Source: a virus
IMG/VR virus record: IMGVR_UViG_3300017720_001902
Location: 1-53,337 of that record
Length of the DNA stretch: 53,337 nucleotides
Strand: one strand, 5' to 3'
A program made the position numbers and the translations under genes. The notes under the pieces are model-generated. The model was not told the origin of the DNA. It saw only the letters and a program-made list of their open reading frames with translations, and searched no databases. Below, in pieces: positions 1 through 53,337 of this stretch (positions within the stretch are counted from its first letter, which is position 1; every line of letters begins with the position of its first letter).

Positions 1-352
1 ACTTGTTGATATAATCCTCACCTAAGATTCTTACATCGGGTTTAAAGAACTTAATTAAGTCATAAAGTTCTTCTTCTGTTTGATATAAATATACTTCATC
101 GATATATTGTATTGCCATCAATGTTCTATATCTTTCGTATAGTGGTATAACTGGTTTGTACTTTGATTTCCTATGAAGACTTGGGTCTTTCTGAAGAAAT
201 ACTATAAAGTGGTCACAATGTCTTTTTGCTTCTTGAAAGGTATAAATATATCCAGGATGTATTAAATCAAAGTTACCTGCCACACATCCTACTATTTTTC
301 GTTTACCTCTCATAGCTACATTGAATCTTTCTTTTTCTAAATCTTTATCCAT
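1..352 (-). CDS. Cytidylyltransferase-fold nucleotidyltransferase (partial, cut by window edge)
   Basis: The reading frame starts at an ATG ending at 352 and runs off the left edge, so only about 117 N-terminal residues are visible. Near residue 24 is GNFDLIHPGY, the (T/N)xFDxxHxGH signature of the glycerol-3-phosphate/ethanolamine-phosphate cytidylyltransferase and RfaE-C family, with the final His replaced by Tyr. A following RYRTLMAIQYIDEV segment fits the family's helix and strand after the first motif. Such enzymes make CDP- or ADP-activated polyols or heptoses, which would suit the sugar-nucleotide genes elsewhere here. The substrate cannot be read from the fragment. It overlaps the preceding gene by 8 bases. 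Confidence 0.7.
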   Translation of the reverse strand, partial: MDKDLEKERFNVAMRGKRKIVGCVAGNFDLIHPGYIYTFQEAKRHCDHFIVFLQKDPSLHRKSKYKPVIPLYERYRTLMAIQYIDEVYLYQTEEELYDLIKFFKPDVRILGEDYINK

Positions 353-683
353 AAGTGTTTAATTGAGCATTAATTTTATCTACTAACTTTTGATGTTTAT
401 TCAATCCATCATCTGTTAGTGTAGTTTTTAATTGTTCTAACAACTCAACAACTCTTCGTTTACCTCTGACTTTGGCGAACCCTCTGTTTTCTCTTTCTAC
501 TTGATATAAAAGAAATGCGATTTCGTCAGTTTGTCTCAACTTAGTTTCATATTTACTGATTCTTGAGTCTACCATTCTATTATCCGTTGAACTCCAATGT
601 GGAACATATCCTTTGTACAACTCGTCCAATCTACCCTTGAGATATTGAATCTCCATCAGTTTGTTTAGTGTCTTTCTTTCCAT
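345..683 (-). CDS. Hypothetical helical protein
   Basis: About 112 residues, rich in Lys, Arg, Glu and Leu and predicted mostly helical by eye. I recognise no family. I chose the ATG ending at 683; a GTG codon lies one position upstream, and another ATG at 656 would shorten the 53-base overlap with the J-domain gene. The end overlaps the start of the cytidylyltransferase-like gene, which argues for a real, translationally coupled gene. Function unknown. Confidence 0.55.
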   Translation of the reverse strand: MERKTLNKLMEIQYLKGRLDELYKGYVPHWSSTDNRMVDSRISKYETKLRQTDEIAFLLYQVERENRGFAKVRGKRRVVELLEQLKTTLTDDGLNKHQKLVDKINAQLNTYG

Positions 684-1322
684 CACTTAATAGTTTTGCT
701 TCTTCTTTTTGTAAATCCTTTGGTAAATCTTTATTCTTTACCTTTAGTTTAGTTTCTTCTTCTACTCGGTTAACACAATATAGTCGTTGTTCTTTGTTTC
801 CTTTACCCCATAACCATCCAATAGTCCCTTTGATTTCTTCAATCTCAGTTGAAATCCTATTTGTGTTGTTATTGAGTATTTTTTCATCATTTTTATCTAA
901 TTTGTAATTCACATCGAATTTACCTGCCAATTCTAACATCGTTGCCAAATCTTGTTTTTCATATGCGTCTTTTACTGACTGAAAAATCTCATGTCCATCT
1001 TCTAATTTATCAGGATGAGTTTTGGCAGCAAGTCTCTTATAGAGATTCTTTACCTTTGTTGGCGCATTTTTAAGGAGCTCCTTTTGTCTGTCAAGTTCTT
1101 TTTGTCGTTCTTCTTGCTCTCTCTTTGCGTTTTCAAAGTGAGTTGCTGGATTTTCGAAATTCGTCTGATTATTATCATTATTAGTTTTTACTGCTTTATC
1201 GTAGTACTTCTTAAAATAAGAATCAAAATCTTCTGTATACTTTTCAAAATCATCCTTGACATCTTCAAGTTCTAATTTTAAGTAATCTAATTTTAATTTT
1301 AATATCTTAAGTTTTCGGCTCA

Positions 1323-1323
<1 letters not shown>
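631..1323 (-). CDS. J-domain (DnaJ-like) co-chaperone protein
   Basis: 230 residues. A Lys/Glu-rich coiled-coil-like N-terminus (about 1-85) precedes a degenerate J domain: a basic helix ending KRLAAKTHPDK, with the HPD tripeptide at about 103-105, then FQSVKDAYE resembling J-domain helix III. HPD is the residue set by which J proteins stimulate Hsp70 ATPase. The zinc-finger and C-terminal substrate domains of DnaJ are missing, so it may direct host DnaK to a phage-specific client (inference). The start is GTG, sharing one base with the groEL stop (TAGTG), so the two are probably translationally coupled. Confidence 0.7.
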
Positions 1324-2924
<1,601 letters not shown>

Positions 2925-3533
2925 TTATTTACCTTTTTTTTGTTTTTCTCTTGCTTGTTTGATTTGTTCTGCTCTCCATTGTGGTTGTTTACCTCTAAGA
3001 TTACCTCTTAGATTATGAAAACAGTTATAACATAAAAATCTGATATTATCTTTTTTGTGATTTGTCCAATCATCGTCCATATGGTCAAGAATCAGAGGAA
3101 TTGTTCCATCTGTAACTCTTTTCTCATTGTAACCACAATTGTGACATTCATGCGGAAATTCTAATTCAGGTTTATGTGCATTATTAATTAGTCTCTTCTT
3201 TAGTAAGAAAACAGGATACTTAGGATGTTTACCATCTAATATGTCATTCAATGCGTATTTACCTTGAGTTACATTATATGGTTTCTTAACACCCTTACCT
3301 CTTTGATTCTTGTGTAAGTCCCAAAGATTTTTACCTGATTCTTCGTCTTTGTATAATTTAGAATATTTTTGATATGTAGTCAACGACACATTTAAGAATC
3401 TCGCTGCGCCTGAATTTGACTTGGAGTTCTTCATCGCATACCGAATCTGTGCTTCAGTTAGGTTCAAAGGAGTTCGTCCTTTTCCTAATACATAACCATT
3501 TGGCAATTTAGTACCCTTTTTCATATCCTTCAT
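2925..3533 (-). CDS. HNH endonuclease
   Basis: 202 residues. Residues 1-60 contain a helix-turn-helix-like segment (GAARFLNVSLTTYQKY). The second half has a zinc-bound HNH module: CHNCGY, then LILDHMDDDWTNHKKDNIR, then CYNC, so two CxxC pairs frame the catalytic His region. These enzymes nick or cut DNA, and in phages are often homing endonucleases. It sits three bases upstream of groEL and separates it from groES, as an inserted homing gene might. The neighbouring genes look intact, so I see no intron. A packaging or recombination role cannot be excluded. Confidence 0.85.
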   Translation of the reverse strand: MKDMKKGTKLPNGYVLGKGRTPLNLTEAQIRYAMKNSKSNSGAARFLNVSLTTYQKYSKLYKDEESGKNLWDLHKNQRGKGVKKPYNVTQGKYALNDILDGKHPKYPVFLLKKRLINNAHKPELEFPHECHNCGYNEKRVTDGTIPLILDHMDDDWTNHKKDNIRFLCYNCFHNLRGNLRGKQPQWRAEQIKQAREKQKKGK

Positions 3534-3550
3534 TTATATATAAATATGGT

Positions 3551-3766
3551 CTACCCATATTTTTCTACTATACTCTCTAAAAATTGGAATTCTCTGAAAG
3601 TTAGCGTTTGTTGATTCTTTTGAATCTTTTCTTTTAAATCGTGTAATCTTTTCTTGTCTCTATATGCAAATAATCCTTTTATATGTTTTGGATTTGAGTA
3701 GACTATATCTTCTGCAACCCTAACAAAGTGAAAGTGTCTGTATAATTCTCTTTTAATTATTTTCAT
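3551..3766 (-). CDS. Small basic hypothetical protein
   Basis: 71 residues from the ATG ending at 3766. The frame extends to a TTG three codons upstream, but this ATG forms an ATGA overlap with the stop of the membrane-protein gene before it, a good sign of coupled translation. The product is rich in Lys, Arg and aromatic residues. No domain recognised. Confidence 0.6.
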   Translation of the reverse strand: MKIIKRELYRHFHFVRVAEDIVYSNPKHIKGLFAYRDKKRLHDLKEKIQKNQQTLTFREFQFLESIVEKYG

Positions 3767-4110
3767 TGTTTCCAAAATAATTGTACTGCTAATAAAGTAG
3801 ATGCCAATACCAATGATACTGCCACCTTTGGTGTTATTCCTTGTTTAAAGAAATATGCGACTCCGAATGCGTATACTACCATTCCGATTGAAAATCCTAA
3901 AAACCTTGCTGGCCATAGTTGTCCATCAAACCCCTCTACTGCGTATTTAGTTCCCCATATATATAAAAATGATATAGGTACACCACATATTGCCAGTAGA
4001 AGTGTATTATCTTTGAACCAATCCCATTTGAATTGTCCGTTTAACTGAAAGAACACTGCGATGTGTCCTAACAGAAACCAAACTATACTCATCAATACAC
4101 TCTTATTCAT
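3763..4110 (-). CDS. Integral membrane protein, about four transmembrane segments
   Basis: 115 residues with hydrophobic segments at roughly 5-22, 34-52, 66-86 and 93-112, separated by short polar loops, so probably an inner-membrane protein. The start shares a base with the groES stop (TAATG). I recognise no family. Being coupled to groES may only reflect operon packing, although a membrane protein needing the chaperonin is possible. Confidence 0.65.
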   Translation of the reverse strand: MNKSVLMSIVWFLLGHIAVFFQLNGQFKWDWFKDNTLLLAICGVPISFLYIWGTKYAVEGFDGQLWPARFLGFSIGMVVYAFGVAYFFKQGITPKVAVSLVLASTLLAVQLFWKQ

Positions 4111-4424
4111 TATGCATTGATTTTCATTAAGATTTCTTGCTCTCTATATAGATTTAGCTTTTCACCATCTAATTTTAGTTGAACACCTGTATTTGGTACG
4201 ATAACATTATCACCTACTTGTAGTTTCATAGGTATTTTTGTACCTGTTGTAGTATGTATACCACTACCAACTGCGAGTACCTCACCCTTCATTTGTTCTT
4301 TATTAGACTCGGGCTTGTACAACCCACCTTTGGTCTTTTCGTCTTCTTTAATAACTCTGACTAATACATAGTCATTTAATGGTTGGTATGTTTTCCACCA
4401 TAGTTTTTTTTCTGTTTTCGCCAT
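4110..4424 (-). CDS. groES: Co-chaperonin GroES
   Basis: 104 residues, the usual GroES length. The family core is visible: PLNDYVLVRV near the start, a mobile-loop region around EKTKGGLYKP, KGEVLAVGSG, the later VGDNVIVP, and a terminal strand EQEILMKI. GroES caps the GroEL ring, and the mobile loop binds GroEL's apical domain. The loop is shorter than E. coli's and its GGLYKP differs from GGIVL, perhaps tuned to the phage GroEL. An 11-residue charged and aromatic N-terminal extension precedes the core. A Bacteroidetes-type promoter lies 20 bases upstream and probably starts the groES-groEL-J transcript. Confidence 0.92.
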   Translation of the reverse strand: MAKTEKKLWWKTYQPLNDYVLVRVIKEDEKTKGGLYKPESNKEQMKGEVLAVGSGIHTTTGTKIPMKLQVGDNVIVPNTGVQLKLDGEKLNLYREQEILMKINA

Positions 4425-4444
4425 AACTTCTTTCTAATTTGATT

Positions 4445-4476
4445 ACAATATACAACATTTATTTGATATTGCAAAA
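4445..4476 (-). promoter_or_regulatory. Bacteroidetes-type promoter for groES operon
   Basis: On the minus strand, TTTTG (4472-4476), a 19-base spacer, then TATATTGT (4445-4452), about 20 bases before the groES ATG. This fits the TTTG-N19-TAnnTTTG consensus of the Bacteroidetes primary sigma factor. The last 15 spacer bases and the first six of the -7 box match the promoter at 7074-7105, so the two are related copies. Confidence 0.75.
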
Positions 4477-4485
4477 TGTTTTTAA

Positions 4486-4752
4486 CTATTTTTCGTTTCT
4501 TCTCAAGATTTCCACAAGCAGTCTTAAATCCTCTAAGTCATTAAAAACTATTGATGTGTCTACAATCTCTACTTCTAATTCGTCTTCCCATTCGTCTTCT
4601 CGGTTTGATTGGAGTTCAATCTCACCAACCACCAAGGTATAAAAGGTTGGACTTTCTACATTCTGAAATATACCTTCTACATTAACATTTTCATGAGAAG
4701 GTTCTTCACGCTCAAACCCTAAATCAATTAGGTCTTGCTCTGTCATTGTCAT
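4486..4752 (-). CDS. Acidic hypothetical protein
   Basis: 88 residues, strongly acidic, with few Lys or Arg until the C-terminal EILRRNEK. No domain recognised. Such acidic small proteins in phages sometimes mimic DNA or bind host enzymes, but nothing here shows that. It is the last gene before the groES promoter, so it probably ends the preceding transcript. Confidence 0.55.
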   Translation of the reverse strand: MTMTEQDLIDLGFEREEPSHENVNVEGIFQNVESPTFYTLVVGEIELQSNREDEWEDELEVEIVDTSIVFNDLEDLRLLVEILRRNEK

Positions 4753-4761
4753 ATTTTCCCC

Positions 4762-4962
4762 TTATCTAACTATATCAAAAGATACTACGCCATCACAATC
4801 CATACAGAACTCTGTGTCTATTCTTCCTCTAACACATGAATCATGCTCCCAAAGATATACTGGATTCTGAGAATCACATTCACATTTAGGACCTGTACAA
4901 CTTAGTTGACTAAATCTTTTGAGTCTTGGATGTTTAATCCATTCGTCTTTTAAATATACCAT
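4762..4962 (-). CDS. Small cysteine-rich, probably zinc-binding protein
   Basis: 66 residues with CTGPKCEC at about 22-29, a further Cys near 43, and CMDC near 53-56. Together they could form one or two zinc sites. Family not recognised. The start has the AGTTATG context seen at many starts here. It sits 9 bases before the acidic protein gene and 2 bases after the HAD gene. Confidence 0.55.
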   Translation of the reverse strand: MVYLKDEWIKHPRLKRFSQLSCTGPKCECDSQNPVYLWEHDSCVRGRIDTEFCMDCDGVVSFDIVR

Positions 4963-4964
4963 AA

Positions 4965-5321
4965 CTATATGTTTACATCACCAAAACCACCATTTTTATT
5001 AACGATGATTCCTTTGGCTCTTACCTCATCAGGATTTTTATCACTACTATTGTTGATTAGAATTCTCTCAGCTCTACCGATTCCCATAACTAATTGGTGG
5101 AATGGTATCCCTAATATATCCATCTCTTGAATAGTCTCGTGTCTTAGTGACTCAGGTCTTGCCGTAGTCAATACAATATGATGACCTTCTTTGAACCACT
5201 TTACCATCTTGTCTACCACACCTGGCAGAGCAACAGACTTGAAAGGGTCAAGGTCTTCGAAATTTACTTGATGTACTAAAGTCCCATCTATATCACTAAA
5301 AATTGTTTTTGTTTTTATCAT
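4965..5321 (-). CDS. HAD-superfamily phosphatase-like protein
   Basis: About 118 residues from the ATG ending at 5321; a TTG three codons upstream is also in frame. HAD motif I is FSDIDGTLVH near the N-terminus and motif II is LTTARPES near the middle. The typical motif III/IV acidic pair is not obvious, so the C-terminal half may be reduced. HAD enzymes of this size dephosphorylate small sugar or nucleotide phosphates. It is the first gene after the promoter at 5343-5374. Confidence 0.75.
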   Translation of the reverse strand: MIKTKTIFSDIDGTLVHQVNFEDLDPFKSVALPGVVDKMVKWFKEGHHIVLTTARPESLRHETIQEMDILGIPFHQLVMGIGRAERILINNSSDKNPDEVRAKGIIVNKNGGFGDVNI

Positions 5322-5342
5322 AGGTTTCAAACTTTTACATTA

Positions 5343-5374
5343 TAAATGTACGACAATTTTTGTTAATTGCCAAA
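5343..5374 (-). promoter_or_regulatory. Bacteroidetes-type promoter with TTAACA upstream element
   Basis: TTTGG (5370-5374), 19 bases, then TACATTTA (5343-5350) on the minus strand, matching TTTG-N19-TAnnTTTG. Directly upstream is a direct repeat of TTAACA at 5393-5398 and 5382-5387, 11 bases apart, shared with promoters at 7074, 7748 and 36226. It begins just after the stop of the GT32-like gene and probably drives the HAD gene and the two small genes below it. Confidence 0.75.
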
Positions 5375-5401
5375 CTTTTAATGTTAAGAAATTGTTAAAT
5401 T

Positions 5402-6043
5402 TTACCAATTTTCTCTTCTAAAGTGTTCATCATCCCAAGCCCAACTTAATAGTCGAGTCTCTTCGACATCGTGTAGTACGATGGTTTTATCTGTCATTTT
5501 ATCATCATAGAAATATTCATAACCAAAACAACCTACATCTGCGTCAATTACTTGTATGATTCTATCTGAAAATATTTTACACCCATTTGCCCATTGAATG
5601 TCGGAATAAGTAGTTAATAATTCTTTTATCATTCTTGAGTTAGGTGCTGACCCATATACTGCACAATCAAACAAAGTATTATTTTGTTGTGTTGGTTTTA
5701 ATCCTGTAAAGAATGTTATATTTTCACCAAGTTGATTCATACATAAATCAAAATTTTGAACTGGCTTTGCATCTGCATCAACATAAATTCCACCAATTTC
5801 ATTTAGTAGTAAACATCTAATCCTATCACAAATGAATGCCCATTTATATAACTCTGGGTTTTTTAAGTAGTTTGTTAGGAATGGGTCATCGCTATATTTT
5901 TCAAAAACTTCATTGCCCCAAAGTTTACATTCGTAATTTGGATTTACTATTGGCATCGCATCCGTAAACTCTTTGATATGTTCGGGTATGGGGTTATCAC
6001 CAACCCATAGTTGATGTATTATTTTTGGTATTTTTGTATTCAT
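5402..6043 (-). CDS. GT32-like sugar transferase with DxD motif
   Basis: 213 residues. The N-terminal IPKIIHQLWVGDNPIP and the central DRIRCLLLNEIGGIYVDADA block are the hallmarks of the Gly_transf_sug/OCH1 (GT32) family, with DxD in VDADA at about 105-109 binding the metal and nucleotide sugar. Members transfer sugars such as mannose or galactose onto glycans or proteins. It lies away from the main glycan island, among small unknown genes. Acceptor unknown. Confidence 0.88.
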   Translation of the reverse strand: MNTKIPKIIHQLWVGDNPIPEHIKEFTDAMPIVNPNYECKLWGNEVFEKYSDDPFLTNYLKNPELYKWAFICDRIRCLLLNEIGGIYVDADAKPVQNFDLCMNQLGENITFFTGLKPTQQNNTLFDCAVYGSAPNSRMIKELLTTYSDIQWANGCKIFSDRIIQVIDADVGCFGYEYFYDDKMTDKTIVLHDVEETRLLSWAWDDEHFRRENW

Positions 6044-6228
6044 ATTTCTAAATGTCCTAATTTTTCGTGTAATCTTTTCATATGTTTACAAGGTGAATAT
6101 GGTCTAAACTCCCTTGCTTTACATTCACAATCTGTTATTCGGTAATCAGTTACAGTTACATTGTAGTAAGACAATTTACCTGTCTTCTTGTTACGACTAC
6201 CCATTTCTCTATACTGCCACTTCCTCAT
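6040..6228 (-). CDS. Small SWIM-type zinc finger protein
   Basis: 62 residues. The second half holds CECKAREFRPYSPCKH, which fits the SWIM zinc-finger pattern CxCxnCxH. SWIM modules bind DNA or proteins and usually sit in larger proteins; here it stands almost alone after a basic N-terminus. The end overlaps the GT32-like gene start by four bases and its start overlaps the preceding gene. Confidence 0.6.
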   Translation of the reverse strand: MRKWQYREMGSRNKKTGKLSYYNVTVTDYRITDCECKAREFRPYSPCKHMKRLHEKLGHLEI

Positions 6229-6496
6229 TGTCTATTTTTTTCATTAGTAAATCATACGACAATTCAGTTGGTTCTTGAAATAGAACCTCATGGTCACGAT
6301 ACTCAAACTTTTCCAAGTCATTGGATTGTTCCTTAACTATCTCAGTTAATTTACCTTCCAAGTCATCAGTATACATTACAACATCCGTTGCCACTTCCAT
6401 TGTGAACTGATGTCCACCTTTCGGTTTCCAATGAGTTCGTCCCTCATGGAATCCATAATTCTCATAATACTGAGTATCAATTACAATCTTTGCCAT
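6209..6496 (-). CDS. Conserved-looking hypothetical protein
   Basis: 95 residues beginning MAKIVIDTQYYENYG, followed by HWKPKGGHQFTMEV. I have an impression of similar small proteins in marine phages but cannot name a family. Acidic in the second half. Its end overlaps the SWIM protein start by 20 bases, indicating close coupling. Confidence 0.55.
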   Translation of the reverse strand: MAKIVIDTQYYENYGFHEGRTHWKPKGGHQFTMEVATDVVMYTDDLEGKLTEIVKEQSNDLEKFEYRDHEVLFQEPTELSYDLLMKKIDNEEVAV

Positions 6497-6498
6497 AT

Positions 6499-6687
6499 CT
6501 AATAAACTATAAAATCTGTTAACTCTTCACCGATACCGACTCCATTTTTAGTTATCTCATAACTGGGGTCCATACCTGAACTAATTACTGAATCAACTAA
6601 TTGTTGAATCGTGTCAAAACTTTTATCATAATAAGAACAATCTAAACTATACATATCTTTTATTTTTAACATGGACATACTATCCAT
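6499..6687 (-). CDS. Small hypothetical protein
   Basis: 62 residues, neutral to acidic, no recognised motif. The start overlaps the end of the small membrane protein gene by 22 bases; an ATG at codon 5 would shorten this to 10. Placed in a run of small genes between the promoters at 7074 and 5343. Confidence 0.45.
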   Translation of the reverse strand: MDSMSMLKIKDMYSLDCSYYDKSFDTIQQLVDSVISSGMDPSYEITKNGVGIGEELTDFIVY

Positions 6688-6806
6688 AGTGAAACATATA
6701 ACAAACCAAACATACCACCCAAAAAAAGGACAGATAAAATTGCGTCTATTGGATTTTCTTTTATAGCTTCGATAGCTTCTTTATTGAATTCGTACCACTC
6801 TTTCAT
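6666..6806 (-). CDS. Very small single-span membrane protein
   Basis: A 46-residue frame with ATG at 6804-6806 and TAA at 6666-6668. The N-terminal half is charged (MKEWYEFNKEAIEAIKEN), and residues 22-43 form one hydrophobic span rich in Leu, Gly and Phe. It fills an otherwise empty gap in the same strand and order as its neighbours. Function unknown; small phage membrane proteins often affect host membrane or lysis. Confidence 0.5.
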   Translation of the reverse strand: MKEWYEFNKEAIEAIKENPIDAILSVLFLGGMFGLLYVSLWIVCPC

Positions 6807-6818
6807 ATTTCTTATTTT

Positions 6819-7046
6819 TTATGCGAATGAACCGCTATTGATAAAAGGACTAACAACTCCATATTCTTGGTGACTCAAAGCGTCATACCAATCTGATGCC
6901 ACTTCGTCTTCTTTCAAAGATATTGGACAATCAAAGTCTGGCTTGTTGTTAACAAACGCCGGATAAACAATTCCTGTGTTGGTATCAACCCAACTTCCTA
7001 CTGATTTTAATTCTACTAAATTCATAATTTTTAATTTATTTTTCAT
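6819..7046 (-). CDS. Hypothetical protein, first gene after a promoter
   Basis: 75 residues from the ATG at 7046. An internal ATG at 7025 has the AATTATG start context common here and would give 68 residues. No domain recognised; Asp, Ser and Val rich with several Trp/Tyr. The promoter at 7074-7105 lies just upstream. Confidence 0.5.
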   Translation of the reverse strand: MKNKLKIMNLVELKSVGSWVDTNTGIVYPAFVNNKPDFDCPISLKEDEVASDWYDALSHQEYGVVSPFINSGSFA

Positions 7047-7073
7047 TTATTATTAACTCTTAATCTTACACTA

Positions 7074-7105
7074 CTAATATACAACATTTATTTGATATCG
7101 CCAAA
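7074..7105 (-). promoter_or_regulatory. Bacteroidetes-type promoter with TTAACA upstream element
   Basis: TTTGG (7101-7105), 19 bases, TATATTAG (7074-7081) on the minus strand. TTAACA repeats at 7124-7129 and 7113-7118 are 11 bases apart. This upstream part lies within the last codons and stop of the preceding gene (stop at 7115-7117). It probably drives the run of small genes down to the GT32-like gene. Confidence 0.8.
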
Positions 7106-7114
7106 CTTTTAATG

Positions 7115-7705
7115 TTAAGAAATTGTTAAATTTTGAAACGCTTTCTCAACCTTAACATACTCTTTATCGGTCATGTAAGTCTTATTGTGGGATAAAAATC
7201 CTTCGATTGTACTCCAAACTTGATTTACTGCTTGAGATTCTTCGTTCCAAGAGTTTATCCAATATTCAACTGAACCCCACTTTGGTTTGTTATTACAGAA
7301 AACATAAGATGGAAAATACTTCAATTCAGTTCCATTGTCAGTACAAGTATCATAGTCATTGTATTCGTACATATCAATCATACCATTGAAAGAACCACCT
7401 TTAAATATCTGAGAGAAGTTCTCTATTTGTTCGTAAATATTTTCATCAACCGATGAACCATCTGCGTTAGATACATTCACATCAACTGATGAACCACCAC
7501 TATAAGTTTTGGAGTTACTCCACACTTTTATTTCAGGGAAGTTTTTCTTGACATATTGTTTGATAACTGATGCTGAATTCTTAGCATTCATATGGATGTA
7601 ATCTTTTTCTTCAGAATACCAATTGTCTTGGTTCTTTTTGATTAATGCTGATTGTGGTAACTCGTAGTTCACACCTTGGATTGTTAATTTGATTTTTTTA
7701 CTCAT
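7115..7705 (-). CDS. LPD29-like domain protein
   Basis: 196 residues. The central VIKQYVKKNFPEIKVWSNSK followed by TYSGGSSVDVNV resembles the large polyvalent protein-associated domain 29 pattern (a SGGSS turn followed by a beta strand), known from phage and plasmid polyvalent proteins of unknown biochemistry. That match is from memory, not a search. The C-terminus QNLTIS is encoded by the repeated TTAACA module and is identical to the end of the sulfotransferase next upstream. Preceded by its own promoter at 7748-7779. Confidence 0.6.
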   Translation of the reverse strand: MSKKIKLTIQGVNYELPQSALIKKNQDNWYSEEKDYIHMNAKNSASVIKQYVKKNFPEIKVWSNSKTYSGGSSVDVNVSNADGSSVDENIYEQIENFSQIFKGGSFNGMIDMYEYNDYDTCTDNGTELKYFPSYVFCNNKPKWGSVEYWINSWNEESQAVNQVWSTIEGFLSHNKTYMTDKEYVKVEKAFQNLTIS

Positions 7706-7747
7706 TTTTTATTTATTTAATTATTACTCTTATCACTTATTACACTA

Positions 7748-7779
7748 CTAAAGTACGACAATTAAATGAGAAATCCAAA
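7748..7779 (-). promoter_or_regulatory. Bacteroidetes-type promoter with TTAACA upstream element
   Basis: TTTGG (7775-7779), 19 bases, TACTTTAG (7748-7755) on the minus strand; TTAACA repeats at 7798-7803 and 7787-7792, 11 bases apart. It sits between the sulfotransferase stop and the LPD29-like gene, whose ATG is about 40 bases downstream. The upstream element overlaps the end of the sulfotransferase gene. Confidence 0.78.
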
Positions 7780-7788
7780 TTTTTAATG

Positions 7789-8433
7789 TTAAGAAATTGT
7801 TAAATTTTGCTTTATTTTGAATTTTTTTAGTGGTTTTTCCCAAAAATCATAGATTTCATCCTTTTTATACCCAAATTTGATGTAATCGTTGTTGAATCGT
7901 TCCCAACATACTTGCCTTAAATGAGTTTCGTCAAAATAAATGGGTGGATATTCAGTTTTACCAACAAATGGTACTTGAAAATCATCTGGCATAAACCACA
8001 ATTCTTTTAAATCTTCTTTAATATTTTCTGCTCTGATAAGTAAATCTATCTGTTTTGATGTATTATTTATTAAATCCCAAAGATTCCAACCATTAACCCA
8101 ATCTTCTGTCATAGATTGTAGACATTCTATTGGTCCATTTGATGGGTCAATCATTTCGTGTCGTTCACCACCATACCCATACTTCCAATAACTTAACCAT
8201 CTATAATATGGGTGTCTAATACTTGCAATATGAATGTAATCATCACCTGCTTCTTCAGGCCAATTGTTTACATGAGTAAAATCGGATGGATGTTCATCAG
8301 AAGGCCAATCAGGATTCAAATCACAATATTCTAAGAAAATATCTCGAACAGACCTTGACGCTACCTTAGCGGGAGCAGTCCATACGAATTTATACTTGTG
8401 ACTTATGTTTGCACCTCTGTTTTTAAAATCCAT
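7789..8433 (-). CDS. Sulfotransferase family protein
   Basis: 214 residues. Near residues 19-30, TAPAKVASRSVRD fits the 5'-phosphosulfate-binding loop of PAPS-dependent sulfotransferases, with the Lys and Ser positions present. IASIRHPYYRWLSYW near 68-82 is the 3'-phosphate-binding RhPyxRwxS motif. It would move sulfate from PAPS to a hydroxyl or amine, probably on a glycan. It is somewhat short for the family but both cofactor motifs are intact. It follows an oxygenase gene with no gap. The C-terminal QNLTIS lies in the repeated promoter module. Confidence 0.85.
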   Translation of the reverse strand: MDFKNRGANISHKYKFVWTAPAKVASRSVRDIFLEYCDLNPDWPSDEHPSDFTHVNNWPEEAGDDYIHIASIRHPYYRWLSYWKYGYGGERHEMIDPSNGPIECLQSMTEDWVNGWNLWDLINNTSKQIDLLIRAENIKEDLKELWFMPDDFQVPFVGKTEYPPIYFDETHLRQVCWERFNNDYIKFGYKKDEIYDFWEKPLKKFKIKQNLTIS

Positions 8434-9015
8434 TTACATTTCCGTATTGAAGAAGAAAGTCTGAAATAGTCTACCATCGTATTGGTCTCTACCAAAGTAG
8501 TCTAATGAAGCGTGAAAGTAATCACCTCTATAAATTACTAATCGATTGTATACATTTGCCAATCTATCAGTCATTTCCCATTTTGTATAGTCTTGAGAAT
8601 CTTTGTATATTTCATTCATCAATTCATTGTCAGGAGTTCCGTCTGCCTTATATGGATGACTGGTCAACCCAGTTGCCTTGTGTTTAAATAAACCCGTTCC
8701 TGCGCTTAATGGGGCGTTTGGTGTTAAATAACAAACACCTGCCCACCTTGTAGTGTTGTCTGCATGAATCCAAGTTCTGTCACCTTGTGTTGTATATTGA
8801 TATGCTCCTGTGTATTCGTCTCCCCAATCTGTAACTCTACCCCATTGTGGTGATATAACAGATTCGATAGTATCTGTTATTGATTCATTTAAAAATGGTA
8901 TTGTTCTTTGACCTGGGTAATTACCTCGTACTCCGAAGTCTTGTGATAATGCGAATTGTCTTACTTCGTCAGGATTTGAGTAGAAGTTTTCAATAATGAA
9001 TGCGTTTACTTCCAT
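8434..9015 (-). CDS. DUF6445-type 2OG-Fe(II) oxygenase-like protein
   Basis: 193 residues. The HADNTTRWAGVCYLTP segment (about 79-94) supplies an HxD pair typical of Fe(II)/2-oxoglutarate enzymes. TGLFKHKATG follows, and near the C-terminus NRLVIYRGDYFHASLDYFG gives the distal His. GRLFQTFFF closes the fold. This layout matches the DUF6445 family as I remember it. The likely reaction is hydroxylation of an unknown substrate. The start has the AAGTTATG context. It directly precedes the sulfotransferase, so the two might act on one molecule (inference). Confidence 0.75.
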   Translation of the reverse strand: MEVNAFIIENFYSNPDEVRQFALSQDFGVRGNYPGQRTIPFLNESITDTIESVISPQWGRVTDWGDEYTGAYQYTTQGDRTWIHADNTTRWAGVCYLTPNAPLSAGTGLFKHKATGLTSHPYKADGTPDNELMNEIYKDSQDYTKWEMTDRLANVYNRLVIYRGDYFHASLDYFGRDQYDGRLFQTFFFNTEM

Positions 9016-9031
9016 AACTTATTTATTAAAT

Positions 9032-9940
9032 TTATTTCATGTTTTTAGTTATACTATCGGGAGCGTTCTGAGACACCCAATTAAATAACTTTGATTTCCA
9101 TACTTTTTCAGGTAATATTCCTTTACCTTCTCTCTTTACTGGTAATGATAAGAATCCTTTTGCAATACCTTCAATATTATTTCCATCAGCATCTTTGTAA
9201 AATACCGTATGTTGTGGATTATTTAATATCACATCAACCCTACCATTTAGTCCATTTGGCATTGCCTTTGTTACAAGACCCCAAACAGTATTTGATGCAC
9301 CTTCATGAGTTTTTAATAGAATATCCTCAGGCACCATTCGTTCTCTTTGTCTATTATTATCAAGTGCGGTTACATAATTAGTAAGAACCCATGTTAAGTG
9401 TACATTTTTAGATTCATATCCAGCTTTTTTTAACATAGGAATTATACTTGTAATATCTGTAACATCCTTTGCCGTAATATCAAACATAATATTAGGAAGT
9501 GTTTCAGGATTATCTTTACCTACTAATAGTTTTTCTAATGAATTATCTTTGATACCTGTTGCTTTTACTAACTGATGTAATGCTCTAACATGGTCAGGTT
9601 TCTTTAATTGTAAGTTTCTTAACTGAAATCCTTGTGATTGAATGTTCCTAATGATTTCTATTTCTTTTGCTGGTATATTTTTACCATACTTTTTCAATAT
9701 AGAATCAATATCTAATTTACCCATTCTATTTAGAATCTGAAGTTGTTTTTTCATTTTATCAACATCACGAACTTTGAATGCGGTATTATCTATAAAATGT
9801 GAACCTGAGAATCCTTTACCACTACCTGCACCACCTGCCAAGAATACAACTTGACCATATGGTTTTCTTTGATTATATACAATTAACTTTTCGTCTAATT
9901 GTTCTTCTGTTAGTATCTCTAAAATAAAGTCTTTAATCAT
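9032..9940 (-). CDS. P-loop ATP-binding protein, zeta-toxin/kinase-like
   Basis: 302 residues. Walker A is in VVFLAGGAGSGKGFSGSHF at about 30-48, following a short helical N-terminus. A pattern of D-x-D near VRDVDKMKK resembles P-loop kinases of the zeta-toxin type, which phosphorylate small molecules or sugars. NRQRERMVP could supply an arginine-rich lid. I cannot assign a substrate. The start overlaps the end of the preceding small gene by eight bases. Confidence 0.65.
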   Translation of the reverse strand: MIKDFILEILTEEQLDEKLIVYNQRKPYGQVVFLAGGAGSGKGFSGSHFIDNTAFKVRDVDKMKKQLQILNRMGKLDIDSILKKYGKNIPAKEIEIIRNIQSQGFQLRNLQLKKPDHVRALHQLVKATGIKDNSLEKLLVGKDNPETLPNIMFDITAKDVTDITSIIPMLKKAGYESKNVHLTWVLTNYVTALDNNRQRERMVPEDILLKTHEGASNTVWGLVTKAMPNGLNGRVDVILNNPQHTVFYKDADGNNIEGIAKGFLSLPVKREGKGILPEKVWKSKLFNWVSQNAPDSITKNMK

Positions 9941-10163
9941 TTTTTCCCCTTAATGGAAATCGTTTACTACGATTATCGTAATTTTCTTTTTGGTATGGAA
10001 ACATACGATTCAATCTATCTTGGCGTTTTTTACACCCACAATCTTCTTTACCTGCGACCTCGGCAATCTTTTCAGCCAACTTGTCTAATTTAGTTGCTGA
10101 TGTGATTTTCTTGATTGTATCACCTACACCTTTTGATTTTTCATTCCACTTCATAAGTTTCAT
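9933..10163 (-). CDS. Small basic protein with CGC motif
   Basis: 76 residues, or 73 from the second ATG at 10154. A Lys-rich helical N-terminal half is followed by EDCGCKKRQDRLNRMFPY. I believe similar small proteins occur in other Bacteroidetes and marine phages but cannot name a function. It overlaps the ClpS-like gene before it and the P-loop gene after it. Confidence 0.6.
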   Translation of the reverse strand: MKLMKWNEKSKGVGDTIKKITSATKLDKLAEKIAEVAGKEDCGCKKRQDRLNRMFPYQKENYDNRSKRFPLRGKND

Positions 10164-10377
10164 CTATCTCTACGCTGAATCCATCTTTACGAAACAACTC
10201 GTATAAGTCTTCAACCATTATTATGTCCCCAGTATAAATATCACACTTTCCATTATTATGTACAATGTTTGCAACTGATTGCCCTTGCGTCATTGGAAAG
10301 GACAAGTATTTTCTCAAAACACTCACAACTTCGTCAAATGTATGAATGTCATCATCTAACAAATATAATTTAGCCAT
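10141..10377 (-). CDS. clpS: ClpS-like adaptor protein
   Basis: 78 residues, matching the folded core of ClpS (cellular ClpS adds an N-terminal extension). LLDDDIHTFDEVV at residues 6-18 aligns with the ClpS pattern NDDxxTFDxV, and IVHNNGKCDIYTG at 38-50 aligns with its VHxxGKC segment, whose His helps bind N-terminal residues. The C-terminal part ends in a FSVEIDE strand. ClpS feeds N-degron substrates to ClpAP. Here the first Asn of NDD is Asp and the N-terminal ClpA-inhibiting extension is nearly absent, so it may redirect or block host ClpAP (inference). No Clp ATPase is seen in the window. Confidence 0.78.
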   Translation of the reverse strand: MAKLYLLDDDIHTFDEVVSVLRKYLSFPMTQGQSVANIVHNNGKCDIYTGDIIMVEDLYELFRKDGFSVEIDETYEVE

Positions 10378-10379
10378 GA

Positions 10380-10559
10380 TTAAAGTTCATATTGAATAAC
10401 TTGTTTAATATCATACTTTTGTTTAAATTTTTCAACATAAATTGGTACTTCTATTTCTGCTCCAATTGATGCTTCAACATTTACATCATCTTCAGTTTTT
10501 ACATAAACTATACACTCTTCCTTAAACAAAGGGTCAAGTTTTTTTATTACTATTTTCAT
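10380..10559 (-). CDS. Small hypothetical protein
   Basis: 59 residues with ATG at 10557-10559 and TAA at 10380-10382, too small for standard length cut-offs. It is Val, Ile, Glu and Lys rich (for example MKIVIKKLDPLFKEE) and beta-strand-like. It fills the gap between the ClpS-like gene and its upstream neighbour, overlapping the latter by 26 bases. Function unknown. Confidence 0.5.
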   Translation of the reverse strand: MKIVIKKLDPLFKEECIVYVKTEDDVNVEASIGAEIEVPIYVEKFKQKYDIKQVIQYEL

Positions 10560-10746
10560 TGGGTCTCTCCAACATCTCTATAAGGTCTTTAATATGTTGA
10601 CATTTCATATAGTCCTCTTCGGCAATATAAAACGACATCATCTTGTCTAACAATCGTTTTTTAGTAGATAAATCGATAAAAGTAGGGTTATACAACATAA
10701 TGTCGTAAACCTCATCCATCGCTTTAACTTCATATTCTTCTGCCAT
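10534..10746 (-). CDS. Small helical protein, UVR-motif-like
   Basis: 70 residues from the ATG at 10746; the frame continues about 20 codons upstream, but that part reads like non-coding sequence. The segment KMMSFYIAEEDYMKCQHIKD resembles a UvrB/UvrC-type UVR helix pair, which mediates protein-protein contact. The match is weak and from memory. Function unknown. Confidence 0.5.
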   Translation of the reverse strand: MAEEYEVKAMDEVYDIMLYNPTFIDLSTKKRLLDKMMSFYIAEEDYMKCQHIKDLIEMLERPNENSNKKT

Positions 10747-10772
10747 AAATATAGTTTGGAAAGTTAATAAAA

Positions 10773-11156
10773 CTAAAATTTGGACATAGCTTCGGAGAAA
10801 ATCCACCCCAAAACACCAATAAGACCACTAAATAGTACCCAAAGTGCCTTAACTACACCACTTTTCCAATCTTGAAGTTTAGATAATTCTAACTTTAATT
10901 CAAGAAGTTCTTCAGGAGTTGTCTCTGAATCTCGTCTAAATGCCGTATTCTTATTGACCCTAACAATTACACCATTTTCAGGATTAAGTAAAGTATACTT
11001 AATATCGGAAAAATCTTCCTTTAGTTCATGTTGAAAGTCTTTCATCTCTTGAAAGTTCTGTTCCATTCTCTTTAGCTCCCCGTTAGGTAACTTTTTTTTC
11101 ATAGTACCTAACTCGGATAGAATGTTTTCTAATAAGTTTTTTTGTGTAGATGCCAT
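10773..11156 (-). CDS. Coiled-coil protein with C-terminal membrane span (XhlA-like)
   Basis: 127 residues. Residues 1-60 are charged and helical; a central NPENGVIVRVNKNT segment follows; a second helix leads to a single hydrophobic span at about 103-122 (ALWVLFSGLIGVLGWIF). Coiled coil plus C-terminal span is the layout of the phage XhlA/haemolysin-like accessory proteins that help holins. Similarity is structural only. It could equally be a tail or membrane-anchoring protein. Confidence 0.6.
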   Translation of the reverse strand: MASTQKNLLENILSELGTMKKKLPNGELKRMEQNFQEMKDFQHELKEDFSDIKYTLLNPENGVIVRVNKNTAFRRDSETTPEELLELKLELSKLQDWKSGVVKALWVLFSGLIGVLGWIFSEAMSKF

Positions 11157-11177
11157 ATTACAAATCCCAAGTTTTGA

Positions 11178-11906
11178 TTATAAATATGGAGTCTTGTACC
11201 AAATCGCAGACTTACTATTTGATTTTTCGTGTTCAGGTCTATCTTTTGTAAAATAGTACAATGCGAATGAGTATCTTGATATATCATCTGGACAAACTAA
11301 TGGTGTTGGGTGTCCATGGATTGAGTCATCTGTTGTGTTAAATATCACCGCTCTATTGAATGTTGGGAGTATAGATTTTACTTTAACCAATCCCTCTTTT
11401 TCACATAAATCTAAGTGACCATTATAATTCCAGTTTGGAGTAAGATATAGTAGTAAGTTAATTCTTCGCCACATATCTTGAGTTGGGTGTTTGTTGTAAT
11501 CTGAATGTAGTTCTAATCTACCACCATTTTTAATTCTATGAATACCACCACCCTCATAGTCTACATCTGCGATTAATCCATCTATACCTGTTAACTTTTC
11601 TAAGAACATTAAAAATTGTCTTGAGTTAAAGTATTCAAGACACTTCCACACTGCGGGCATATCCGTTTCTAATCGATTCTTAGACTCTGTATCATACGGA
11701 GTCCAAAACTTACTTACTTGTGAGTTTCTTTCGTCTTCAGGGTACCCCATCATATCATCCCACTGCCAATCTGTATGATTTGACATTTCATTGTAACATT
11801 GAAGTGCCATATCAGTTGGTAAGAAATCGTCAAATATAATATGTGGAAATGGATTTGCTAATGAATAATTTGATTTACATCCATCAGCTAATGATGTGTT
11901 TATCAT
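11178..11906 (-). CDS. 2OG-Fe(II) oxygenase (prolyl 4-hydroxylase-like)
   Basis: 242 residues. LELHSDYNKHP (about 131-141) supplies HxD, RRINLLLYLTPNWN and GHLDL follow as in the double-stranded beta-helix fold, NRAVIFNTTDDSIHGHP carries the distal His, and SRYSFALYYFT supplies the Arg that binds 2-oxoglutarate. Together these make a complete active site. Substrate unknown; candidates are a sugar lipid, peptide or nucleotide. It forms an ATGA overlap with the HAD gene upstream, so the two are coupled. Confidence 0.87.
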   Translation of the reverse strand: MINTSLADGCKSNYSLANPFPHIIFDDFLPTDMALQCYNEMSNHTDWQWDDMMGYPEDERNSQVSKFWTPYDTESKNRLETDMPAVWKCLEYFNSRQFLMFLEKLTGIDGLIADVDYEGGGIHRIKNGGRLELHSDYNKHPTQDMWRRINLLLYLTPNWNYNGHLDLCEKEGLVKVKSILPTFNRAVIFNTTDDSIHGHPTPLVCPDDISRYSFALYYFTKDRPEHEKSNSKSAIWYKTPYL

Positions 11907-12472
11907 AACATAGTTTTAAATTGGTCTTCTATATATTCTTCTATGACCTCTTTCTTTTGGTCTGAAGATAAATGTTCTACTGCAAGTACTGATTTGATTC
12001 TAACATCAGGATACTTTCTTTGAAGTCTTTGTACTGCCTTTACATTCTTAAGTGAGTCATCCATGAATGCGATATCAGTATATCCTTTTTCTATGTGTTT
12101 TTCAATCCAATCTGCCTTGTCTTTAGGATTATTACTCCCCAATGTTACAGGATACACATTCATTCCATATGTATCTTTGAAAAACTTTCTGATTGGGAAT
12201 CCTAACTTTCTTGCAGTTAATATTGTTACCTTTTTGTTTGGATTCGATAACATTTGTTGTAATAATTTGAAGTTCTTTCTAATCACTTTAGGATTATTCA
12301 ACATACTATTGAAATCTCTAAAATCAAATGTATCACCACTCTTTTCGTTATATTTTGCGTATTCGGCAGGACTCAATGTAGTTTCTGTACCATCTTTATG
12401 TGTAACATAAATGTATGCGGTACTCTTTGCGAGTGTGTCGTCAAAGTCAAAAACTCTTAAAATTCTTCCCAT
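11903..12472 (-). CDS. HAD-superfamily hydrolase-like protein
   Basis: 189 residues. Motif I is RVFDFDDTLAKS near the N-terminus, motif II VTILTARK near 83-90, and the acidic motif IV is IAFMDDSLKNV near 134-144, with a Lys before it. The long insert between motifs I and II forms a small cap. Phage HAD proteins of this type are common and unassigned. It is the first gene after the promoter at 12489-12520. Confidence 0.82.
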   Translation of the reverse strand: MGRILRVFDFDDTLAKSTAYIYVTHKDGTETTLSPAEYAKYNEKSGDTFDFRDFNSMLNNPKVIRKNFKLLQQMLSNPNKKVTILTARKLGFPIRKFFKDTYGMNVYPVTLGSNNPKDKADWIEKHIEKGYTDIAFMDDSLKNVKAVQRLQRKYPDVRIKSVLAVEHLSSDQKKEVIEEYIEDQFKTML

Positions 12473-12488
12473 AATTTTACCTTTTACA

Positions 12489-12520
12489 CCAATATACGAA
12501 AAATATACGACTTATCCAAG
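12489..12520 (-). promoter_or_regulatory. Bacteroidetes-type promoter
   Basis: CTTGG (12516-12520), 19 bases, TATATTGG (12489-12496) on the minus strand. It carries the TCG directly before TATATT found at most sites here. The -33 box lies at the very end of the upstream coding region. A second TCGTATATT string lies within the spacer, 13 bases upstream. It should drive the HAD-oxygenase-ClpS block. Confidence 0.68.
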
Positions 12521-12838
12521 TTTTTTAGCGATAAAATTCATGTCCACTTGAATTGCGTATCCAGCACCTTCATAATTATCAAATGGTACAAACTTTAAAG
12601 GTCTTAGTTTTTTCATAGCAAATATTGCTAATTGTTTACAGATATCTCTCTTTGATGTATCACCGAGTTTATCTATCTTATCTAAGTCCTTAGATGTCTT
12701 GGCCATAAAGACAATAGTATTAGCACCACTTACAGGCGTCATTACCTTAAATTCAGGATATTCACTTGGTAAATCTGAATTTTTATCAGTAGATGTTAAT
12801 ACTACTTTACCTTCGTCTAATAAATCTTTTAATTTCAT
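12512..12838 (-). CDS. Hypothetical protein
   Basis: 108 residues starting MKLKDLLDEGK, with no family recognised. Mixed alpha/beta composition, basic overall (KKLRPLKF). The start has the AATTATG context. It follows the small lipoprotein gene by nine bases and ends just before the promoter at 12489. Confidence 0.55.
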   Translation of the reverse strand: MKLKDLLDEGKVVLTSTDKNSDLPSEYPEFKVMTPVSGANTIVFMAKTSKDLDKIDKLGDTSKRDICKQLAIFAMKKLRPLKFVPFDNYEGAGYAIQVDMNFIAKKLG

Positions 12839-12847
12839 AATTTCCGT

Positions 12848-13036
12848 TTATTTTGTTGCAAGTATTTGAATTGCGTATATAATCAATGCAGATACCAATA
12901 ATTTCATTACTGGGTCTTTACTTGTAACTTTTTCTACTGCAGTTTCTTGACAACAATTATCTGATACAGGTTTTGTACTACCACACCCAACTAATAATAT
13001 TGAACTTAAAGCTATTCCTATCATCTTCTTTTTCAT
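12848..13036 (-). CDS. Small lipoprotein with C-terminal membrane segment
   Basis: 62 residues. MKKKMIGIALSSILLVGCGS is a lipoprotein signal peptide with lipobox LVGC, so Cys18 would be lipidated. Two further Cys follow (NCC), and a second hydrophobic stretch at about 44-60 ends the protein. A spanin-like lysis subunit is possible because of size and position, but spanins are normally Pro-rich and this one is not. Probably membrane-anchored. Confidence 0.65.
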   Translation of the reverse strand: MKKKMIGIALSSILLVGCGSTKPVSDNCCQETAVEKVTSKDPVMKLLVSALIIYAIQILATK

Positions 13037-13044
13037 TTGTATCC

Positions 13045-13821
13045 CTATTTTATTCTAAATGGTATATCGTGCTCTTTCCAAAACTTATTAAGTGTAGTTT
13101 TTAAATCCTTAACTAACTTTACTGACTTCTTTTTATTCTCAGGTGTATTTGTATCTAATCTTCCTTGTGGAATAATTCCGCTGATATAGTTAGTTACAGG
13201 AAATACACCTACTTCATTAATTTCAGTTTCTTCTAATGGTCTATCATCAACTTCATCTGCAATACATCTACCATCCATTGTTACATTTCCAGAACATGGA
13301 TTCCCAAGGTTATCATAAAAGATTTCTTGGAGTTTAGTAATTTTATTGGTTTTTTTCCAATTGTCTCTATCAAAAACTAAATTGTCTTTGACCATCATAA
13401 CCATTAATGCTCTACCAAACTTCTTAGTATCTGTAATTCGTGTAAACGATGGTGCGTTCTTTTTTGCCCAATTGTACCATAATCCTGATAATATCTTGAA
13501 CATTTTACTTGAATCACCATTTGCTTTTAAAAGTTCTTTTTTGAATAACCCTCGTTTTCTATATGCATACTTCTTAAAATCCATATAGGTAAACTCATTT
13601 GGAGTATCCATAGGGAATGGTACACCTTCTTGTAAATCTACTTGAACCATCTCGTCAACTACCATTCTATATTTAAGTAATGGTCTTCCGTTGATAGTGA
13701 TGTCTCCCTTTTCATTTTTACCAATAGATTTTACTACGATTCGTTTGTTTTTAAACTTACCGCCTAATACTGTATCACCTACTTTAATTGGTATTACTAT
13801 ATTTTCAAAAAGTGAACTCAT
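13045..13821 (-). CDS. Conserved-looking phage protein of unknown function
   Basis: 258 residues. The first 50 contain a strand-rich segment (IPIKVGDTVLGGKFKNKRI, then KSIGKNEKGD and NGRPLLKYRM) of a type I associate with small myovirus proteins. The middle is Lys and aromatic rich. No catalytic motif visible. It overlaps the PAP2 gene before it by an ATGA. Confidence 0.55.
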   Translation of the reverse strand: MSSLFENIVIPIKVGDTVLGGKFKNKRIVVKSIGKNEKGDITINGRPLLKYRMVVDEMVQVDLQEGVPFPMDTPNEFTYMDFKKYAYRKRGLFKKELLKANGDSSKMFKILSGLWYNWAKKNAPSFTRITDTKKFGRALMVMMVKDNLVFDRDNWKKTNKITKLQEIFYDNLGNPCSGNVTMDGRCIADEVDDRPLEETEINEVGVFPVTNYISGIIPQGRLDTNTPENKKKSVKLVKDLKTTLNKFWKEHDIPFRIK

Positions 13822-14465
13822 ATTCTATTTGTTTTTTTTAAATAATTAAACATTTCATAACCCAATTTCATTCCAAACTTCGAATCACTTGGATAATGCG
13901 CTCTTGCTACATTTCTACTTTTAGATATGTCTCTACCCAAACTCATCAAATTAAATTGATGTTGAGGGTACATATCTGATAGTAGTTTCCCTATAAGTAT
14001 TCCTTGTGTTGAATGCCCACTTGGATACGATGGTGTCTTCATAGAGTCCATCATAGATTCTTTTCCAATATTTACATTTACTAATGGATGGTCAACTACT
14101 TGATATGGTCTTGGTCTATTATAATGATATTTAAGCTTCATAATAATAATAGAACTATCATCTAATAGTTTTTCCACCAAAGCTTCTGGAAAATCTAATC
14201 CTACTGTTTTTAAATACTTTTTAAATACTTTATCCACATCATCCATTTCTTTTACAAATTCAGGATTCTGTGGTAATTTTGCTAATTCTTCTAATTCTAT
14301 TCGAGTGTTTGATGACGCATTACAATGAGGTGGATTTCCCATATAGTTTTTAGTTGGAAAATCTTGGAGTAAGGATGGGGTTCTTTTCATTTTATCCAGA
14401 TGTTTTGGTTTTATCTCATCTGTATAACCCATTTGTTTTAAACTGAGTATATCTGATAGTTTCAT
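13818..14465 (-). CDS. PAP2-family acid phosphatase
   Basis: 215 residues. All three PAP2 motifs are present: KLKYHYNRPRP (K-x6-RP), PSYPSGHST (PSGH), and SRNVARAHYPSD (SR-x5-H-x3-D). This family removes phosphate from lipid phosphates, polyprenyl pyrophosphates or soluble phosphomonoesters. No signal peptide and no run of membrane spans is obvious, so it is the soluble class A-like form. It might recycle lipid carrier phosphates for the glycan genes (inference). Confidence 0.9.
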   Translation of the reverse strand: MKLSDILSLKQMGYTDEIKPKHLDKMKRTPSLLQDFPTKNYMGNPPHCNASSNTRIELEELAKLPQNPEFVKEMDDVDKVFKKYLKTVGLDFPEALVEKLLDDSSIIIMKLKYHYNRPRPYQVVDHPLVNVNIGKESMMDSMKTPSYPSGHSTQGILIGKLLSDMYPQHQFNLMSLGRDISKSRNVARAHYPSDSKFGMKLGYEMFNYLKKTNRI

Positions 14466-14596
14466 TTTCCTTGTCCGCGGTATTTCTTTTTATAATGCTT
14501 ACTCCCCTTACTTCTTGAATTCTTGGTCTTGGAATGTACTCCAGGTCTCTTCTTACGATGACTTGTTGTATAATTACTAACTAATGCTCGTGCCAT
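14462..14596 (-). CDS. Very basic 44-residue protein
   Basis: ATG at 14594-14596 and TGA at 14462-14464; the stop and the next start share ATGA. About a third of the residues are Lys or Arg (for example HRKKRPGVHSKTKNSR). I have an impression of similar tiny Lys/Arg-rich proteins in other marine myoviruses. It could bind nucleic acid. The clean ATGA coupling supports a real gene. Confidence 0.65.
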   Translation of the reverse strand: MARALVSNYTTSHRKKRPGVHSKTKNSRSKGSKHYKKKYRGQGK

Positions 14597-14608
14597 TTTA
14601 TAACCCTA

Positions 14609-15016
14609 TTAAAACTGAGATGACTTTTTAAGTTCATCAATAGTTTCTTGTAACTCATCTAAATCAACAGGACATACTAAATCCAATCCTGCTTTGAATG
14701 TCGATTCTTTTATACCATCTTTAAAAATAAAGATAGTTGGCGCCATTCTTACTCTATAATCTTTTTTTGCGTTTGGTGCTTTTGCAATATCAACTCTGTA
14801 ATAATGAGTGATACCTTTAACTTTATCCCAATCTTGGAATGCGTTTGCTTCGTTAAACTTTGCCCAAAACTCGACAACTATTATTGAGGTCTCATCATCA
14901 CCAAATGCTGATTTTTCGTGTATTGCTTCATCGAACTTTGCATCATCTATATAATCTTGACCGAAAACACTACTATAACCTAATAATAATATTGTCAAAA
15001 ACAAATATTTTTTCAT
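14609..15016 (-). CDS. Exported thioredoxin-fold protein without CxxC
   Basis: 135 residues. MKKYLFLTILLLGYSSVFGQ is a signal peptide with a likely cut after VFG, the Bacteroidetes style with Gln at +1. The mature part has thioredoxin features: VVEFWAKFNEANAF where a thioredoxin has VVDFWAxWCGPC, YRVDIAK, then MAPTIFIFKDG with the cis-Pro. The CxxC is absent (Phe-Asn-Glu-Ala in its place); one Cys lies late. It is thus probably a periplasmic binding or scaffolding protein, not a reductase. Confidence 0.72.
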   Translation of the reverse strand: MKKYLFLTILLLGYSSVFGQDYIDDAKFDEAIHEKSAFGDDETSIIVVEFWAKFNEANAFQDWDKVKGITHYYRVDIAKAPNAKKDYRVRMAPTIFIFKDGIKESTFKAGLDLVCPVDLDELQETIDELKKSSQF

Positions 15017-15031
15017 AATTACCTATTTTTA

Positions 15032-15592
15032 TTAATCTATTAAATAGCCATAAGGTGTATCGTCAACATCCAAACCTATTGGAAAGTTTTCTAACCTCAT
15101 AGAAACAGTCATATTAGCTTGTATGTAAGGGTTGTAAAACTCCCCCTCAGCGGTTAAACATATTAAACCACTATGTTGACCACCTAATTGTCCTGCGTCT
15201 TGAACTATTACCTCATTCCAAACAACATACTCTTGGTCACCTGGTATTTCAACACCTGCGAATTTATCATCAGGGTTTAACCAAGTGTAAGTACCAATAT
15301 CTAATAACTCACCATCATCAATTGCATCTGAATCTAAACAATATAATGCAAAGTGTTGTCTGTCTAATCTAATTTCCCCATCATCTACTTGTAGGTAAAG
15401 GATAAATATCTTTCTTAATTTACCATCTACCCATTTTGAACCACCATATGATTTTACTTGAGCGTATCTCTCATAAGGGTCAAATGAATCACCATCTAAA
15501 CTAATTTCAAAAACAGGAACTAAAGGTTCAACCTCTTCCTTTTCACATCCTAAAATTAAAAATAAACTTAAAAATAATAATATCTTTTTCAT
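15032..15592 (-). CDS. Lipoprotein of unknown function
   Basis: 186 residues from the ATG at 15592; the frame extends 17 codons upstream without a signal-like sequence. MKKILLFLSLFLILGCEKEE gives a lipobox LILGC followed by acidic residues, which may favour surface export in Bacteroidetes. The mature part is beta-strand and Asp/Gly rich with no named domain. A phage lipoprotein placed in the host envelope could affect receptor access or superinfection; this is inference. Confidence 0.7.
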   Translation of the reverse strand: MKKILLFLSLFLILGCEKEEVEPLVPVFEISLDGDSFDPYERYAQVKSYGGSKWVDGKLRKIFILYLQVDDGEIRLDRQHFALYCLDSDAIDDGELLDIGTYTWLNPDDKFAGVEIPGDQEYVVWNEVIVQDAGQLGGQHSGLICLTAEGEFYNPYIQANMTVSMRLENFPIGLDVDDTPYGYLID

Positions 15593-15596
15593 AATC

Positions 15597-15881
15597 TTAT
15601 CTACCTTTTTGTATCTCGTACAATCTTTCGTCAATTTTATCAAGTTGGTCTCTTATCGCATCCACATCGTCTTGAGTGTCCATGATTGTCTGGCGAATTA
15701 ATTCGTCCTTTAAATCATACTCAATTCGGTCTATCTCAGGTAAAGGTAATTCCTTTGCTTCCTGAATATCCCCTTGTAATGTGAACCACATTCCTATTAC
15801 TGTTGCGAGTGTGAATACTACTACACCGATTGTCTTTAAATCAAGTGTGATTTTCGTTTCTTCTGATACCTGCTTTGCCAT
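15597..15881 (-). CDS. Membrane-anchored coiled-coil protein
   Basis: 94 residues. One hydrophobic span at about 17-37 (VVVFTLATVIGMWFTL) is followed by an acidic coiled-coil-like region to the end. This single-span layout suits an inner-membrane anchored spanin or holin-accessory protein; its lipoprotein neighbour could be an outer partner. No family named with confidence. Confidence 0.6.
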   Translation of the reverse strand: MAKQVSEETKITLDLKTIGVVVFTLATVIGMWFTLQGDIQEAKELPLPEIDRIEYDLKDELIRQTIMDTQDDVDAIRDQLDKIDERLYEIQKGR

Positions 15882-15895
15882 GACTCCCTTTTGTC

Positions 15896-17131
15896 TTATC
15901 TAAATGTGTAATTAAAACCGAATGTACTATTAAAGAATTCACTAGCCCACATCTTAGTATATTCACCTTCGACAAATATACCGAAACTTTTGCTCAACTT
16001 CCAACCAATGCTTCCGCCGAACTGATAGTCATCCCATTGTTCAAATTCAGAATCTTGTCTCAATCCACCTTTACCCCAGTTGTTCCTGTTACCATAGTTG
16101 AAATCACCATCACCCATTACATATGAGTGGTAAGGTAATAACCAATTTGCGTATGCATGAGCCCAAAACTTTGGAGTGTAGTGATAGAAATCAACTCCAA
16201 CGATTGGTGATACTAAACCAAATTCTCCGATTCCATCCCATATTTCATTGTTGTAATCGTTAATAAGGTCTCTAAATACACCATCTCTAAATTCTAAATC
16301 CGAATCTGCTACTCTGTTACCATCTGGGTCTAACCAAAAATAATCAAAGCTACTTTGGTCATTACCATCTTGGTCTGTCCATGTAGACTCATACCATTGG
16401 TCTGTATATCCTCTGTCATACCCTAAAGTATACCAATAGTTTGCAATAGTACCATCTGGATTAGTTTCATTCACCCAAATTTCAAACGGGTTATATCCAT
16501 ATGCTCTCTGATGAGTTCTGAAGATTGCACCTGCTGATAATGAGAATTTCTTACCGATTGGTAATCTTGCTCTTACTTCTGCTGATTTGTATTCAAAATC
16601 AAATGCACCTTGTTTTCTACTTTCGATTTTTGCTATATGATATTTACCTGTATGTCTAAGGAAGTATCTACTATTTGTCCATACTTCACCTCTTTGGCGT
16701 TCTTTTTCCCAATGAAATAAGTATTCGAATCCTTTTACTGCCGAAGTTGGCGCGGATAATGCAATTTGTCTTTCTCTATCTGCATTACCTGTCCAAAAGT
16801 TACCTGGCTTTCTTTCGTAATCAAATCTTGCAAGTTTTCTGATACCTACTCCGATTCTGTAATCAAATGGATTATACTCAGTAACTTCTACGATTTGTGG
16901 AATATCGAATATGTTTCCACTTTGGTTTGTTCTTACAAAATACTCTCTACGAGATGGTTCGTATGAATTACGAATGTCACCTGCTGCGTAAACAGTACCA
17001 TATTTTAAGAAATCTTGGTAAAATTCCTTAATAATATTTGTTTTTTTCTTTTCTTTCTTCTCTTCTTGTGCATTTACACTCATTGGTGCAAACATTAAGA
17101 AAATCATGAATAATGATAATAAATTTTTCAT
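15896..17131 (-). CDS. Exported protein, probable outer-membrane beta-barrel
   Basis: 411 residues from the ATG at 17131. MKNLLSLFMIFLMFAPMSVNAQ is a signal peptide ending in NAQ. A short Lys/Glu linker follows, then many alternating hydrophobic/polar strands rich in Tyr, Trp and Gly, and the protein ends FNSTFGFNYTFR; alternating aromatics near the C-terminus are usual for BAM-inserted barrels. I find no tail-fibre signature. A phage-coded outer-membrane protein is unusual and could change host receptors or export. Confidence 0.75.
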   Translation of the reverse strand: MKNLLSLFMIFLMFAPMSVNAQEEKKEKKKTNIIKEFYQDFLKYGTVYAAGDIRNSYEPSRREYFVRTNQSGNIFDIPQIVEVTEYNPFDYRIGVGIRKLARFDYERKPGNFWTGNADRERQIALSAPTSAVKGFEYLFHWEKERQRGEVWTNSRYFLRHTGKYHIAKIESRKQGAFDFEYKSAEVRARLPIGKKFSLSAGAIFRTHQRAYGYNPFEIWVNETNPDGTIANYWYTLGYDRGYTDQWYESTWTDQDGNDQSSFDYFWLDPDGNRVADSDLEFRDGVFRDLINDYNNEIWDGIGEFGLVSPIVGVDFYHYTPKFWAHAYANWLLPYHSYVMGDGDFNYGNRNNWGKGGLRQDSEFEQWDDYQFGGSIGWKLSKSFGIFVEGEYTKMWASEFFNSTFGFNYTFR

Positions 17132-17150
17132 TGTGGTATGTTTCCCCTCT

Positions 17151-17399
17151 TTACTTTTTAGCAAATTTTTCTATCCCTGCGATACCAAAACAACCAAGAG
17201 TTATATATACGAATGAGTTGTATATAAATTCATTAATTATTAAGTCTTTTCCAAAGTATCCAGTTCCTAAGTCAACGATTGCAAATAGTGTCATGACTGC
17301 AAAACTCATAAACCCTATAACATTTTTTTCGTTAATGTCGTTGTTGTCCTTAAATATGTTTTTAAATGCCATCCATTTTCTCCCAATATATTTAAACAT
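17151..17399 (-). CDS. Holin candidate, two membrane spans
   Basis: 82 residues from ATG 17399, or 73 from the inner ATG. Hydrophobic segments at about 27-45 and 60-76 are separated by a short loop, with a charged N-terminus and a Lys end, the class II holin layout. It lies 50 bases downstream of the amidase gene, where holins often sit. Sequence alone does not prove pore formation. Confidence 0.6.
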   Translation of the reverse strand: MFKYIGRKWMAFKNIFKDNNDINEKNVIGFMSFAVMTLFAIVDLGTGYFGKDLIINEFIYNSFVYITLGCFGIAGIEKFAKK

Positions 17400-17449
17400 A
17401 ACTTCTAATCCTTTTCGTTAACTGATTACTCATATAAATAGTTTATTTC

Positions 17450-18331
17450 CTACAAATCCACTAACATATCTAACAATTCCGCCTGTGGGAACATATCAAA
17501 CTTATCCTTACGAGTATTTGTATGTGTCCACATACCTTTTACTCGCCCATAATATGCATCTTCATTGAACTCAAATCCGTCAGCACCTTTTGCTTTTACC
17601 TCTTCTACAAGACCTTTTCTTACATCAATACTATCTCTCTCTGCAATCCACAAAATCCACAATCTTAATGCTTCAATTTGTTTATCAGAGTATCTGTGCC
17701 AATGTTTAAATCCTCTGAATGGTTTATCCAATGTAACGATTTGTGATTCATGTGCAGTTGTTCCTGCATATGTTTTTCCGTCTTTAAGATATCCAAAGTT
17801 ATTTACTTCGATACCAACCGAATGTGTATGCATATGTTGTGAACCATTCTTTCCTAAATGCCATCCATAATGACCTTCAGGAAACGCCTGAACCATTACC
17901 CCATCATATGTTTCATCATTACCTTTGATGGATTGTCCACCTAATACAAACTCAGTTGCGACTGCTCCTCTACTATCTCTACCCCAATGGTCAACAGTTC
18001 TGTATGGATTCTGCCATCCTGCGGTGTGATGTAAGAAACAATATTCTTTTTTTGTGATTCCACTTTTGTATTCACCAACTGGAAGATAGTGTCTATTAAC
18101 CGCTAATCCGTTTTCTGTTGTGAATGTTTTTTCAGTATCATCAGTAGTAGCAATACCCATAGTATCCCAAGTGGAAGGACCAACAATCCCATCAGCAACC
18201 AAACCATTGGTTTTCTGAAACTCTTGAACTGCTTTTTTAGTTCCTTCACCGAATATACCATCCGCACCTATTTCTAAAAATTCTTGTAAATCTTTTACTT
18301 GTTGTCCTTTTGAACCTACTTTAAGTAACAT
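17450..18331 (-). CDS. Endolysin: peptidoglycan-binding domain plus N-acetylmuramoyl-L-alanine amidase
   Basis: 293 residues. Residues 1-60 are a PG_binding_1 repeat (GSKGQQVKDLQEFL, then DGIFGEGTKKAVQEFQ and DGIVGPSTW). From about 80 there is an amidase_2 domain with FLHHTAGW, YGWHLGKNG and THSVGIEVNNFG, which carry the zinc and substrate residues, then KHWHRYSDKQ. It would cut the amide between MurNAc and the stem peptide at lysis. No signal peptide, so it needs a holin; a candidate follows. Confidence 0.93.
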   Translation of the reverse strand: MLLKVGSKGQQVKDLQEFLEIGADGIFGEGTKKAVQEFQKTNGLVADGIVGPSTWDTMGIATTDDTEKTFTTENGLAVNRHYLPVGEYKSGITKKEYCFLHHTAGWQNPYRTVDHWGRDSRGAVATEFVLGGQSIKGNDETYDGVMVQAFPEGHYGWHLGKNGSQHMHTHSVGIEVNNFGYLKDGKTYAGTTAHESQIVTLDKPFRGFKHWHRYSDKQIEALRLWILWIAERDSIDVRKGLVEEVKAKGADGFEFNEDAYYGRVKGMWTHTNTRKDKFDMFPQAELLDMLVDL

Positions 18332-18348
18332 TTTAATTCCTTGTGTTA

Positions 18349-18368
18349 TATTGTTTATATTAACAATA
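18349..18368 (-). other. AT-rich inverted repeat (weak terminator or operator candidate)
   Basis: TATTGTT and AACAATA flank a six-base loop, a seven-pair stem made almost only of A-T pairs, in the gap between the small genes at 18373-18616 and the endolysin. Without a G+C stem or U-tract, intrinsic termination is doubtful. It might act on endolysin expression. Confidence 0.25.
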
Positions 18369-18372
18369 AATA

Positions 18373-18579
18373 TTAAGTATGAATAAATTTAAAAGGAATC
18401 ATCCAATGAATATCAAAAGGGTCACTAACCTCTGCTTCTTCCTTTTGTTCGTTGAGTGATATAAGAGTCACCTTTTCGCCCTCTACCAGACTTCCCCTGT
18501 GATTGCTGAAGGTCTCCCTCATCAATATCTTTTCTCCTATTTTTTCTTGTAATTTTTTCATATGTTTCAAAATATTCAT
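18373..18579 (-). CDS. Alternative overlapping frame, possible small protein
   Basis: 68 residues (or 62 from the second ATG) overlapping the next entry by 155 bases in another frame. Its last 18 codons (AEVSDPFDIHWMIPFKF) use phage-typical codons, but the overlapping part contains CTG, ACC and GGC, which are rare here. It may be a chance frame, or the tail reached by a frameshift from the 63-residue gene. Confidence 0.3.
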   Translation of the reverse strand: MNILKHMKKLQEKIGEKILMRETFSNHRGSLVEGEKVTLISLNEQKEEAEVSDPFDIHWMIPFKFIHT

Positions 18580-18616
18580 CCTCGAAGTCTATACTTCGCA
18601 CATCAATTTTAGCCAT
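18425..18616 (-). CDS. Small basic hypothetical protein
   Basis: 63 residues. The N-terminus is acidic/aromatic (MAKIDVRSIDFEDEYFETYE), followed by ITRKNRRKD and an Arg/Gly-rich tail. Codon use is phage-typical and the start overlaps the end of the upstream gene by eight bases, so I prefer this frame over the alternative. Possibly binds nucleic acid. Confidence 0.6.
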   Translation of the reverse strand: MAKIDVRSIDFEDEYFETYEKITRKNRRKDIDEGDLQQSQGKSGRGRKGDSYITQRTKGRSRG

Positions 18617-18854
18617 TTTTAATTATCCTTAAATTCTCTATTTTTTTGAGAAATTGTTCAACTGAATAGTCTTTGTTTTTTTCGTCTTTGATTTTTACTT
18701 CTGTAAGTGTATCAGGGTATTTGTTAACCAGCCTTTCAAGAATTTCGAAACCTTGGTCTGTCCAAAAATTCTTAAAGGATGTTTCACCTAAGATGTTTGT
18801 AGAATAGTCTACATCATCCTCATTATCGTCTGGTAACAAAATGTAGTATATCAT
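18609..18854 (-). CDS. Conserved-looking small phage protein
   Basis: 81 residues beginning MIYYILLPDDNEDDVDY, then LGETSFKNFWTDQGFEIL. I have the impression this type occurs widely in T4-like marine phages, with unknown function. It overlaps the glycosyltransferase stop by four bases (ATGA). Ends with a Lys-rich helix. Confidence 0.6.
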   Translation of the reverse strand: MIYYILLPDDNEDDVDYSTNILGETSFKNFWTDQGFEILERLVNKYPDTLTEVKIKDEKNKDYSVEQFLKKIENLRIIKNG

Positions 18855-20035
18855 AGATTTATCAAACTTTTTTCGTAGTATTTTACTTTATTAACCTTTA
18901 TATTAAATATGTCCAATTCGAACTCACCGCATTGAATTCCATTAGAATCGAAGATTTCTGACCACTTTTGTATATAAGAATATGATGTATTTGATAGTCT
19001 ATTTGCATCAAAACTTATTTCAATATCAGCTTCTTTTTGTACATTTATTCTTGTACTTAAATCAAACTTAGTATTTGGTTGTTCCAATTTTATATAACTC
19101 TCGATAACATCTTCGTCTATATCAATTGTTATTGAATCACACCAAGGTTCTAAAATGTTTAATATTTGAGAATTACCATTTTCTACATTAAATTTAATAT
19201 CATATTTATGTGGAACTTCTGGCATCATCATTGCGTCATGTTTTACAAAATGACCCCATTTTCTAATAAAATTCCTTGTTGACCTCATATTTTGTTTCAA
19301 CCATTCATCTGATTCTTTACCAACTTCAGTTAATGTTGGGTTAAATCTCGAACCTCTACAAGTCATATGATATACACACCCATCCCAAGTTTGAATCAAA
19401 TCATATCCATTCAAGAGAAATCTGTTGAATATGTCTGAATCTTCTTTGGATTGGGGTGCGTATAATGGGTCATGTCCACCAATTGAGGTGAAGTCTTCTT
19501 TGAATAAAAACCAAGGTGCAAATATACCTTTAGTAGTTTTTCCATGTTTATATCTTTCATCACCTGTATTAAACCATTCTAAGAATCCATCTTCATCAAA
19601 GTCCTCAGGTTCAGTTTTCCAATCCTTGAGTACTTTTTCAGGCCCATCTGGGTGAAGTGGTGGTTCAATTCGTGTCAATGAAACAACACTCAATGGTTTA
19701 ATATGTTCTAATACAGATTCTAATGCGCCAGGACAGAGATACATATCTGCGTGGTATATTCCTACAATCGGAGTATCTGCTATCTCTACTAACTCATCAT
19801 ATAGGATTGTATGTCCTACTCTTGTTGGTCCTTCGTTTCTAATTGCCTTGAAGTTTGGGTCGTGTACCATCATATCCTCACACCATTCCCAAGTCCCATC
19901 GGAACTGAAATCATCTGCTACACATATTGTTGGTTCAGGACCTGCATTCTTTCTAATTGATTCGTAAGACCACTTGAGATACTTTAAATTATCTCTTGAT
20001 GGTTGAATAAAACTAATATCTTTTTTACTTAACAT
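18851..20035 (-). CDS. Family 2 glycosyltransferase
   Basis: 394 residues. The GT-A start is visible: ISFIQPSRDNLKYL, ICVADDFSSDGTWEW (nucleotide-binding Asp), and HADMYLCPGAL at the DxD position. The middle HDPLYAPQSKEDSDIFNRF and YHMTCRGSRF blocks are close to those of the GT at 21772-22692, so the two are paralogues. About 110 residues beyond the catalytic part are unique. It transfers a sugar from a nucleotide donor to an unknown acceptor. Last gene of the island. Confidence 0.88.
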   Translation of the reverse strand: MLSKKDISFIQPSRDNLKYLKWSYESIRKNAGPEPTICVADDFSSDGTWEWCEDMMVHDPNFKAIRNEGPTRVGHTILYDELVEIADTPIVGIYHADMYLCPGALESVLEHIKPLSVVSLTRIEPPLHPDGPEKVLKDWKTEPEDFDEDGFLEWFNTGDERYKHGKTTKGIFAPWFLFKEDFTSIGGHDPLYAPQSKEDSDIFNRFLLNGYDLIQTWDGCVYHMTCRGSRFNPTLTEVGKESDEWLKQNMRSTRNFIRKWGHFVKHDAMMMPEVPHKYDIKFNVENGNSQILNILEPWCDSITIDIDEDVIESYIKLEQPNTKFDLSTRINVQKEADIEISFDANRLSNTSYSYIQKWSEIFDSNGIQCGEFELDIFNIKVNKVKYYEKSLINL

Positions 20036-20888
20036 AACTTTTTACCTTTTTAATTAAATCATCGTATGATTCTACATGATATATTTTTTGACCTGATAGT
20101 TTAGGGAAGAATGTTTCATATGCTTTATGTTTTACTTCATACCCCTTTACTCCATATATAATATTTTCACCACCGAAATATGCAGCCAATGCTGAATTAC
20201 CACCTTGTGTTGATATTTGATGTTCGGTTAGACTTAAAACTGCCATCTGTGCTTCATTATATGATAGGTTGTATTCATTTGCTATATCTTGTACTGTTTG
20301 TACATTATATTTACTTATCAGTTCTTTATCACCAAAATCAAGTGGTGGGCTACCATCTTGTGTAATATCATCTACATCAGGTCTGTTATAGATTATATGA
20401 AACTTATCAGAACATAATTCAAATATTGTTTTTAATGAGTCTAAATTAATATAATTTACAGGGTCAGAGTCCCACTCCGTTTGATACTTATTTGATATTA
20501 CTAATAAAGGTTTATCAAAATTTAATCCCATCCAATTGTAAACTCCCTTGTAGTGACCATTCAAATCAGGCGGTGACCACCTGTCTTCCCAAACATTACA
20601 ATCTCCTGCATCTTTTGCATCAGGCCAAAGTTCGTTTATCTTTTTACCAAAGAATCCTGCAACATGATTGTGTTGTCTATAATATTGTACATCGTTTATT
20701 TTCAGTTGCATATACTGAATTCTATTTGGATAGACTTCTGTCACATCTAAATTTGGATATAAGATATGACCACCCTTTGAAGTTCTTACTTTTACATCAA
20801 CCCCTTGTTCTTTTGCATAATTTATTAAAGGTAGTGCTGCAAATAGTTCGTAACCAAACTCACCATGTATATCAAAGGTTGTTGTCAT
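20025..20888 (-). CDS. Putative glycosyltransferase-like protein
   Basis: 287 residues. Starts TTFDIHGEFGYELFAALP and has a C-terminal TQGGNSALAAYFGGENII block, which resembles the donor-site part of GT-B or fucosyltransferase-like enzymes that check for a lost object on the host surface. No textbook motif is certain, so the call leans on context between an epimerase and a glycosyltransferase. It overlaps the start of the next gene by 11 bases. Confidence 0.5.
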   Translation of the reverse strand: MTTTFDIHGEFGYELFAALPLINYAKEQGVDVKVRTSKGGHILYPNLDVTEVYPNRIQYMQLKINDVQYYRQHNHVAGFFGKKINELWPDAKDAGDCNVWEDRWSPPDLNGHYKGVYNWMGLNFDKPLLVISNKYQTEWDSDPVNYINLDSLKTIFELCSDKFHIIYNRPDVDDITQDGSPPLDFGDKELISKYNVQTVQDIANEYNLSYNEAQMAVLSLTEHQISTQGGNSALAAYFGGENIIYGVKGYEVKHKAYETFFPKLSGQKIYHVESYDDLIKKVKSYVK

Positions 20889-21775
20889 TAAAAATCAAAT
20901 TTCAATTGTCTACTACTAAACAAAGATTTAATATACTCTTCTAATCTATCTTGAGGTTCCCAGTCAAGAAACTCGATTGCCTCATCTGATTCTCTTAGAG
21001 TTTCTTTGTAATTACCTTGTTGGTTTGGAATGTACTTTCTTTTACACCCACTATATTTTTCGAACATATCTGCCACTTGGTTAATTGAATAGTTTGTACC
21101 TGTTCCAAGTTCCCAAGCGTCAAATGTTGGTTTAGTATCATGAGCATTTAACTTTAGTAATGCGTCTACTATATCGTGTACATGGGTAAAGTCTCTTTTT
21201 TGTTCACCATCACCGACAATTGTAATTGGTTGGTTATCTCTGATTTGTCTTCTCCAGATACCAATTACTGCTGCCCAATCACCATCAATAACTTCATGTG
21301 GTCCATATACATTATAGAACCTACAAATCTCTATACTCATTCCGTAAGTCTTTTTGTATAACTTACATAATTCCTCACCAAGATATTTACAAGCCGCATA
21401 TGGTGATTGATATGGGTCGTGGTGTTTAGAAGATGAACCTGCGTAAATAACTTTAATACCTTTTTTTCTTGCAAAGTCTAAAACCCTCTGAGTTCCTAAA
21501 GTGTTAACATCAAATGTTTCTGATGGATTTTCAAATGAAGGTTGTATTCTTGACAATCCTGCCAAGTGATATATCAAGTCTATGTCCTCAGTAAATGAAA
21601 ACCAACTACTAATCCACTTAACATCATCTTCATAATATGTTGCACCCTTTACATGATTACTTTTTGTACCTGTTGAGTAATCATCAAGTACAACTACTTC
21701 ATGTCCATTTGTAACTAATCTTTTAACTAAATTTGTGCCAACAAAACCGGCACCTCCTGTAACTAATATTTTCAT
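20888..21775 (-). CDS. NAD-dependent sugar epimerase/dehydratase (GalE-like)
   Basis: 295 residues. An extended-SDR: VTGGAGFVGTNLVKRL (GxxGxxG NAD loop), DDYSTG, the conserved HLAGLSRIQPS, YAGSSSKHH, and YAACK supplying the catalytic YxxxK, then CRFYNVYGP. These enzymes invert or dehydrate nucleotide sugars such as UDP-glucose. ATGA overlap with the GT upstream. A second SDR in this window (25920-26882) differs, so two sugars are probably made. Confidence 0.92.
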   Translation of the reverse strand: MKILVTGGAGFVGTNLVKRLVTNGHEVVVLDDYSTGTKSNHVKGATYYEDDVKWISSWFSFTEDIDLIYHLAGLSRIQPSFENPSETFDVNTLGTQRVLDFARKKGIKVIYAGSSSKHHDPYQSPYAACKYLGEELCKLYKKTYGMSIEICRFYNVYGPHEVIDGDWAAVIGIWRRQIRDNQPITIVGDGEQKRDFTHVHDIVDALLKLNAHDTKPTFDAWELGTGTNYSINQVADMFEKYSGCKRKYIPNQQGNYKETLRESDEAIEFLDWEPQDRLEEYIKSLFSSRQLKFDF

Positions 21776-22692
21776 AATAATGGTATTCTATTTGGATTAT
21801 CTGTTCCTTTTATTTGTTTTACAAAAGTTTGGTCATCGTGTTCAGGCAATCTGCCCCATTTTTTAATAAACTTTTGTGCATTTGTTGATTCTGATTCTTG
21901 TTGTCTTTTAGATTTAGAATTCAGTTTATCCTTTGCTTCATCTCTGAAATGAGAACCTCTTGCTGAAAAGTGGTATACAATTGACTTGGATGACATAATA
22001 AATTTATATCCTTCTAATTGCATTCTAATAAACAAATCCATATCGTCAAATGAAGCGGGTGCGAATAGTGGGTCGTTACCACCAATCCAAACATAATCGT
22101 CTTTTTTACAGAAGAATCCGGCACCACCACCTTTTCTTACACGCGTTTCATCCATTGCGGAAAGTTTTTGAGACCATTCATCAAACCAATCTTTATCGAA
22201 GTTGTGATGGAACTCCCCAAACTCATCAGTTGATACAAATACAGTACCAGGTCGGTAATCAGGGTCATTAGGAAATATTTTAGGTTGAATTCTAAATGAT
22301 GAAGCGATTATTCTTTTACCTTGAATAGTCCACTCTGCATTCTCTTCTACAATTTTTTGTAATTCTATATCTTGATTTGGAGCAATCCACATATCTGAGT
22401 GAATTATATTTACATACTCTGTTTGTGCTTTGTCAACACAAAAATCCATACCACCACCGATTCCTCTTGGTGTATCATTATGTTCTACAAACCCTTTTAG
22501 ATTCTTGTCTGTTTGCATTTGATTCATTAACCACTCATCTGTACCATCAGTACAATTCTCTGCGTGAATCACAATCGGTTGGTCTTTGTAATATGCATTC
22601 TTTCTTACAGACTCGTAAGCAAGTTTTACATAGTCAAGATTATTATTTGTTGAAATACAAGTTGTTATTGGACTTTCCATACATCTTCCCAT
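21772..22692 (-). CDS. Family 2 glycosyltransferase
   Basis: 306 residues; ATG at 22692, or 22680 giving less overlap with the gene before. ITTCISTNNNLDYVKLAYES, NCTDGTDEW, and NIIHSDMWIAPN (DxD-like) define a GT-A fold. NDPLFAPASFDDMDLFIRM and YHFSARGSHF match the GT at 18851-20035, suggesting duplication. Acceptor unknown. Confidence 0.87.
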   Translation of the reverse strand: MGRCMESPITTCISTNNNLDYVKLAYESVRKNAYYKDQPIVIHAENCTDGTDEWLMNQMQTDKNLKGFVEHNDTPRGIGGGMDFCVDKAQTEYVNIIHSDMWIAPNQDIELQKIVEENAEWTIQGKRIIASSFRIQPKIFPNDPDYRPGTVFVSTDEFGEFHHNFDKDWFDEWSQKLSAMDETRVRKGGGAGFFCKKDDYVWIGGNDPLFAPASFDDMDLFIRMQLEGYKFIMSSKSIVYHFSARGSHFRDEAKDKLNSKSKRQQESESTNAQKFIKKWGRLPEHDDQTFVKQIKGTDNPNRIPLL

Positions 22693-23612
22693 TTATATGT
22701 TTTTGTTTGTTTCATAAAGTTGTAAGCATTATATTTAGAATACTCACTTGCTTTAGGATACCAATCATTTGACTTTCTTTGTTCGTTTATATCTTTACCA
22801 TCCTCACTAACAACATATTTTCTTTTTCTTGGATGTTCTCTGTTATGTACTAATAAAATATTCTTTACAATATACAAAGGAATTTGGTTATTTCCAAATA
22901 TTGTTAACATTTTATTCATAAAAGCAGTATCTTCGTGGGTAAAGAATACTGATTTTGGTATGTTTACTCCACTTTTTATTATCTCTGATGACATTACCAA
23001 CCCACAACCATTAAATTTATAGTTGTATGTAGATTCTATATGTGGTGATTCAACATCTGAGTTTATCTCTTCCATTTTATCATAATCCATATAACACCTC
23101 GTCCCATACCATGCGTGTGGGTCTCTTGGTAAATCAGTTAGTTTTGGGTGTTCTAATGGTTTCCACGAATCATCCCACATTTTACAAGTTGAAAAGAACC
23201 CAACCCACTTTGGTGTTTGTTCTTTAACTGCCTCGTGTAATGATAATATCGTTTCCATCGCCTGTGATGGAACTAACATATCGGATTCACCCCAAAACAG
23301 GATGTCTGCAAGTTCACAATACTTTTCGTTAAAATCTCTTCTGTAATCTGCGATTGTATATAAATCATCTCTGACTTCGTATTTGATTTGATAACCTTGT
23401 AGTTTATATTGATTACAAACTCTAACATACTTTTCCATAATGTATGTTAACATATCAACCTCATCAGAAACTTTTTCTAAGTCTTGATTTGTGACTAAAC
23501 ACATATCAATCAAAACTTTTTCTTTTGTTACTATTGATTTAGTTAAGGAATCTAAATACTCCTCAAACATATCAACTTCGTACCATTGTACTAAACAACC
23601 TGCCGCTACCAT
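22665..23612 (-). CDS. GT-A-like glycosyltransferase (probable)
   Basis: 315 residues from ATG 23612 (nine codons shorter than the longest frame), with a small overlap of the preceding stop. LADILFWGESDMLVPSQAM carries an acidic ESD where a DxD is expected, and SVFFTHEDTAFMNKM a late acidic pair, both GT-A-like. The N-terminal AGCLVQWYEVDMF could be the first strand. The assignment relies partly on its position in the island. Confidence 0.6.
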   Translation of the reverse strand: MVAAGCLVQWYEVDMFEEYLDSLTKSIVTKEKVLIDMCLVTNQDLEKVSDEVDMLTYIMEKYVRVCNQYKLQGYQIKYEVRDDLYTIADYRRDFNEKYCELADILFWGESDMLVPSQAMETILSLHEAVKEQTPKWVGFFSTCKMWDDSWKPLEHPKLTDLPRDPHAWYGTRCYMDYDKMEEINSDVESPHIESTYNYKFNGCGLVMSSEIIKSGVNIPKSVFFTHEDTAFMNKMLTIFGNNQIPLYIVKNILLVHNREHPRKRKYVVSEDGKDINEQRKSNDWYPKASEYSKYNAYNFMKQTKTYKWEDVWKVQ

Positions 23613-24430
23613 AATGTATCTCTTGGAATCCCTTCCCAACCAGGATTAGTTTCTGAATCGATTACCCACGAAACATTTTGTTTCTGTAACCATTGGTAGA
23701 TACCTTTAGTTGCGTTTGCTACTGACTTGATTTCTCTTGGCCCCATTGATGTTTTTGCATAAACAATCTTTTCGTGTTCATTACCATAGAAGTGTTCTTG
23801 GAATACTCTTTGTGTATCGTCTTCTGTTCCATTTTCAAATGATGATAAATCACCAATGTCCCATCCAACCGTAACAATTTTTCTACACCCCAAGTACAAT
23901 GCCAATGGAATTGCCATCTCATACATAATACCAGGCCCCCAAGGTTGTTGAAATCCTATTTCGGGGTGGTCTAACTTCATAGTATCCCAATCTTCTTTTT
24001 CTGATAGAGAGTGAATCATTTTGTTAGGTCCAACTCCACCACCTGTATTTGGGTTGTTTCTAAATATAGGAATGAATAGGTCTGATTCTAAATTATTATC
24101 AAAAATCATTTGAGGATGAAATTGTTCAAATATTGCCCATGTTATGATTGATTTATTATCTGACCAATCGTATGGTGCGAAGTTACAAAAGTTTAGTAAG
24201 TGAAAGTCAGTAACATCTTTTACTAAATTATATGATTGTTTGATTGGCATACATAATTTATCTGCCATAAACTCATTAAGGAATTCTTTATCATACTTTT
24301 TAAGTGAAGGACCACCTGCGATTATATATGCAGTCTCATCTTTGTACTGATTTTTTAATACCTTTAACCTATCTTCAGGTTCTTCTAATTTTAGAAGTTC
24401 TTCTCGTAACTTACTTGTCTGTAATTTCAT
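23606..24430 (-). CDS. Maf/DUF115-like glycosyltransferase-related protein
   Basis: 274 residues from ATG 24430; upstream frame residues look non-coding. DETAYIIAGGPSLKKYD matches the IIAGGPSL signature of the DUF115 (Maf flagellin-glycosylation) group, and PWGPGIMYEMAIPLALYLG with IVTVGWDIGD fits their second half. In flagellin glycosylation Maf proteins transfer nonulosonic acids, so nucleotide-activated sialic acid-like or Kdo-like sugars are a plausible donor, in line with the CMP-Kdo synthetase nearby. Confidence 0.68.
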   Translation of the reverse strand: MKLQTSKLREELLKLEEPEDRLKVLKNQYKDETAYIIAGGPSLKKYDKEFLNEFMADKLCMPIKQSYNLVKDVTDFHLLNFCNFAPYDWSDNKSIITWAIFEQFHPQMIFDNNLESDLFIPIFRNNPNTGGGVGPNKMIHSLSEKEDWDTMKLDHPEIGFQQPWGPGIMYEMAIPLALYLGCRKIVTVGWDIGDLSSFENGTEDDTQRVFQEHFYGNEHEKIVYAKTSMGPREIKSVANATKGIYQWLQKQNVSWVIDSETNPGWEGIPRDTLW

Positions 24431-24836
24431 CGAATTGTTTAAGTGTTTGTTCCCACGATTCAAACCTAATACCTCTGTCATCTATGTAACAGACTGCTCT
24501 TGGTTTTTCACAAGTTATTTCTTTTATATAAGTATCAATCTTATATTTGGCTAACCACTCCCATATTAGTTCTTCACCTGTCTTACCATTTACAAGTGGT
24601 CTATCAGGTTTTACTTTAGCGGTAAATAAAACTATATCATAACCCTTTTCATCGAACCATTTGATTGCGTCTATTGAACCCTCAATCGGTGGGTCATATA
24701 CAGTTCCATCATGAAACCCTTTTGAATTACCATGGACAACACCATCAAAGTCTATTGCAACTTGATGATTGTTTTCATGCCATTGTAGTGCATCGTAGTC
24801 TTCTATTTCTTTTTTAAGGGTGTCTTCTGTTTTCAT
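24411..24836 (-). CDS. HAD-superfamily sugar phosphatase-like
   Basis: 141 residues from ATG 24836, whose AATTATG context is typical here. VAIDFDGVVHGNSKGF is HAD motif I, IVLFTAKV motif II, and RAVCYIDDRGIRFESW the motif IV region with the acidic pair. This short cap-less type is found in capsule loci. It overlaps the oxygenase upstream. Confidence 0.82.
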   Translation of the reverse strand: MKTEDTLKKEIEDYDALQWHENNHQVAIDFDGVVHGNSKGFHDGTVYDPPIEGSIDAIKWFDEKGYDIVLFTAKVKPDRPLVNGKTGEELIWEWLAKYKIDTYIKEITCEKPRAVCYIDDRGIRFESWEQTLKQFDEITDK

Positions 24837-25551
24837 AATTACTGAATACTGGTGTTGATTTATTTCTACTTGAATATGCCCCATAAATAAACTTTCTAAA
24901 CTCTTTAGTCTCGTGTTGTTTACTTACAGAGTGTAATGAGTTTGGTGACGATAAAAAGAATACTGCTCTATTTGCTTTTGCTGGTATAACTGAGTGAATA
25001 AGTACTGGCTCTTTTTTGTATAAGTTAGGTGCACCACCCCTTGGTTGTTGATAAGTTTCTACTCCATCACTTGAATGTATTACAAAGTCACCACCACTCC
25101 AATCCTTATCATTAAAGAATATTAAGAAGTTCAAAAATCTCTTCTGAGAATCTGCGTGTACTTCTCTAATATAACCATCACCTGCCTCTGACCAATCTAT
25201 ATGAGTAAACATTTTTTGATTTGATATTAACTCATCTGTTAAAGTACATCCCCAATGTTCCATAGAAGCTTGGAATTTCTGTTTAAAGTAGTTTAACATT
25301 TCATCTGAATCTATGTAATTGTGAAACTCATTCCATGTTGTTGTAGATTCTAACCACTTCCAAGTATCTGGTTGACTTGCACTATTTGCGATTTGTCTAC
25401 GACCACCCATAACAGTATTTGCCTTTTCTTCTATGAGTTTACCTGGCCATTCCTTAACCAAATTATTAAAGATGTCTTGTTCAAAACAATCATCAATGAC
25501 TATATAGTCATATGGATAATTGTATACTCTTGCATTATTAAAGTTAATCAT
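24814..25551 (-). CDS. 2OG-Fe(II) oxygenase
   Basis: 245 residues. REVHADSQKRFLNFLIFFND (HxD plus strand), GGDFVIH, ANRAVFFLSSPNSLHSVS (distal His) and RKFIYGAYSSR (2OG-binding Arg) form a complete jelly-roll active site. Likely hydroxylates a sugar, lipid or protein. Located within the glycan island, so a sugar-linked substrate is plausible. It overlaps the next gene by 8 bases. Confidence 0.85.
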   Translation of the reverse strand: MINFNNARVYNYPYDYIVIDDCFEQDIFNNLVKEWPGKLIEEKANTVMGGRRQIANSASQPDTWKWLESTTTWNEFHNYIDSDEMLNYFKQKFQASMEHWGCTLTDELISNQKMFTHIDWSEAGDGYIREVHADSQKRFLNFLIFFNDKDWSGGDFVIHSSDGVETYQQPRGGAPNLYKKEPVLIHSVIPAKANRAVFFLSSPNSLHSVSKQHETKEFRKFIYGAYSSRNKSTPVFSNYENRRHP

Positions 25552-25936
25552 ATTTCTCGTATATTTTCTCTTCGAAAAATTCTGAGTTTAACAAGTGATT
25601 AATTTCTTTCTTTTCTGCTGCCCTTCTATCATTAGTATAATATACTGCTCTTGCCAACTCAATAAACTCTTCATCAAATTTATTGTCTCGTTCTTTTAGT
25701 CTAACTGAGTCTTCGATGACCCACATTTCACCATTAGTTTTTAATAACCTTTGGTAAACTTCTTTAAGTTCATCACCACCTGCTTCCCAAAATGGTTTCA
25801 ACTTATCTTGTAAATAATTTAGTTCATTTGTAATATTAGTTTTTTGAACTGAATCATTAACATTTTTTAATTTTATTTCAAGGATTGATAACTTATCAAA
25901 TGCGTCACCAATCGGTGTTTTAATCTCTATTGCCAT
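25544..25936 (-). CDS. DUF6165-like protein
   Basis: 130 residues. TPIGDAFDKLSILEIKLKNV near the N-terminus resembles the DUF6165 group seen beside glycosyltransferase genes; the rest is helical and charged. No catalytic motif visible. It overlaps the epimerase by 17 bases. The name is from recall only. Confidence 0.5.
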   Translation of the reverse strand: MAIEIKTPIGDAFDKLSILEIKLKNVNDSVQKTNITNELNYLQDKLKPFWEAGGDELKEVYQRLLKTNGEMWVIEDSVRLKERDNKFDEEFIELARAVYYTNDRRAAEKKEINHLLNSEFFEEKIYEKYD

Positions 25937-26882
25937 AGTTCTTTATTTTTTTAGCACCTTCTTCTATTAACATTTTTTTAATACCATCTTCTAAATATAC
26001 AAAATTTTTATGAGATACACAACTTTTTAGTTTAGAAAGTGATGGTCGTCTCCATTTAGTATCGTTACCCCATGCTTCCTTGTATTTCTTTTTATATTTT
26101 TTACCCATGATTCTGTGAATAGTTTTAGCTAAATCTTTGATTCTAACTTCTTCATCAAATCCAATGTTTATGATTTCGTTATCAACTTTTTCAATAATCT
26201 GAGATGCCATTTCTGCGTGGTCTGTTACATAACAAAAAGACCTTGTTTGATTACCATCACCATGTAGATAAAACTCTTCGCCTGATTGTACTCTTTCTAT
26301 AAATTCAGGTATTACTTGACCATACCCATTTGTTGCCATTCTCGGGCCGTAAGTATTAAATGGTCTAAGAATCACAAAACTCTTTCTTTTCTCATTTGCC
26401 CACAACCTTGTCAAGAACTCACCCATACCTTTTGAGGATGCGTATGAATCTCTATCTGCCAATGGATGTAGAATCATTGCGTCATCTTCTTTTGTTGGTA
26501 TCGATGGAGTTGGTCCATAAATTTCAGATGATGATGCGTATACTACTTTTGTTACTGAAGGTGTACATGCGTTCAATACATTCTGAGTCATTAAGATATT
26601 ATTGTTACATACTTTAAATGGTATATCATAAAAATACCTTGTACCATTTATTGCAGCGTAGTGAACAACTATTTCAAATTGTTGTTCTTCCATAAACTTT
26701 TTAATTGGTTCTTGGTAAACCAAATCCATCTCATAAAATTTAAAGTTTTCATGACTTGGTAAGTTATCTATTTTGCCTCTAAAAAAGTTGTCTACTCCAA
26801 CAACCTCGTGACCTTTATCTAATAAACTATCACAAAGATGTGAACCTAAAAATCCTGCTGCACCTGTAACTAATATCTTCAT
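25920..26882 (-). CDS. NAD-dependent epimerase/dehydratase (extended SDR)
   Basis: 320 residues. VTGAAGFLGSHLCDSL, VDNFFRG, HYAAINGTRYF, VVYASSSEIYGPTP and SYASSKGMGEF (YxxxK) make a complete SDR site, followed by LRPFNTYGPRM. The length suits the UDP-glucose 4-epimerase/GDP-mannose 4,6-dehydratase type. It lies one base from the UDP-sugar dehydrogenase, the two reactions often acting in series. Confidence 0.92.
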   Translation of the reverse strand: MKILVTGAAGFLGSHLCDSLLDKGHEVVGVDNFFRGKIDNLPSHENFKFYEMDLVYQEPIKKFMEEQQFEIVVHYAAINGTRYFYDIPFKVCNNNILMTQNVLNACTPSVTKVVYASSSEIYGPTPSIPTKEDDAMILHPLADRDSYASSKGMGEFLTRLWANEKRKSFVILRPFNTYGPRMATNGYGQVIPEFIERVQSGEEFYLHGDGNQTRSFCYVTDHAEMASQIIEKVDNEIINIGFDEEVRIKDLAKTIHRIMGKKYKKKYKEAWGNDTKWRRPSLSKLKSCVSHKNFVYLEDGIKKMLIEEGAKKIKNYGNRD

Positions 26883-27685
26883 TATATTTCGTATCTCATT
26901 CCTTTAGGAACTTTTTTAACAAATTTGTCGTTTTCTTCGTCAATGAATCTGAATATGTCTACATCAATATCGTATTTTTTACATAGAACTTTCATTGCCT
27001 TTGTGTCTTTAGGTAAACACATACCACCATAACCACCAAACTCTTTATTTACATTTAGATAGTGACCTTCACCAACTCCATGGAATAAAAATGCGTCTTT
27101 GATTGCATCATAGTTTGCACCAAAATGTTGTGCTACTTTATGGAATGAGTTTGCAAATGTGATTCTCATCGCTTTGTAAGTGTTTGAGAAGTACTTCATA
27201 AGTTCGGCATCAATGATTTTGACTTTTACTTTGTGAAATGGTAGTGAACCATGACTCTTTACAATCAAATCATAGTTTTCATCACTATCAGTACCAACAA
27301 CTAAAATGTTATTGTTGTATACAAAGTCTTCGTATGCACATCTTTCTCTTAAGAATTCAGGCACAAAACACATATTAAGATTTGGATATTCTTTTCTTAA
27401 TCTATTTGTTGTACCAGGTTCAATTGTACTTTTCAATGCTACAAGACCTTTATACTCCAAGTCATTTAATTGTTTTATTACACTATTAACTGCCGTTAAA
27501 TCACATTCATCATTTGCACCTGTTGGAGTACCAACGGTAATAAAGTTGATTTCTGTATCTAATGTATCTTCTATTGAAGTCTCAGGTATTTTGATATCGT
27601 AACCAACCACCTCGTGTCCGATGTATTCAAATCCTTTTGATATTGCAGAACCTACTGCTCCGATTCCGATTACTCCTAATTTCAT
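26882..27685 (-). CDS. Short UDP-glucose/GDP-mannose dehydrogenase
   Basis: 267 residues from ATG 27685, which forms an ATGA overlap with the previous gene. VIGIGAVGSAISKGF is the NAD loop, VPEFLRE and YFSNTYKAMRI supply the catalytic Glu and Lys region, and GGYGGMCLPKDTKA contains the thioester Cys of this four-electron dehydrogenase family. Usual members have about 430 residues, with a third, UDP-binding domain that is missing here. A reduced but possibly active form. Confidence 0.87.
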   Translation of the reverse strand: MKLGVIGIGAVGSAISKGFEYIGHEVVGYDIKIPETSIEDTLDTEINFITVGTPTGANDECDLTAVNSVIKQLNDLEYKGLVALKSTIEPGTTNRLRKEYPNLNMCFVPEFLRERCAYEDFVYNNNILVVGTDSDENYDLIVKSHGSLPFHKVKVKIIDAELMKYFSNTYKAMRITFANSFHKVAQHFGANYDAIKDAFLFHGVGEGHYLNVNKEFGGYGGMCLPKDTKAMKVLCKKYDIDVDIFRFIDEENDKFVKKVPKGMRYEI

Positions 27686-28344
27686 TCCCATATGTAATTC
27701 CATTTTTGTTTATGCCACTTATTTTCTTTAATGTATTTTATAATATCATGATGTACCATCTTTGTATCAAAATAGTGTGGCTTACAATATAAATGACCAA
27801 AGAGTGGAACTCCACTCGTTACTGAATCTGCCATATTCATAAAACTTCCTTCATAAACATGGATTTCTTTTGCGTTCTGTAATACTTTTCTGTAATCCAA
27901 TATATGTCCTGCTCTACCATCAAGGTTTATCACAGGTAAATTTGGATTCATAAAATGTTTTCTGTTAATACCAATCATTGGACGATTCATATTATCAAGT
28001 GGTCTTTCATGTACGATTATGTAATCTTTACCATGCGTTTGAACCAACTCATTATATAATCTATCCTCTTCATTTACATCATAATCCCAAGTTAAATCTC
28101 GCCAACTACTATGTTCAACACCATCTTGAAATTTTAATCCTATATGTGGTGCGTGATATTCATGAGGACAAGTGCCTGTTGATAGGTTTGGTGTCTCATT
28201 GTATAGTTTTTCAAATAACCAATTTAGTCTTGGTACTTGTATGTATACTCTATCGTATTCTTTACAATACTTTTCTTTAATTACTGATGAGAACATTAAG
28301 CCATCACCAACTCCACCTGCGTGTCCTATTGTTATTGCTTCCAT
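27682..28344 (-). CDS. Putative GT-B-like glycosyltransferase
   Basis: 220 residues. Opens ITIGHAGGVGDGLMFSSVI, like the donor-binding start of ADP-heptose-type transferases, and has a second-half VYEGSFMNMADSVTSGVPLFG block reminiscent of GT-B donor sites. Shorter than full GT-B enzymes (about 350), so it may be reduced. Context within the island supports the call. Confidence 0.5.
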   Translation of the reverse strand: MEAITIGHAGGVGDGLMFSSVIKEKYCKEYDRVYIQVPRLNWLFEKLYNETPNLSTGTCPHEYHAPHIGLKFQDGVEHSSWRDLTWDYDVNEEDRLYNELVQTHGKDYIIVHERPLDNMNRPMIGINRKHFMNPNLPVINLDGRAGHILDYRKVLQNAKEIHVYEGSFMNMADSVTSGVPLFGHLYCKPHYFDTKMVHHDIIKYIKENKWHKQKWNYIWE

Positions 28345-30068
28345 TAACTTAACATTTTTTCAACGATTTCGATATCTGATGGATAGTCAACTGCGTGTGA
28401 TACATTGTCCACCATTACCATTTTTACTTTATGTCCCATCTCTATAAATCTATCAATCTCAATGTCTTCCTCAAATTCGAGTGGTGTCTTTTTACCATAA
28501 TCGGCAAAGTCTTTTAGATGTTCTCTATTGAATCCGTAGATACAAACTTGTTTCATTGGATTACTGGTCTTACCCTGTTTTGTTCCTGGGAGTGGACTCC
28601 TTGAACACCAAATTAACTCATCATTTAGATTTGTAATTACTTTTGGTATCTTTGGGTCTTCAATCTTTTCGTGAGGATTCAAATATGCCATACAATTTAT
28701 AATATGGTCAGGGTTATCAATCTTAGCTTGAATAACTTTATCAATATCGTTTGCTGATAACATAGGTTCGTCACCTTGGACATTGATGATAAAGTCTGCG
28801 TCTATTTCCATTGCCGCTTCTGCTACTCTATCTGTACCCGTTGGACATTCGTCTGAAGTTAAGATTACTTTTAAACCATTGTTTTTTGCAACATCAACAA
28901 TTTCTTCGTTTTCTGTTGCGATGTAAACATTATCTTTACCCACCATCGAGTTTTGACATAGTTCAGCAACCCAAAGAATCATTTCTTTTCCATTAATCAT
29001 CGCAAGAGGTTTTCCAGGGAATCTTGATGATTTGTATCTTGCGGGGATAACTATCGCAACCTTTGGGTCTAAGACCCCATCAAGTTTTTTATTATCAAAT
29101 GACTTCGATTCAGGTATGTCAAGTAATACATCTTCTATCCTATTAGGATGTAAGAACGATTGTTGTAAGTTCTGAGGATACAATGGGTGAATGTGTTTCA
29201 ATCCACTAACCATATAGTTGTGTGTAAAACCCCATTTGTATTTTTCCATCAAAGGATTCATCCAATCAGAAATAACTTTTTGTAAGGGTTTACAATTGTA
29301 TTGTGTCTTATCACCCCAAAGAAATTTTGTTTGGTCTTTTGCGTATTGTAGGTAAGTTACAAGTTGTTCTGTTTTAACATTTCCGACACCTCTACCCATT
29401 CCAAGTAAAGTACCATCTAACCAAAGTGCCCCTTCGGATTCTGCGGCAAGACAATTGGCGAATGCAAGTCCAAGGTTATCGTGTGTATGAATCCCAATCT
29501 TCGAATCACCTTCGAATAGTTCTACAATCTCTTTTGTTCTATCAGGAGTCAATGCTCCATATGAATCAGCAAAGTATAATGATAGTGGTTTTAATTCACC
29601 CATATCATTTACGAAAGTATTTATTTCACTATCATCCAATAAAGATATACCCATCAGATTTACTATCAATTCGTAATCCTTTGATTGGATATATTTACCG
29701 ATTTCGATTGCGAGGTCTAACTCCGAATACTTTATCGCGAGACGACAAATATCGAATGGTGAATTTTCCCCATCATGGATAACATCATCAATCAATGAGA
29801 AATCTACTTCATTACCTTTTATGAAATCCTTTGCGTCAATCATAAACGCAAGTTTGAGGTTTACTGGCTTTCTATTGTCCAATACATCCCAAATGAACCT
29901 ATCGTTACACTTACGATATTTACCACCCTTAACAGGCGATTTGTAACCCATCTCCATTACTCCGACTCCCGAAAGGTCAAGGGCTTGTACTAAGTCTCTG
30001 ACCATCTGAGTGTCAAAGTTCCAATTGGTGTAGTACCCACCATCTCTTAATGTACAATCTAATATCAT
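28344..30068 (-). CDS. Fusion of HMGL-like aldolase and CMP-Kdo synthetase
   Basis: 574 residues from ATG 30068; a TTG at 30113 would add 15. The N-terminal half (about 1-300) is an HMGL-like/4-hydroxy-2-oxovalerate-type TIM barrel: ILDCTLRDGGYYTNW, then SYGALTPDR and KIGIHTHDNLG with the HxH metal pair. From about 336, VAIVIPARYKSSRFPGKPL, NVQGDEPM and a final VDYPSD define KdsB, which makes CMP-Kdo from CTP. Fusing a C-C lyase or aldolase to a CMP-sugar synthase suggests consecutive steps making an activated 3-deoxy sugar acid. Neither half is truncated. Confidence 0.88.
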   Translation of the reverse strand: MILDCTLRDGGYYTNWNFDTQMVRDLVQALDLSGVGVMEMGYKSPVKGGKYRKCNDRFIWDVLDNRKPVNLKLAFMIDAKDFIKGNEVDFSLIDDVIHDGENSPFDICRLAIKYSELDLAIEIGKYIQSKDYELIVNLMGISLLDDSEINTFVNDMGELKPLSLYFADSYGALTPDRTKEIVELFEGDSKIGIHTHDNLGLAFANCLAAESEGALWLDGTLLGMGRGVGNVKTEQLVTYLQYAKDQTKFLWGDKTQYNCKPLQKVISDWMNPLMEKYKWGFTHNYMVSGLKHIHPLYPQNLQQSFLHPNRIEDVLLDIPESKSFDNKKLDGVLDPKVAIVIPARYKSSRFPGKPLAMINGKEMILWVAELCQNSMVGKDNVYIATENEEIVDVAKNNGLKVILTSDECPTGTDRVAEAAMEIDADFIINVQGDEPMLSANDIDKVIQAKIDNPDHIINCMAYLNPHEKIEDPKIPKVITNLNDELIWCSRSPLPGTKQGKTSNPMKQVCIYGFNREHLKDFADYGKKTPLEFEEDIEIDRFIEMGHKVKMVMVDNVSHAVDYPSDIEIVEKMLS

Positions 30069-30121
30069 AGGAAATTTGTTAAAATTTTCTTTCGACACAC
30101 GAATCGTTCCCAAAATGTGGG

Positions 30122-30745
30122 TTACACGAGGGTGTCATAATAGTCGTTTTGTTTTACTTGTTTTTCTATATCTTTGTGATGGAACAATGATAGTTCCTCA
30201 ACCCAAGGTAAATTAGAAATCGTGTCATATCCATCGAGTTTCTCGTGTACCTTATTTATCCAACGAATGGAGTCTGATTTTTTATAAACTCTCCATTGTG
30301 GGTCTGGCCAATTTACTCGACCCTTATCATCAACCTTCCACCCCCACTTCTGAATGTACTCATCGGTTAACCCATCTACCAAATTTACTCTTGGTACAAG
30401 AATCACATCAACACCATTCATTTCAAGGATTGCTGGAAGGTTTTCAATCAATTCATTATTAGGGATTTCATCTGCGTCAATCTGAAAGATGTAATCACCA
30501 TTACATAAATCTGTTAATTTGTTTTTCCAATTTGCGAAGTGTCCATCGAACTCACCACTATGCCATGAGTAAGTCGGATTTACTGATTTTGCTCTGAGGT
30601 ATTCTTCTACTTTTGTATCACCATTCTTAGAATCGTATAGAACTACGATTTCATCTTCGTCTCTGATATTGTCTAATAGGTAAGGTATTAGTTTTTGAAT
30701 TTCTACCAACTCATTACAAACTGTAATTGCGTAACTTATTTTCAT
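30122..30745 (-). CDS. Family 2 glycosyltransferase
   Basis: 207 residues. SYAITVCNELVEIQKLIP, EIVVLYDSKNGDTKV, and DYIFQIDADEIPNNEL (DxD) make a GT-A core, then WPDPQWRVYKKSD and a late LFHHKD. Small, like WaaE/KdtX-type enzymes that add a single sugar to lipopolysaccharide core. First of the run after a small unknown gene. Confidence 0.87.
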   Translation of the reverse strand: MKISYAITVCNELVEIQKLIPYLLDNIRDEDEIVVLYDSKNGDTKVEEYLRAKSVNPTYSWHSGEFDGHFANWKNKLTDLCNGDYIFQIDADEIPNNELIENLPAILEMNGVDVILVPRVNLVDGLTDEYIQKWGWKVDDKGRVNWPDPQWRVYKKSDSIRWINKVHEKLDGYDTISNLPWVEELSLFHHKDIEKQVKQNDYYDTLV

Positions 30746-30754
30746 ACTTTATTT

Positions 30755-31270
30755 TTATAATCCTACGGGTGGAGTATCTTGTGTGGTCTCCAAATCCGTA
30801 TCGTCCTTTCGAACTTGTTCTTGTTGTCTTCGTTCTGACCTTGATGCTACTTTATCAAATACACCATAGTCATAGTTATAAATTGTTATCTGACCTACAT
30901 TCTTTTCAACCAAAGTTCTATAACCATTTTGAAGGTCTTTGTTCTTTAGTTTAGAAGTGTAGAATTGTTTAGAGTTAACTTCTACTCTCAATTTACTCAA
31001 ATCTAACTTTTTAATTTGAGGAGTAGTACTTGTTACCTCATTCAAATCCTCTGCAAGTTTAGTAAACTTGTCGGGTGCACAATCTTTTAAATCTAAACAA
31101 TGAAAGTAATTCTTGAATTTAGGTTGTAAGATAAAGACAAACATATCTCTCTGAGAGTTGTCTCGTTTCTTATACCTAATCTTTGCAACCATACCTCTTT
31201 CTAATTTAGTCTTAGAAACTCTTGTAGGGTCTGTTAATTTACTTCTATGTCTACTTGTAAAATCTGGCAT
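30755..31270 (-). CDS. Conserved-looking phage protein of unknown function
   Basis: 171 residues, strongly basic in the first 60 (KLERGMVAKIRYKKRDNSQ), acidic at the end. DMFVFILQPKFKNYFHCLDL is a strand-rich core of a kind seen in uncharacterised T4-like phage proteins. No enzyme motif. It shares one base with the glycosyltransferase upstream but does not look like a glycan enzyme. Confidence 0.5.
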   Translation of the reverse strand: MPDFTSRHRSKLTDPTRVSKTKLERGMVAKIRYKKRDNSQRDMFVFILQPKFKNYFHCLDLKDCAPDKFTKLAEDLNEVTSTTPQIKKLDLSKLRVEVNSKQFYTSKLKNKDLQNGYRTLVEKNVGQITIYNYDYGVFDKVASRSERRQQEQVRKDDTDLETTQDTPPVGL

Positions 31271-32550
31271 TACTTTTTCTTCAATTTAGGTAGTTTCAAT
31301 CCAACTTGAGTAGGACCTTCACCAACTTTATATTGTGTTAACAACTCACCTAACTTCTCTGTCATCTTATCTTGAGTAAAGTTAGTTTTTACATAATGTC
31401 TGTTTTTACGAGACATTACCACTGCTTTTTTGTAATTGTTATAAACTGTTTTTAGAACACCACCTGCTTGTTGATGGTCAATCTTGAACCATTTTGCTTG
31501 TTCAAGAATCCATTTGTTTGCAGCTGATTTATGGACATTCTCTAATTTACCACCCACTAAAAAGTTATATTCTTTATTTAAGAAATCTACATGACCACTC
31601 CAAGCTGATGCTATAATTGGTTTACCACTAACACATGCCTCAAGTAATGGTCTACCGAATCCTTCACCATGAGTAAATGATACATGAGATTTTACTTTTG
31701 GATGGTTGTATACTGAATTCATTTCTTCATCAGTCAAATCACCATCTAAAATATAAATATTAGGAAAGTTAGTTCCACCAATTCTATTTTTACATCTTTC
31801 AATTGTTTTTCTTAGTCGATGTATATTTGATATTGATGGTTGTCCATTATTAGTTTTTAGAACCAACGCAGGTTTAGTTTTGTTTTTAAAAGATGTTCCC
31901 TTAAATGTATTCAAAAATACTTTTACTAATGAATATATGTTTTTTCTATCTTGACCATCTGCGCCTGGTAACCAATGACCCACAAATAAGAAACAAAAGT
32001 TTTCTGGTATTTTGTCAAATACTTTTTTAACAGTATTGTTTATAGGTGCTTTATTGTCAAAAACCTTTGTGTCAAATCCCTCGAATAAAACTTCAACAGG
32101 TTTTTCTAATTTCAACTCACCCATTTTTTGTTTTGTCTGGTCATTGAGTTTATCATAAACTGCCGATAAAGTTCTTGCTGAATGTTCTGACGAAACCATA
32201 GTTAAGTCCATTCTATTACACCCATCGATAAATTCTGCAGGCGCATCTGATGTTTCGATAACTGCTGATACACCAATATTAAAATGACCTACTGGTTGAA
32301 ACTCTGATGGAATTGTCATTTGAATCCAAATATCTGGCTTCGATTCCATTTTAGGACTGATTCTTGAAGTCAAATCCGAATCATCAGGTGTCAATGCGTT
32401 GATAGGAGTTTGTCCCCATCGTTGAGACAATATTCTAATGTCCCACTCATCACCCTTTAACTGAATTAATGACCTTACGAAATCTCTACTTCTTGCACCA
32501 TAACCACTTCTTGTAGCTATTGGACAACTAATTACACATACTTTTTTCAT
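31270..32550 (-). CDS. GT4-family glycosyltransferase
   Basis: 426 residues. GT-B C-terminal signature: HVSFTHGEGFGRPLLEACVS followed by KPIIASAWSGHVDFL, which bind the nucleotide-sugar donor (family E-x7-E pattern). A middle FLFVGHWLPGADGQDRKN contains the inter-domain strand. Adjacent to another GT4 (32547-33959), overlapping by four bases, so the two probably add successive sugars. Confidence 0.88.
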   Translation of the reverse strand: MKKVCVISCPIATRSGYGARSRDFVRSLIQLKGDEWDIRILSQRWGQTPINALTPDDSDLTSRISPKMESKPDIWIQMTIPSEFQPVGHFNIGVSAVIETSDAPAEFIDGCNRMDLTMVSSEHSARTLSAVYDKLNDQTKQKMGELKLEKPVEVLFEGFDTKVFDNKAPINNTVKKVFDKIPENFCFLFVGHWLPGADGQDRKNIYSLVKVFLNTFKGTSFKNKTKPALVLKTNNGQPSISNIHRLRKTIERCKNRIGGTNFPNIYILDGDLTDEEMNSVYNHPKVKSHVSFTHGEGFGRPLLEACVSGKPIIASAWSGHVDFLNKEYNFLVGGKLENVHKSAANKWILEQAKWFKIDHQQAGGVLKTVYNNYKKAVVMSRKNRHYVKTNFTQDKMTEKLGELLTQYKVGEGPTQVGLKLPKLKKK

Positions 32551-33959
32551 ATCTTGTAAATATCAAATCTTTGTCTTGGTTTCCAATTTTCAAAACAAGT
32601 ATCAATTGCTTCAATAAATTTCTCACCCATTGTTTCGGCTGCCATATCACCTGCACCCATAATAAATTCATGTCCTTTCATACCTGCGGATGTACACTCA
32701 TCCCTACCCTTACTATACCATTTATCTATTGCCGAACCGATGTCTTTATAAGAACATCTATCATCAAATATATAAGGAGTAACGGGTGACCCTTGTAGTG
32801 AACGATTAGAAGGCCAGATTGGTTCAACCCATTCACCCCAAGTCAGTTCGTCTATAATTGGATTATCTTTATCGTGTAAAGAACCAATCTCAACATAATC
32901 ATCTCCAGTTAAGAACTCACCATTTAGTTTAAATCCACATTGGTCTTGCAATCCACCTGTAACATTTACAATGATAGGAGTACCTGCTCGTAATGCTTCA
33001 CAAGAACCTAAACCAAACCCTTCGTTTGATGCGACATTTAATACCACATCACATGAGTTATAAAACATATTTAATGCTTCCGTACTTAGTTTTCCATCTG
33101 AAAACTTTACATCACAATTTTTTACATTCATTTTTACCAATTCAGGAAGGTCTGTACCATTATCATCAATTGGATTTGTATGCATGAACAATAGTACTTT
33201 TTTGTTTGGGTGTTTCTTTGCAAACTCTTCTACTCCTAAAACAACATCACCTGGAACTTTTCTACGAATGTTTCTGTTACACCATCCGAGAATAAAGTCA
33301 TAATCATTAATACCACATTCTTCTTTGTATGCTATTAAATTAGTATCTGTATCTGATAGTGGTTTGAATAAGTTAGTTACTCCATGTGGAATATACTTGA
33401 AAGACCAATCTCCTCTGTCTTCACCATACCAATCCATTACTCTTTTGTTAATACCATATGTTTGTTTGGATATACCTAACAACAAGTCACAACTTGCGTA
33501 AAATGGTGCATTCCAATGTGGGTCAGGTAATGAGTCCCATATATTGTAATACATGATTGGACAAATCTGTCTAACCTCATTTTCCATATCATACAACCAT
33601 CCCCAAAATCTTGGGTCAGTAAAGTGTAGTATTGCGTCTGGTTTTTCTACATTCAATAATTCTCTTAAAACTTCAGGATTACCATAACTTGTATGGGCGT
33701 ATATCTTTACAGATGCGTCTTCTATGCCTGTAAGTTTTCTAACATCATCATCTAAAATGAATTGTTTACCATGGTCGGGATGCTTTAATGCAGCCCCCAA
33801 TTGTACCCAATCATATTTGTGTACTGTTGATAGTACGATTTCTTTTGATTGTGTTGCAATCCCACTATGTAATCGTAAATCATCGGAAAGTAAAAGTATC
33901 TTTGGTTTCTTAACCTTATTCTTAGATACCTTCTTTAGTTTTGGTAGTTCTATGCTCAT
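32547..33959 (-). CDS. GT4-family glycosyltransferase
   Basis: 470 residues. KILLLSDDLRLHSGIATQSK is the N-terminal domain start, FILGWCNRNIRRK the linker strand, and LNVASNEGFGLGSCEALRAG with TPIIVNVTGG the donor site (EGFG...E). A long C-terminal part includes WYSKGRDECTSAG. The first gene of the island, preceded by a weak promoter at 33990. Substrates unknown. Confidence 0.88.
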   Translation of the reverse strand: MSIELPKLKKVSKNKVKKPKILLLSDDLRLHSGIATQSKEIVLSTVHKYDWVQLGAALKHPDHGKQFILDDDVRKLTGIEDASVKIYAHTSYGNPEVLRELLNVEKPDAILHFTDPRFWGWLYDMENEVRQICPIMYYNIWDSLPDPHWNAPFYASCDLLLGISKQTYGINKRVMDWYGEDRGDWSFKYIPHGVTNLFKPLSDTDTNLIAYKEECGINDYDFILGWCNRNIRRKVPGDVVLGVEEFAKKHPNKKVLLFMHTNPIDDNGTDLPELVKMNVKNCDVKFSDGKLSTEALNMFYNSCDVVLNVASNEGFGLGSCEALRAGTPIIVNVTGGLQDQCGFKLNGEFLTGDDYVEIGSLHDKDNPIIDELTWGEWVEPIWPSNRSLQGSPVTPYIFDDRCSYKDIGSAIDKWYSKGRDECTSAGMKGHEFIMGAGDMAAETMGEKFIEAIDTCFENWKPRQRFDIYKI

Positions 33960-33989
33960 TCTATAACTTCTTCTTAATTTATTTAACTA

Positions 33990-34021
33990 TAAATATACAA
34001 AAAATATTTATTAAATCCTAT
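33990..34021 (-). promoter_or_regulatory. Weak candidate promoter for the glycan island
   Basis: TATATTTA (33990-33997) fits the -7 box TAnnTTTG well. At the 19-base distance the sequence is ATAGG (34017-34021), which lacks TTTG, and it lies in the end of the cupin gene. It stands about 30 bases before the first island glycosyltransferase. Either a weak or an activator-dependent promoter. Confidence 0.4.
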
Positions 34022-34394
34022 TATAATCATCATTAATTCTAACGATATCATCTTCACCGAAATAGGTTCCAGTTTGAACCTCTATAAACTCAACGGGTTC
34101 ATCCGTTTCATTCCATGCTCTGTGTTTTGCACCTAATGGTATTCTGATAGTTTCACCATATTTTCTGAATACCTTTTCATCATCCAAAACAATTGTTAAC
34201 TCACCTTTTATAATTGTCCAACATTCTTGTCTTTTGTGGTGATACTGATAAGATAGTTTTTGATTTGGATTTACTGTAATTCTTTTTACTTTTGTTGTAG
34301 GGTCATCTAATAATACTTCATACTTTCCCCATGGTCGAGTTTCAGTTAAGATTCCTCTAGCAGCTATTGATTGGTTTGATTCTAATTTACTCAT
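34011..34394 (-). CDS. Cupin of the mannose-6-phosphate isomerase/ManC C-terminal type
   Basis: 127 residues. The cupin signature is clear: RPWGKYEVLLDDPTTKVKRI, LSYQYHHKRQECWTIIKG (HxH), IPLGAKHRAWN (second His) and EVQTGTYFGEDDIVRINDDY. This is the C-terminal isomerase-like cupin of ManC, or a stand-alone type II phosphomannose isomerase, interconverting fructose-6-P and mannose-6-P. The cytidylyl/GMP domain of ManC is absent. ATGA overlap with the gene upstream. Confidence 0.9.
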   Translation of the reverse strand: MSKLESNQSIAARGILTETRPWGKYEVLLDDPTTKVKRITVNPNQKLSYQYHHKRQECWTIIKGELTIVLDDEKVFRKYGETIRIPLGAKHRAWNETDEPVEFIEVQTGTYFGEDDIVRINDDYNRI

Positions 34395-34786
34395 TGTACA
34401 AAACTTGCTTTTTTACTCCATCTATTTAGTAACCTACTAAAATGGTTAAAGTCTTTTCTTGTTATTTCACCAAAGTATATTATTCTATCTGAATTATGTA
34501 CTATACAATCGTACTGATGAAGTGGTTGTGTTGGATGATATGGTTTATCATAGTAATCATCGTCCATTCCACTATATAAAGTACTTGATGTATGTGCTGC
34601 GTTATATTCGATATACTTTAGATTCATTTCTAACGCATATTTTCTAACCCACTTCTCTACACCATTCTTTTTACCTCTCGTGATAATTGTTAAATCCTCA
34701 CCAAATTTTTGTTTGAGTTTAAAGATTGCTTCTTTAAGTTCACCTCTATTTTCGTACTTCTCATCCCCTATCAGAGCTACCTTCAT
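34391..34786 (-). CDS. SLOG/DUF2493-like nucleotide-binding protein
   Basis: 131 residues from ATG 34786; the longer frame adds 33 codons over the transglycosylase gene. VALIGDEKYENRGELKEAI, DLTIITRGKKNGVEKWVRKYA and a final DRIIYFGEI follow the SLOG/DUF2493 Rossmann pattern, in which an Arg/Gly-rich loop binds a nucleotide-derived ligand. Such folds occur in TIR/SLOG signalling and nucleoside-processing enzymes. Here the usual GGA loop is RGKKNG, so ligand use is uncertain. Confidence 0.6.
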   Translation of the reverse strand: MKVALIGDEKYENRGELKEAIFKLKQKFGEDLTIITRGKKNGVEKWVRKYALEMNLKYIEYNAAHTSSTLYSGMDDDYYDKPYHPTQPLHQYDCIVHNSDRIIYFGEITRKDFNHFSRLLNRWSKKASFVQ

Positions 34787-35273
34787 TTTTATTAAGTGTG
34801 TTTCGTACCTTTTTCCAATACCTTTTAGTTTGTTTCTTTTGTAATCCCTTCGGACCACCATTCCAACACCTTGCGATTTTCTCATATGAACTTTCTTTGT
34901 GATAATAATCTACAAATACATAAAACATTTCAATAGACTTTTCTCTATTCCATCTGTCATCAAGTGTATAAAATCTATTATCATCATTTTTGTTTAAAAT
35001 TCGATTTACATCATTCACCATTATGGGTCTAATCTGTAATACTCCTGCAGCGTTTTCTTTTTTTGCATATGCAGTTGGATTACCCTCTGATTCTACCCAC
35101 ACCATTGCCTCTACCAAATCATCTAAATTTCTTACAATGGGTTTTATTTCATTTTCTACTTTTTCAATTTTAATTTCCTTAATAGGAATCGTGTCAATTT
35201 GTTCTATTGGTTGTTCGTTGTTATTTACCGAAGAACATAGTAATCCGACTAATACTATTGAAAGATTTCTCAT
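34761..35273 (-). CDS. Exported lytic transglycosylase-like protein
   Basis: 170 residues. A hydrophobic start, RNLSIVLVGLLCSSV, acts as a signal peptide or lipoprotein-like leader; the Cys at 13 is not in a strong lipobox. The SLT core is LVEAMVWVESEGNPTA (catalytic Glu), AAGVLQIRPI and KIARCWNGGPKG, with the pieces in normal order. It would cut MurNAc-GlcNAc bonds. Located in a replication region, it may help entry, lysis or glycan export. Confidence 0.8.
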   Translation of the reverse strand: MRNLSIVLVGLLCSSVNNNEQPIEQIDTIPIKEIKIEKVENEIKPIVRNLDDLVEAMVWVESEGNPTAYAKKENAAGVLQIRPIMVNDVNRILNKNDDNRFYTLDDRWNREKSIEMFYVFVDYYHKESSYEKIARCWNGGPKGLQKKQTKRYWKKVRNTLNKNEGSSDRG

Positions 35274-36220
35274 ACAAATTTTATTCGTTCAACTTTGGGA
35301 CATAATTCACTATCCTTAAAAGGACAATACTTACAACTTTTCTTGTTTTTACCCATCGTAGCGGGAAAGTCCCCTTCTGTGTTGTAAGAACCATCATCGT
35401 TAAAAGCGTTGTCGATAAACTCATCAAAACTTTTTACAATCTTATTTAATGTTGGTTTTCCATGTGATGGTACAAATTCTTGTACTCGTTTCTGAGCAAA
35501 CATAGCTTCTTCCCATAACTTCCTCTTAACTATAAAGTATCTAACCTGTATCTTGTCTAAAGGATATCCATATTGTTCAGCGAAAAACTTCTTGTACAAT
35601 ACTAATTGAGCAGTTTTTGTTTTATCTGCTTTTTGCCATTTGTTCCAACCTTTTGTTGAGGTTTTGATATCCCAAATTTCTATTGTATTATCTGCAAGAT
35701 TCTCAAATACTAAGTCAAGGAATCCCTTCATCATAATATTTTCATTAGAATCGGATGCTGGGTAGTATATTGGTAACTCAACTCCAACTAATTTCATAGT
35801 CCTTGTTGAGAAGTATGATGCTCTATTCTTACGAAGGAAATCCAATATCTGAACACCATCATCGTAGAATTCATTCATTTGGTCTTTTGTGGTGAACTTG
35901 ACACCATAGACTGCCATCATCTTTTTGTACTCCTTAGCCATCTCTTCTAATAGTAGAGATTCTAAGTCCATTTCATTTGCTTTAACTGCCGACTCGTTGT
36001 ACATTACTTGTAACCACGATTGAATTGTCTCGTGCATCGCAGTACCAAATACAAGGTGAATAGATGGGTCAAAGTCTTTGTGACCATCCATATAGGTCAA
36101 TTTCCATTGTTTTGGACAATTAGCCCACATCGTATATTGAGAATACGAAACTTTAACATCACCCTTCTTTTCTTCATGAACAGGAAAGTTAAAGATATTT
36201 GATACCATAGATTTTTTCAT
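35270..36220 (-). CDS. PD-(D/E)XK nuclease with Cys cluster (RecB/Cas4-like)
   Basis: 316 residues from ATG 36220. VSYSQYTMWANCPKQWKLTY at the start, LVFGTAMHETIQSWL (His region), MKGFLDLVFENL and IEIWDIKTSTKGWN (D...DxK motif) form the PD-(D/E)XK core. The C-terminal KSCKYCPFKDSELCP, with the early Cys, could bind an Fe-S cluster, as in Cas4 and AddB. It probably processes DNA ends in recombination. Directly preceded by a strong promoter, which places the ATG only 5 bases past the -7 box. Confidence 0.87.
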   Translation of the reverse strand: MKKSMVSNIFNFPVHEEKKGDVKVSYSQYTMWANCPKQWKLTYMDGHKDFDPSIHLVFGTAMHETIQSWLQVMYNESAVKANEMDLESLLLEEMAKEYKKMMAVYGVKFTTKDQMNEFYDDGVQILDFLRKNRASYFSTRTMKLVGVELPIYYPASDSNENIMMKGFLDLVFENLADNTIEIWDIKTSTKGWNKWQKADKTKTAQLVLYKKFFAEQYGYPLDKIQVRYFIVKRKLWEEAMFAQKRVQEFVPSHGKPTLNKIVKSFDEFIDNAFNDDGSYNTEGDFPATMGKNKKSCKYCPFKDSELCPKVERIKFV

Positions 36221-36225
36221 ACACT

Positions 36226-36257
36226 CTAATATACGACAATTTGACGAGAATGCCAAA
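36226..36257 (-). promoter_or_regulatory. Bacteroidetes-type promoter with TTAACA upstream element
   Basis: TTTGG (36253-36257), 19 bases, TATATTAG (36226-36233) on the minus strand; upstream TTAACA (36275-36280) and ATAACA (36264-36269), 11 bases apart. Only 5 bases separate the -7 box from the nuclease ATG, so the transcript could be leaderless, or translation could begin at the second ATG, 12 bases further. Confidence 0.8.
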
Positions 36258-36284
36258 TTTTAATGTTATTAAATTGTTAAGTTT

Positions 36285-36695
36285 TTACTTAGCCCACTTC
36301 TTTCTTTGGACTATCTGAGAGATAATTCCATATACACTCAAATCTTCGTAAGTGTCTTGGATATTCTCACCAACCTCATCGGGTTGACCTAATACAACTA
36401 ATTGCTTTAGTCTTTGGATTTTATCGTTTTTTCTAAACCATAAACCAACTAATGATAGTTTGATATCTTCGTCTGATTCTAAATTAGTTCCAACCGATAT
36501 ATTACCTGGCCCATAGTTTCTTTGTTTTTTACAAAATGTTTCATACATTTCATCTAAAATCTTTTGGAACTCTGATGTAGTTTCTGGGTATAATCTTTCA
36601 CAATATTCTACTGCGTTTTCTTCTACATTTCTTTTTTCAGTTCTCTCACCCTTCCACTCTACTTTATTTTTTCTGTCTTTTATTACTTTAGCCAT
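36285..36695 (-). CDS. DUF1599-like nucleotide modification associated protein
   Basis: 136 residues. KKQRNYGPGNIS in the centre, LVGLWFRKNDKIQRLKQL, then DTYEDLSVYGIISQIVQR match the DUF1599 (nucleotide modification associated domain 1) pattern as I recall it. It occurs in phages near base-modifying genes. The actual reaction is not established. The stop is followed closely by the TTAACA module of the next promoter. Overlaps the clamp-loader small subunit gene. Confidence 0.72.
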   Translation of the reverse strand: MAKVIKDRKNKVEWKGERTEKRNVEENAVEYCERLYPETTSEFQKILDEMYETFCKKQRNYGPGNISVGTNLESDEDIKLSLVGLWFRKNDKIQRLKQLVVLGQPDEVGENIQDTYEDLSVYGIISQIVQRKKWAK

Positions 36696-37123
36696 TTTTT
36701 TATTTCTTTTTTATCTAACCCATATTTTAACAATATTTCAGTAATATTGTCTTTACTAAGTATTTCAAGATAGTCTCTGACTTCTCTTTGTGATACTGAG
36801 TAGTACTTTGCAAGATACTCCAACACATTGGAATTATACTTGTCATCTTTTTTACCTTTTATGTATTTGTCAAAAGACCTTTTCTTTGGTAAAAAATCAA
36901 GATACATTTTATAAACATCTCTTGGACTGAGTTGACCAATAGTAAACTTTTGTAGCTCGTTAACCAACTCCAATAATCCCATATTCATAGACAAAAACCT
37001 ATTGACCATAAATGGTTCAAAGGTTTTTTTATCCATAACTGACAGACTATCCCAAGAAGTTTTTGACTCCTTAAGTCCAGATAGATGTTGAAATAATGTC
37101 TTAGCCTTCTTGGTTGTCGCCAT
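36683..37123 (-). CDS. Clamp loader small subunit (T4 gp62-like)
   Basis: 146 residues from ATG 37123. Helical protein with SKTSWDSLSVMDKKTFEPFM, then VNRFLSMNMGLLELVNELQ and YLDFLPKKRSF, a pattern I associate with the gp62-type clamp loader subunits of marine T4-like phages. It would pair with the gp44-like ATPase encoded two genes upstream to load the clamp. Fits the T4 gene order; the match is from memory. Confidence 0.68.
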   Translation of the reverse strand: MATTKKAKTLFQHLSGLKESKTSWDSLSVMDKKTFEPFMVNRFLSMNMGLLELVNELQKFTIGQLSPRDVYKMYLDFLPKKRSFDKYIKGKKDDKYNSNVLEYLAKYYSVSQREVRDYLEILSKDNITEILLKYGLDKKEIKKWLK

Positions 37124-37391
37124 CAATTAGTTCTTTCGGTGTAAATTTAGGATGAACAGTTCCACAATTGTTACACAATACAACAGGTATTGGTAACATT
37201 GATGCTACACCATTTGGTGATTGTACTGCTGGTACTTCTTTATACATTGTTACTTCGTCAAAAAATATCCCACCACACTCAGGACAACTTACTGTCTCTA
37301 ATTTTCTTGGGTCAAGTTTTAATTGAGGTTGTTGTTGTGGGTTTTGTTGACCACCCAAGTTAACAACTTTACCTTTTCCTTTTTTTGCCAT
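37101..37391 (-). CDS. Zinc-ribbon protein
   Basis: 96 residues. After a Gly/Lys/Gln-rich disordered start, CPECGGIFFDEV and CNNCGTVHPKF give two CxxC pairs about 40 residues apart, a zinc ribbon. A Pro/Gln linker (QNPQQQPQL) precedes it. Probably a small DNA- or protein-binding accessory of the replisome, given its place between clamp-loader genes. Confidence 0.6.
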   Translation of the reverse strand: MAKKGKGKVVNLGGQQNPQQQPQLKLDPRKLETVSCPECGGIFFDEVTMYKEVPAVQSPNGVASMLPIPVVLCNNCGTVHPKFTPKELIDGDNQEG

Positions 37392-37394
37392 AAT

Positions 37395-38315
37395 TTATTT
37401 TCCTAATGTCATTAAAATAGTTAATACCATAGCCATCACATTGATTTCTTTATCAACTACCATAGAGTCTTTGTACTGACCCTCGGCTATATTTAAAATA
37501 GTGTGTCCGACTTTACCATTTGCATATGAATCTACTTCATCATAAAGTGCTCTATACAATGGTGTAAAGTCTTTCACTTTTGAATCTGCAATAATTTGTC
37601 TGATTGTGTTGAACTTTGTTTTCATTTCACCACTATCTTGTAAAACTTTTATTACATCTTCAGTATAGTTCGCCTGAATTGTAGAGGTTGTATCTATTTG
37701 TAATTCACCTTTGACAACTTGTCTTTGTGCTGAATTTAAAACTCTACGAATGTCAGGATAACCACTATTGACCAAAATTGCCAACTCTTCTTTTTCAAAC
37801 TTAACTGATTCCTCATTTAATATATCAAACAATCTTTTTGCCACTTCTTTTTTAGAAGGTGGTGTTATTGCGAATGTTTGACAACGAGATTGAATCGGGT
37901 CAATAATTTTCTCTACATAGTTACAAGTTAAAATGAACCTTGTAGATTTACTAAAAGTTTCCATAAGATTACGAAGTGCTGCTTGTGCATTTGGTGTCAA
38001 ATAGTCAGCTTCGTCTAATATGATAACTTTCCACTTTCTGAAACCCATTGATGATGCAAATCCACGAATCTTGTCACGAACTGCGTCAACTGAGTTTTCA
38101 TCAGAAGCGTTAATATACATCAAATCACAATCAATCTGATTTGTGATTATCTTTGCGAGGGTAGTCTTACCAGTTCCTGCAACTCCATAGAGTAACAAGT
38201 GAGGTACATCCTCATTTTCAATGTATATTTTTACTTTGTCTAATATATGTTGATTACCAACATATCCATCTAATGTATCGGGTCTGTATTTTTCAACCCA
38301 TAGTGAATTGCTCAT
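37395..38315 (-). CDS. Clamp loader large subunit (T4 gp44-like AAA+ ATPase)
   Basis: 306 residues. EKYRPDTLDGYVGN, then LLLYGVAGTGKTTLAKI (Walker A, about 39-55), VIILDEADYLTP (Walker B) and QSRCQTFAI (SRC motif, Arg finger) form a complete RFC/gp44 ATPase. It opens the clamp and loads it onto primer-template DNA. ATGA overlap with the DUF4338-like gene before it. Confidence 0.93.
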   Translation of the reverse strand: MSNSLWVEKYRPDTLDGYVGNQHILDKVKIYIENEDVPHLLLYGVAGTGKTTLAKIITNQIDCDLMYINASDENSVDAVRDKIRGFASSMGFRKWKVIILDEADYLTPNAQAALRNLMETFSKSTRFILTCNYVEKIIDPIQSRCQTFAITPPSKKEVAKRLFDILNEESVKFEKEELAILVNSGYPDIRRVLNSAQRQVVKGELQIDTTSTIQANYTEDVIKVLQDSGEMKTKFNTIRQIIADSKVKDFTPLYRALYDEVDSYANGKVGHTILNIAEGQYKDSMVVDKEINVMAMVLTILMTLGK

Positions 38316-39502
38316 CTACCTACTTCTTTTAAATATGTTTCTTTTGCGTTTTCCCAAGTCATTCCAATAATATCCATGTAATACAATGTATCTGGTTTCA
38401 ACCTATTCTCATCATGTAACTTAGTGTATCTTCTAATAGCTTTCTTCTTCCACCATCTGATTGTGTAATCATCACCTTCTTTGAACTTCTTTTTCATCTT
38501 CAACTGACTTTCATCAATCTCGTTTCTTAGAAACTCATTACCATTATCATACATCATTGCGAAGTATACACCTCGTTTAAATCCATGTTGATATTGTGTA
38601 CTTTTGATTCCCAACTCTTTGAAAATCATAGACAATATTCTTTGTTTGATACCAGATACAGGTCCTTGGATACCTTCCTTTTGGGTTGTAACTCTTTTGT
38701 ATTCATCAGCATTATGTTCTTTCATCCATTGATGCCAGATATCGTAAAATTGATTATCAGGTTTAGTAGAAACTTTACCTGTCGATTCACCTAATGTTTT
38801 GAAATGTGGTATTCCATTATATTGTGAATGGATTCCATAAAGAGAAGTTGTACCAACTGCGATTAGAGTTTGTCCATACTTTTCTTTCCACAAATCTCTG
38901 AATGTAGGTGAAGTGGTCAATGCCGAAACAAGTTTACCACCTAAGAAATTATATCCCAAAGGTTGTGTTGCGATGATAGATGTACCAATTGTAGTATGAT
39001 TTAACTTACCATCTTTAAACTTGTTATCTTTATCCCACCCAATGTATTTATCACGAACACCTAAAGATGTTACATCAGAACCAAGTGAAATTACACCAAG
39101 TACTTTACCACTCTTTCGGTCTTTAGCAAATGCTTTTATATTACGACCTGGATTAGCGGTAAATTCCATTGATGAAATACACTTACGAATATCAGTCCAC
39201 TTTGCCGTTCCTGCAGAATTTACGATTAGTTCAACATAAGGTTCTAACTCTTCAATTTCTTTAATAGTTTGTTCCTTATTTTGAATGTCAGTTGGAGTCC
39301 AAATCATATCATAAGACCTTGCAAGACTTGGTTTTCTTGACATAGACTTAGGTAGGTCTGAGTTCCACTCCTGCCACTTTTTATAAAGAGTTTGTTCCTC
39401 AACTGGCATACCTGATAGGTATTCCATATTGTCGATGAATCGTTTTCTCTCTACATCATAGTCAAAGACTGGTGCCGCTGGTTCTGTATCCCAAAATTGC
39501 AT
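38312..39502 (-). CDS. DUF4338/DruA-like protein
   Basis: 396 residues. GKVLGVISLGSDVTSLGVRD with KYIGWDKDN, then LNHTTIGTSIIATQPLGYNF and LGGKLVSAL, and finally LIAVGTTSLYG and HFKTLGEST, follow the pattern of the DUF4338 (DruA) family: a GNAT-like core with an RDxxIGW block and a late LGxTxG block. DruA is a subunit of the Druantia defence system; related proteins occur with transposons. Here it sits between clamp and clamp loader, so a DNA-handling or modification role is more likely than defence. Family assignment tentative. Confidence 0.62.
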   Translation of the reverse strand: MQFWDTEPAAPVFDYDVERKRFIDNMEYLSGMPVEEQTLYKKWQEWNSDLPKSMSRKPSLARSYDMIWTPTDIQNKEQTIKEIEELEPYVELIVNSAGTAKWTDIRKCISSMEFTANPGRNIKAFAKDRKSGKVLGVISLGSDVTSLGVRDKYIGWDKDNKFKDGKLNHTTIGTSIIATQPLGYNFLGGKLVSALTTSPTFRDLWKEKYGQTLIAVGTTSLYGIHSQYNGIPHFKTLGESTGKVSTKPDNQFYDIWHQWMKEHNADEYKRVTTQKEGIQGPVSGIKQRILSMIFKELGIKSTQYQHGFKRGVYFAMMYDNGNEFLRNEIDESQLKMKKKFKEGDDYTIRWWKKKAIRRYTKLHDENRLKPDTLYYMDIIGMTWENAKETYLKEVGR

Positions 39503-40197
39503 TACTTAATCTCCACTAAATAATAGTTAGACTTAAATCCATCATTTTCAAATGAAACATGAGCTAATCCATTTGGTGAAATCTTCAATGAAGATGATTT
39601 TGCACCCTTGTTAGCATTAAGGATTTCCTTTAAGTACTTAGCTGAGAATGATATTGGTTCTACATCACCATCACACTCACATTCTACATTGATTGAGATT
39701 CTGTTAGAGTTAATCTTTGAATAACCTAAGATTACTTCACCTTTGTTACTTTTACAACTAAATGTAAATGTATCTGAATCAGATAATGCACCTTTAGACT
39801 TTACGAATTTGTTTACGAAGTCATTGTCCATTTTGATAGTAGATGTAAAATCAGGTAATTGTTTCAAATCTGGAACAACAGGTATTACAGAAAGGTCAGC
39901 CAACATATAGTTTACTGAAGTACCTTTATCTGAGAACACAAGTGCTGCGTCACCTTCTTTTACACTAATATCTGAATCTAATACAGATAATAGTCCTTTT
40001 AATTGAGAAGTAGTATAAACACCATACTCTCCACTTGGGAAATCTTTGTTATCACTACTTACATTTCCTAATAGGGTCTTATCATCAGAAATGAATTTTA
40101 CTGACAACCCTGCATCTGTTGAATCAATCTTTACTGATTCTACCTCACCACCCAAATTATATCGAGTAATGAACCCTTCAAACGAGCTTTTTTTCAT
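39502..40197 (-). CDS. Sliding clamp (T4 gp45-like)
   Basis: 231 residues, T4 gp45 having 228. Acidic, repetitive beta strands with GVYTTSQLKGLLSVLDSDIS and a repeat fold; IKMDNDFVNKFVKSKGALS and ISFSAKYLKEILNANKG are gp45-type helix regions. It forms a ring that tethers the polymerase, and in T4 also activates late transcription. Placed between the polymerase and clamp-loader genes. Promoter at 40230. Confidence 0.87.
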   Translation of the reverse strand: MKKSSFEGFITRYNLGGEVESVKIDSTDAGLSVKFISDDKTLLGNVSSDNKDFPSGEYGVYTTSQLKGLLSVLDSDISVKEGDAALVFSDKGTSVNYMLADLSVIPVVPDLKQLPDFTSTIKMDNDFVNKFVKSKGALSDSDTFTFSCKSNKGEVILGYSKINSNRISINVECECDGDVEPISFSAKYLKEILNANKGAKSSSLKISPNGLAHVSFENDGFKSNYYLVEIK

Positions 40198-40229
40198 AAT
40201 TTACTTTTTACTATTGATTTATTATTATA

Positions 40230-40261
40230 CTAATATACGAAATTTATTTTTAAAATCCAAA
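40230..40261 (-). promoter_or_regulatory. Bacteroidetes-type promoter for the clamp/clamp-loader genes
   Basis: TTTGG (40257-40261), 19 bases, TATATTAG (40230-40237) on the minus strand. The -33 box lies in the last codons of the DNA polymerase gene. About 32 bases separate the -7 box from the clamp ATG. The TTAACA upstream module is not present here. Confidence 0.78.
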
Positions 40262-42766
40262 AAATTCTGCAGCTTTATTTAGATTTGGGTTTGGTTTTTC
40301 CCAATTCATAGCTTTATAGAAGTCATCAAGTTTATTTTCTAACTCCTTTTCCCAAATTCTATCGTAGTCAATATATTGTTCAACGAGTTTTAGAATCTGA
40401 GGTGGGTCGTTGTGACCTTTTAGTCCTGTTGTATCCAATCCAAGAGGATTTGTTTTCAAATATACCCATTTAATCTTATCACCATCTTTCATTGGTTCGT
40501 ACTTATATGGTACTTTATAAAAAGCAAGTAATTGATTATATGTTATTGCTGCCTTCACATGCGCTGGTGAACCTTTTACAAATTCACCTAATACTTGAGT
40601 CTTTGTTGTGTACTTACTCATACCTTTGACTGCCGAGTTCTTTGCTATATCAATGAATGGGCGTTCTTCCATATCTTTTTTGTAGTCAAGAATCTTAGTG
40701 TCAATTTCTTTTTTATCAACTGACCTTAGTATATCTAATAATACAGTTTTCATTACTTCTTTAAAATATGTTGGGAATGAACTTCGTTTTACATCCAATC
40801 CTTTTACATCCAACTTATCACAATCAACTTCATTATCATTAATAATCCATTGTGCGTATCGTTTCTTTGAGACCCAAAACCCACCCTTAGCGATTGTTTC
40901 TTGTTTTATATCAAATTTATGAGTATCGATATTAAATAACTTTTTTGACATCGTGTCATAAACTTTATTGATATGACCTTCGACTTCTTTTGCTGCGGAT
41001 ATAATCGCAGGAATCATTTCTTCATCCGACTCTTCATTAAGTTCTGGATTACGAGCTTTTACTAATGGTGCTGCTTGATAAAAAACAGAATCAGTATCGG
41101 TATAAACATTGTAGTCATCTTCTTTTCCTATTACTTTTGAATAATATTGATTTGCAATTAATTCGGTTGTTTTAATTACAGTTTGACCTGTAATCGTAGT
41201 TGCTTCTGCATTATCTACATCGTAGAATCTGAATGATGGTAATCCCAACACTCCATATAAAGAGTTCAACATAATCTTTTGTACTAATTGTCGTTTACCA
41301 TAAAACTTATATTGTGCATCGTTACCCTCTTTACCATATTTTTTCATCAAGTCTTTGTATTCAACTCGTTTGTCAAACCAAACACTTAATATTTCAGGTA
41401 TAACTCCAACTTTATCTGTTCTATATAAAACACCATTTGCAGCAACAGAGTATCTATTCTTTTCAATAAACTTTAGAAATTTATCTTTAGGTAGTGGTGG
41501 AAACTCATTACCCTCATCATCCAAAATAGAGTAAGTATCAATCTTACCTCTCATATGGTCTTCTGCTACATAATTCTTAAGTTTACCAATCTTAGTTTCA
41601 GGTGAGATATTGATACTCATAATGATTGATGGATATAGTGATGTTAAATCCAAATCATAAACCCATTTGTAAAGACCAGGTTTTGGTTCTTTTACATATG
41701 CGCCTGTAAACTTCCCTTCACCATCAGACCCATCTGCGTTTCGTTTCTTTCTCCATGGTTTATTGGGTGCTACCCTACCACTCCTTCTAAGGAATGTAAG
41801 AATAGCTCCCTCTAACCATTTAGATGAAAACAGAAAGTCTTCGTAGAACACATGACCTGTATGACATATTGCCCTTGCTAAGTCAATGAATTGTAATTTC
41901 TTATCCAAGTCAACTACCAACTCAACATCAACTAAGTTATACTCAATAAACTTTTCAATATCATCTCTGAATAGTTGGTCTAAGTTTCCTTCATACTCAA
42001 TCTTACCTCGACCTAACTCAATTGTTGCAACAGTATCTAATCGATAGTTGGGTAGTTCTGTAAAGTTATAACACTTATATAAAGCGAGATAATCTAATGC
42101 AGATACTCCTGCAATAATATATCTGTTTCTGTACTTGTTGTATGATACTTTACCAATTGGTGATAATTGATTTGCATATTGTTGACCGAATAGTAGTTTA
42201 TATCTATTGTAAAGATATGTAACATCAAAGAAATCAATATTCCACCCCGTTACAATAGTTGGATTTATCTCTCTCCACTTGGACATAAACGCTGATAATA
42301 ATCCCTCTTCAGTATCAAATGATTCTACCTTTGCACCTTTGATTGTTTTATCAATCTTTTCACCTTTGTTAACTACATAGACAAAATAGTCATTTGTAAT
42401 TGAGTCATGTGCTGCGATTGAAGTAATTGCGTTACTTGCAGTTTCAATATCAGGCAATCCACTATTCATTTCAACCTCAATATCAAATGTTAGAATTGTA
42501 TGTCCTGTTGATAGTTCGTCTGAATCACCATACTCATCAATTAGAAACCTCGTCATTTCATTGACATCAGACTCATATAATTTTAAGTCATCATCTTGTT
42601 TCCAATAATTTAATTTCTTAAGTCGTTCACCATGAATGGATTGATGTGCTCCATTACCATCTCTTACATAGGCGTACCTACGATACTTAGATGTAAAGTA
42701 ACCTTTTTCATCATCCCAACAATGGATGATAGACTTTTCTTTTTCGAAGAATACATTTTGATACAT
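40250..42766 (-). CDS. Family B DNA polymerase (T4 gp43-like)
   Basis: 838 residues; T4 gp43 has 898. Exonuclease motif ILTFDIEVEM at about 91-100 supplies D95 and E97, and TGWNIDFFDVTYLYNR is a later exo motif. Polymerase motifs are DLTSLYPSI (motif A), LNSLYGVLG (motif B) and VYTDTDSVFY (motif C). It replicates the phage genome and proofreads. The end WEKPNPNLNKAAEFFGF suits a clamp-binding tail. Its ATG is only 4 bases from the -7 box of the promoter at 42771. Confidence 0.97.
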   Translation of the reverse strand: MYQNVFFEKEKSIIHCWDDEKGYFTSKYRRYAYVRDGNGAHQSIHGERLKKLNYWKQDDDLKLYESDVNEMTRFLIDEYGDSDELSTGHTILTFDIEVEMNSGLPDIETASNAITSIAAHDSITNDYFVYVVNKGEKIDKTIKGAKVESFDTEEGLLSAFMSKWREINPTIVTGWNIDFFDVTYLYNRYKLLFGQQYANQLSPIGKVSYNKYRNRYIIAGVSALDYLALYKCYNFTELPNYRLDTVATIELGRGKIEYEGNLDQLFRDDIEKFIEYNLVDVELVVDLDKKLQFIDLARAICHTGHVFYEDFLFSSKWLEGAILTFLRRSGRVAPNKPWRKKRNADGSDGEGKFTGAYVKEPKPGLYKWVYDLDLTSLYPSIIMSINISPETKIGKLKNYVAEDHMRGKIDTYSILDDEGNEFPPLPKDKFLKFIEKNRYSVAANGVLYRTDKVGVIPEILSVWFDKRVEYKDLMKKYGKEGNDAQYKFYGKRQLVQKIMLNSLYGVLGLPSFRFYDVDNAEATTITGQTVIKTTELIANQYYSKVIGKEDDYNVYTDTDSVFYQAAPLVKARNPELNEESDEEMIPAIISAAKEVEGHINKVYDTMSKKLFNIDTHKFDIKQETIAKGGFWVSKKRYAQWIINDNEVDCDKLDVKGLDVKRSSFPTYFKEVMKTVLLDILRSVDKKEIDTKILDYKKDMEERPFIDIAKNSAVKGMSKYTTKTQVLGEFVKGSPAHVKAAITYNQLLAFYKVPYKYEPMKDGDKIKWVYLKTNPLGLDTTGLKGHNDPPQILKLVEQYIDYDRIWEKELENKLDDFYKAMNWEKPNPNLNKAAEFFGF

Positions 42767-42770
42767 ATGT

Positions 42771-42802
42771 TAAATATACGAAATTATTTTGACTTTACCA
42801 AA
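42771..42802 (-). promoter_or_regulatory. Bacteroidetes-type promoter for DNA polymerase
   Basis: TTTGG (42798-42802), 19 bases, TATATTTA (42771-42778), an excellent match to TAnnTTTG. The polymerase ATG follows after four bases, implying a leaderless or near-leaderless transcript. The -33 box lies at the end of the Mom-like gene. Confidence 0.78.
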
Positions 42803-43583
42803 AGTTAACTGCGTTTTCTGGCGTATAAGTTTCATGTTTTTCAATAGGTGGTAAAAACTCCTCAGGGTCTTTTGGATACGGACTTGTTTTATGTTTTAAC
42901 ATCTTACTAAGTTTTCGTTTCTCAGATTTGTTTTGACCTAAGATTTGAATGTACCTATGTTTAGGTGCTTCTTTCTTTCGCCAAAAACATGATTTGTTTT
43001 GTTTACCTATTTCTGTTTTTAAGTGTTCTACATTATGTGAACCCCATTTTGAGAATACAGTTCTCGAATGAATCCAATTGTAAGGATTTTCAGTTAGTGA
43101 TACTGAATAGTTTGGCATTAGTTGTATATCACGACAATCTTGATATAACCAATTAGTTGCTTGGTAAATGCCACCGAGGTGTAATTGTTCAGGGTCTGCG
43201 TAACTCAATAACATCTTAATATTTGGTGCATTTTCTCTCATCCATTTAAAAGACTGACCCATTGAGTATGATTCTACATTTGAACCATATCCATCGTGTA
43301 TAAACAATCTTGTCAATTCTAAACACTCATCTTTTTCTAAACCATCAATTACAGACTTAATCGCTGAACGACCTACGGGATATCCATATACCAAACAACC
43401 AATTAGTTTTTCACTACCAAAAAACTCACCATCACCCTTGTAATACACACCAAGTGCGTATCTACACATTGTCCATGCGTGAGAGTAGTGATACTTTACT
43501 ATCATATGTTTTGCAACACTTTTATTGATTTCTCTGATTGAAACCTTTGAAGCGTCTACATAATGTTTATTAGGTTCTTTCAA
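42795..43583 (-). CDS. Mom-like GNAT-fold protein, copy 1
   Basis: 262 residues. ASKVSIREINKSVAKHMIVK at the start, then KLIGCLVYGYPVGRSAI, ELTRLFIHDGYGSNVESYSM, SFKWMRE, LLSYADPEQLHLGGIYQATN and WLYQ follow the pattern of phage Mu Mom-related acyltransferases, which modify adenine in DNA and so block host restriction. It is paralogous to the next gene (shared LELTRLF-x-DGYG-x-N-x-ES and IYQATNW/VYQSTNW blocks). Fourteen bases of overlap couple the two, and an additional internal promoter precedes it. Confidence 0.68.
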   Translation of the reverse strand: MKEPNKHYVDASKVSIREINKSVAKHMIVKYHYSHAWTMCRYALGVYYKGDGEFFGSEKLIGCLVYGYPVGRSAIKSVIDGLEKDECLELTRLFIHDGYGSNVESYSMGQSFKWMRENAPNIKMLLSYADPEQLHLGGIYQATNWLYQDCRDIQLMPNYSVSLTENPYNWIHSRTVFSKWGSHNVEHLKTEIGKQNKSCFWRKKEAPKHRYIQILGQNKSEKRKLSKMLKHKTSPYPKDPEEFLPPIEKHETYTPENAVNFW

Positions 43584-44322
43584 TTGGTTCTAATTTTTTT
43601 ATTTCTTCTTCAAATAACTCACTCTGTTTAGGATATGGTAGTGAAGGGTATTTTAAACTCTTTAATATACGACTTTTTTTTGACTTATCCAAAATATAAA
43701 TGTATCGATGCTTTCTTGGTTCTTTTTTAATCCAAAAAGTTTTACCAATTACCTTTTGTATTTTGGTGGGGTTATTAGTTCCATAATATGGAAATATTGT
43801 TCTACCATGCTGCCACTCCCCATTTTCTTCAAACTTAAATAACCAACTATCATTTGGTCTTATTCTATTTCCTTGGTATACCCAATTAGTTGACTGATAT
43901 ACAGTTCCTAAATGACCTGCTTTTGGGTCTGAGTATGAAATCAATCCTTTAATGTGTTTTGCGTGGGTTTTTAACCACTTAAATGTTTGACCTACAAACC
44001 AACTTTCAATGTTACATCCGTATCCATCAAATACAAATAATCTTGTGAGTTCTAATACTTCTTTTCTATCCAATAACTCTGATATTGATTGACCAGAGTG
44101 TCTTCCGATTGGGTCACCATATGTTGCAACACCGATTAACTTATCTGTCGATGAAAAGAAAGAGTGTGAGTTATCCTCAATATACAATCCCAAACAATAA
44201 CTAACCTTTGTCCATATACCACTATAATGGTTCTTTATGATAATGTCCTTTGCTACTGATTTTGAGATAGGTCTTACGGATAACTTTGAAATATCTGTAT
44301 ACTCTTTCCCTTTAATTTTCAT
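43570..44322 (-). CDS. Mom-like GNAT-fold protein, copy 2
   Basis: 250 residues. SVAKDIIIKNHYSGIWTKVS, KLIGVATYGDPIGRHSGQSI, ELTRLFVFDGYGCNIESWFV, TFKWLKTHAKHIKGLISYSD and GTVYQSTNWVYQG repeat the copy 1 pattern throughout. The region GRHSG and the ES pair are likely functional, as in Mom. The copies are diverged enough to have separate targets. The tail carries an internal promoter (43662-43693). It overlaps the HTH gene by four bases. Confidence 0.68.
   Translation of the reverse strand: MKIKGKEYTDISKLSVRPISKSVAKDIIIKNHYSGIWTKVSYCLGLYIEDNSHSFFSSTDKLIGVATYGDPIGRHSGQSISELLDRKEVLELTRLFVFDGYGCNIESWFVGQTFKWLKTHAKHIKGLISYSDPKAGHLGTVYQSTNWVYQGNRIRPNDSWLFKFEENGEWQHGRTIFPYYGTNNPTKIQKVIGKTFWIKKEPRKHRYIYILDKSKKSRILKSLKYPSLPYPKQSELFEEEIKKLEPIERT
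43662..43693 (-). promoter_or_regulatory. Internal Bacteroidetes-type promoter
   Basis: TTTGG (43689-43693), 19 bases, TATATTAA (43662-43669) on the minus strand, with TCG before the -7 box. It lies within the last 40 codons of the upstream Mom-like gene and would give copy 1 extra expression. Because it overlaps coding sequence, chance cannot be excluded. Confidence 0.55.
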
Positions 44323-44522
44323 TGATACTCGTTAAACTCACCAAATAGTAAGTGTTTCCAAGTTTCACCTCTAACAATTTTTCTTATGTTAGCAGGTGAC
44401 ACTCCATTGTTTCTTGCCAATACTCTAATATTACGATGACCCACTTGCCATAATTTACGAATAGACCTTACTTGTCTTTCCGTTAATTTATGTTGTGGAT
44501 GTAATTCACCTCTTAATGCCAT
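44319..44522 (-). CDS. Small helix-turn-helix DNA-binding protein
   Basis: 67 residues from ATG 44522; a GTG five codons upstream is in frame. HKLTERQVRSIRKLW, then VLARNNGVSPANIRKIVRG and ETWKHL match the DNA-binding tail usually attached to HNH homing endonucleases. Here it is free-standing, as a regulator or remnant. It heads the Mom-like pair and lies just after the promoter at 44537. Confidence 0.62.
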   Translation of the reverse strand: MALRGELHPQHKLTERQVRSIRKLWQVGHRNIRVLARNNGVSPANIRKIVRGETWKHLLFGEFNEYQ

Positions 44523-44536
44523 TCTAAATCTTTTCA

Positions 44537-44568
44537 CTAATATACGAAATTTATTTTAATTTTCCAAA
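44537..44568 (-). promoter_or_regulatory. Bacteroidetes-type promoter for HTH and Mom-like genes
   Basis: TTTGG (44564-44568), 19 bases, TATATTAG (44537-44544) on the minus strand; the HTH ATG follows by 14 bases. The -33 box lies in the end of the oxygenase gene. No TTAACA module. Confidence 0.78.
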
Positions 44569-45113
44569 ATTATATCACCACTTTTCAATCCACTTGGTTC
44601 AATATCCCATAAATTGATTGCTATTGCGTGTCTTGTACCACGAGTAACTTTAGTAACTCTATGTGGATGGGCGCCTGCAGGGAATATAACCAGTCTATTA
44701 TACTTTGGTTCTAATCTTTCAGGTTCACCATCTTGACCATGTGGATATATTTCAAGATAACCACCATCAATATCATTTTCCCAAGGATAGTAAACTGTTC
44801 CAATTATTGGTGTAATAATTTCGTTTGTTCTCCAGTAATGTGCTTCGTCTTTGTCAAAATGGAATGGTAGTTCATCCTTTTCTTCAAACTCCGAGTAAAT
44901 GCCTGTCCAATATTCGAATCCTGTAATACTTAATGGTTCGTATGGTGAGTTCTCACCCCAAATGTATTCTATCAACCTTTTTTTAAGTGTATCGGTAGGT
45001 GAATTCCACCAACCATCCCACCACATATAACTTTTATCATTAAAAAATGTGGTGTCATTCTTTAAATCATTCAATAGACTTTCGTCTTTTATAAAATCAT
45101 CTATTACTATCAT
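44556..45113 (-). CDS. 2OG-Fe(II) oxygenase
   Basis: 185 residues. LPFHFDKDEAHYWRTNEI carries HxD, GTVYYPW and GGYLEIYP the jelly-roll strands, and NRLVIFPAGAHPHRVTKV with TRHAIAINLWD the distal His and Arg. Complete catalytic set. Target unknown. Directly followed by the HTH and Mom-like genes, and preceded by galactopyranose mutase with a four-base overlap. Confidence 0.85.
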   Translation of the reverse strand: MIVIDDFIKDESLLNDLKNDTTFFNDKSYMWWDGWWNSPTDTLKKRLIEYIWGENSPYEPLSITGFEYWTGIYSEFEEKDELPFHFDKDEAHYWRTNEIITPIIGTVYYPWENDIDGGYLEIYPHGQDGEPERLEPKYNRLVIFPAGAHPHRVTKVTRGTRHAIAINLWDIEPSGLKSGDIILEN

Positions 45114-46201
45114 AAACTTTCTACTTTCTTAAGTGCGGATGCGATTACTTGATGCATATCATAGTATTTGTACTCTGCCAACCTACCACCAAATATTACT
45201 TTATCTTGACCATCCGCAAGTTTTTTATATTTGTTATACATCTCATTGTTAATTTTATCATTTACAGGATAATATGGTTCTACCCCTCTTTCGTAAAGTT
45301 GTGGATACTCCCAACTAACATAAGTTCCTTTTTGATTCTGATTATCAAAATGTTTATGTTCTATGGTTCGAGTATAAGGTGTTTCTGAATCCGTATAGTT
45401 CATTAATGCACATCCTTGATAATTATCTTTTGATTTATACATTTTATGCATCCAATGTAAAGACTTGTATTCTAAGTCACCATATTTGTAATCGAAGTAC
45501 TTATCAATCGGACCTGTATAAATTACCTTATCACCCATATCATCCCAAAAGTCTTTTTTATCAAAATAATCCGTTTCTGTAAATACTTCAATATCTTCTA
45601 ACAACCTTTCAAATATCTGAGTGTATCCACCAATTGGTATTCCTTGATATTTGTCATTGAAGTAATTGTTATTATATGTGTATCTTACAGGCAATCTTTT
45701 GATAATTGACTTTGGTAACAACTTAGCTGGCTTCATCCATTGTTTTTGGGTATAACCTTTTATTAACTTTTCGTAAATGTCGTCACCAACAAGTGCTTTC
45801 GCCTGTTCTTCTAAATTAGTTGGAGTATCCTTAAATCTTTGTGATTCAATCCTTTGTTTTGCTCCTTCGGGTGTCGTTACACCCCACATTTTGTTGAATG
45901 TATACATATTGAAAGGTAACGGATATATTTCACCCTTATAGTTTGCAACTATATTCAATTGGAATTGGTGAAAATCTACAAACTGATTTATCCAATGCCA
46001 AACCTTATCATTATTTGTATGAAATATATGTGGTCCATATTTGTGTACATGAATACCTTCTATTTCTTCGGTATAACAATTACCACCTATGTGGTCTCGT
46101 TTTTCTAATACAAGAACCTTTTTACCTTTTTCTTTAAGTTCGTATGCACATACTGCACCAAAGAATCCAGAACCTACAATAATGTAATCGTATTTAGCCA
46201 T
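45110..46201 (-). CDS. glf: UDP-galactopyranose mutase
   Basis: 363 residues, the normal length. IIVGSGFFGAVCAYEL is the FAD Rossmann loop, VLEKRDHIGGNCYTE follows as usual, and HKYGPHIFHTNNDKVW contains the family's conserved histidine segment. RLPVRYTYNNNYF is a mid-domain landmark. The enzyme converts UDP-galactopyranose to UDP-galactofuranose through an FAD adduct. A phage copy would supply UDP-Galf to a glycosyltransferase such as the one just upstream. Confidence 0.94.
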   Translation of the reverse strand: MAKYDYIIVGSGFFGAVCAYELKEKGKKVLVLEKRDHIGGNCYTEEIEGIHVHKYGPHIFHTNNDKVWHWINQFVDFHQFQLNIVANYKGEIYPLPFNMYTFNKMWGVTTPEGAKQRIESQRFKDTPTNLEEQAKALVGDDIYEKLIKGYTQKQWMKPAKLLPKSIIKRLPVRYTYNNNYFNDKYQGIPIGGYTQIFERLLEDIEVFTETDYFDKKDFWDDMGDKVIYTGPIDKYFDYKYGDLEYKSLHWMHKMYKSKDNYQGCALMNYTDSETPYTRTIEHKHFDNQNQKGTYVSWEYPQLYERGVEPYYPVNDKINNEMYNKYKKLADGQDKVIFGGRLAEYKYYDMHQVIASALKKVESL

Positions 46202-47324
46202 TCAATCCTCTTAATGCTTTAGTATGAAGTTCTTTTGGATATTCACTTGTATCGTAATATGCGGTATCCTCTATTATAAACTGAAGATTTGGGAATGGGT
46301 TTTTTCTGTTTAAATCTACTAACATTTTAGTACATTGTAACGCTTTACTAAAGTGTTTTCGTTCCAAGTATATTTCTGCTAATCTGGCATATGATTCATT
46401 TCTGGCGTGACAAAACTCAACACTTTTATTCAACCACTCTATTTGTTTATCAATTTGACCTATCCACTTGTATGCAGCTGCTATTCCAACACAACACCAA
46501 TAAGAAAATTCATCTCTTGTAGATGATACTAAATTATTCTCTTTATACTCTGGATTTACTTTATACAGATATTGTTCAAAATAAAATATACATCGTCTTG
46601 CAAACTCTTCCCTATGGTCTTCACCAAATGGAAAATTATCACCAAGTGTATCGTGATAGGATTTTGCTATGTAGAATAAATGATAATTATCTTCTAAGAC
46701 TTTATTGTTTGGGACTACATCAAGTTCTAAGTTTAATGCATCTTTTAAAAACTTCATTGGTTGTAACCAAGTTTGTCCATCATTAGTTAGAATGTGTCTA
46801 AACTTTTTGTCTAATGGTACTCGTTGAAATTCTTCACCAACATCATCTCTATCTAAATAAATTGTCTCATGCGCTTTTTCTGGGTAGAATGCCCATGGTT
46901 CTTTTGCATTCCATAACCAAGTTCTAAAATACTTTACACCTGGCCCTTGACATGGTACATTGAAACTCTGAATCGATGTATCGTTAAATACGGACCAATC
47001 AAAATCATCATCTACTTGTAATTGTTCATCTGCATCAACTCTAAGTATCCAATCACACCCATGGTCTGCACTTAATGCAGTTTTTATACAATGGTCTCTG
47101 TTTATTCCATGACCCTTCCACCAATCTAATTGATATAAGAAACCAGGTATTCCTTTAGCTTCAAAGAAGCTCTTAATTATATCTTGTGTTCCATCAGTTG
47201 AACCATTATCTTGAATAACCCAATAGTCGATATACTCGTAAACACTCTCTAACATCCTTGTGATGACATGAGCTTCGTTATTTACCATCGTGTTAAAACA
47301 AAACTTTGCAGTAGTGTTCTTCAT
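46194..47324 (-). CDS. Family 2 glycosyltransferase with helical-repeat tail
   Basis: 376 residues. FCFNTMVNNEAHVITRMLES, WVIQDNGSTDGTQDI and WILRVDADEQLQ (DxD) are the WaaE-type GT-A core. Residues 270-350 hold helix pairs such as AAAYKWIGQIDKQIEWLNKS, similar to tetratricopeptide repeats. Coupled to glf by an eight-base overlap, so a galactofuranose transfer is possible. Start has the AAGTTATG context. Confidence 0.87.
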   Translation of the reverse strand: MKNTTAKFCFNTMVNNEAHVITRMLESVYEYIDYWVIQDNGSTDGTQDIIKSFFEAKGIPGFLYQLDWWKGHGINRDHCIKTALSADHGCDWILRVDADEQLQVDDDFDWSVFNDTSIQSFNVPCQGPGVKYFRTWLWNAKEPWAFYPEKAHETIYLDRDDVGEEFQRVPLDKKFRHILTNDGQTWLQPMKFLKDALNLELDVVPNNKVLEDNYHLFYIAKSYHDTLGDNFPFGEDHREEFARRCIFYFEQYLYKVNPEYKENNLVSSTRDEFSYWCCVGIAAAYKWIGQIDKQIEWLNKSVEFCHARNESYARLAEIYLERKHFSKALQCTKMLVDLNRKNPFPNLQFIIEDTAYYDTSEYPKELHTKALRGLNG

Positions 47325-47340
47325 AACTTATTAATTGTTT

Positions 47341-47577
47341 TTATGCAGATAGATATTCGTTTACAGGTTTTACACCAATGTGTCTTTTTACTTCAACTCC
47401 ACCTTCTAATAACACAACAGTCGGTACACTTCTGATTCCGTACTTTTGTGCAAAGTCTGGTTGTTCATCTACATTTATTTTATTTACAGGAATAGTATTC
47501 CCCACCTGCTCCATTACGGGACTCAACATTTTACATGGACCACACCATGGTGCTGAAAAGTACAAATATTCTTTCAT
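47341..47577 (-). CDS. Short thioredoxin
   Basis: 78 residues, about 25-30 shorter than E. coli thioredoxin, lacking the first strand and helix. YFSAPWCGPCKMLSPVM contains the full WCGPC redox site and IRSVPTVVLLEGG the cis-Pro. It lies 17 bases after the nrdA stop, as expected for the electron donor of the phage ribonucleotide reductase. Confidence 0.9.
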   Translation of the reverse strand: MKEYLYFSAPWCGPCKMLSPVMEQVGNTIPVNKINVDEQPDFAQKYGIRSVPTVVLLEGGVEVKRHIGVKPVNEYLSA

Positions 47578-47594
47578 TACTTACCTTTTTTTAA

Positions 47595-49379
47595 TTAACC
47601 ATCGCAGGATACACAATCGGGGTCTAATGCTCGTGCTGCGATATCACCACGAAGGACAGATTCCGTTCTCATATAATATAAAGTTTTGATTCCTTGTTTC
47701 CATGCTTCTAAAGTAACTTGATTAATCCACTTTGGACTTGCTTCAGATGGAAATGCCAGATTCAACGAAACTCCTTGGTCAATATATTGTTGTCTAACAC
47801 CCGCTTGTCTAACCAATTCTAATTGATTAATCTCTTTGAATGTTTTAAAAACATCTTTGACCCAAAAAACTTGGTCTTTATCAAATGCTTCTTGGGAGAT
47901 GTCTTCTCTTTTTAAGAGTTTAGCATCAACATATCCCCAATCGTCCAATTCTTTAATATCTTGAACTGAACCACCATCTTCTAAAACTTTATCCCAAGTT
48001 CCTTTTTTGTTAATACCCACTTTCCTAAATACCTTTTCTAATTCAAGGTTTTTACGAATGAATGTTCCCTTTGCCGTTTGTTCCGTAAATACATTGGAAG
48101 GCCAAGGTTCAATTCCTGCGGATACATTACCACTTAATTTAGAATTAGAAACAGTAGGAGCAATTGCTCTTAAGTGTGTGTTTCTAAATCCACTATCTTT
48201 ACACCATAATGGTTCACCATACTCGGTAGCCATATCTCTTGATGCTCTTTCTGATTCAATCTTTAACTGAGAAAAAATCTTACGAGTTTCAAATTGAGCA
48301 GGTAATCCTTCAAAGGAAATACCTTTTCTTTGTAAGTAAGTGTGCCATCCTAAGACACCCAAACCTAATGCTCTACCTTTTTCTGCTGAACGAACTGCGT
48401 TTTCAAATCCTCTCATATTCTTAGCTTTTTGTAAGAATTCTGAAAGTACACCATCTAAAAAGTATGTAGCGGTGTATATTAAATCTGTATCTTTCCACTC
48501 ATCATACTTTGCTAAGTTGAGTGATGATAAACAACAAACAAAACTATGTGATTCGTCTGTATGTAATGTGATTTCAGAACAGATGTTTGTCATATGAACT
48601 TTTAATCCATTGTTTTTGTACATTGGTGGATTTGCTTTGTTGATATTACCTTTATACATTATATAAGGTTCACCTGTTGCTTTTCTTTTTTGAAGTACTT
48701 TACCCCATTTTCTTCTTGCTTCTGGGTCAGCTTCTTCCAATCTTCTCATAAACTTATCACCAACAACTACACATTGATGTAAATTCAAACATTGTCTGTT
48801 TACATCACCTTTGGGTTCTCTGATTTCAATCCATTCATCAAAATCACCATGTTCGATGTTTAAGTTTACGGATGCTGCTCCTCTTCGTACTGCTCCTTGA
48901 TTTGTAGCAAGGATTGTAGAATCATAAATCTTTGCAAATGGTACAACCCCATCTGATGTTCCATTTTGAGTAATATTAGAACCTGCAGGTCTAATCATAT
49001 TCAAACCTACACCTACTCCACCACCATGTTTGGCGAGTAACATCATCTCTAAGTTCTTCTTACCGATATCATTTATTGAGTCTGCCACATCAATTCCAAA
49101 ACAACTTATTGGTAGTCCTCTATCTGTACCTGTATTTGATAGTACAGGTGATGCTAAATTTAGCCAACCTTTCCAAATGTAATCAAAGAATTTTGATGCA
49201 AGTTGTGGTTTTTCTAATCTGCGAGCTACTGCCGTTGATACTCTCCAATATGCATCTTTTGGTTTTTCTCCAGGTAGTAAATAACCATTTGATATAGTTT
49301 TTACATATATTTCTGTATTTGCCCAAACAGGAAAATCCGTACCTATTTCCCACTCTAAATGTTCTGCGTGATTCTTCAT
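47595..49379 (-). CDS. nrdA: Ribonucleotide reductase large subunit
   Basis: 594 residues from ATG 49379 (AAGTTATG context). The upstream TTG falls in the nrdB end. Active-site Cys positions are visible: ISCFGIDVADS, then MTNICSEITL (the NxCxE radical site) and FVCCLSSLNLA. NLASPVLSNTG starts the barrel. The C-terminus DCVSCDG supplies the redox CxxC that thioredoxin reduces. No N-terminal ATP cone is seen, so allosteric activity control by dATP is probably missing, as in phages that need unrestrained dNTP supply. Confidence 0.96.
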   Translation of the reverse strand: MKNHAEHLEWEIGTDFPVWANTEIYVKTISNGYLLPGEKPKDAYWRVSTAVARRLEKPQLASKFFDYIWKGWLNLASPVLSNTGTDRGLPISCFGIDVADSINDIGKKNLEMMLLAKHGGGVGVGLNMIRPAGSNITQNGTSDGVVPFAKIYDSTILATNQGAVRRGAASVNLNIEHGDFDEWIEIREPKGDVNRQCLNLHQCVVVGDKFMRRLEEADPEARRKWGKVLQKRKATGEPYIMYKGNINKANPPMYKNNGLKVHMTNICSEITLHTDESHSFVCCLSSLNLAKYDEWKDTDLIYTATYFLDGVLSEFLQKAKNMRGFENAVRSAEKGRALGLGVLGWHTYLQRKGISFEGLPAQFETRKIFSQLKIESERASRDMATEYGEPLWCKDSGFRNTHLRAIAPTVSNSKLSGNVSAGIEPWPSNVFTEQTAKGTFIRKNLELEKVFRKVGINKKGTWDKVLEDGGSVQDIKELDDWGYVDAKLLKREDISQEAFDKDQVFWVKDVFKTFKEINQLELVRQAGVRQQYIDQGVSLNLAFPSEASPKWINQVTLEAWKQGIKTLYYMRTESVLRGDIAARALDPDCVSCDG

Positions 49380-49390
49380 AACTTGTTTTC

Positions 49391-50383
49391 TTAAAATATG
49401 TCGTCCCAATCTTCACCTTCATTTGCCTTACTATAATCAGTAGGCCTCAAAGCGAAGAAGTCCGTATGTGTTTGTCCACCTGTTAAGTGGTAGAACCAAT
49501 CTAAATTAGATGCTTTTTCCTCATCAAAGTCAAAGATACCATTATATCCCAATTCTTTTAATTTAGAGTTTGTTCTTGATTTTATAAATTCTTTTAAATT
49601 GTCTGATTTTAGATTTTCCAAATCACCCATCTCAAACATTTTATCAATGTACTTAATTTCAAGGTCAACAATTAATCTTGCTGCCTCTTCAATTGATTCT
49701 TTACATTCGTCTAATAATTCTGGATATTCATCACACATATGTCTGAATAACTGACATCCCATCTTGGAATGTAAAGATTCATCTCTTACAGACCATTTCA
49801 TTTGCTGACCGATACCTTTTAACTTGTTTCTCATTTGAAATGAGTAAAGTACTGCGAATGAAGAATATAACGCCACACCCTCTGTAAATGCTGAGAATAT
49901 AGCGAGTGATTTTCCTACTTCTTTTCTTGCGTCTGAATTAGATTTTAAATCTTCATGAGTGTATCTGTTTGTTATACTTGCAAGGTTCTCAAATCTCTCT
50001 GCCGTTGCAGGTTCATGTAAAAATGCCTCAAAGTCTTCTAAACCTAATGATTCGTTTAGATATGAATATGCCGTTGCGTGTATTGTTTCTTGTGAACCAA
50101 ACATCATTGCCATCTGTTTTATCTCATGCTTTGGAAACCAATCGGTAACCATATTAGTCCAATAATCAGATACCGCACATTCAGTTTGTGCAAACCCAAG
50201 TAATATATTACCGACTAAGTTTTTTTCTTCAGGTGTTAAATGTTCGTTCCAATCTTTGATATCCCCTTGCATTGGAATTTCAGTATGTAACCAAAATGCC
50301 TGTGCCTGTTTCAACCACCCTTCTGTATAATATTCAGGGTATTCAAAAGGTTTAAATGGGATGCGATTGTCAAATAATGCCAT
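49391..50383 (-). CDS. nrdB: Ribonucleotide reductase small subunit
   Basis: 330 residues. Diiron ligands and radical Tyr: FGSQETIHATAYSYL gives ExxHxxxY, FTEGVALYSSF the later Glu, and VRDESLHSKMG the ExxH. The Tyr of ATAY matches the radical site of class Ia enzymes. The C-terminal DWDDIF tail should dock in NrdA. It lies just ahead of nrdA with a 11-base gap. Confidence 0.95.
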   Translation of the reverse strand: MALFDNRIPFKPFEYPEYYTEGWLKQAQAFWLHTEIPMQGDIKDWNEHLTPEEKNLVGNILLGFAQTECAVSDYWTNMVTDWFPKHEIKQMAMMFGSQETIHATAYSYLNESLGLEDFEAFLHEPATAERFENLASITNRYTHEDLKSNSDARKEVGKSLAIFSAFTEGVALYSSFAVLYSFQMRNKLKGIGQQMKWSVRDESLHSKMGCQLFRHMCDEYPELLDECKESIEEAARLIVDLEIKYIDKMFEMGDLENLKSDNLKEFIKSRTNSKLKELGYNGIFDFDEEKASNLDWFYHLTGGQTHTDFFALRPTDYSKANEGEDWDDIF

Positions 50384-50442
50384 AGTAATTTTTATAGATT
50401 TATATTATACATTTATGTTATTGTCGGTTTTAATATATATGA

Positions 50443-51801
50443 TTAAAAATCGATATCACCCGACATTTCTTTATATTTTTGCGCTAATTCCTTTCTTACT
50501 AAACTCTCCCCTTGTTTCATCTGGGTAGTAGTTTTTCTACCATCAATGGAATCATCGTTGTAAATATGAATTTGGCCTGTTGAGAAGTTTGCTTTAGATG
50601 GGAATGTCATTCCATCTGGCCCAAACCTATTTTTAATAACATGCCATCTACCCGTTCCTGCAAGTTTGTCTTCTATTTTACGAGATAATGATACTACAAA
50701 GTCTGCGGTCATCATTTTAGAGAATGAACCTGCGATTTTTGTACCTGTAATAATATCATCTTCTGCACCACTTCGATTAATCTGTGATGCCGTATAAACG
50801 GGAACTTCATATTCACCTGCCATACCACGAAGGTCTTCAATAATTTCTTCTAACTCTTCGTGTCGTTTTTCTTTCTGAGGACCTCTAAGTAAGTCTGCGT
50901 AATCAACAATAACTACATCAGGTTTCTTACCTTGTAAAATCATCTTGTCCATATGGGCTTTTAATGATGTTACACCTGCGGTTTTGGTTGGATAATGTTT
51001 TACAACTAAGTCACCCTTTACATTTTGGACTGCCTTCTCGACATCTTCCATATTAAATTTCAAGTTTCCTACTGCTACTCCACTTAGTACGGCATCATAT
51101 CTCTGACCAACATAACCTTCATTTAATTCAAGAGTATAGTGTGCTACTATCTTCCCTTGTTTCATTGCGTTAACCCCAATGTTTACCAACGACCAAGATT
51201 TACCAATACCAGGAGGTGCTGCGAATAAAACTAACTCACCCTTACCAAAACCACCTTGTGTAATTTCATCAATAACTTGCCAACCTGTTGAGACTACATT
51301 CCTAACTGTATCTTCATATCTTTCGGTAATCATAGATTTGTACTCATGACCAATATCAGAATCTTGACCTGCTTTCATAGCAGTATCAATGTTTTTCTTT
51401 ATCATATCATATTTCCCACTTTCTAATAATGGTACTGAATCTAAGATTGCGTTTTTGATAGATTGATTTTTACAGAAGTCAAGAACTTGCTCTTTTACAA
51501 ATTCCAAATCATCACTTTCTAAATGATTCCATGCAAATTTTAATGTATCAACTACCGAAGTTTTTAATACATCTCTTTCTATGGTGTTTATTTTGACTTT
51601 GAGAACATCTAAGGTTGGCATCTTCTCAAATTCATGCATATACTTTAGGATATTTTTTACTAACCACTCTGCTGATTCAGCATCAAAGTACTCTGGCTTT
51701 ATAATATCATATATCTGTCGTGTAAACGACCTATCTGATAATATAGAAGATATAACTTTATTCTGAAATGAGGTACTGAACTTACTTCCTAATTTTTCCA
51801 T
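50443..51801 (-). CDS. DnaB-like replicative helicase (T4 gp41-like)
   Basis: 452 residues. Residues 170-400 are the RecA-like core with VLFAAPPGIGKSWSLVNI (Walker A), VVIVDYADLLRGPQKEKR (Walker B with the helicase extension), VPVYTASQINRSG (motif H3) and a late WHVIKNRFG. The N-terminal third is helical like the DnaB primase-binding part. It unwinds the fork ahead of gp43. Promoter box only five bases upstream of the ATG. Confidence 0.92.
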   Translation of the reverse strand: MEKLGSKFSTSFQNKVISSILSDRSFTRQIYDIIKPEYFDAESAEWLVKNILKYMHEFEKMPTLDVLKVKINTIERDVLKTSVVDTLKFAWNHLESDDLEFVKEQVLDFCKNQSIKNAILDSVPLLESGKYDMIKKNIDTAMKAGQDSDIGHEYKSMITERYEDTVRNVVSTGWQVIDEITQGGFGKGELVLFAAPPGIGKSWSLVNIGVNAMKQGKIVAHYTLELNEGYVGQRYDAVLSGVAVGNLKFNMEDVEKAVQNVKGDLVVKHYPTKTAGVTSLKAHMDKMILQGKKPDVVIVDYADLLRGPQKEKRHEELEEIIEDLRGMAGEYEVPVYTASQINRSGAEDDIITGTKIAGSFSKMMTADFVVSLSRKIEDKLAGTGRWHVIKNRFGPDGMTFPSKANFSTGQIHIYNDDSIDGRKTTTQMKQGESLVRKELAQKYKEMSGDIDF

Positions 51802-51806
51802 AGACT

Positions 51807-51837
51807 ACAATATACGAAATTATTTTTTAATATCAAA
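51807..51837 (-). promoter_or_regulatory. Bacteroidetes-type promoter for helicase/RNR genes
   Basis: TTTG (51834-51837), 19 bases, TATATTGT (51807-51814) on the minus strand, with TCG before the -7 box. Five bases then the helicase ATG. The -33 box lies inside the end of the nuclease gene. Spacing is one base shorter than at other sites. Confidence 0.7.
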
Positions 51838-52872
51838 GTGATTCTTAAGATAATTGTCTAATGATGTAAATGAATTTCTTAACCACGAATCTACATTTGC
51901 AAATGCGGTGTATAATTTGTCATACATAAACATCTTTTTGAACTCTACTATGTTTAGTTGAGGTTGGTGTACATCCATCATTTCTCTAACATTAGATGTA
52001 ATTGATGAAGATATCTCAGGGTCAGATAATTGCATTAACCCATAATTCATATTTATTGTATCTAAATTGTCCATAAGTTTTTTTGACAACTTCTCATCAC
52101 ACTCTTTAGAACATTTCTCTATGAATGTGTCTAAAGAAAGGTGATTTTCCGTTAAAAACTTCATTTTAGATTCAATTGTCTTAATACCAACACCATTTAC
52201 ACCTTTTATGTTATCTGATTTGTCACCCATTAAAACTCTGTAAAATATAAGATTTTGTGCACTTACTCCGAAGTCTTCTTTAACCTCTGTTTCAGTATAC
52301 ATTTTCTTTTTAGTGGGTGTATACACTTGGATTCGGTGATTTACTAATTGTAAAAAGTCCTTATCAGATGAAAGAATAGTTACCTGCTTTTCAAAGTAGT
52401 GATTTGCAAGATATGCTATAATATCGTCTGCTTCTACATAATCTATATAAGTCATTGTTATCGGTAATATCTGTAAGTACTCAATTAATCTCTTAAATTG
52501 ATTCCTCATAGATACTCGTTGGTCTTCTAAGTCCTCATATCCTGCAAGTCTATTTAACTTAGTTAACCCCGTTCTACCTTCCTTATATCCCTTATATACG
52601 GACTTTCTTCTGTTTGAACCACCTTTTCCATCAAAGACTATAATAACACGAGTTGGTTTTAATCTTCTAATCGTTGCAGCGGTGGACAAGAGAAACCCTG
52701 TCACACCACCACAATGTTCACCATCATCATTTAAAGCAGGTACTGCTCCAAATACTCTAATGAATTGATTAAGACCATCAATGATAAGAACTCTATCATT
52801 GAGTGATTCATTTTTAGTTGTATTATATTCTTTGTTTACTTCCTCAAGAAGTTCTGCGTATTTACTATTCAT
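51820..52872 (-). CDS. 5'-3' exonuclease / RNase H (T4 rnh-like, FEN family)
   Basis: 350 residues from ATG 52872. VLIIDGLNQFIRVFG is the N-terminal metal-binding Asp, IIVFDGKGGSNRRK follows, VEADDIIAYLAN and TILSSDKDFLQL are the central acidic clusters, and LMGDKSDNIKGVNGVGIKT is the helix-hairpin-helix region. It removes RNA primers from lagging-strand fragments. Starts eight bases before the uvsX stop, and leads into the helicase. Confidence 0.9.
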   Translation of the reverse strand: MNSKYAELLEEVNKEYNTTKNESLNDRVLIIDGLNQFIRVFGAVPALNDDGEHCGGVTGFLLSTAATIRRLKPTRVIIVFDGKGGSNRRKSVYKGYKEGRTGLTKLNRLAGYEDLEDQRVSMRNQFKRLIEYLQILPITMTYIDYVEADDIIAYLANHYFEKQVTILSSDKDFLQLVNHRIQVYTPTKKKMYTETEVKEDFGVSAQNLIFYRVLMGDKSDNIKGVNGVGIKTIESKMKFLTENHLSLDTFIEKCSKECDEKLSKKLMDNLDTINMNYGLMQLSDPEISSSITSNVREMMDVHQPQLNIVEFKKMFMYDKLYTAFANVDSWLRNSFTSLDNYLKNHFDIKK

Positions 52873-53337
52873 CAAAATCTGTTACTTCAACATTATCAAT
52901 ATTTGCCTCTTCACTTGATTTCTTGTATGCCATAATATATGAATTACAGATTTCTTCGTAAAGAGATTCTTTTAGCTCAGGTCTCTCTTCGAGAATGTCT
53001 TCAAAATTCTTTGCTTGGAATTTTAGTTCCTCACCTGTCGTTTTGTCAACATAAGTGTACCATGCACCACTTTGAGTTACCAACTTATATGTTTTCATCA
53101 TTTGTAACCATGAACCATAATTGTCGATACCACTATCAAAGTAGATATCATAGTCAACTGAACGAAGAGGTGGCCCCATTCTATTCTTGATAACTTGAGC
53201 ACGAGTTTTGATACCAACTACTTGGTCAACCCCACCTATTTTAGATTTAAGTTGTCCCATAGATTTTAGTCTTAGTCTACAAGATGAGTGGAATGCGATT
53301 GCTTTACCACCACTTGTAGTCCAAGGGTCACCGAATG
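52865..53337 (-). CDS. uvsX: Recombinase UvsX/RecA (C-terminal part, cut by window edge)
   Basis: The frame enters from the right edge; about 156 C-terminal residues are visible. TSGGKAIAFHSSCRLRLKS is the RecA TxGGxALxFxxSxR block, followed by VGIKTRAQVIKNRMGPP and the DYDIYFDSGIDNYGSW segment, equivalent to the RecA VKNKxAPPF and YGxGI...G region. The acidic tail (ANIDNVEVTDFDE) matches RecA/UvsX. It pairs single-stranded DNA with duplex DNA in recombination and repair. A Met inside this frame (53260) is not the true start. Confidence 0.93.
   Translation of the reverse strand, partial: FGDPWTTSGGKAIAFHSSCRLRLKSMGQLKSKIGGVDQVVGIKTRAQVIKNRMGPPLRSVDYDIYFDSGIDNYGSWLQMMKTYKLVTQSGAWYTYVDKTTGEELKFQAKNFEDILEERPELKESLYEEICNSYIMAYKKSSEEANIDNVEVTDFDE

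Follow-up and report, generated by a model that had tools for sequence, protein, structure and literature searches.

The stretch of DNA analysed here (the window, 53,337 nucleotides) comes from a T4-like aquatic phage, of whose genome it is a 53-kb fragment. Its B-family DNA polymerase is nearest to that of Microcystis phage Mel-JY01 (48%), and the T4 capsid family Gp23 is present in its long relatives. A 78-residue open reading frame with ClpS signatures, reported in a preliminary description of this DNA, is present as described there (Table 1); its product reads MAKLYLLDDDIHTFDEVV...IVHNNGKC... and contains the motifs DDDIHTFDEV and VHNNGKC.

Table 1. Positions of clpS, its motifs, its neighbours and the chaperonin genes in the window
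Feature	Position	Strand	Evidence or remark
ClpS core-only protein, 78 aa	10141..10377	-	PF02617 E=9.3e-10; AF2 pLDDT 94.9; PDB ClpS TM 0.91
D8-D9-D10, equivalent of E. coli ClpS Asn34-Asp35-Asp36 (N-degron amino-group site)	10348..10356	-	alignment; contact residues per PMC12493166
VHNNGKC, residues 39-45; His40 = E. coli ClpS His66	10243..10263	-	alignment
In-frame TGA stop upstream of the clpS start, 10 codons before the core motif	10387..10389	-	sequence; stop-to-stop frame 81 aa
59-aa neighbour directly upstream; TAA at 10380-10382, 2 nt ahead of the clpS ATG	10380..10559	-	no family; conserved in window clade
76-aa neighbour overlapping the clpS end	9933..10163	-	phrog_32048; adjoins clpS in window and sister clades
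302-aa conserved neighbour	9032..9940	-	phrog_5268; marginal Zeta_toxin (P-loop kinase) match
Phage GroEL, complete	1323..2921	-	PF00118 E=1.6e-66
Phage GroES, complete	4110..4424	-	PF00166 E=1.9e-20

Profile and structure comparisons, the checks proposed in the preliminary description, both identified this protein as ClpS. The match to PF02617 reached 38.6 bits against a curated cut-off of 23, and the family was matched by all 43 members of the alignment of ClpS proteins (A2). By sequence alone, the protein also matched solved ClpS structures (best E=0.0067) and, weakly, phrog_27368 (E=9e-4); matches to the NCBI ClpS equivalogs lay far below their cut-offs, as expected for a diverged member of ClpS. 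When an AlphaFold2 model built with the 43-row alignment A2 was compared with the PDB, the top match was ClpS of Mycolicibacterium smegmatis (TM 0.91/0.95, 0.8 Å), followed by ClpS from E. coli, Caulobacter, plant and Agrobacterium, and annotated phage ClpS proteins were also among the matches in a viral structure library. The C-terminal domain of L7/L12, which belongs to the same fold class, first appeared at rank 39 of the PDB matches with a TM of 0.64, weaker than ClpS. It is near certain that the gene product is a phage-encoded ClpS.

Absence of the N-terminal extension

The ClpS of the window begins at the first residue of the ClpS core, so that its N-terminal extension (NTE) is 0 residues long. 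The ATG at 10377 lies 7 codons ahead of the core motif, and the TGA stop upstream of it caps any extension at 3 residues. This stop, together with the different frame of the neighbouring gene, excludes a missed upstream start or a fusion with the upstream reading frame. The extension had been called almost absent; its shortness holds, but the qualifier does not, since the extension is fully absent and limited by a stop codon.

This feature is conserved among related phages. The close relatives (L001-L004) have an NTE of 0-1 residues, with stop codons capping it at 3 in the window clade, and the sister clade (L100-L106) has one of -1, limited to 0 by its own stop codon immediately upstream of clpS. 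In a wider scan for homologues in other phages, as had been suggested, about 25 distinct short-NTE ClpS relatives were found, in T4-like genomes of up to 187 kb, with NTE lengths of -1 to 1 and an upper limit mostly set by a stop codon. The members of a second large phage clade, which typically start with MEDTKTHK (the "THK" clade), have an NTE of about 5 residues. Among Bacteroidota, the NTE is at least 17 aa long in 47 of 47 distinct ClpS cores from bacterial genomes, as read from the longest ATG, with start sites unproven in the few hosts where an internal Met lies close to the core. In E. coli ClpS, 26 residues come ahead of the core (PMC9663308).

In a tree of core columns, the ClpS of the window, the sister clade and L018/L028 group together with support of 88-93 (not starred), and a starred branch splits the window side from the MEDTKTHK clade. 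Independent losses of the NTE on the window/sister side and in the "THK" clade were considered (3 label changes on the tree), but with this short alignment a single origin was not rejected (AU p=0.15). The gene lies between the same neighbours in the window and sister clades. Values of dN/dS were 0.11-0.19 for pairs within the window clade, at dS of about 1, and 0.04-0.24 in the sister clade when nearly identical pairs were left out (overall mostly 0.04-0.2). These low values show that clpS is kept by strong purifying selection.

The core resembles bacterial ClpS (E. coli, Bacteroidota) in fold, in size and in the equivalents of Asp35, Asp36 and His66, and it differs in lacking the NTE, in the change of Asn34 to Asp and in a diverged unfoldase-contact helix; a Pro28/Ser34 motif common to the phage clade also sets it apart. 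These equivalences were assigned with the E. coli ClpS sequence as yardstick. In E. coli ClpS, the amino group of the N-degron is contacted by Asn34, Asp36 and His66 (PMC12493166), and the corresponding residues in the window are D8, D10 and H40. The previously noted replacement of the first Asn of the NDD motif by Asp is borne out in the window and likewise seen in L001 and L003, whereas NDD is kept in the close relatives L002 and L004. All 43 aligned proteins (A2) share the residues equivalent to Asp35 and His66, and in the window the gatekeeper Phe, Val17, Val39, His40 and the rest of the pocket are as in Bacteroidota ClpS. The His66 equivalent is lost (Asn or Asp) in four members of the phage family (L209, L213, L232 and L241); a change of this His to Asp has been reported for Leptospira ClpS1 (PMC12493166).

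The N-domain of the unfoldase is contacted in E. coli by Glu79, Glu82 and Lys84 of ClpS (PMC12493166). Their equivalents in the window are Asp51, Met54 and Glu56, at positions where host ClpS varies too. The Glu79 equivalent is Asp in 9 of 10, and the Glu82 and Lys84 positions are diverged in the window and sister clades, often to hydrophobic residues. Docking of this ClpS on an unfoldase is plausible but uncertain, because two of the three contact residues (Met54 and Glu56) differ.

Clp proteins of related phages and of the host

The preliminary description had seen no ClpA, and this is borne out: no Clp_N, Clp ATPase or ClpP was found in the 53-kb fragment. A Clp unfoldase (PF10431) was likewise absent from 23 of 23 IMG/VR records with ClpS and from all 14 sampled long contigs with ClpS, 12 of which have an NTE of at most 3 residues and which include T4-like contigs of up to 187 kb. 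With no phage unfoldase in the records searched, the host unfoldase is the sole partner seen.

ClpP, in contrast, is present in 10 of the 14 long contigs, and its relatives occur in at least 170 viral stretches. The ClpP of the T4-like relatives (212-214 aa; L167:1363-2007 and L168:1375-2013), which comes without a Clp unfoldase, can be aligned with solved ClpP over its length, and its Ser, His and Asp stand at the expected positions. We rejected the possibility that it is a prohead protease: Mel-JY01 has both an S77 protease and ClpP, the L003 contig also has S77, and by our reading the ClpP neighbours in L167 and L168 are not capsid genes. A GroES-like gene lies directly after ClpP in L168. 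No cultured host was found for the window clade; Mel-JY01, the closest cultured phage by DNA polymerase, has ClpP and lacks ClpS.

Phage-encoded ClpS has been published before for jumbo phages. The known examples (Atu_ph07 gp708, PA5oct, Phosso and metagenomic huge phages; phrog_27368) include a protein presumed to act as an adaptor to the ClpAP of the host (PMC7824862) and the Atu_ph07 gene (PMC6102473). The earlier remark that phage ClpS proteins are little described is therefore roughly right, as these jumbo-phage genes were noted without functional work (PMC7824862, PMC6102473). In the literature searched, with subscription journals partly covered, we found no description of an extension-less phage ClpS or of ClpS in T4-like phages.

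The jumbo-phage proteins differ from that of the window in two respects. An NTE of about 18-22 aa precedes the core in the ClpS of PA5oct, Phosso and 3 metagenomic huge phages, and each of the seven ClpS-bearing jumbo phages in which a Clp unfoldase was sought (3 metagenomic huge phages, PA5oct, Atu_ph07, GAP32 and Phosso) encodes one, whereas none was found for phages of the window's kind. The ClpS of Vibrio phage 2.275.O is an exception among jumbo phages in having an NTE of only about 5 aa, and the Rak2-like phages GAP32 and Kaldavass (L175, L176) have a ClpS-like protein of 177 aa whose N-terminal domain is long and whose N-degron motif is degenerate. The link between NTE and unfoldase is not strict, because viral ClpS with a normal NTE also occur where no unfoldase was found (L049, L086, L097, L007 and L027) and because the NTE of Vibrio phage 2.275.O is short.

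Among cellular ClpS types, the one found in Bacteroidota is the nearest. Based on this similarity and on signal peptides in the window that to our reading have a Bacteroidota look, the host of the phage is probably a bacteroidote. ClpS was found in 101 of 119 Bacteroidota genomes, and ClpABC-type unfoldases in 40 of 40 tested; since none of these unfoldases passed the ClpA cut-off, ClpC is the likely partner in the host.

Proposed mode of action

When E. coli ClpS has docked at the N-domain of ClpA, its NTE enters the pore, where it is gripped by the ClpA pore loops; pulling on the NTE remodels ClpS and hands over the N-degron protein, and delivery is inhibited when entry of the NTE is blocked (PMC9663308). 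Repression of the ClpA ATPase by ClpS also rests on the NTE (PMC12493166). From its fold and conserved pocket, we infer that the phage core would still bind N-degrons and would dock on the N-domain of a ClpA- or ClpC-type unfoldase of the host. Because delivery in E. coli involves pulling on the NTE, a core that lacks it is expected to bind and not deliver; with no arm to pull, the cargo would not be handed over. The phage protein would thus occupy docking sites and N-degron proteins in competition with host ClpS and would stall the N-degron branch, while other substrates might still be degraded because NTE contact represses ClpA activity in E. coli. In consequence, phage or host proteins whose N-termini are destabilising would be selectively protected during infection, and this would act beside phage GroEL/GroES and, in most long relatives, phage ClpP.

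That a docking-competent, non-delivering ClpS blocks the host N-degron route is the explanation we favor, and we hold it tentatively, at somewhat less than an even chance. Counting against it, the requirement for an NTE has been established with E. coli ClpA and not with Bacteroidota ClpC, the His66 equivalent is lost in the four family members named above, and the Glu82 and Lys84 equivalents are diverged. The ClpP encoded by relatives also counts against it, since it points to a phage that seeks Clp proteolysis and not just a reduction of it, as does the loose link between NTE and unfoldase. Engineered E. coli ClpS without its NTE is known biochemically. The window protein resembles this construct in consisting of the core only, with no arm for ClpA to pull (PMC9663308), and differs from it in being a natural viral gene that is kept by selection.

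The preliminary description had proposed that the protein steers host ClpAP to host targets or protects phage proteins. As a delivering adaptor, the role also considered for jumbo-phage ClpS (PMC7824862), it would bring N-degron proteins of host or phage to a host Clp unfoldase that does not need the NTE, with phage ClpP as peptidase in some relatives. The retained ClpS fold and pocket fit this role, as does the ClpP of 10 of 14 long contigs, which has conserved Ser, His and Asp and is distinct from S77 in Mel-JY01. To our knowledge, dependence of delivery on the NTE has not been tested in Bacteroidota, which also counts in favor of delivery. Against delivery, the NTE is removed by a stop codon across the clade, whereas 47 of 47 host ClpS have at least 17 aa. 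The lack, in the window and in the whole clade, of the arm on which E. coli ClpA pulls (PMC9663308) weakens the steering proposal, and we regard delivery as rather unlikely; protection of phage proteins fits better.

A further possibility is an N-degron shield: the protein would bind exposed N-terminal residues and hide the N-degrons of phage or host proteins from host ClpS, while no longer docking on any unfoldase. The retained amino-group site and hydrophobic pocket would serve such a shield, and the diverged Glu82 and Lys84 positions in the window and sister clades agree with it, but in 9 of 10 the Glu79 position is retained, as Asp, and stoichiometric shielding would need high expression; we consider this unlikely. 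Slightly less likely again is a repurposed ClpS domain that serves, for instance, as a small regulator or assembly partner by binding some phage or host protein instead of N-degrons and the Clp unfoldase. Loss of His66 in some clade members and the diverged unfoldase-contact surface point this way, as does the identity of ClpS between clades (34-40%, versus 70-80% for some neighbours), but most members keep the core pocket residues and no alternative partner is indicated. A functionless remnant of a captured host clpS would account for a short protein diverged from host ClpS, but is disfavored by the selection test (dN/dS mostly 0.04-0.2 at dS of about 1) and by about 25 distinct intact relatives and a conserved position, and is highly improbable.

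In a broader view, these phages may form a widespread T4-like family with a natural dominant-negative ClpS by which the N-degron route of the host is selectively shut down, while ClpP and GroEL/GroES are provided by the phages themselves; such a ClpS would be a viral means of antagonising the N-degron pathway of bacteria. We give this broader view about one chance in three. What leads bacteria to retain an N-degron pathway, and whether it is contested by phages, are open questions in the field. With a natural ClpS that is stripped of the very element found biochemically to be required for delivery, and that is selected in many phages, one could test directly whether infection requires this pathway to be blocked or redirected. 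If the NTE-less ClpS delivers anyway, the accepted pulling mechanism fails for some Clp unfoldases.

Other genes of the window

Homologues of GroEL and GroES lie near clpS in relatives from the window clade. The 302-aa protein with the marginal Zeta_toxin match is at least 88% conserved within the clade, and RB16-like phages have it too. A thioredoxin-like protein (14609-15016, minus strand) and a 422-aa protein with no Pfam match (15896-17164, minus strand) both carry apparent signal peptides that resemble those of Bacteroidota. A large block of sugar-nucleotide and glycosyltransferase-like genes (18851-34394 and 45110-47324, minus strand) encodes epimerases, a cytidylyltransferase, a UDP-galactopyranose mutase and a mannose-6-phosphate isomerase domain, and looks like a phage-borne surface-glycan pathway. 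HMGL-like and cytidylyltransferase domains are combined in a single 589-aa protein at 28344-30113 (minus strand).
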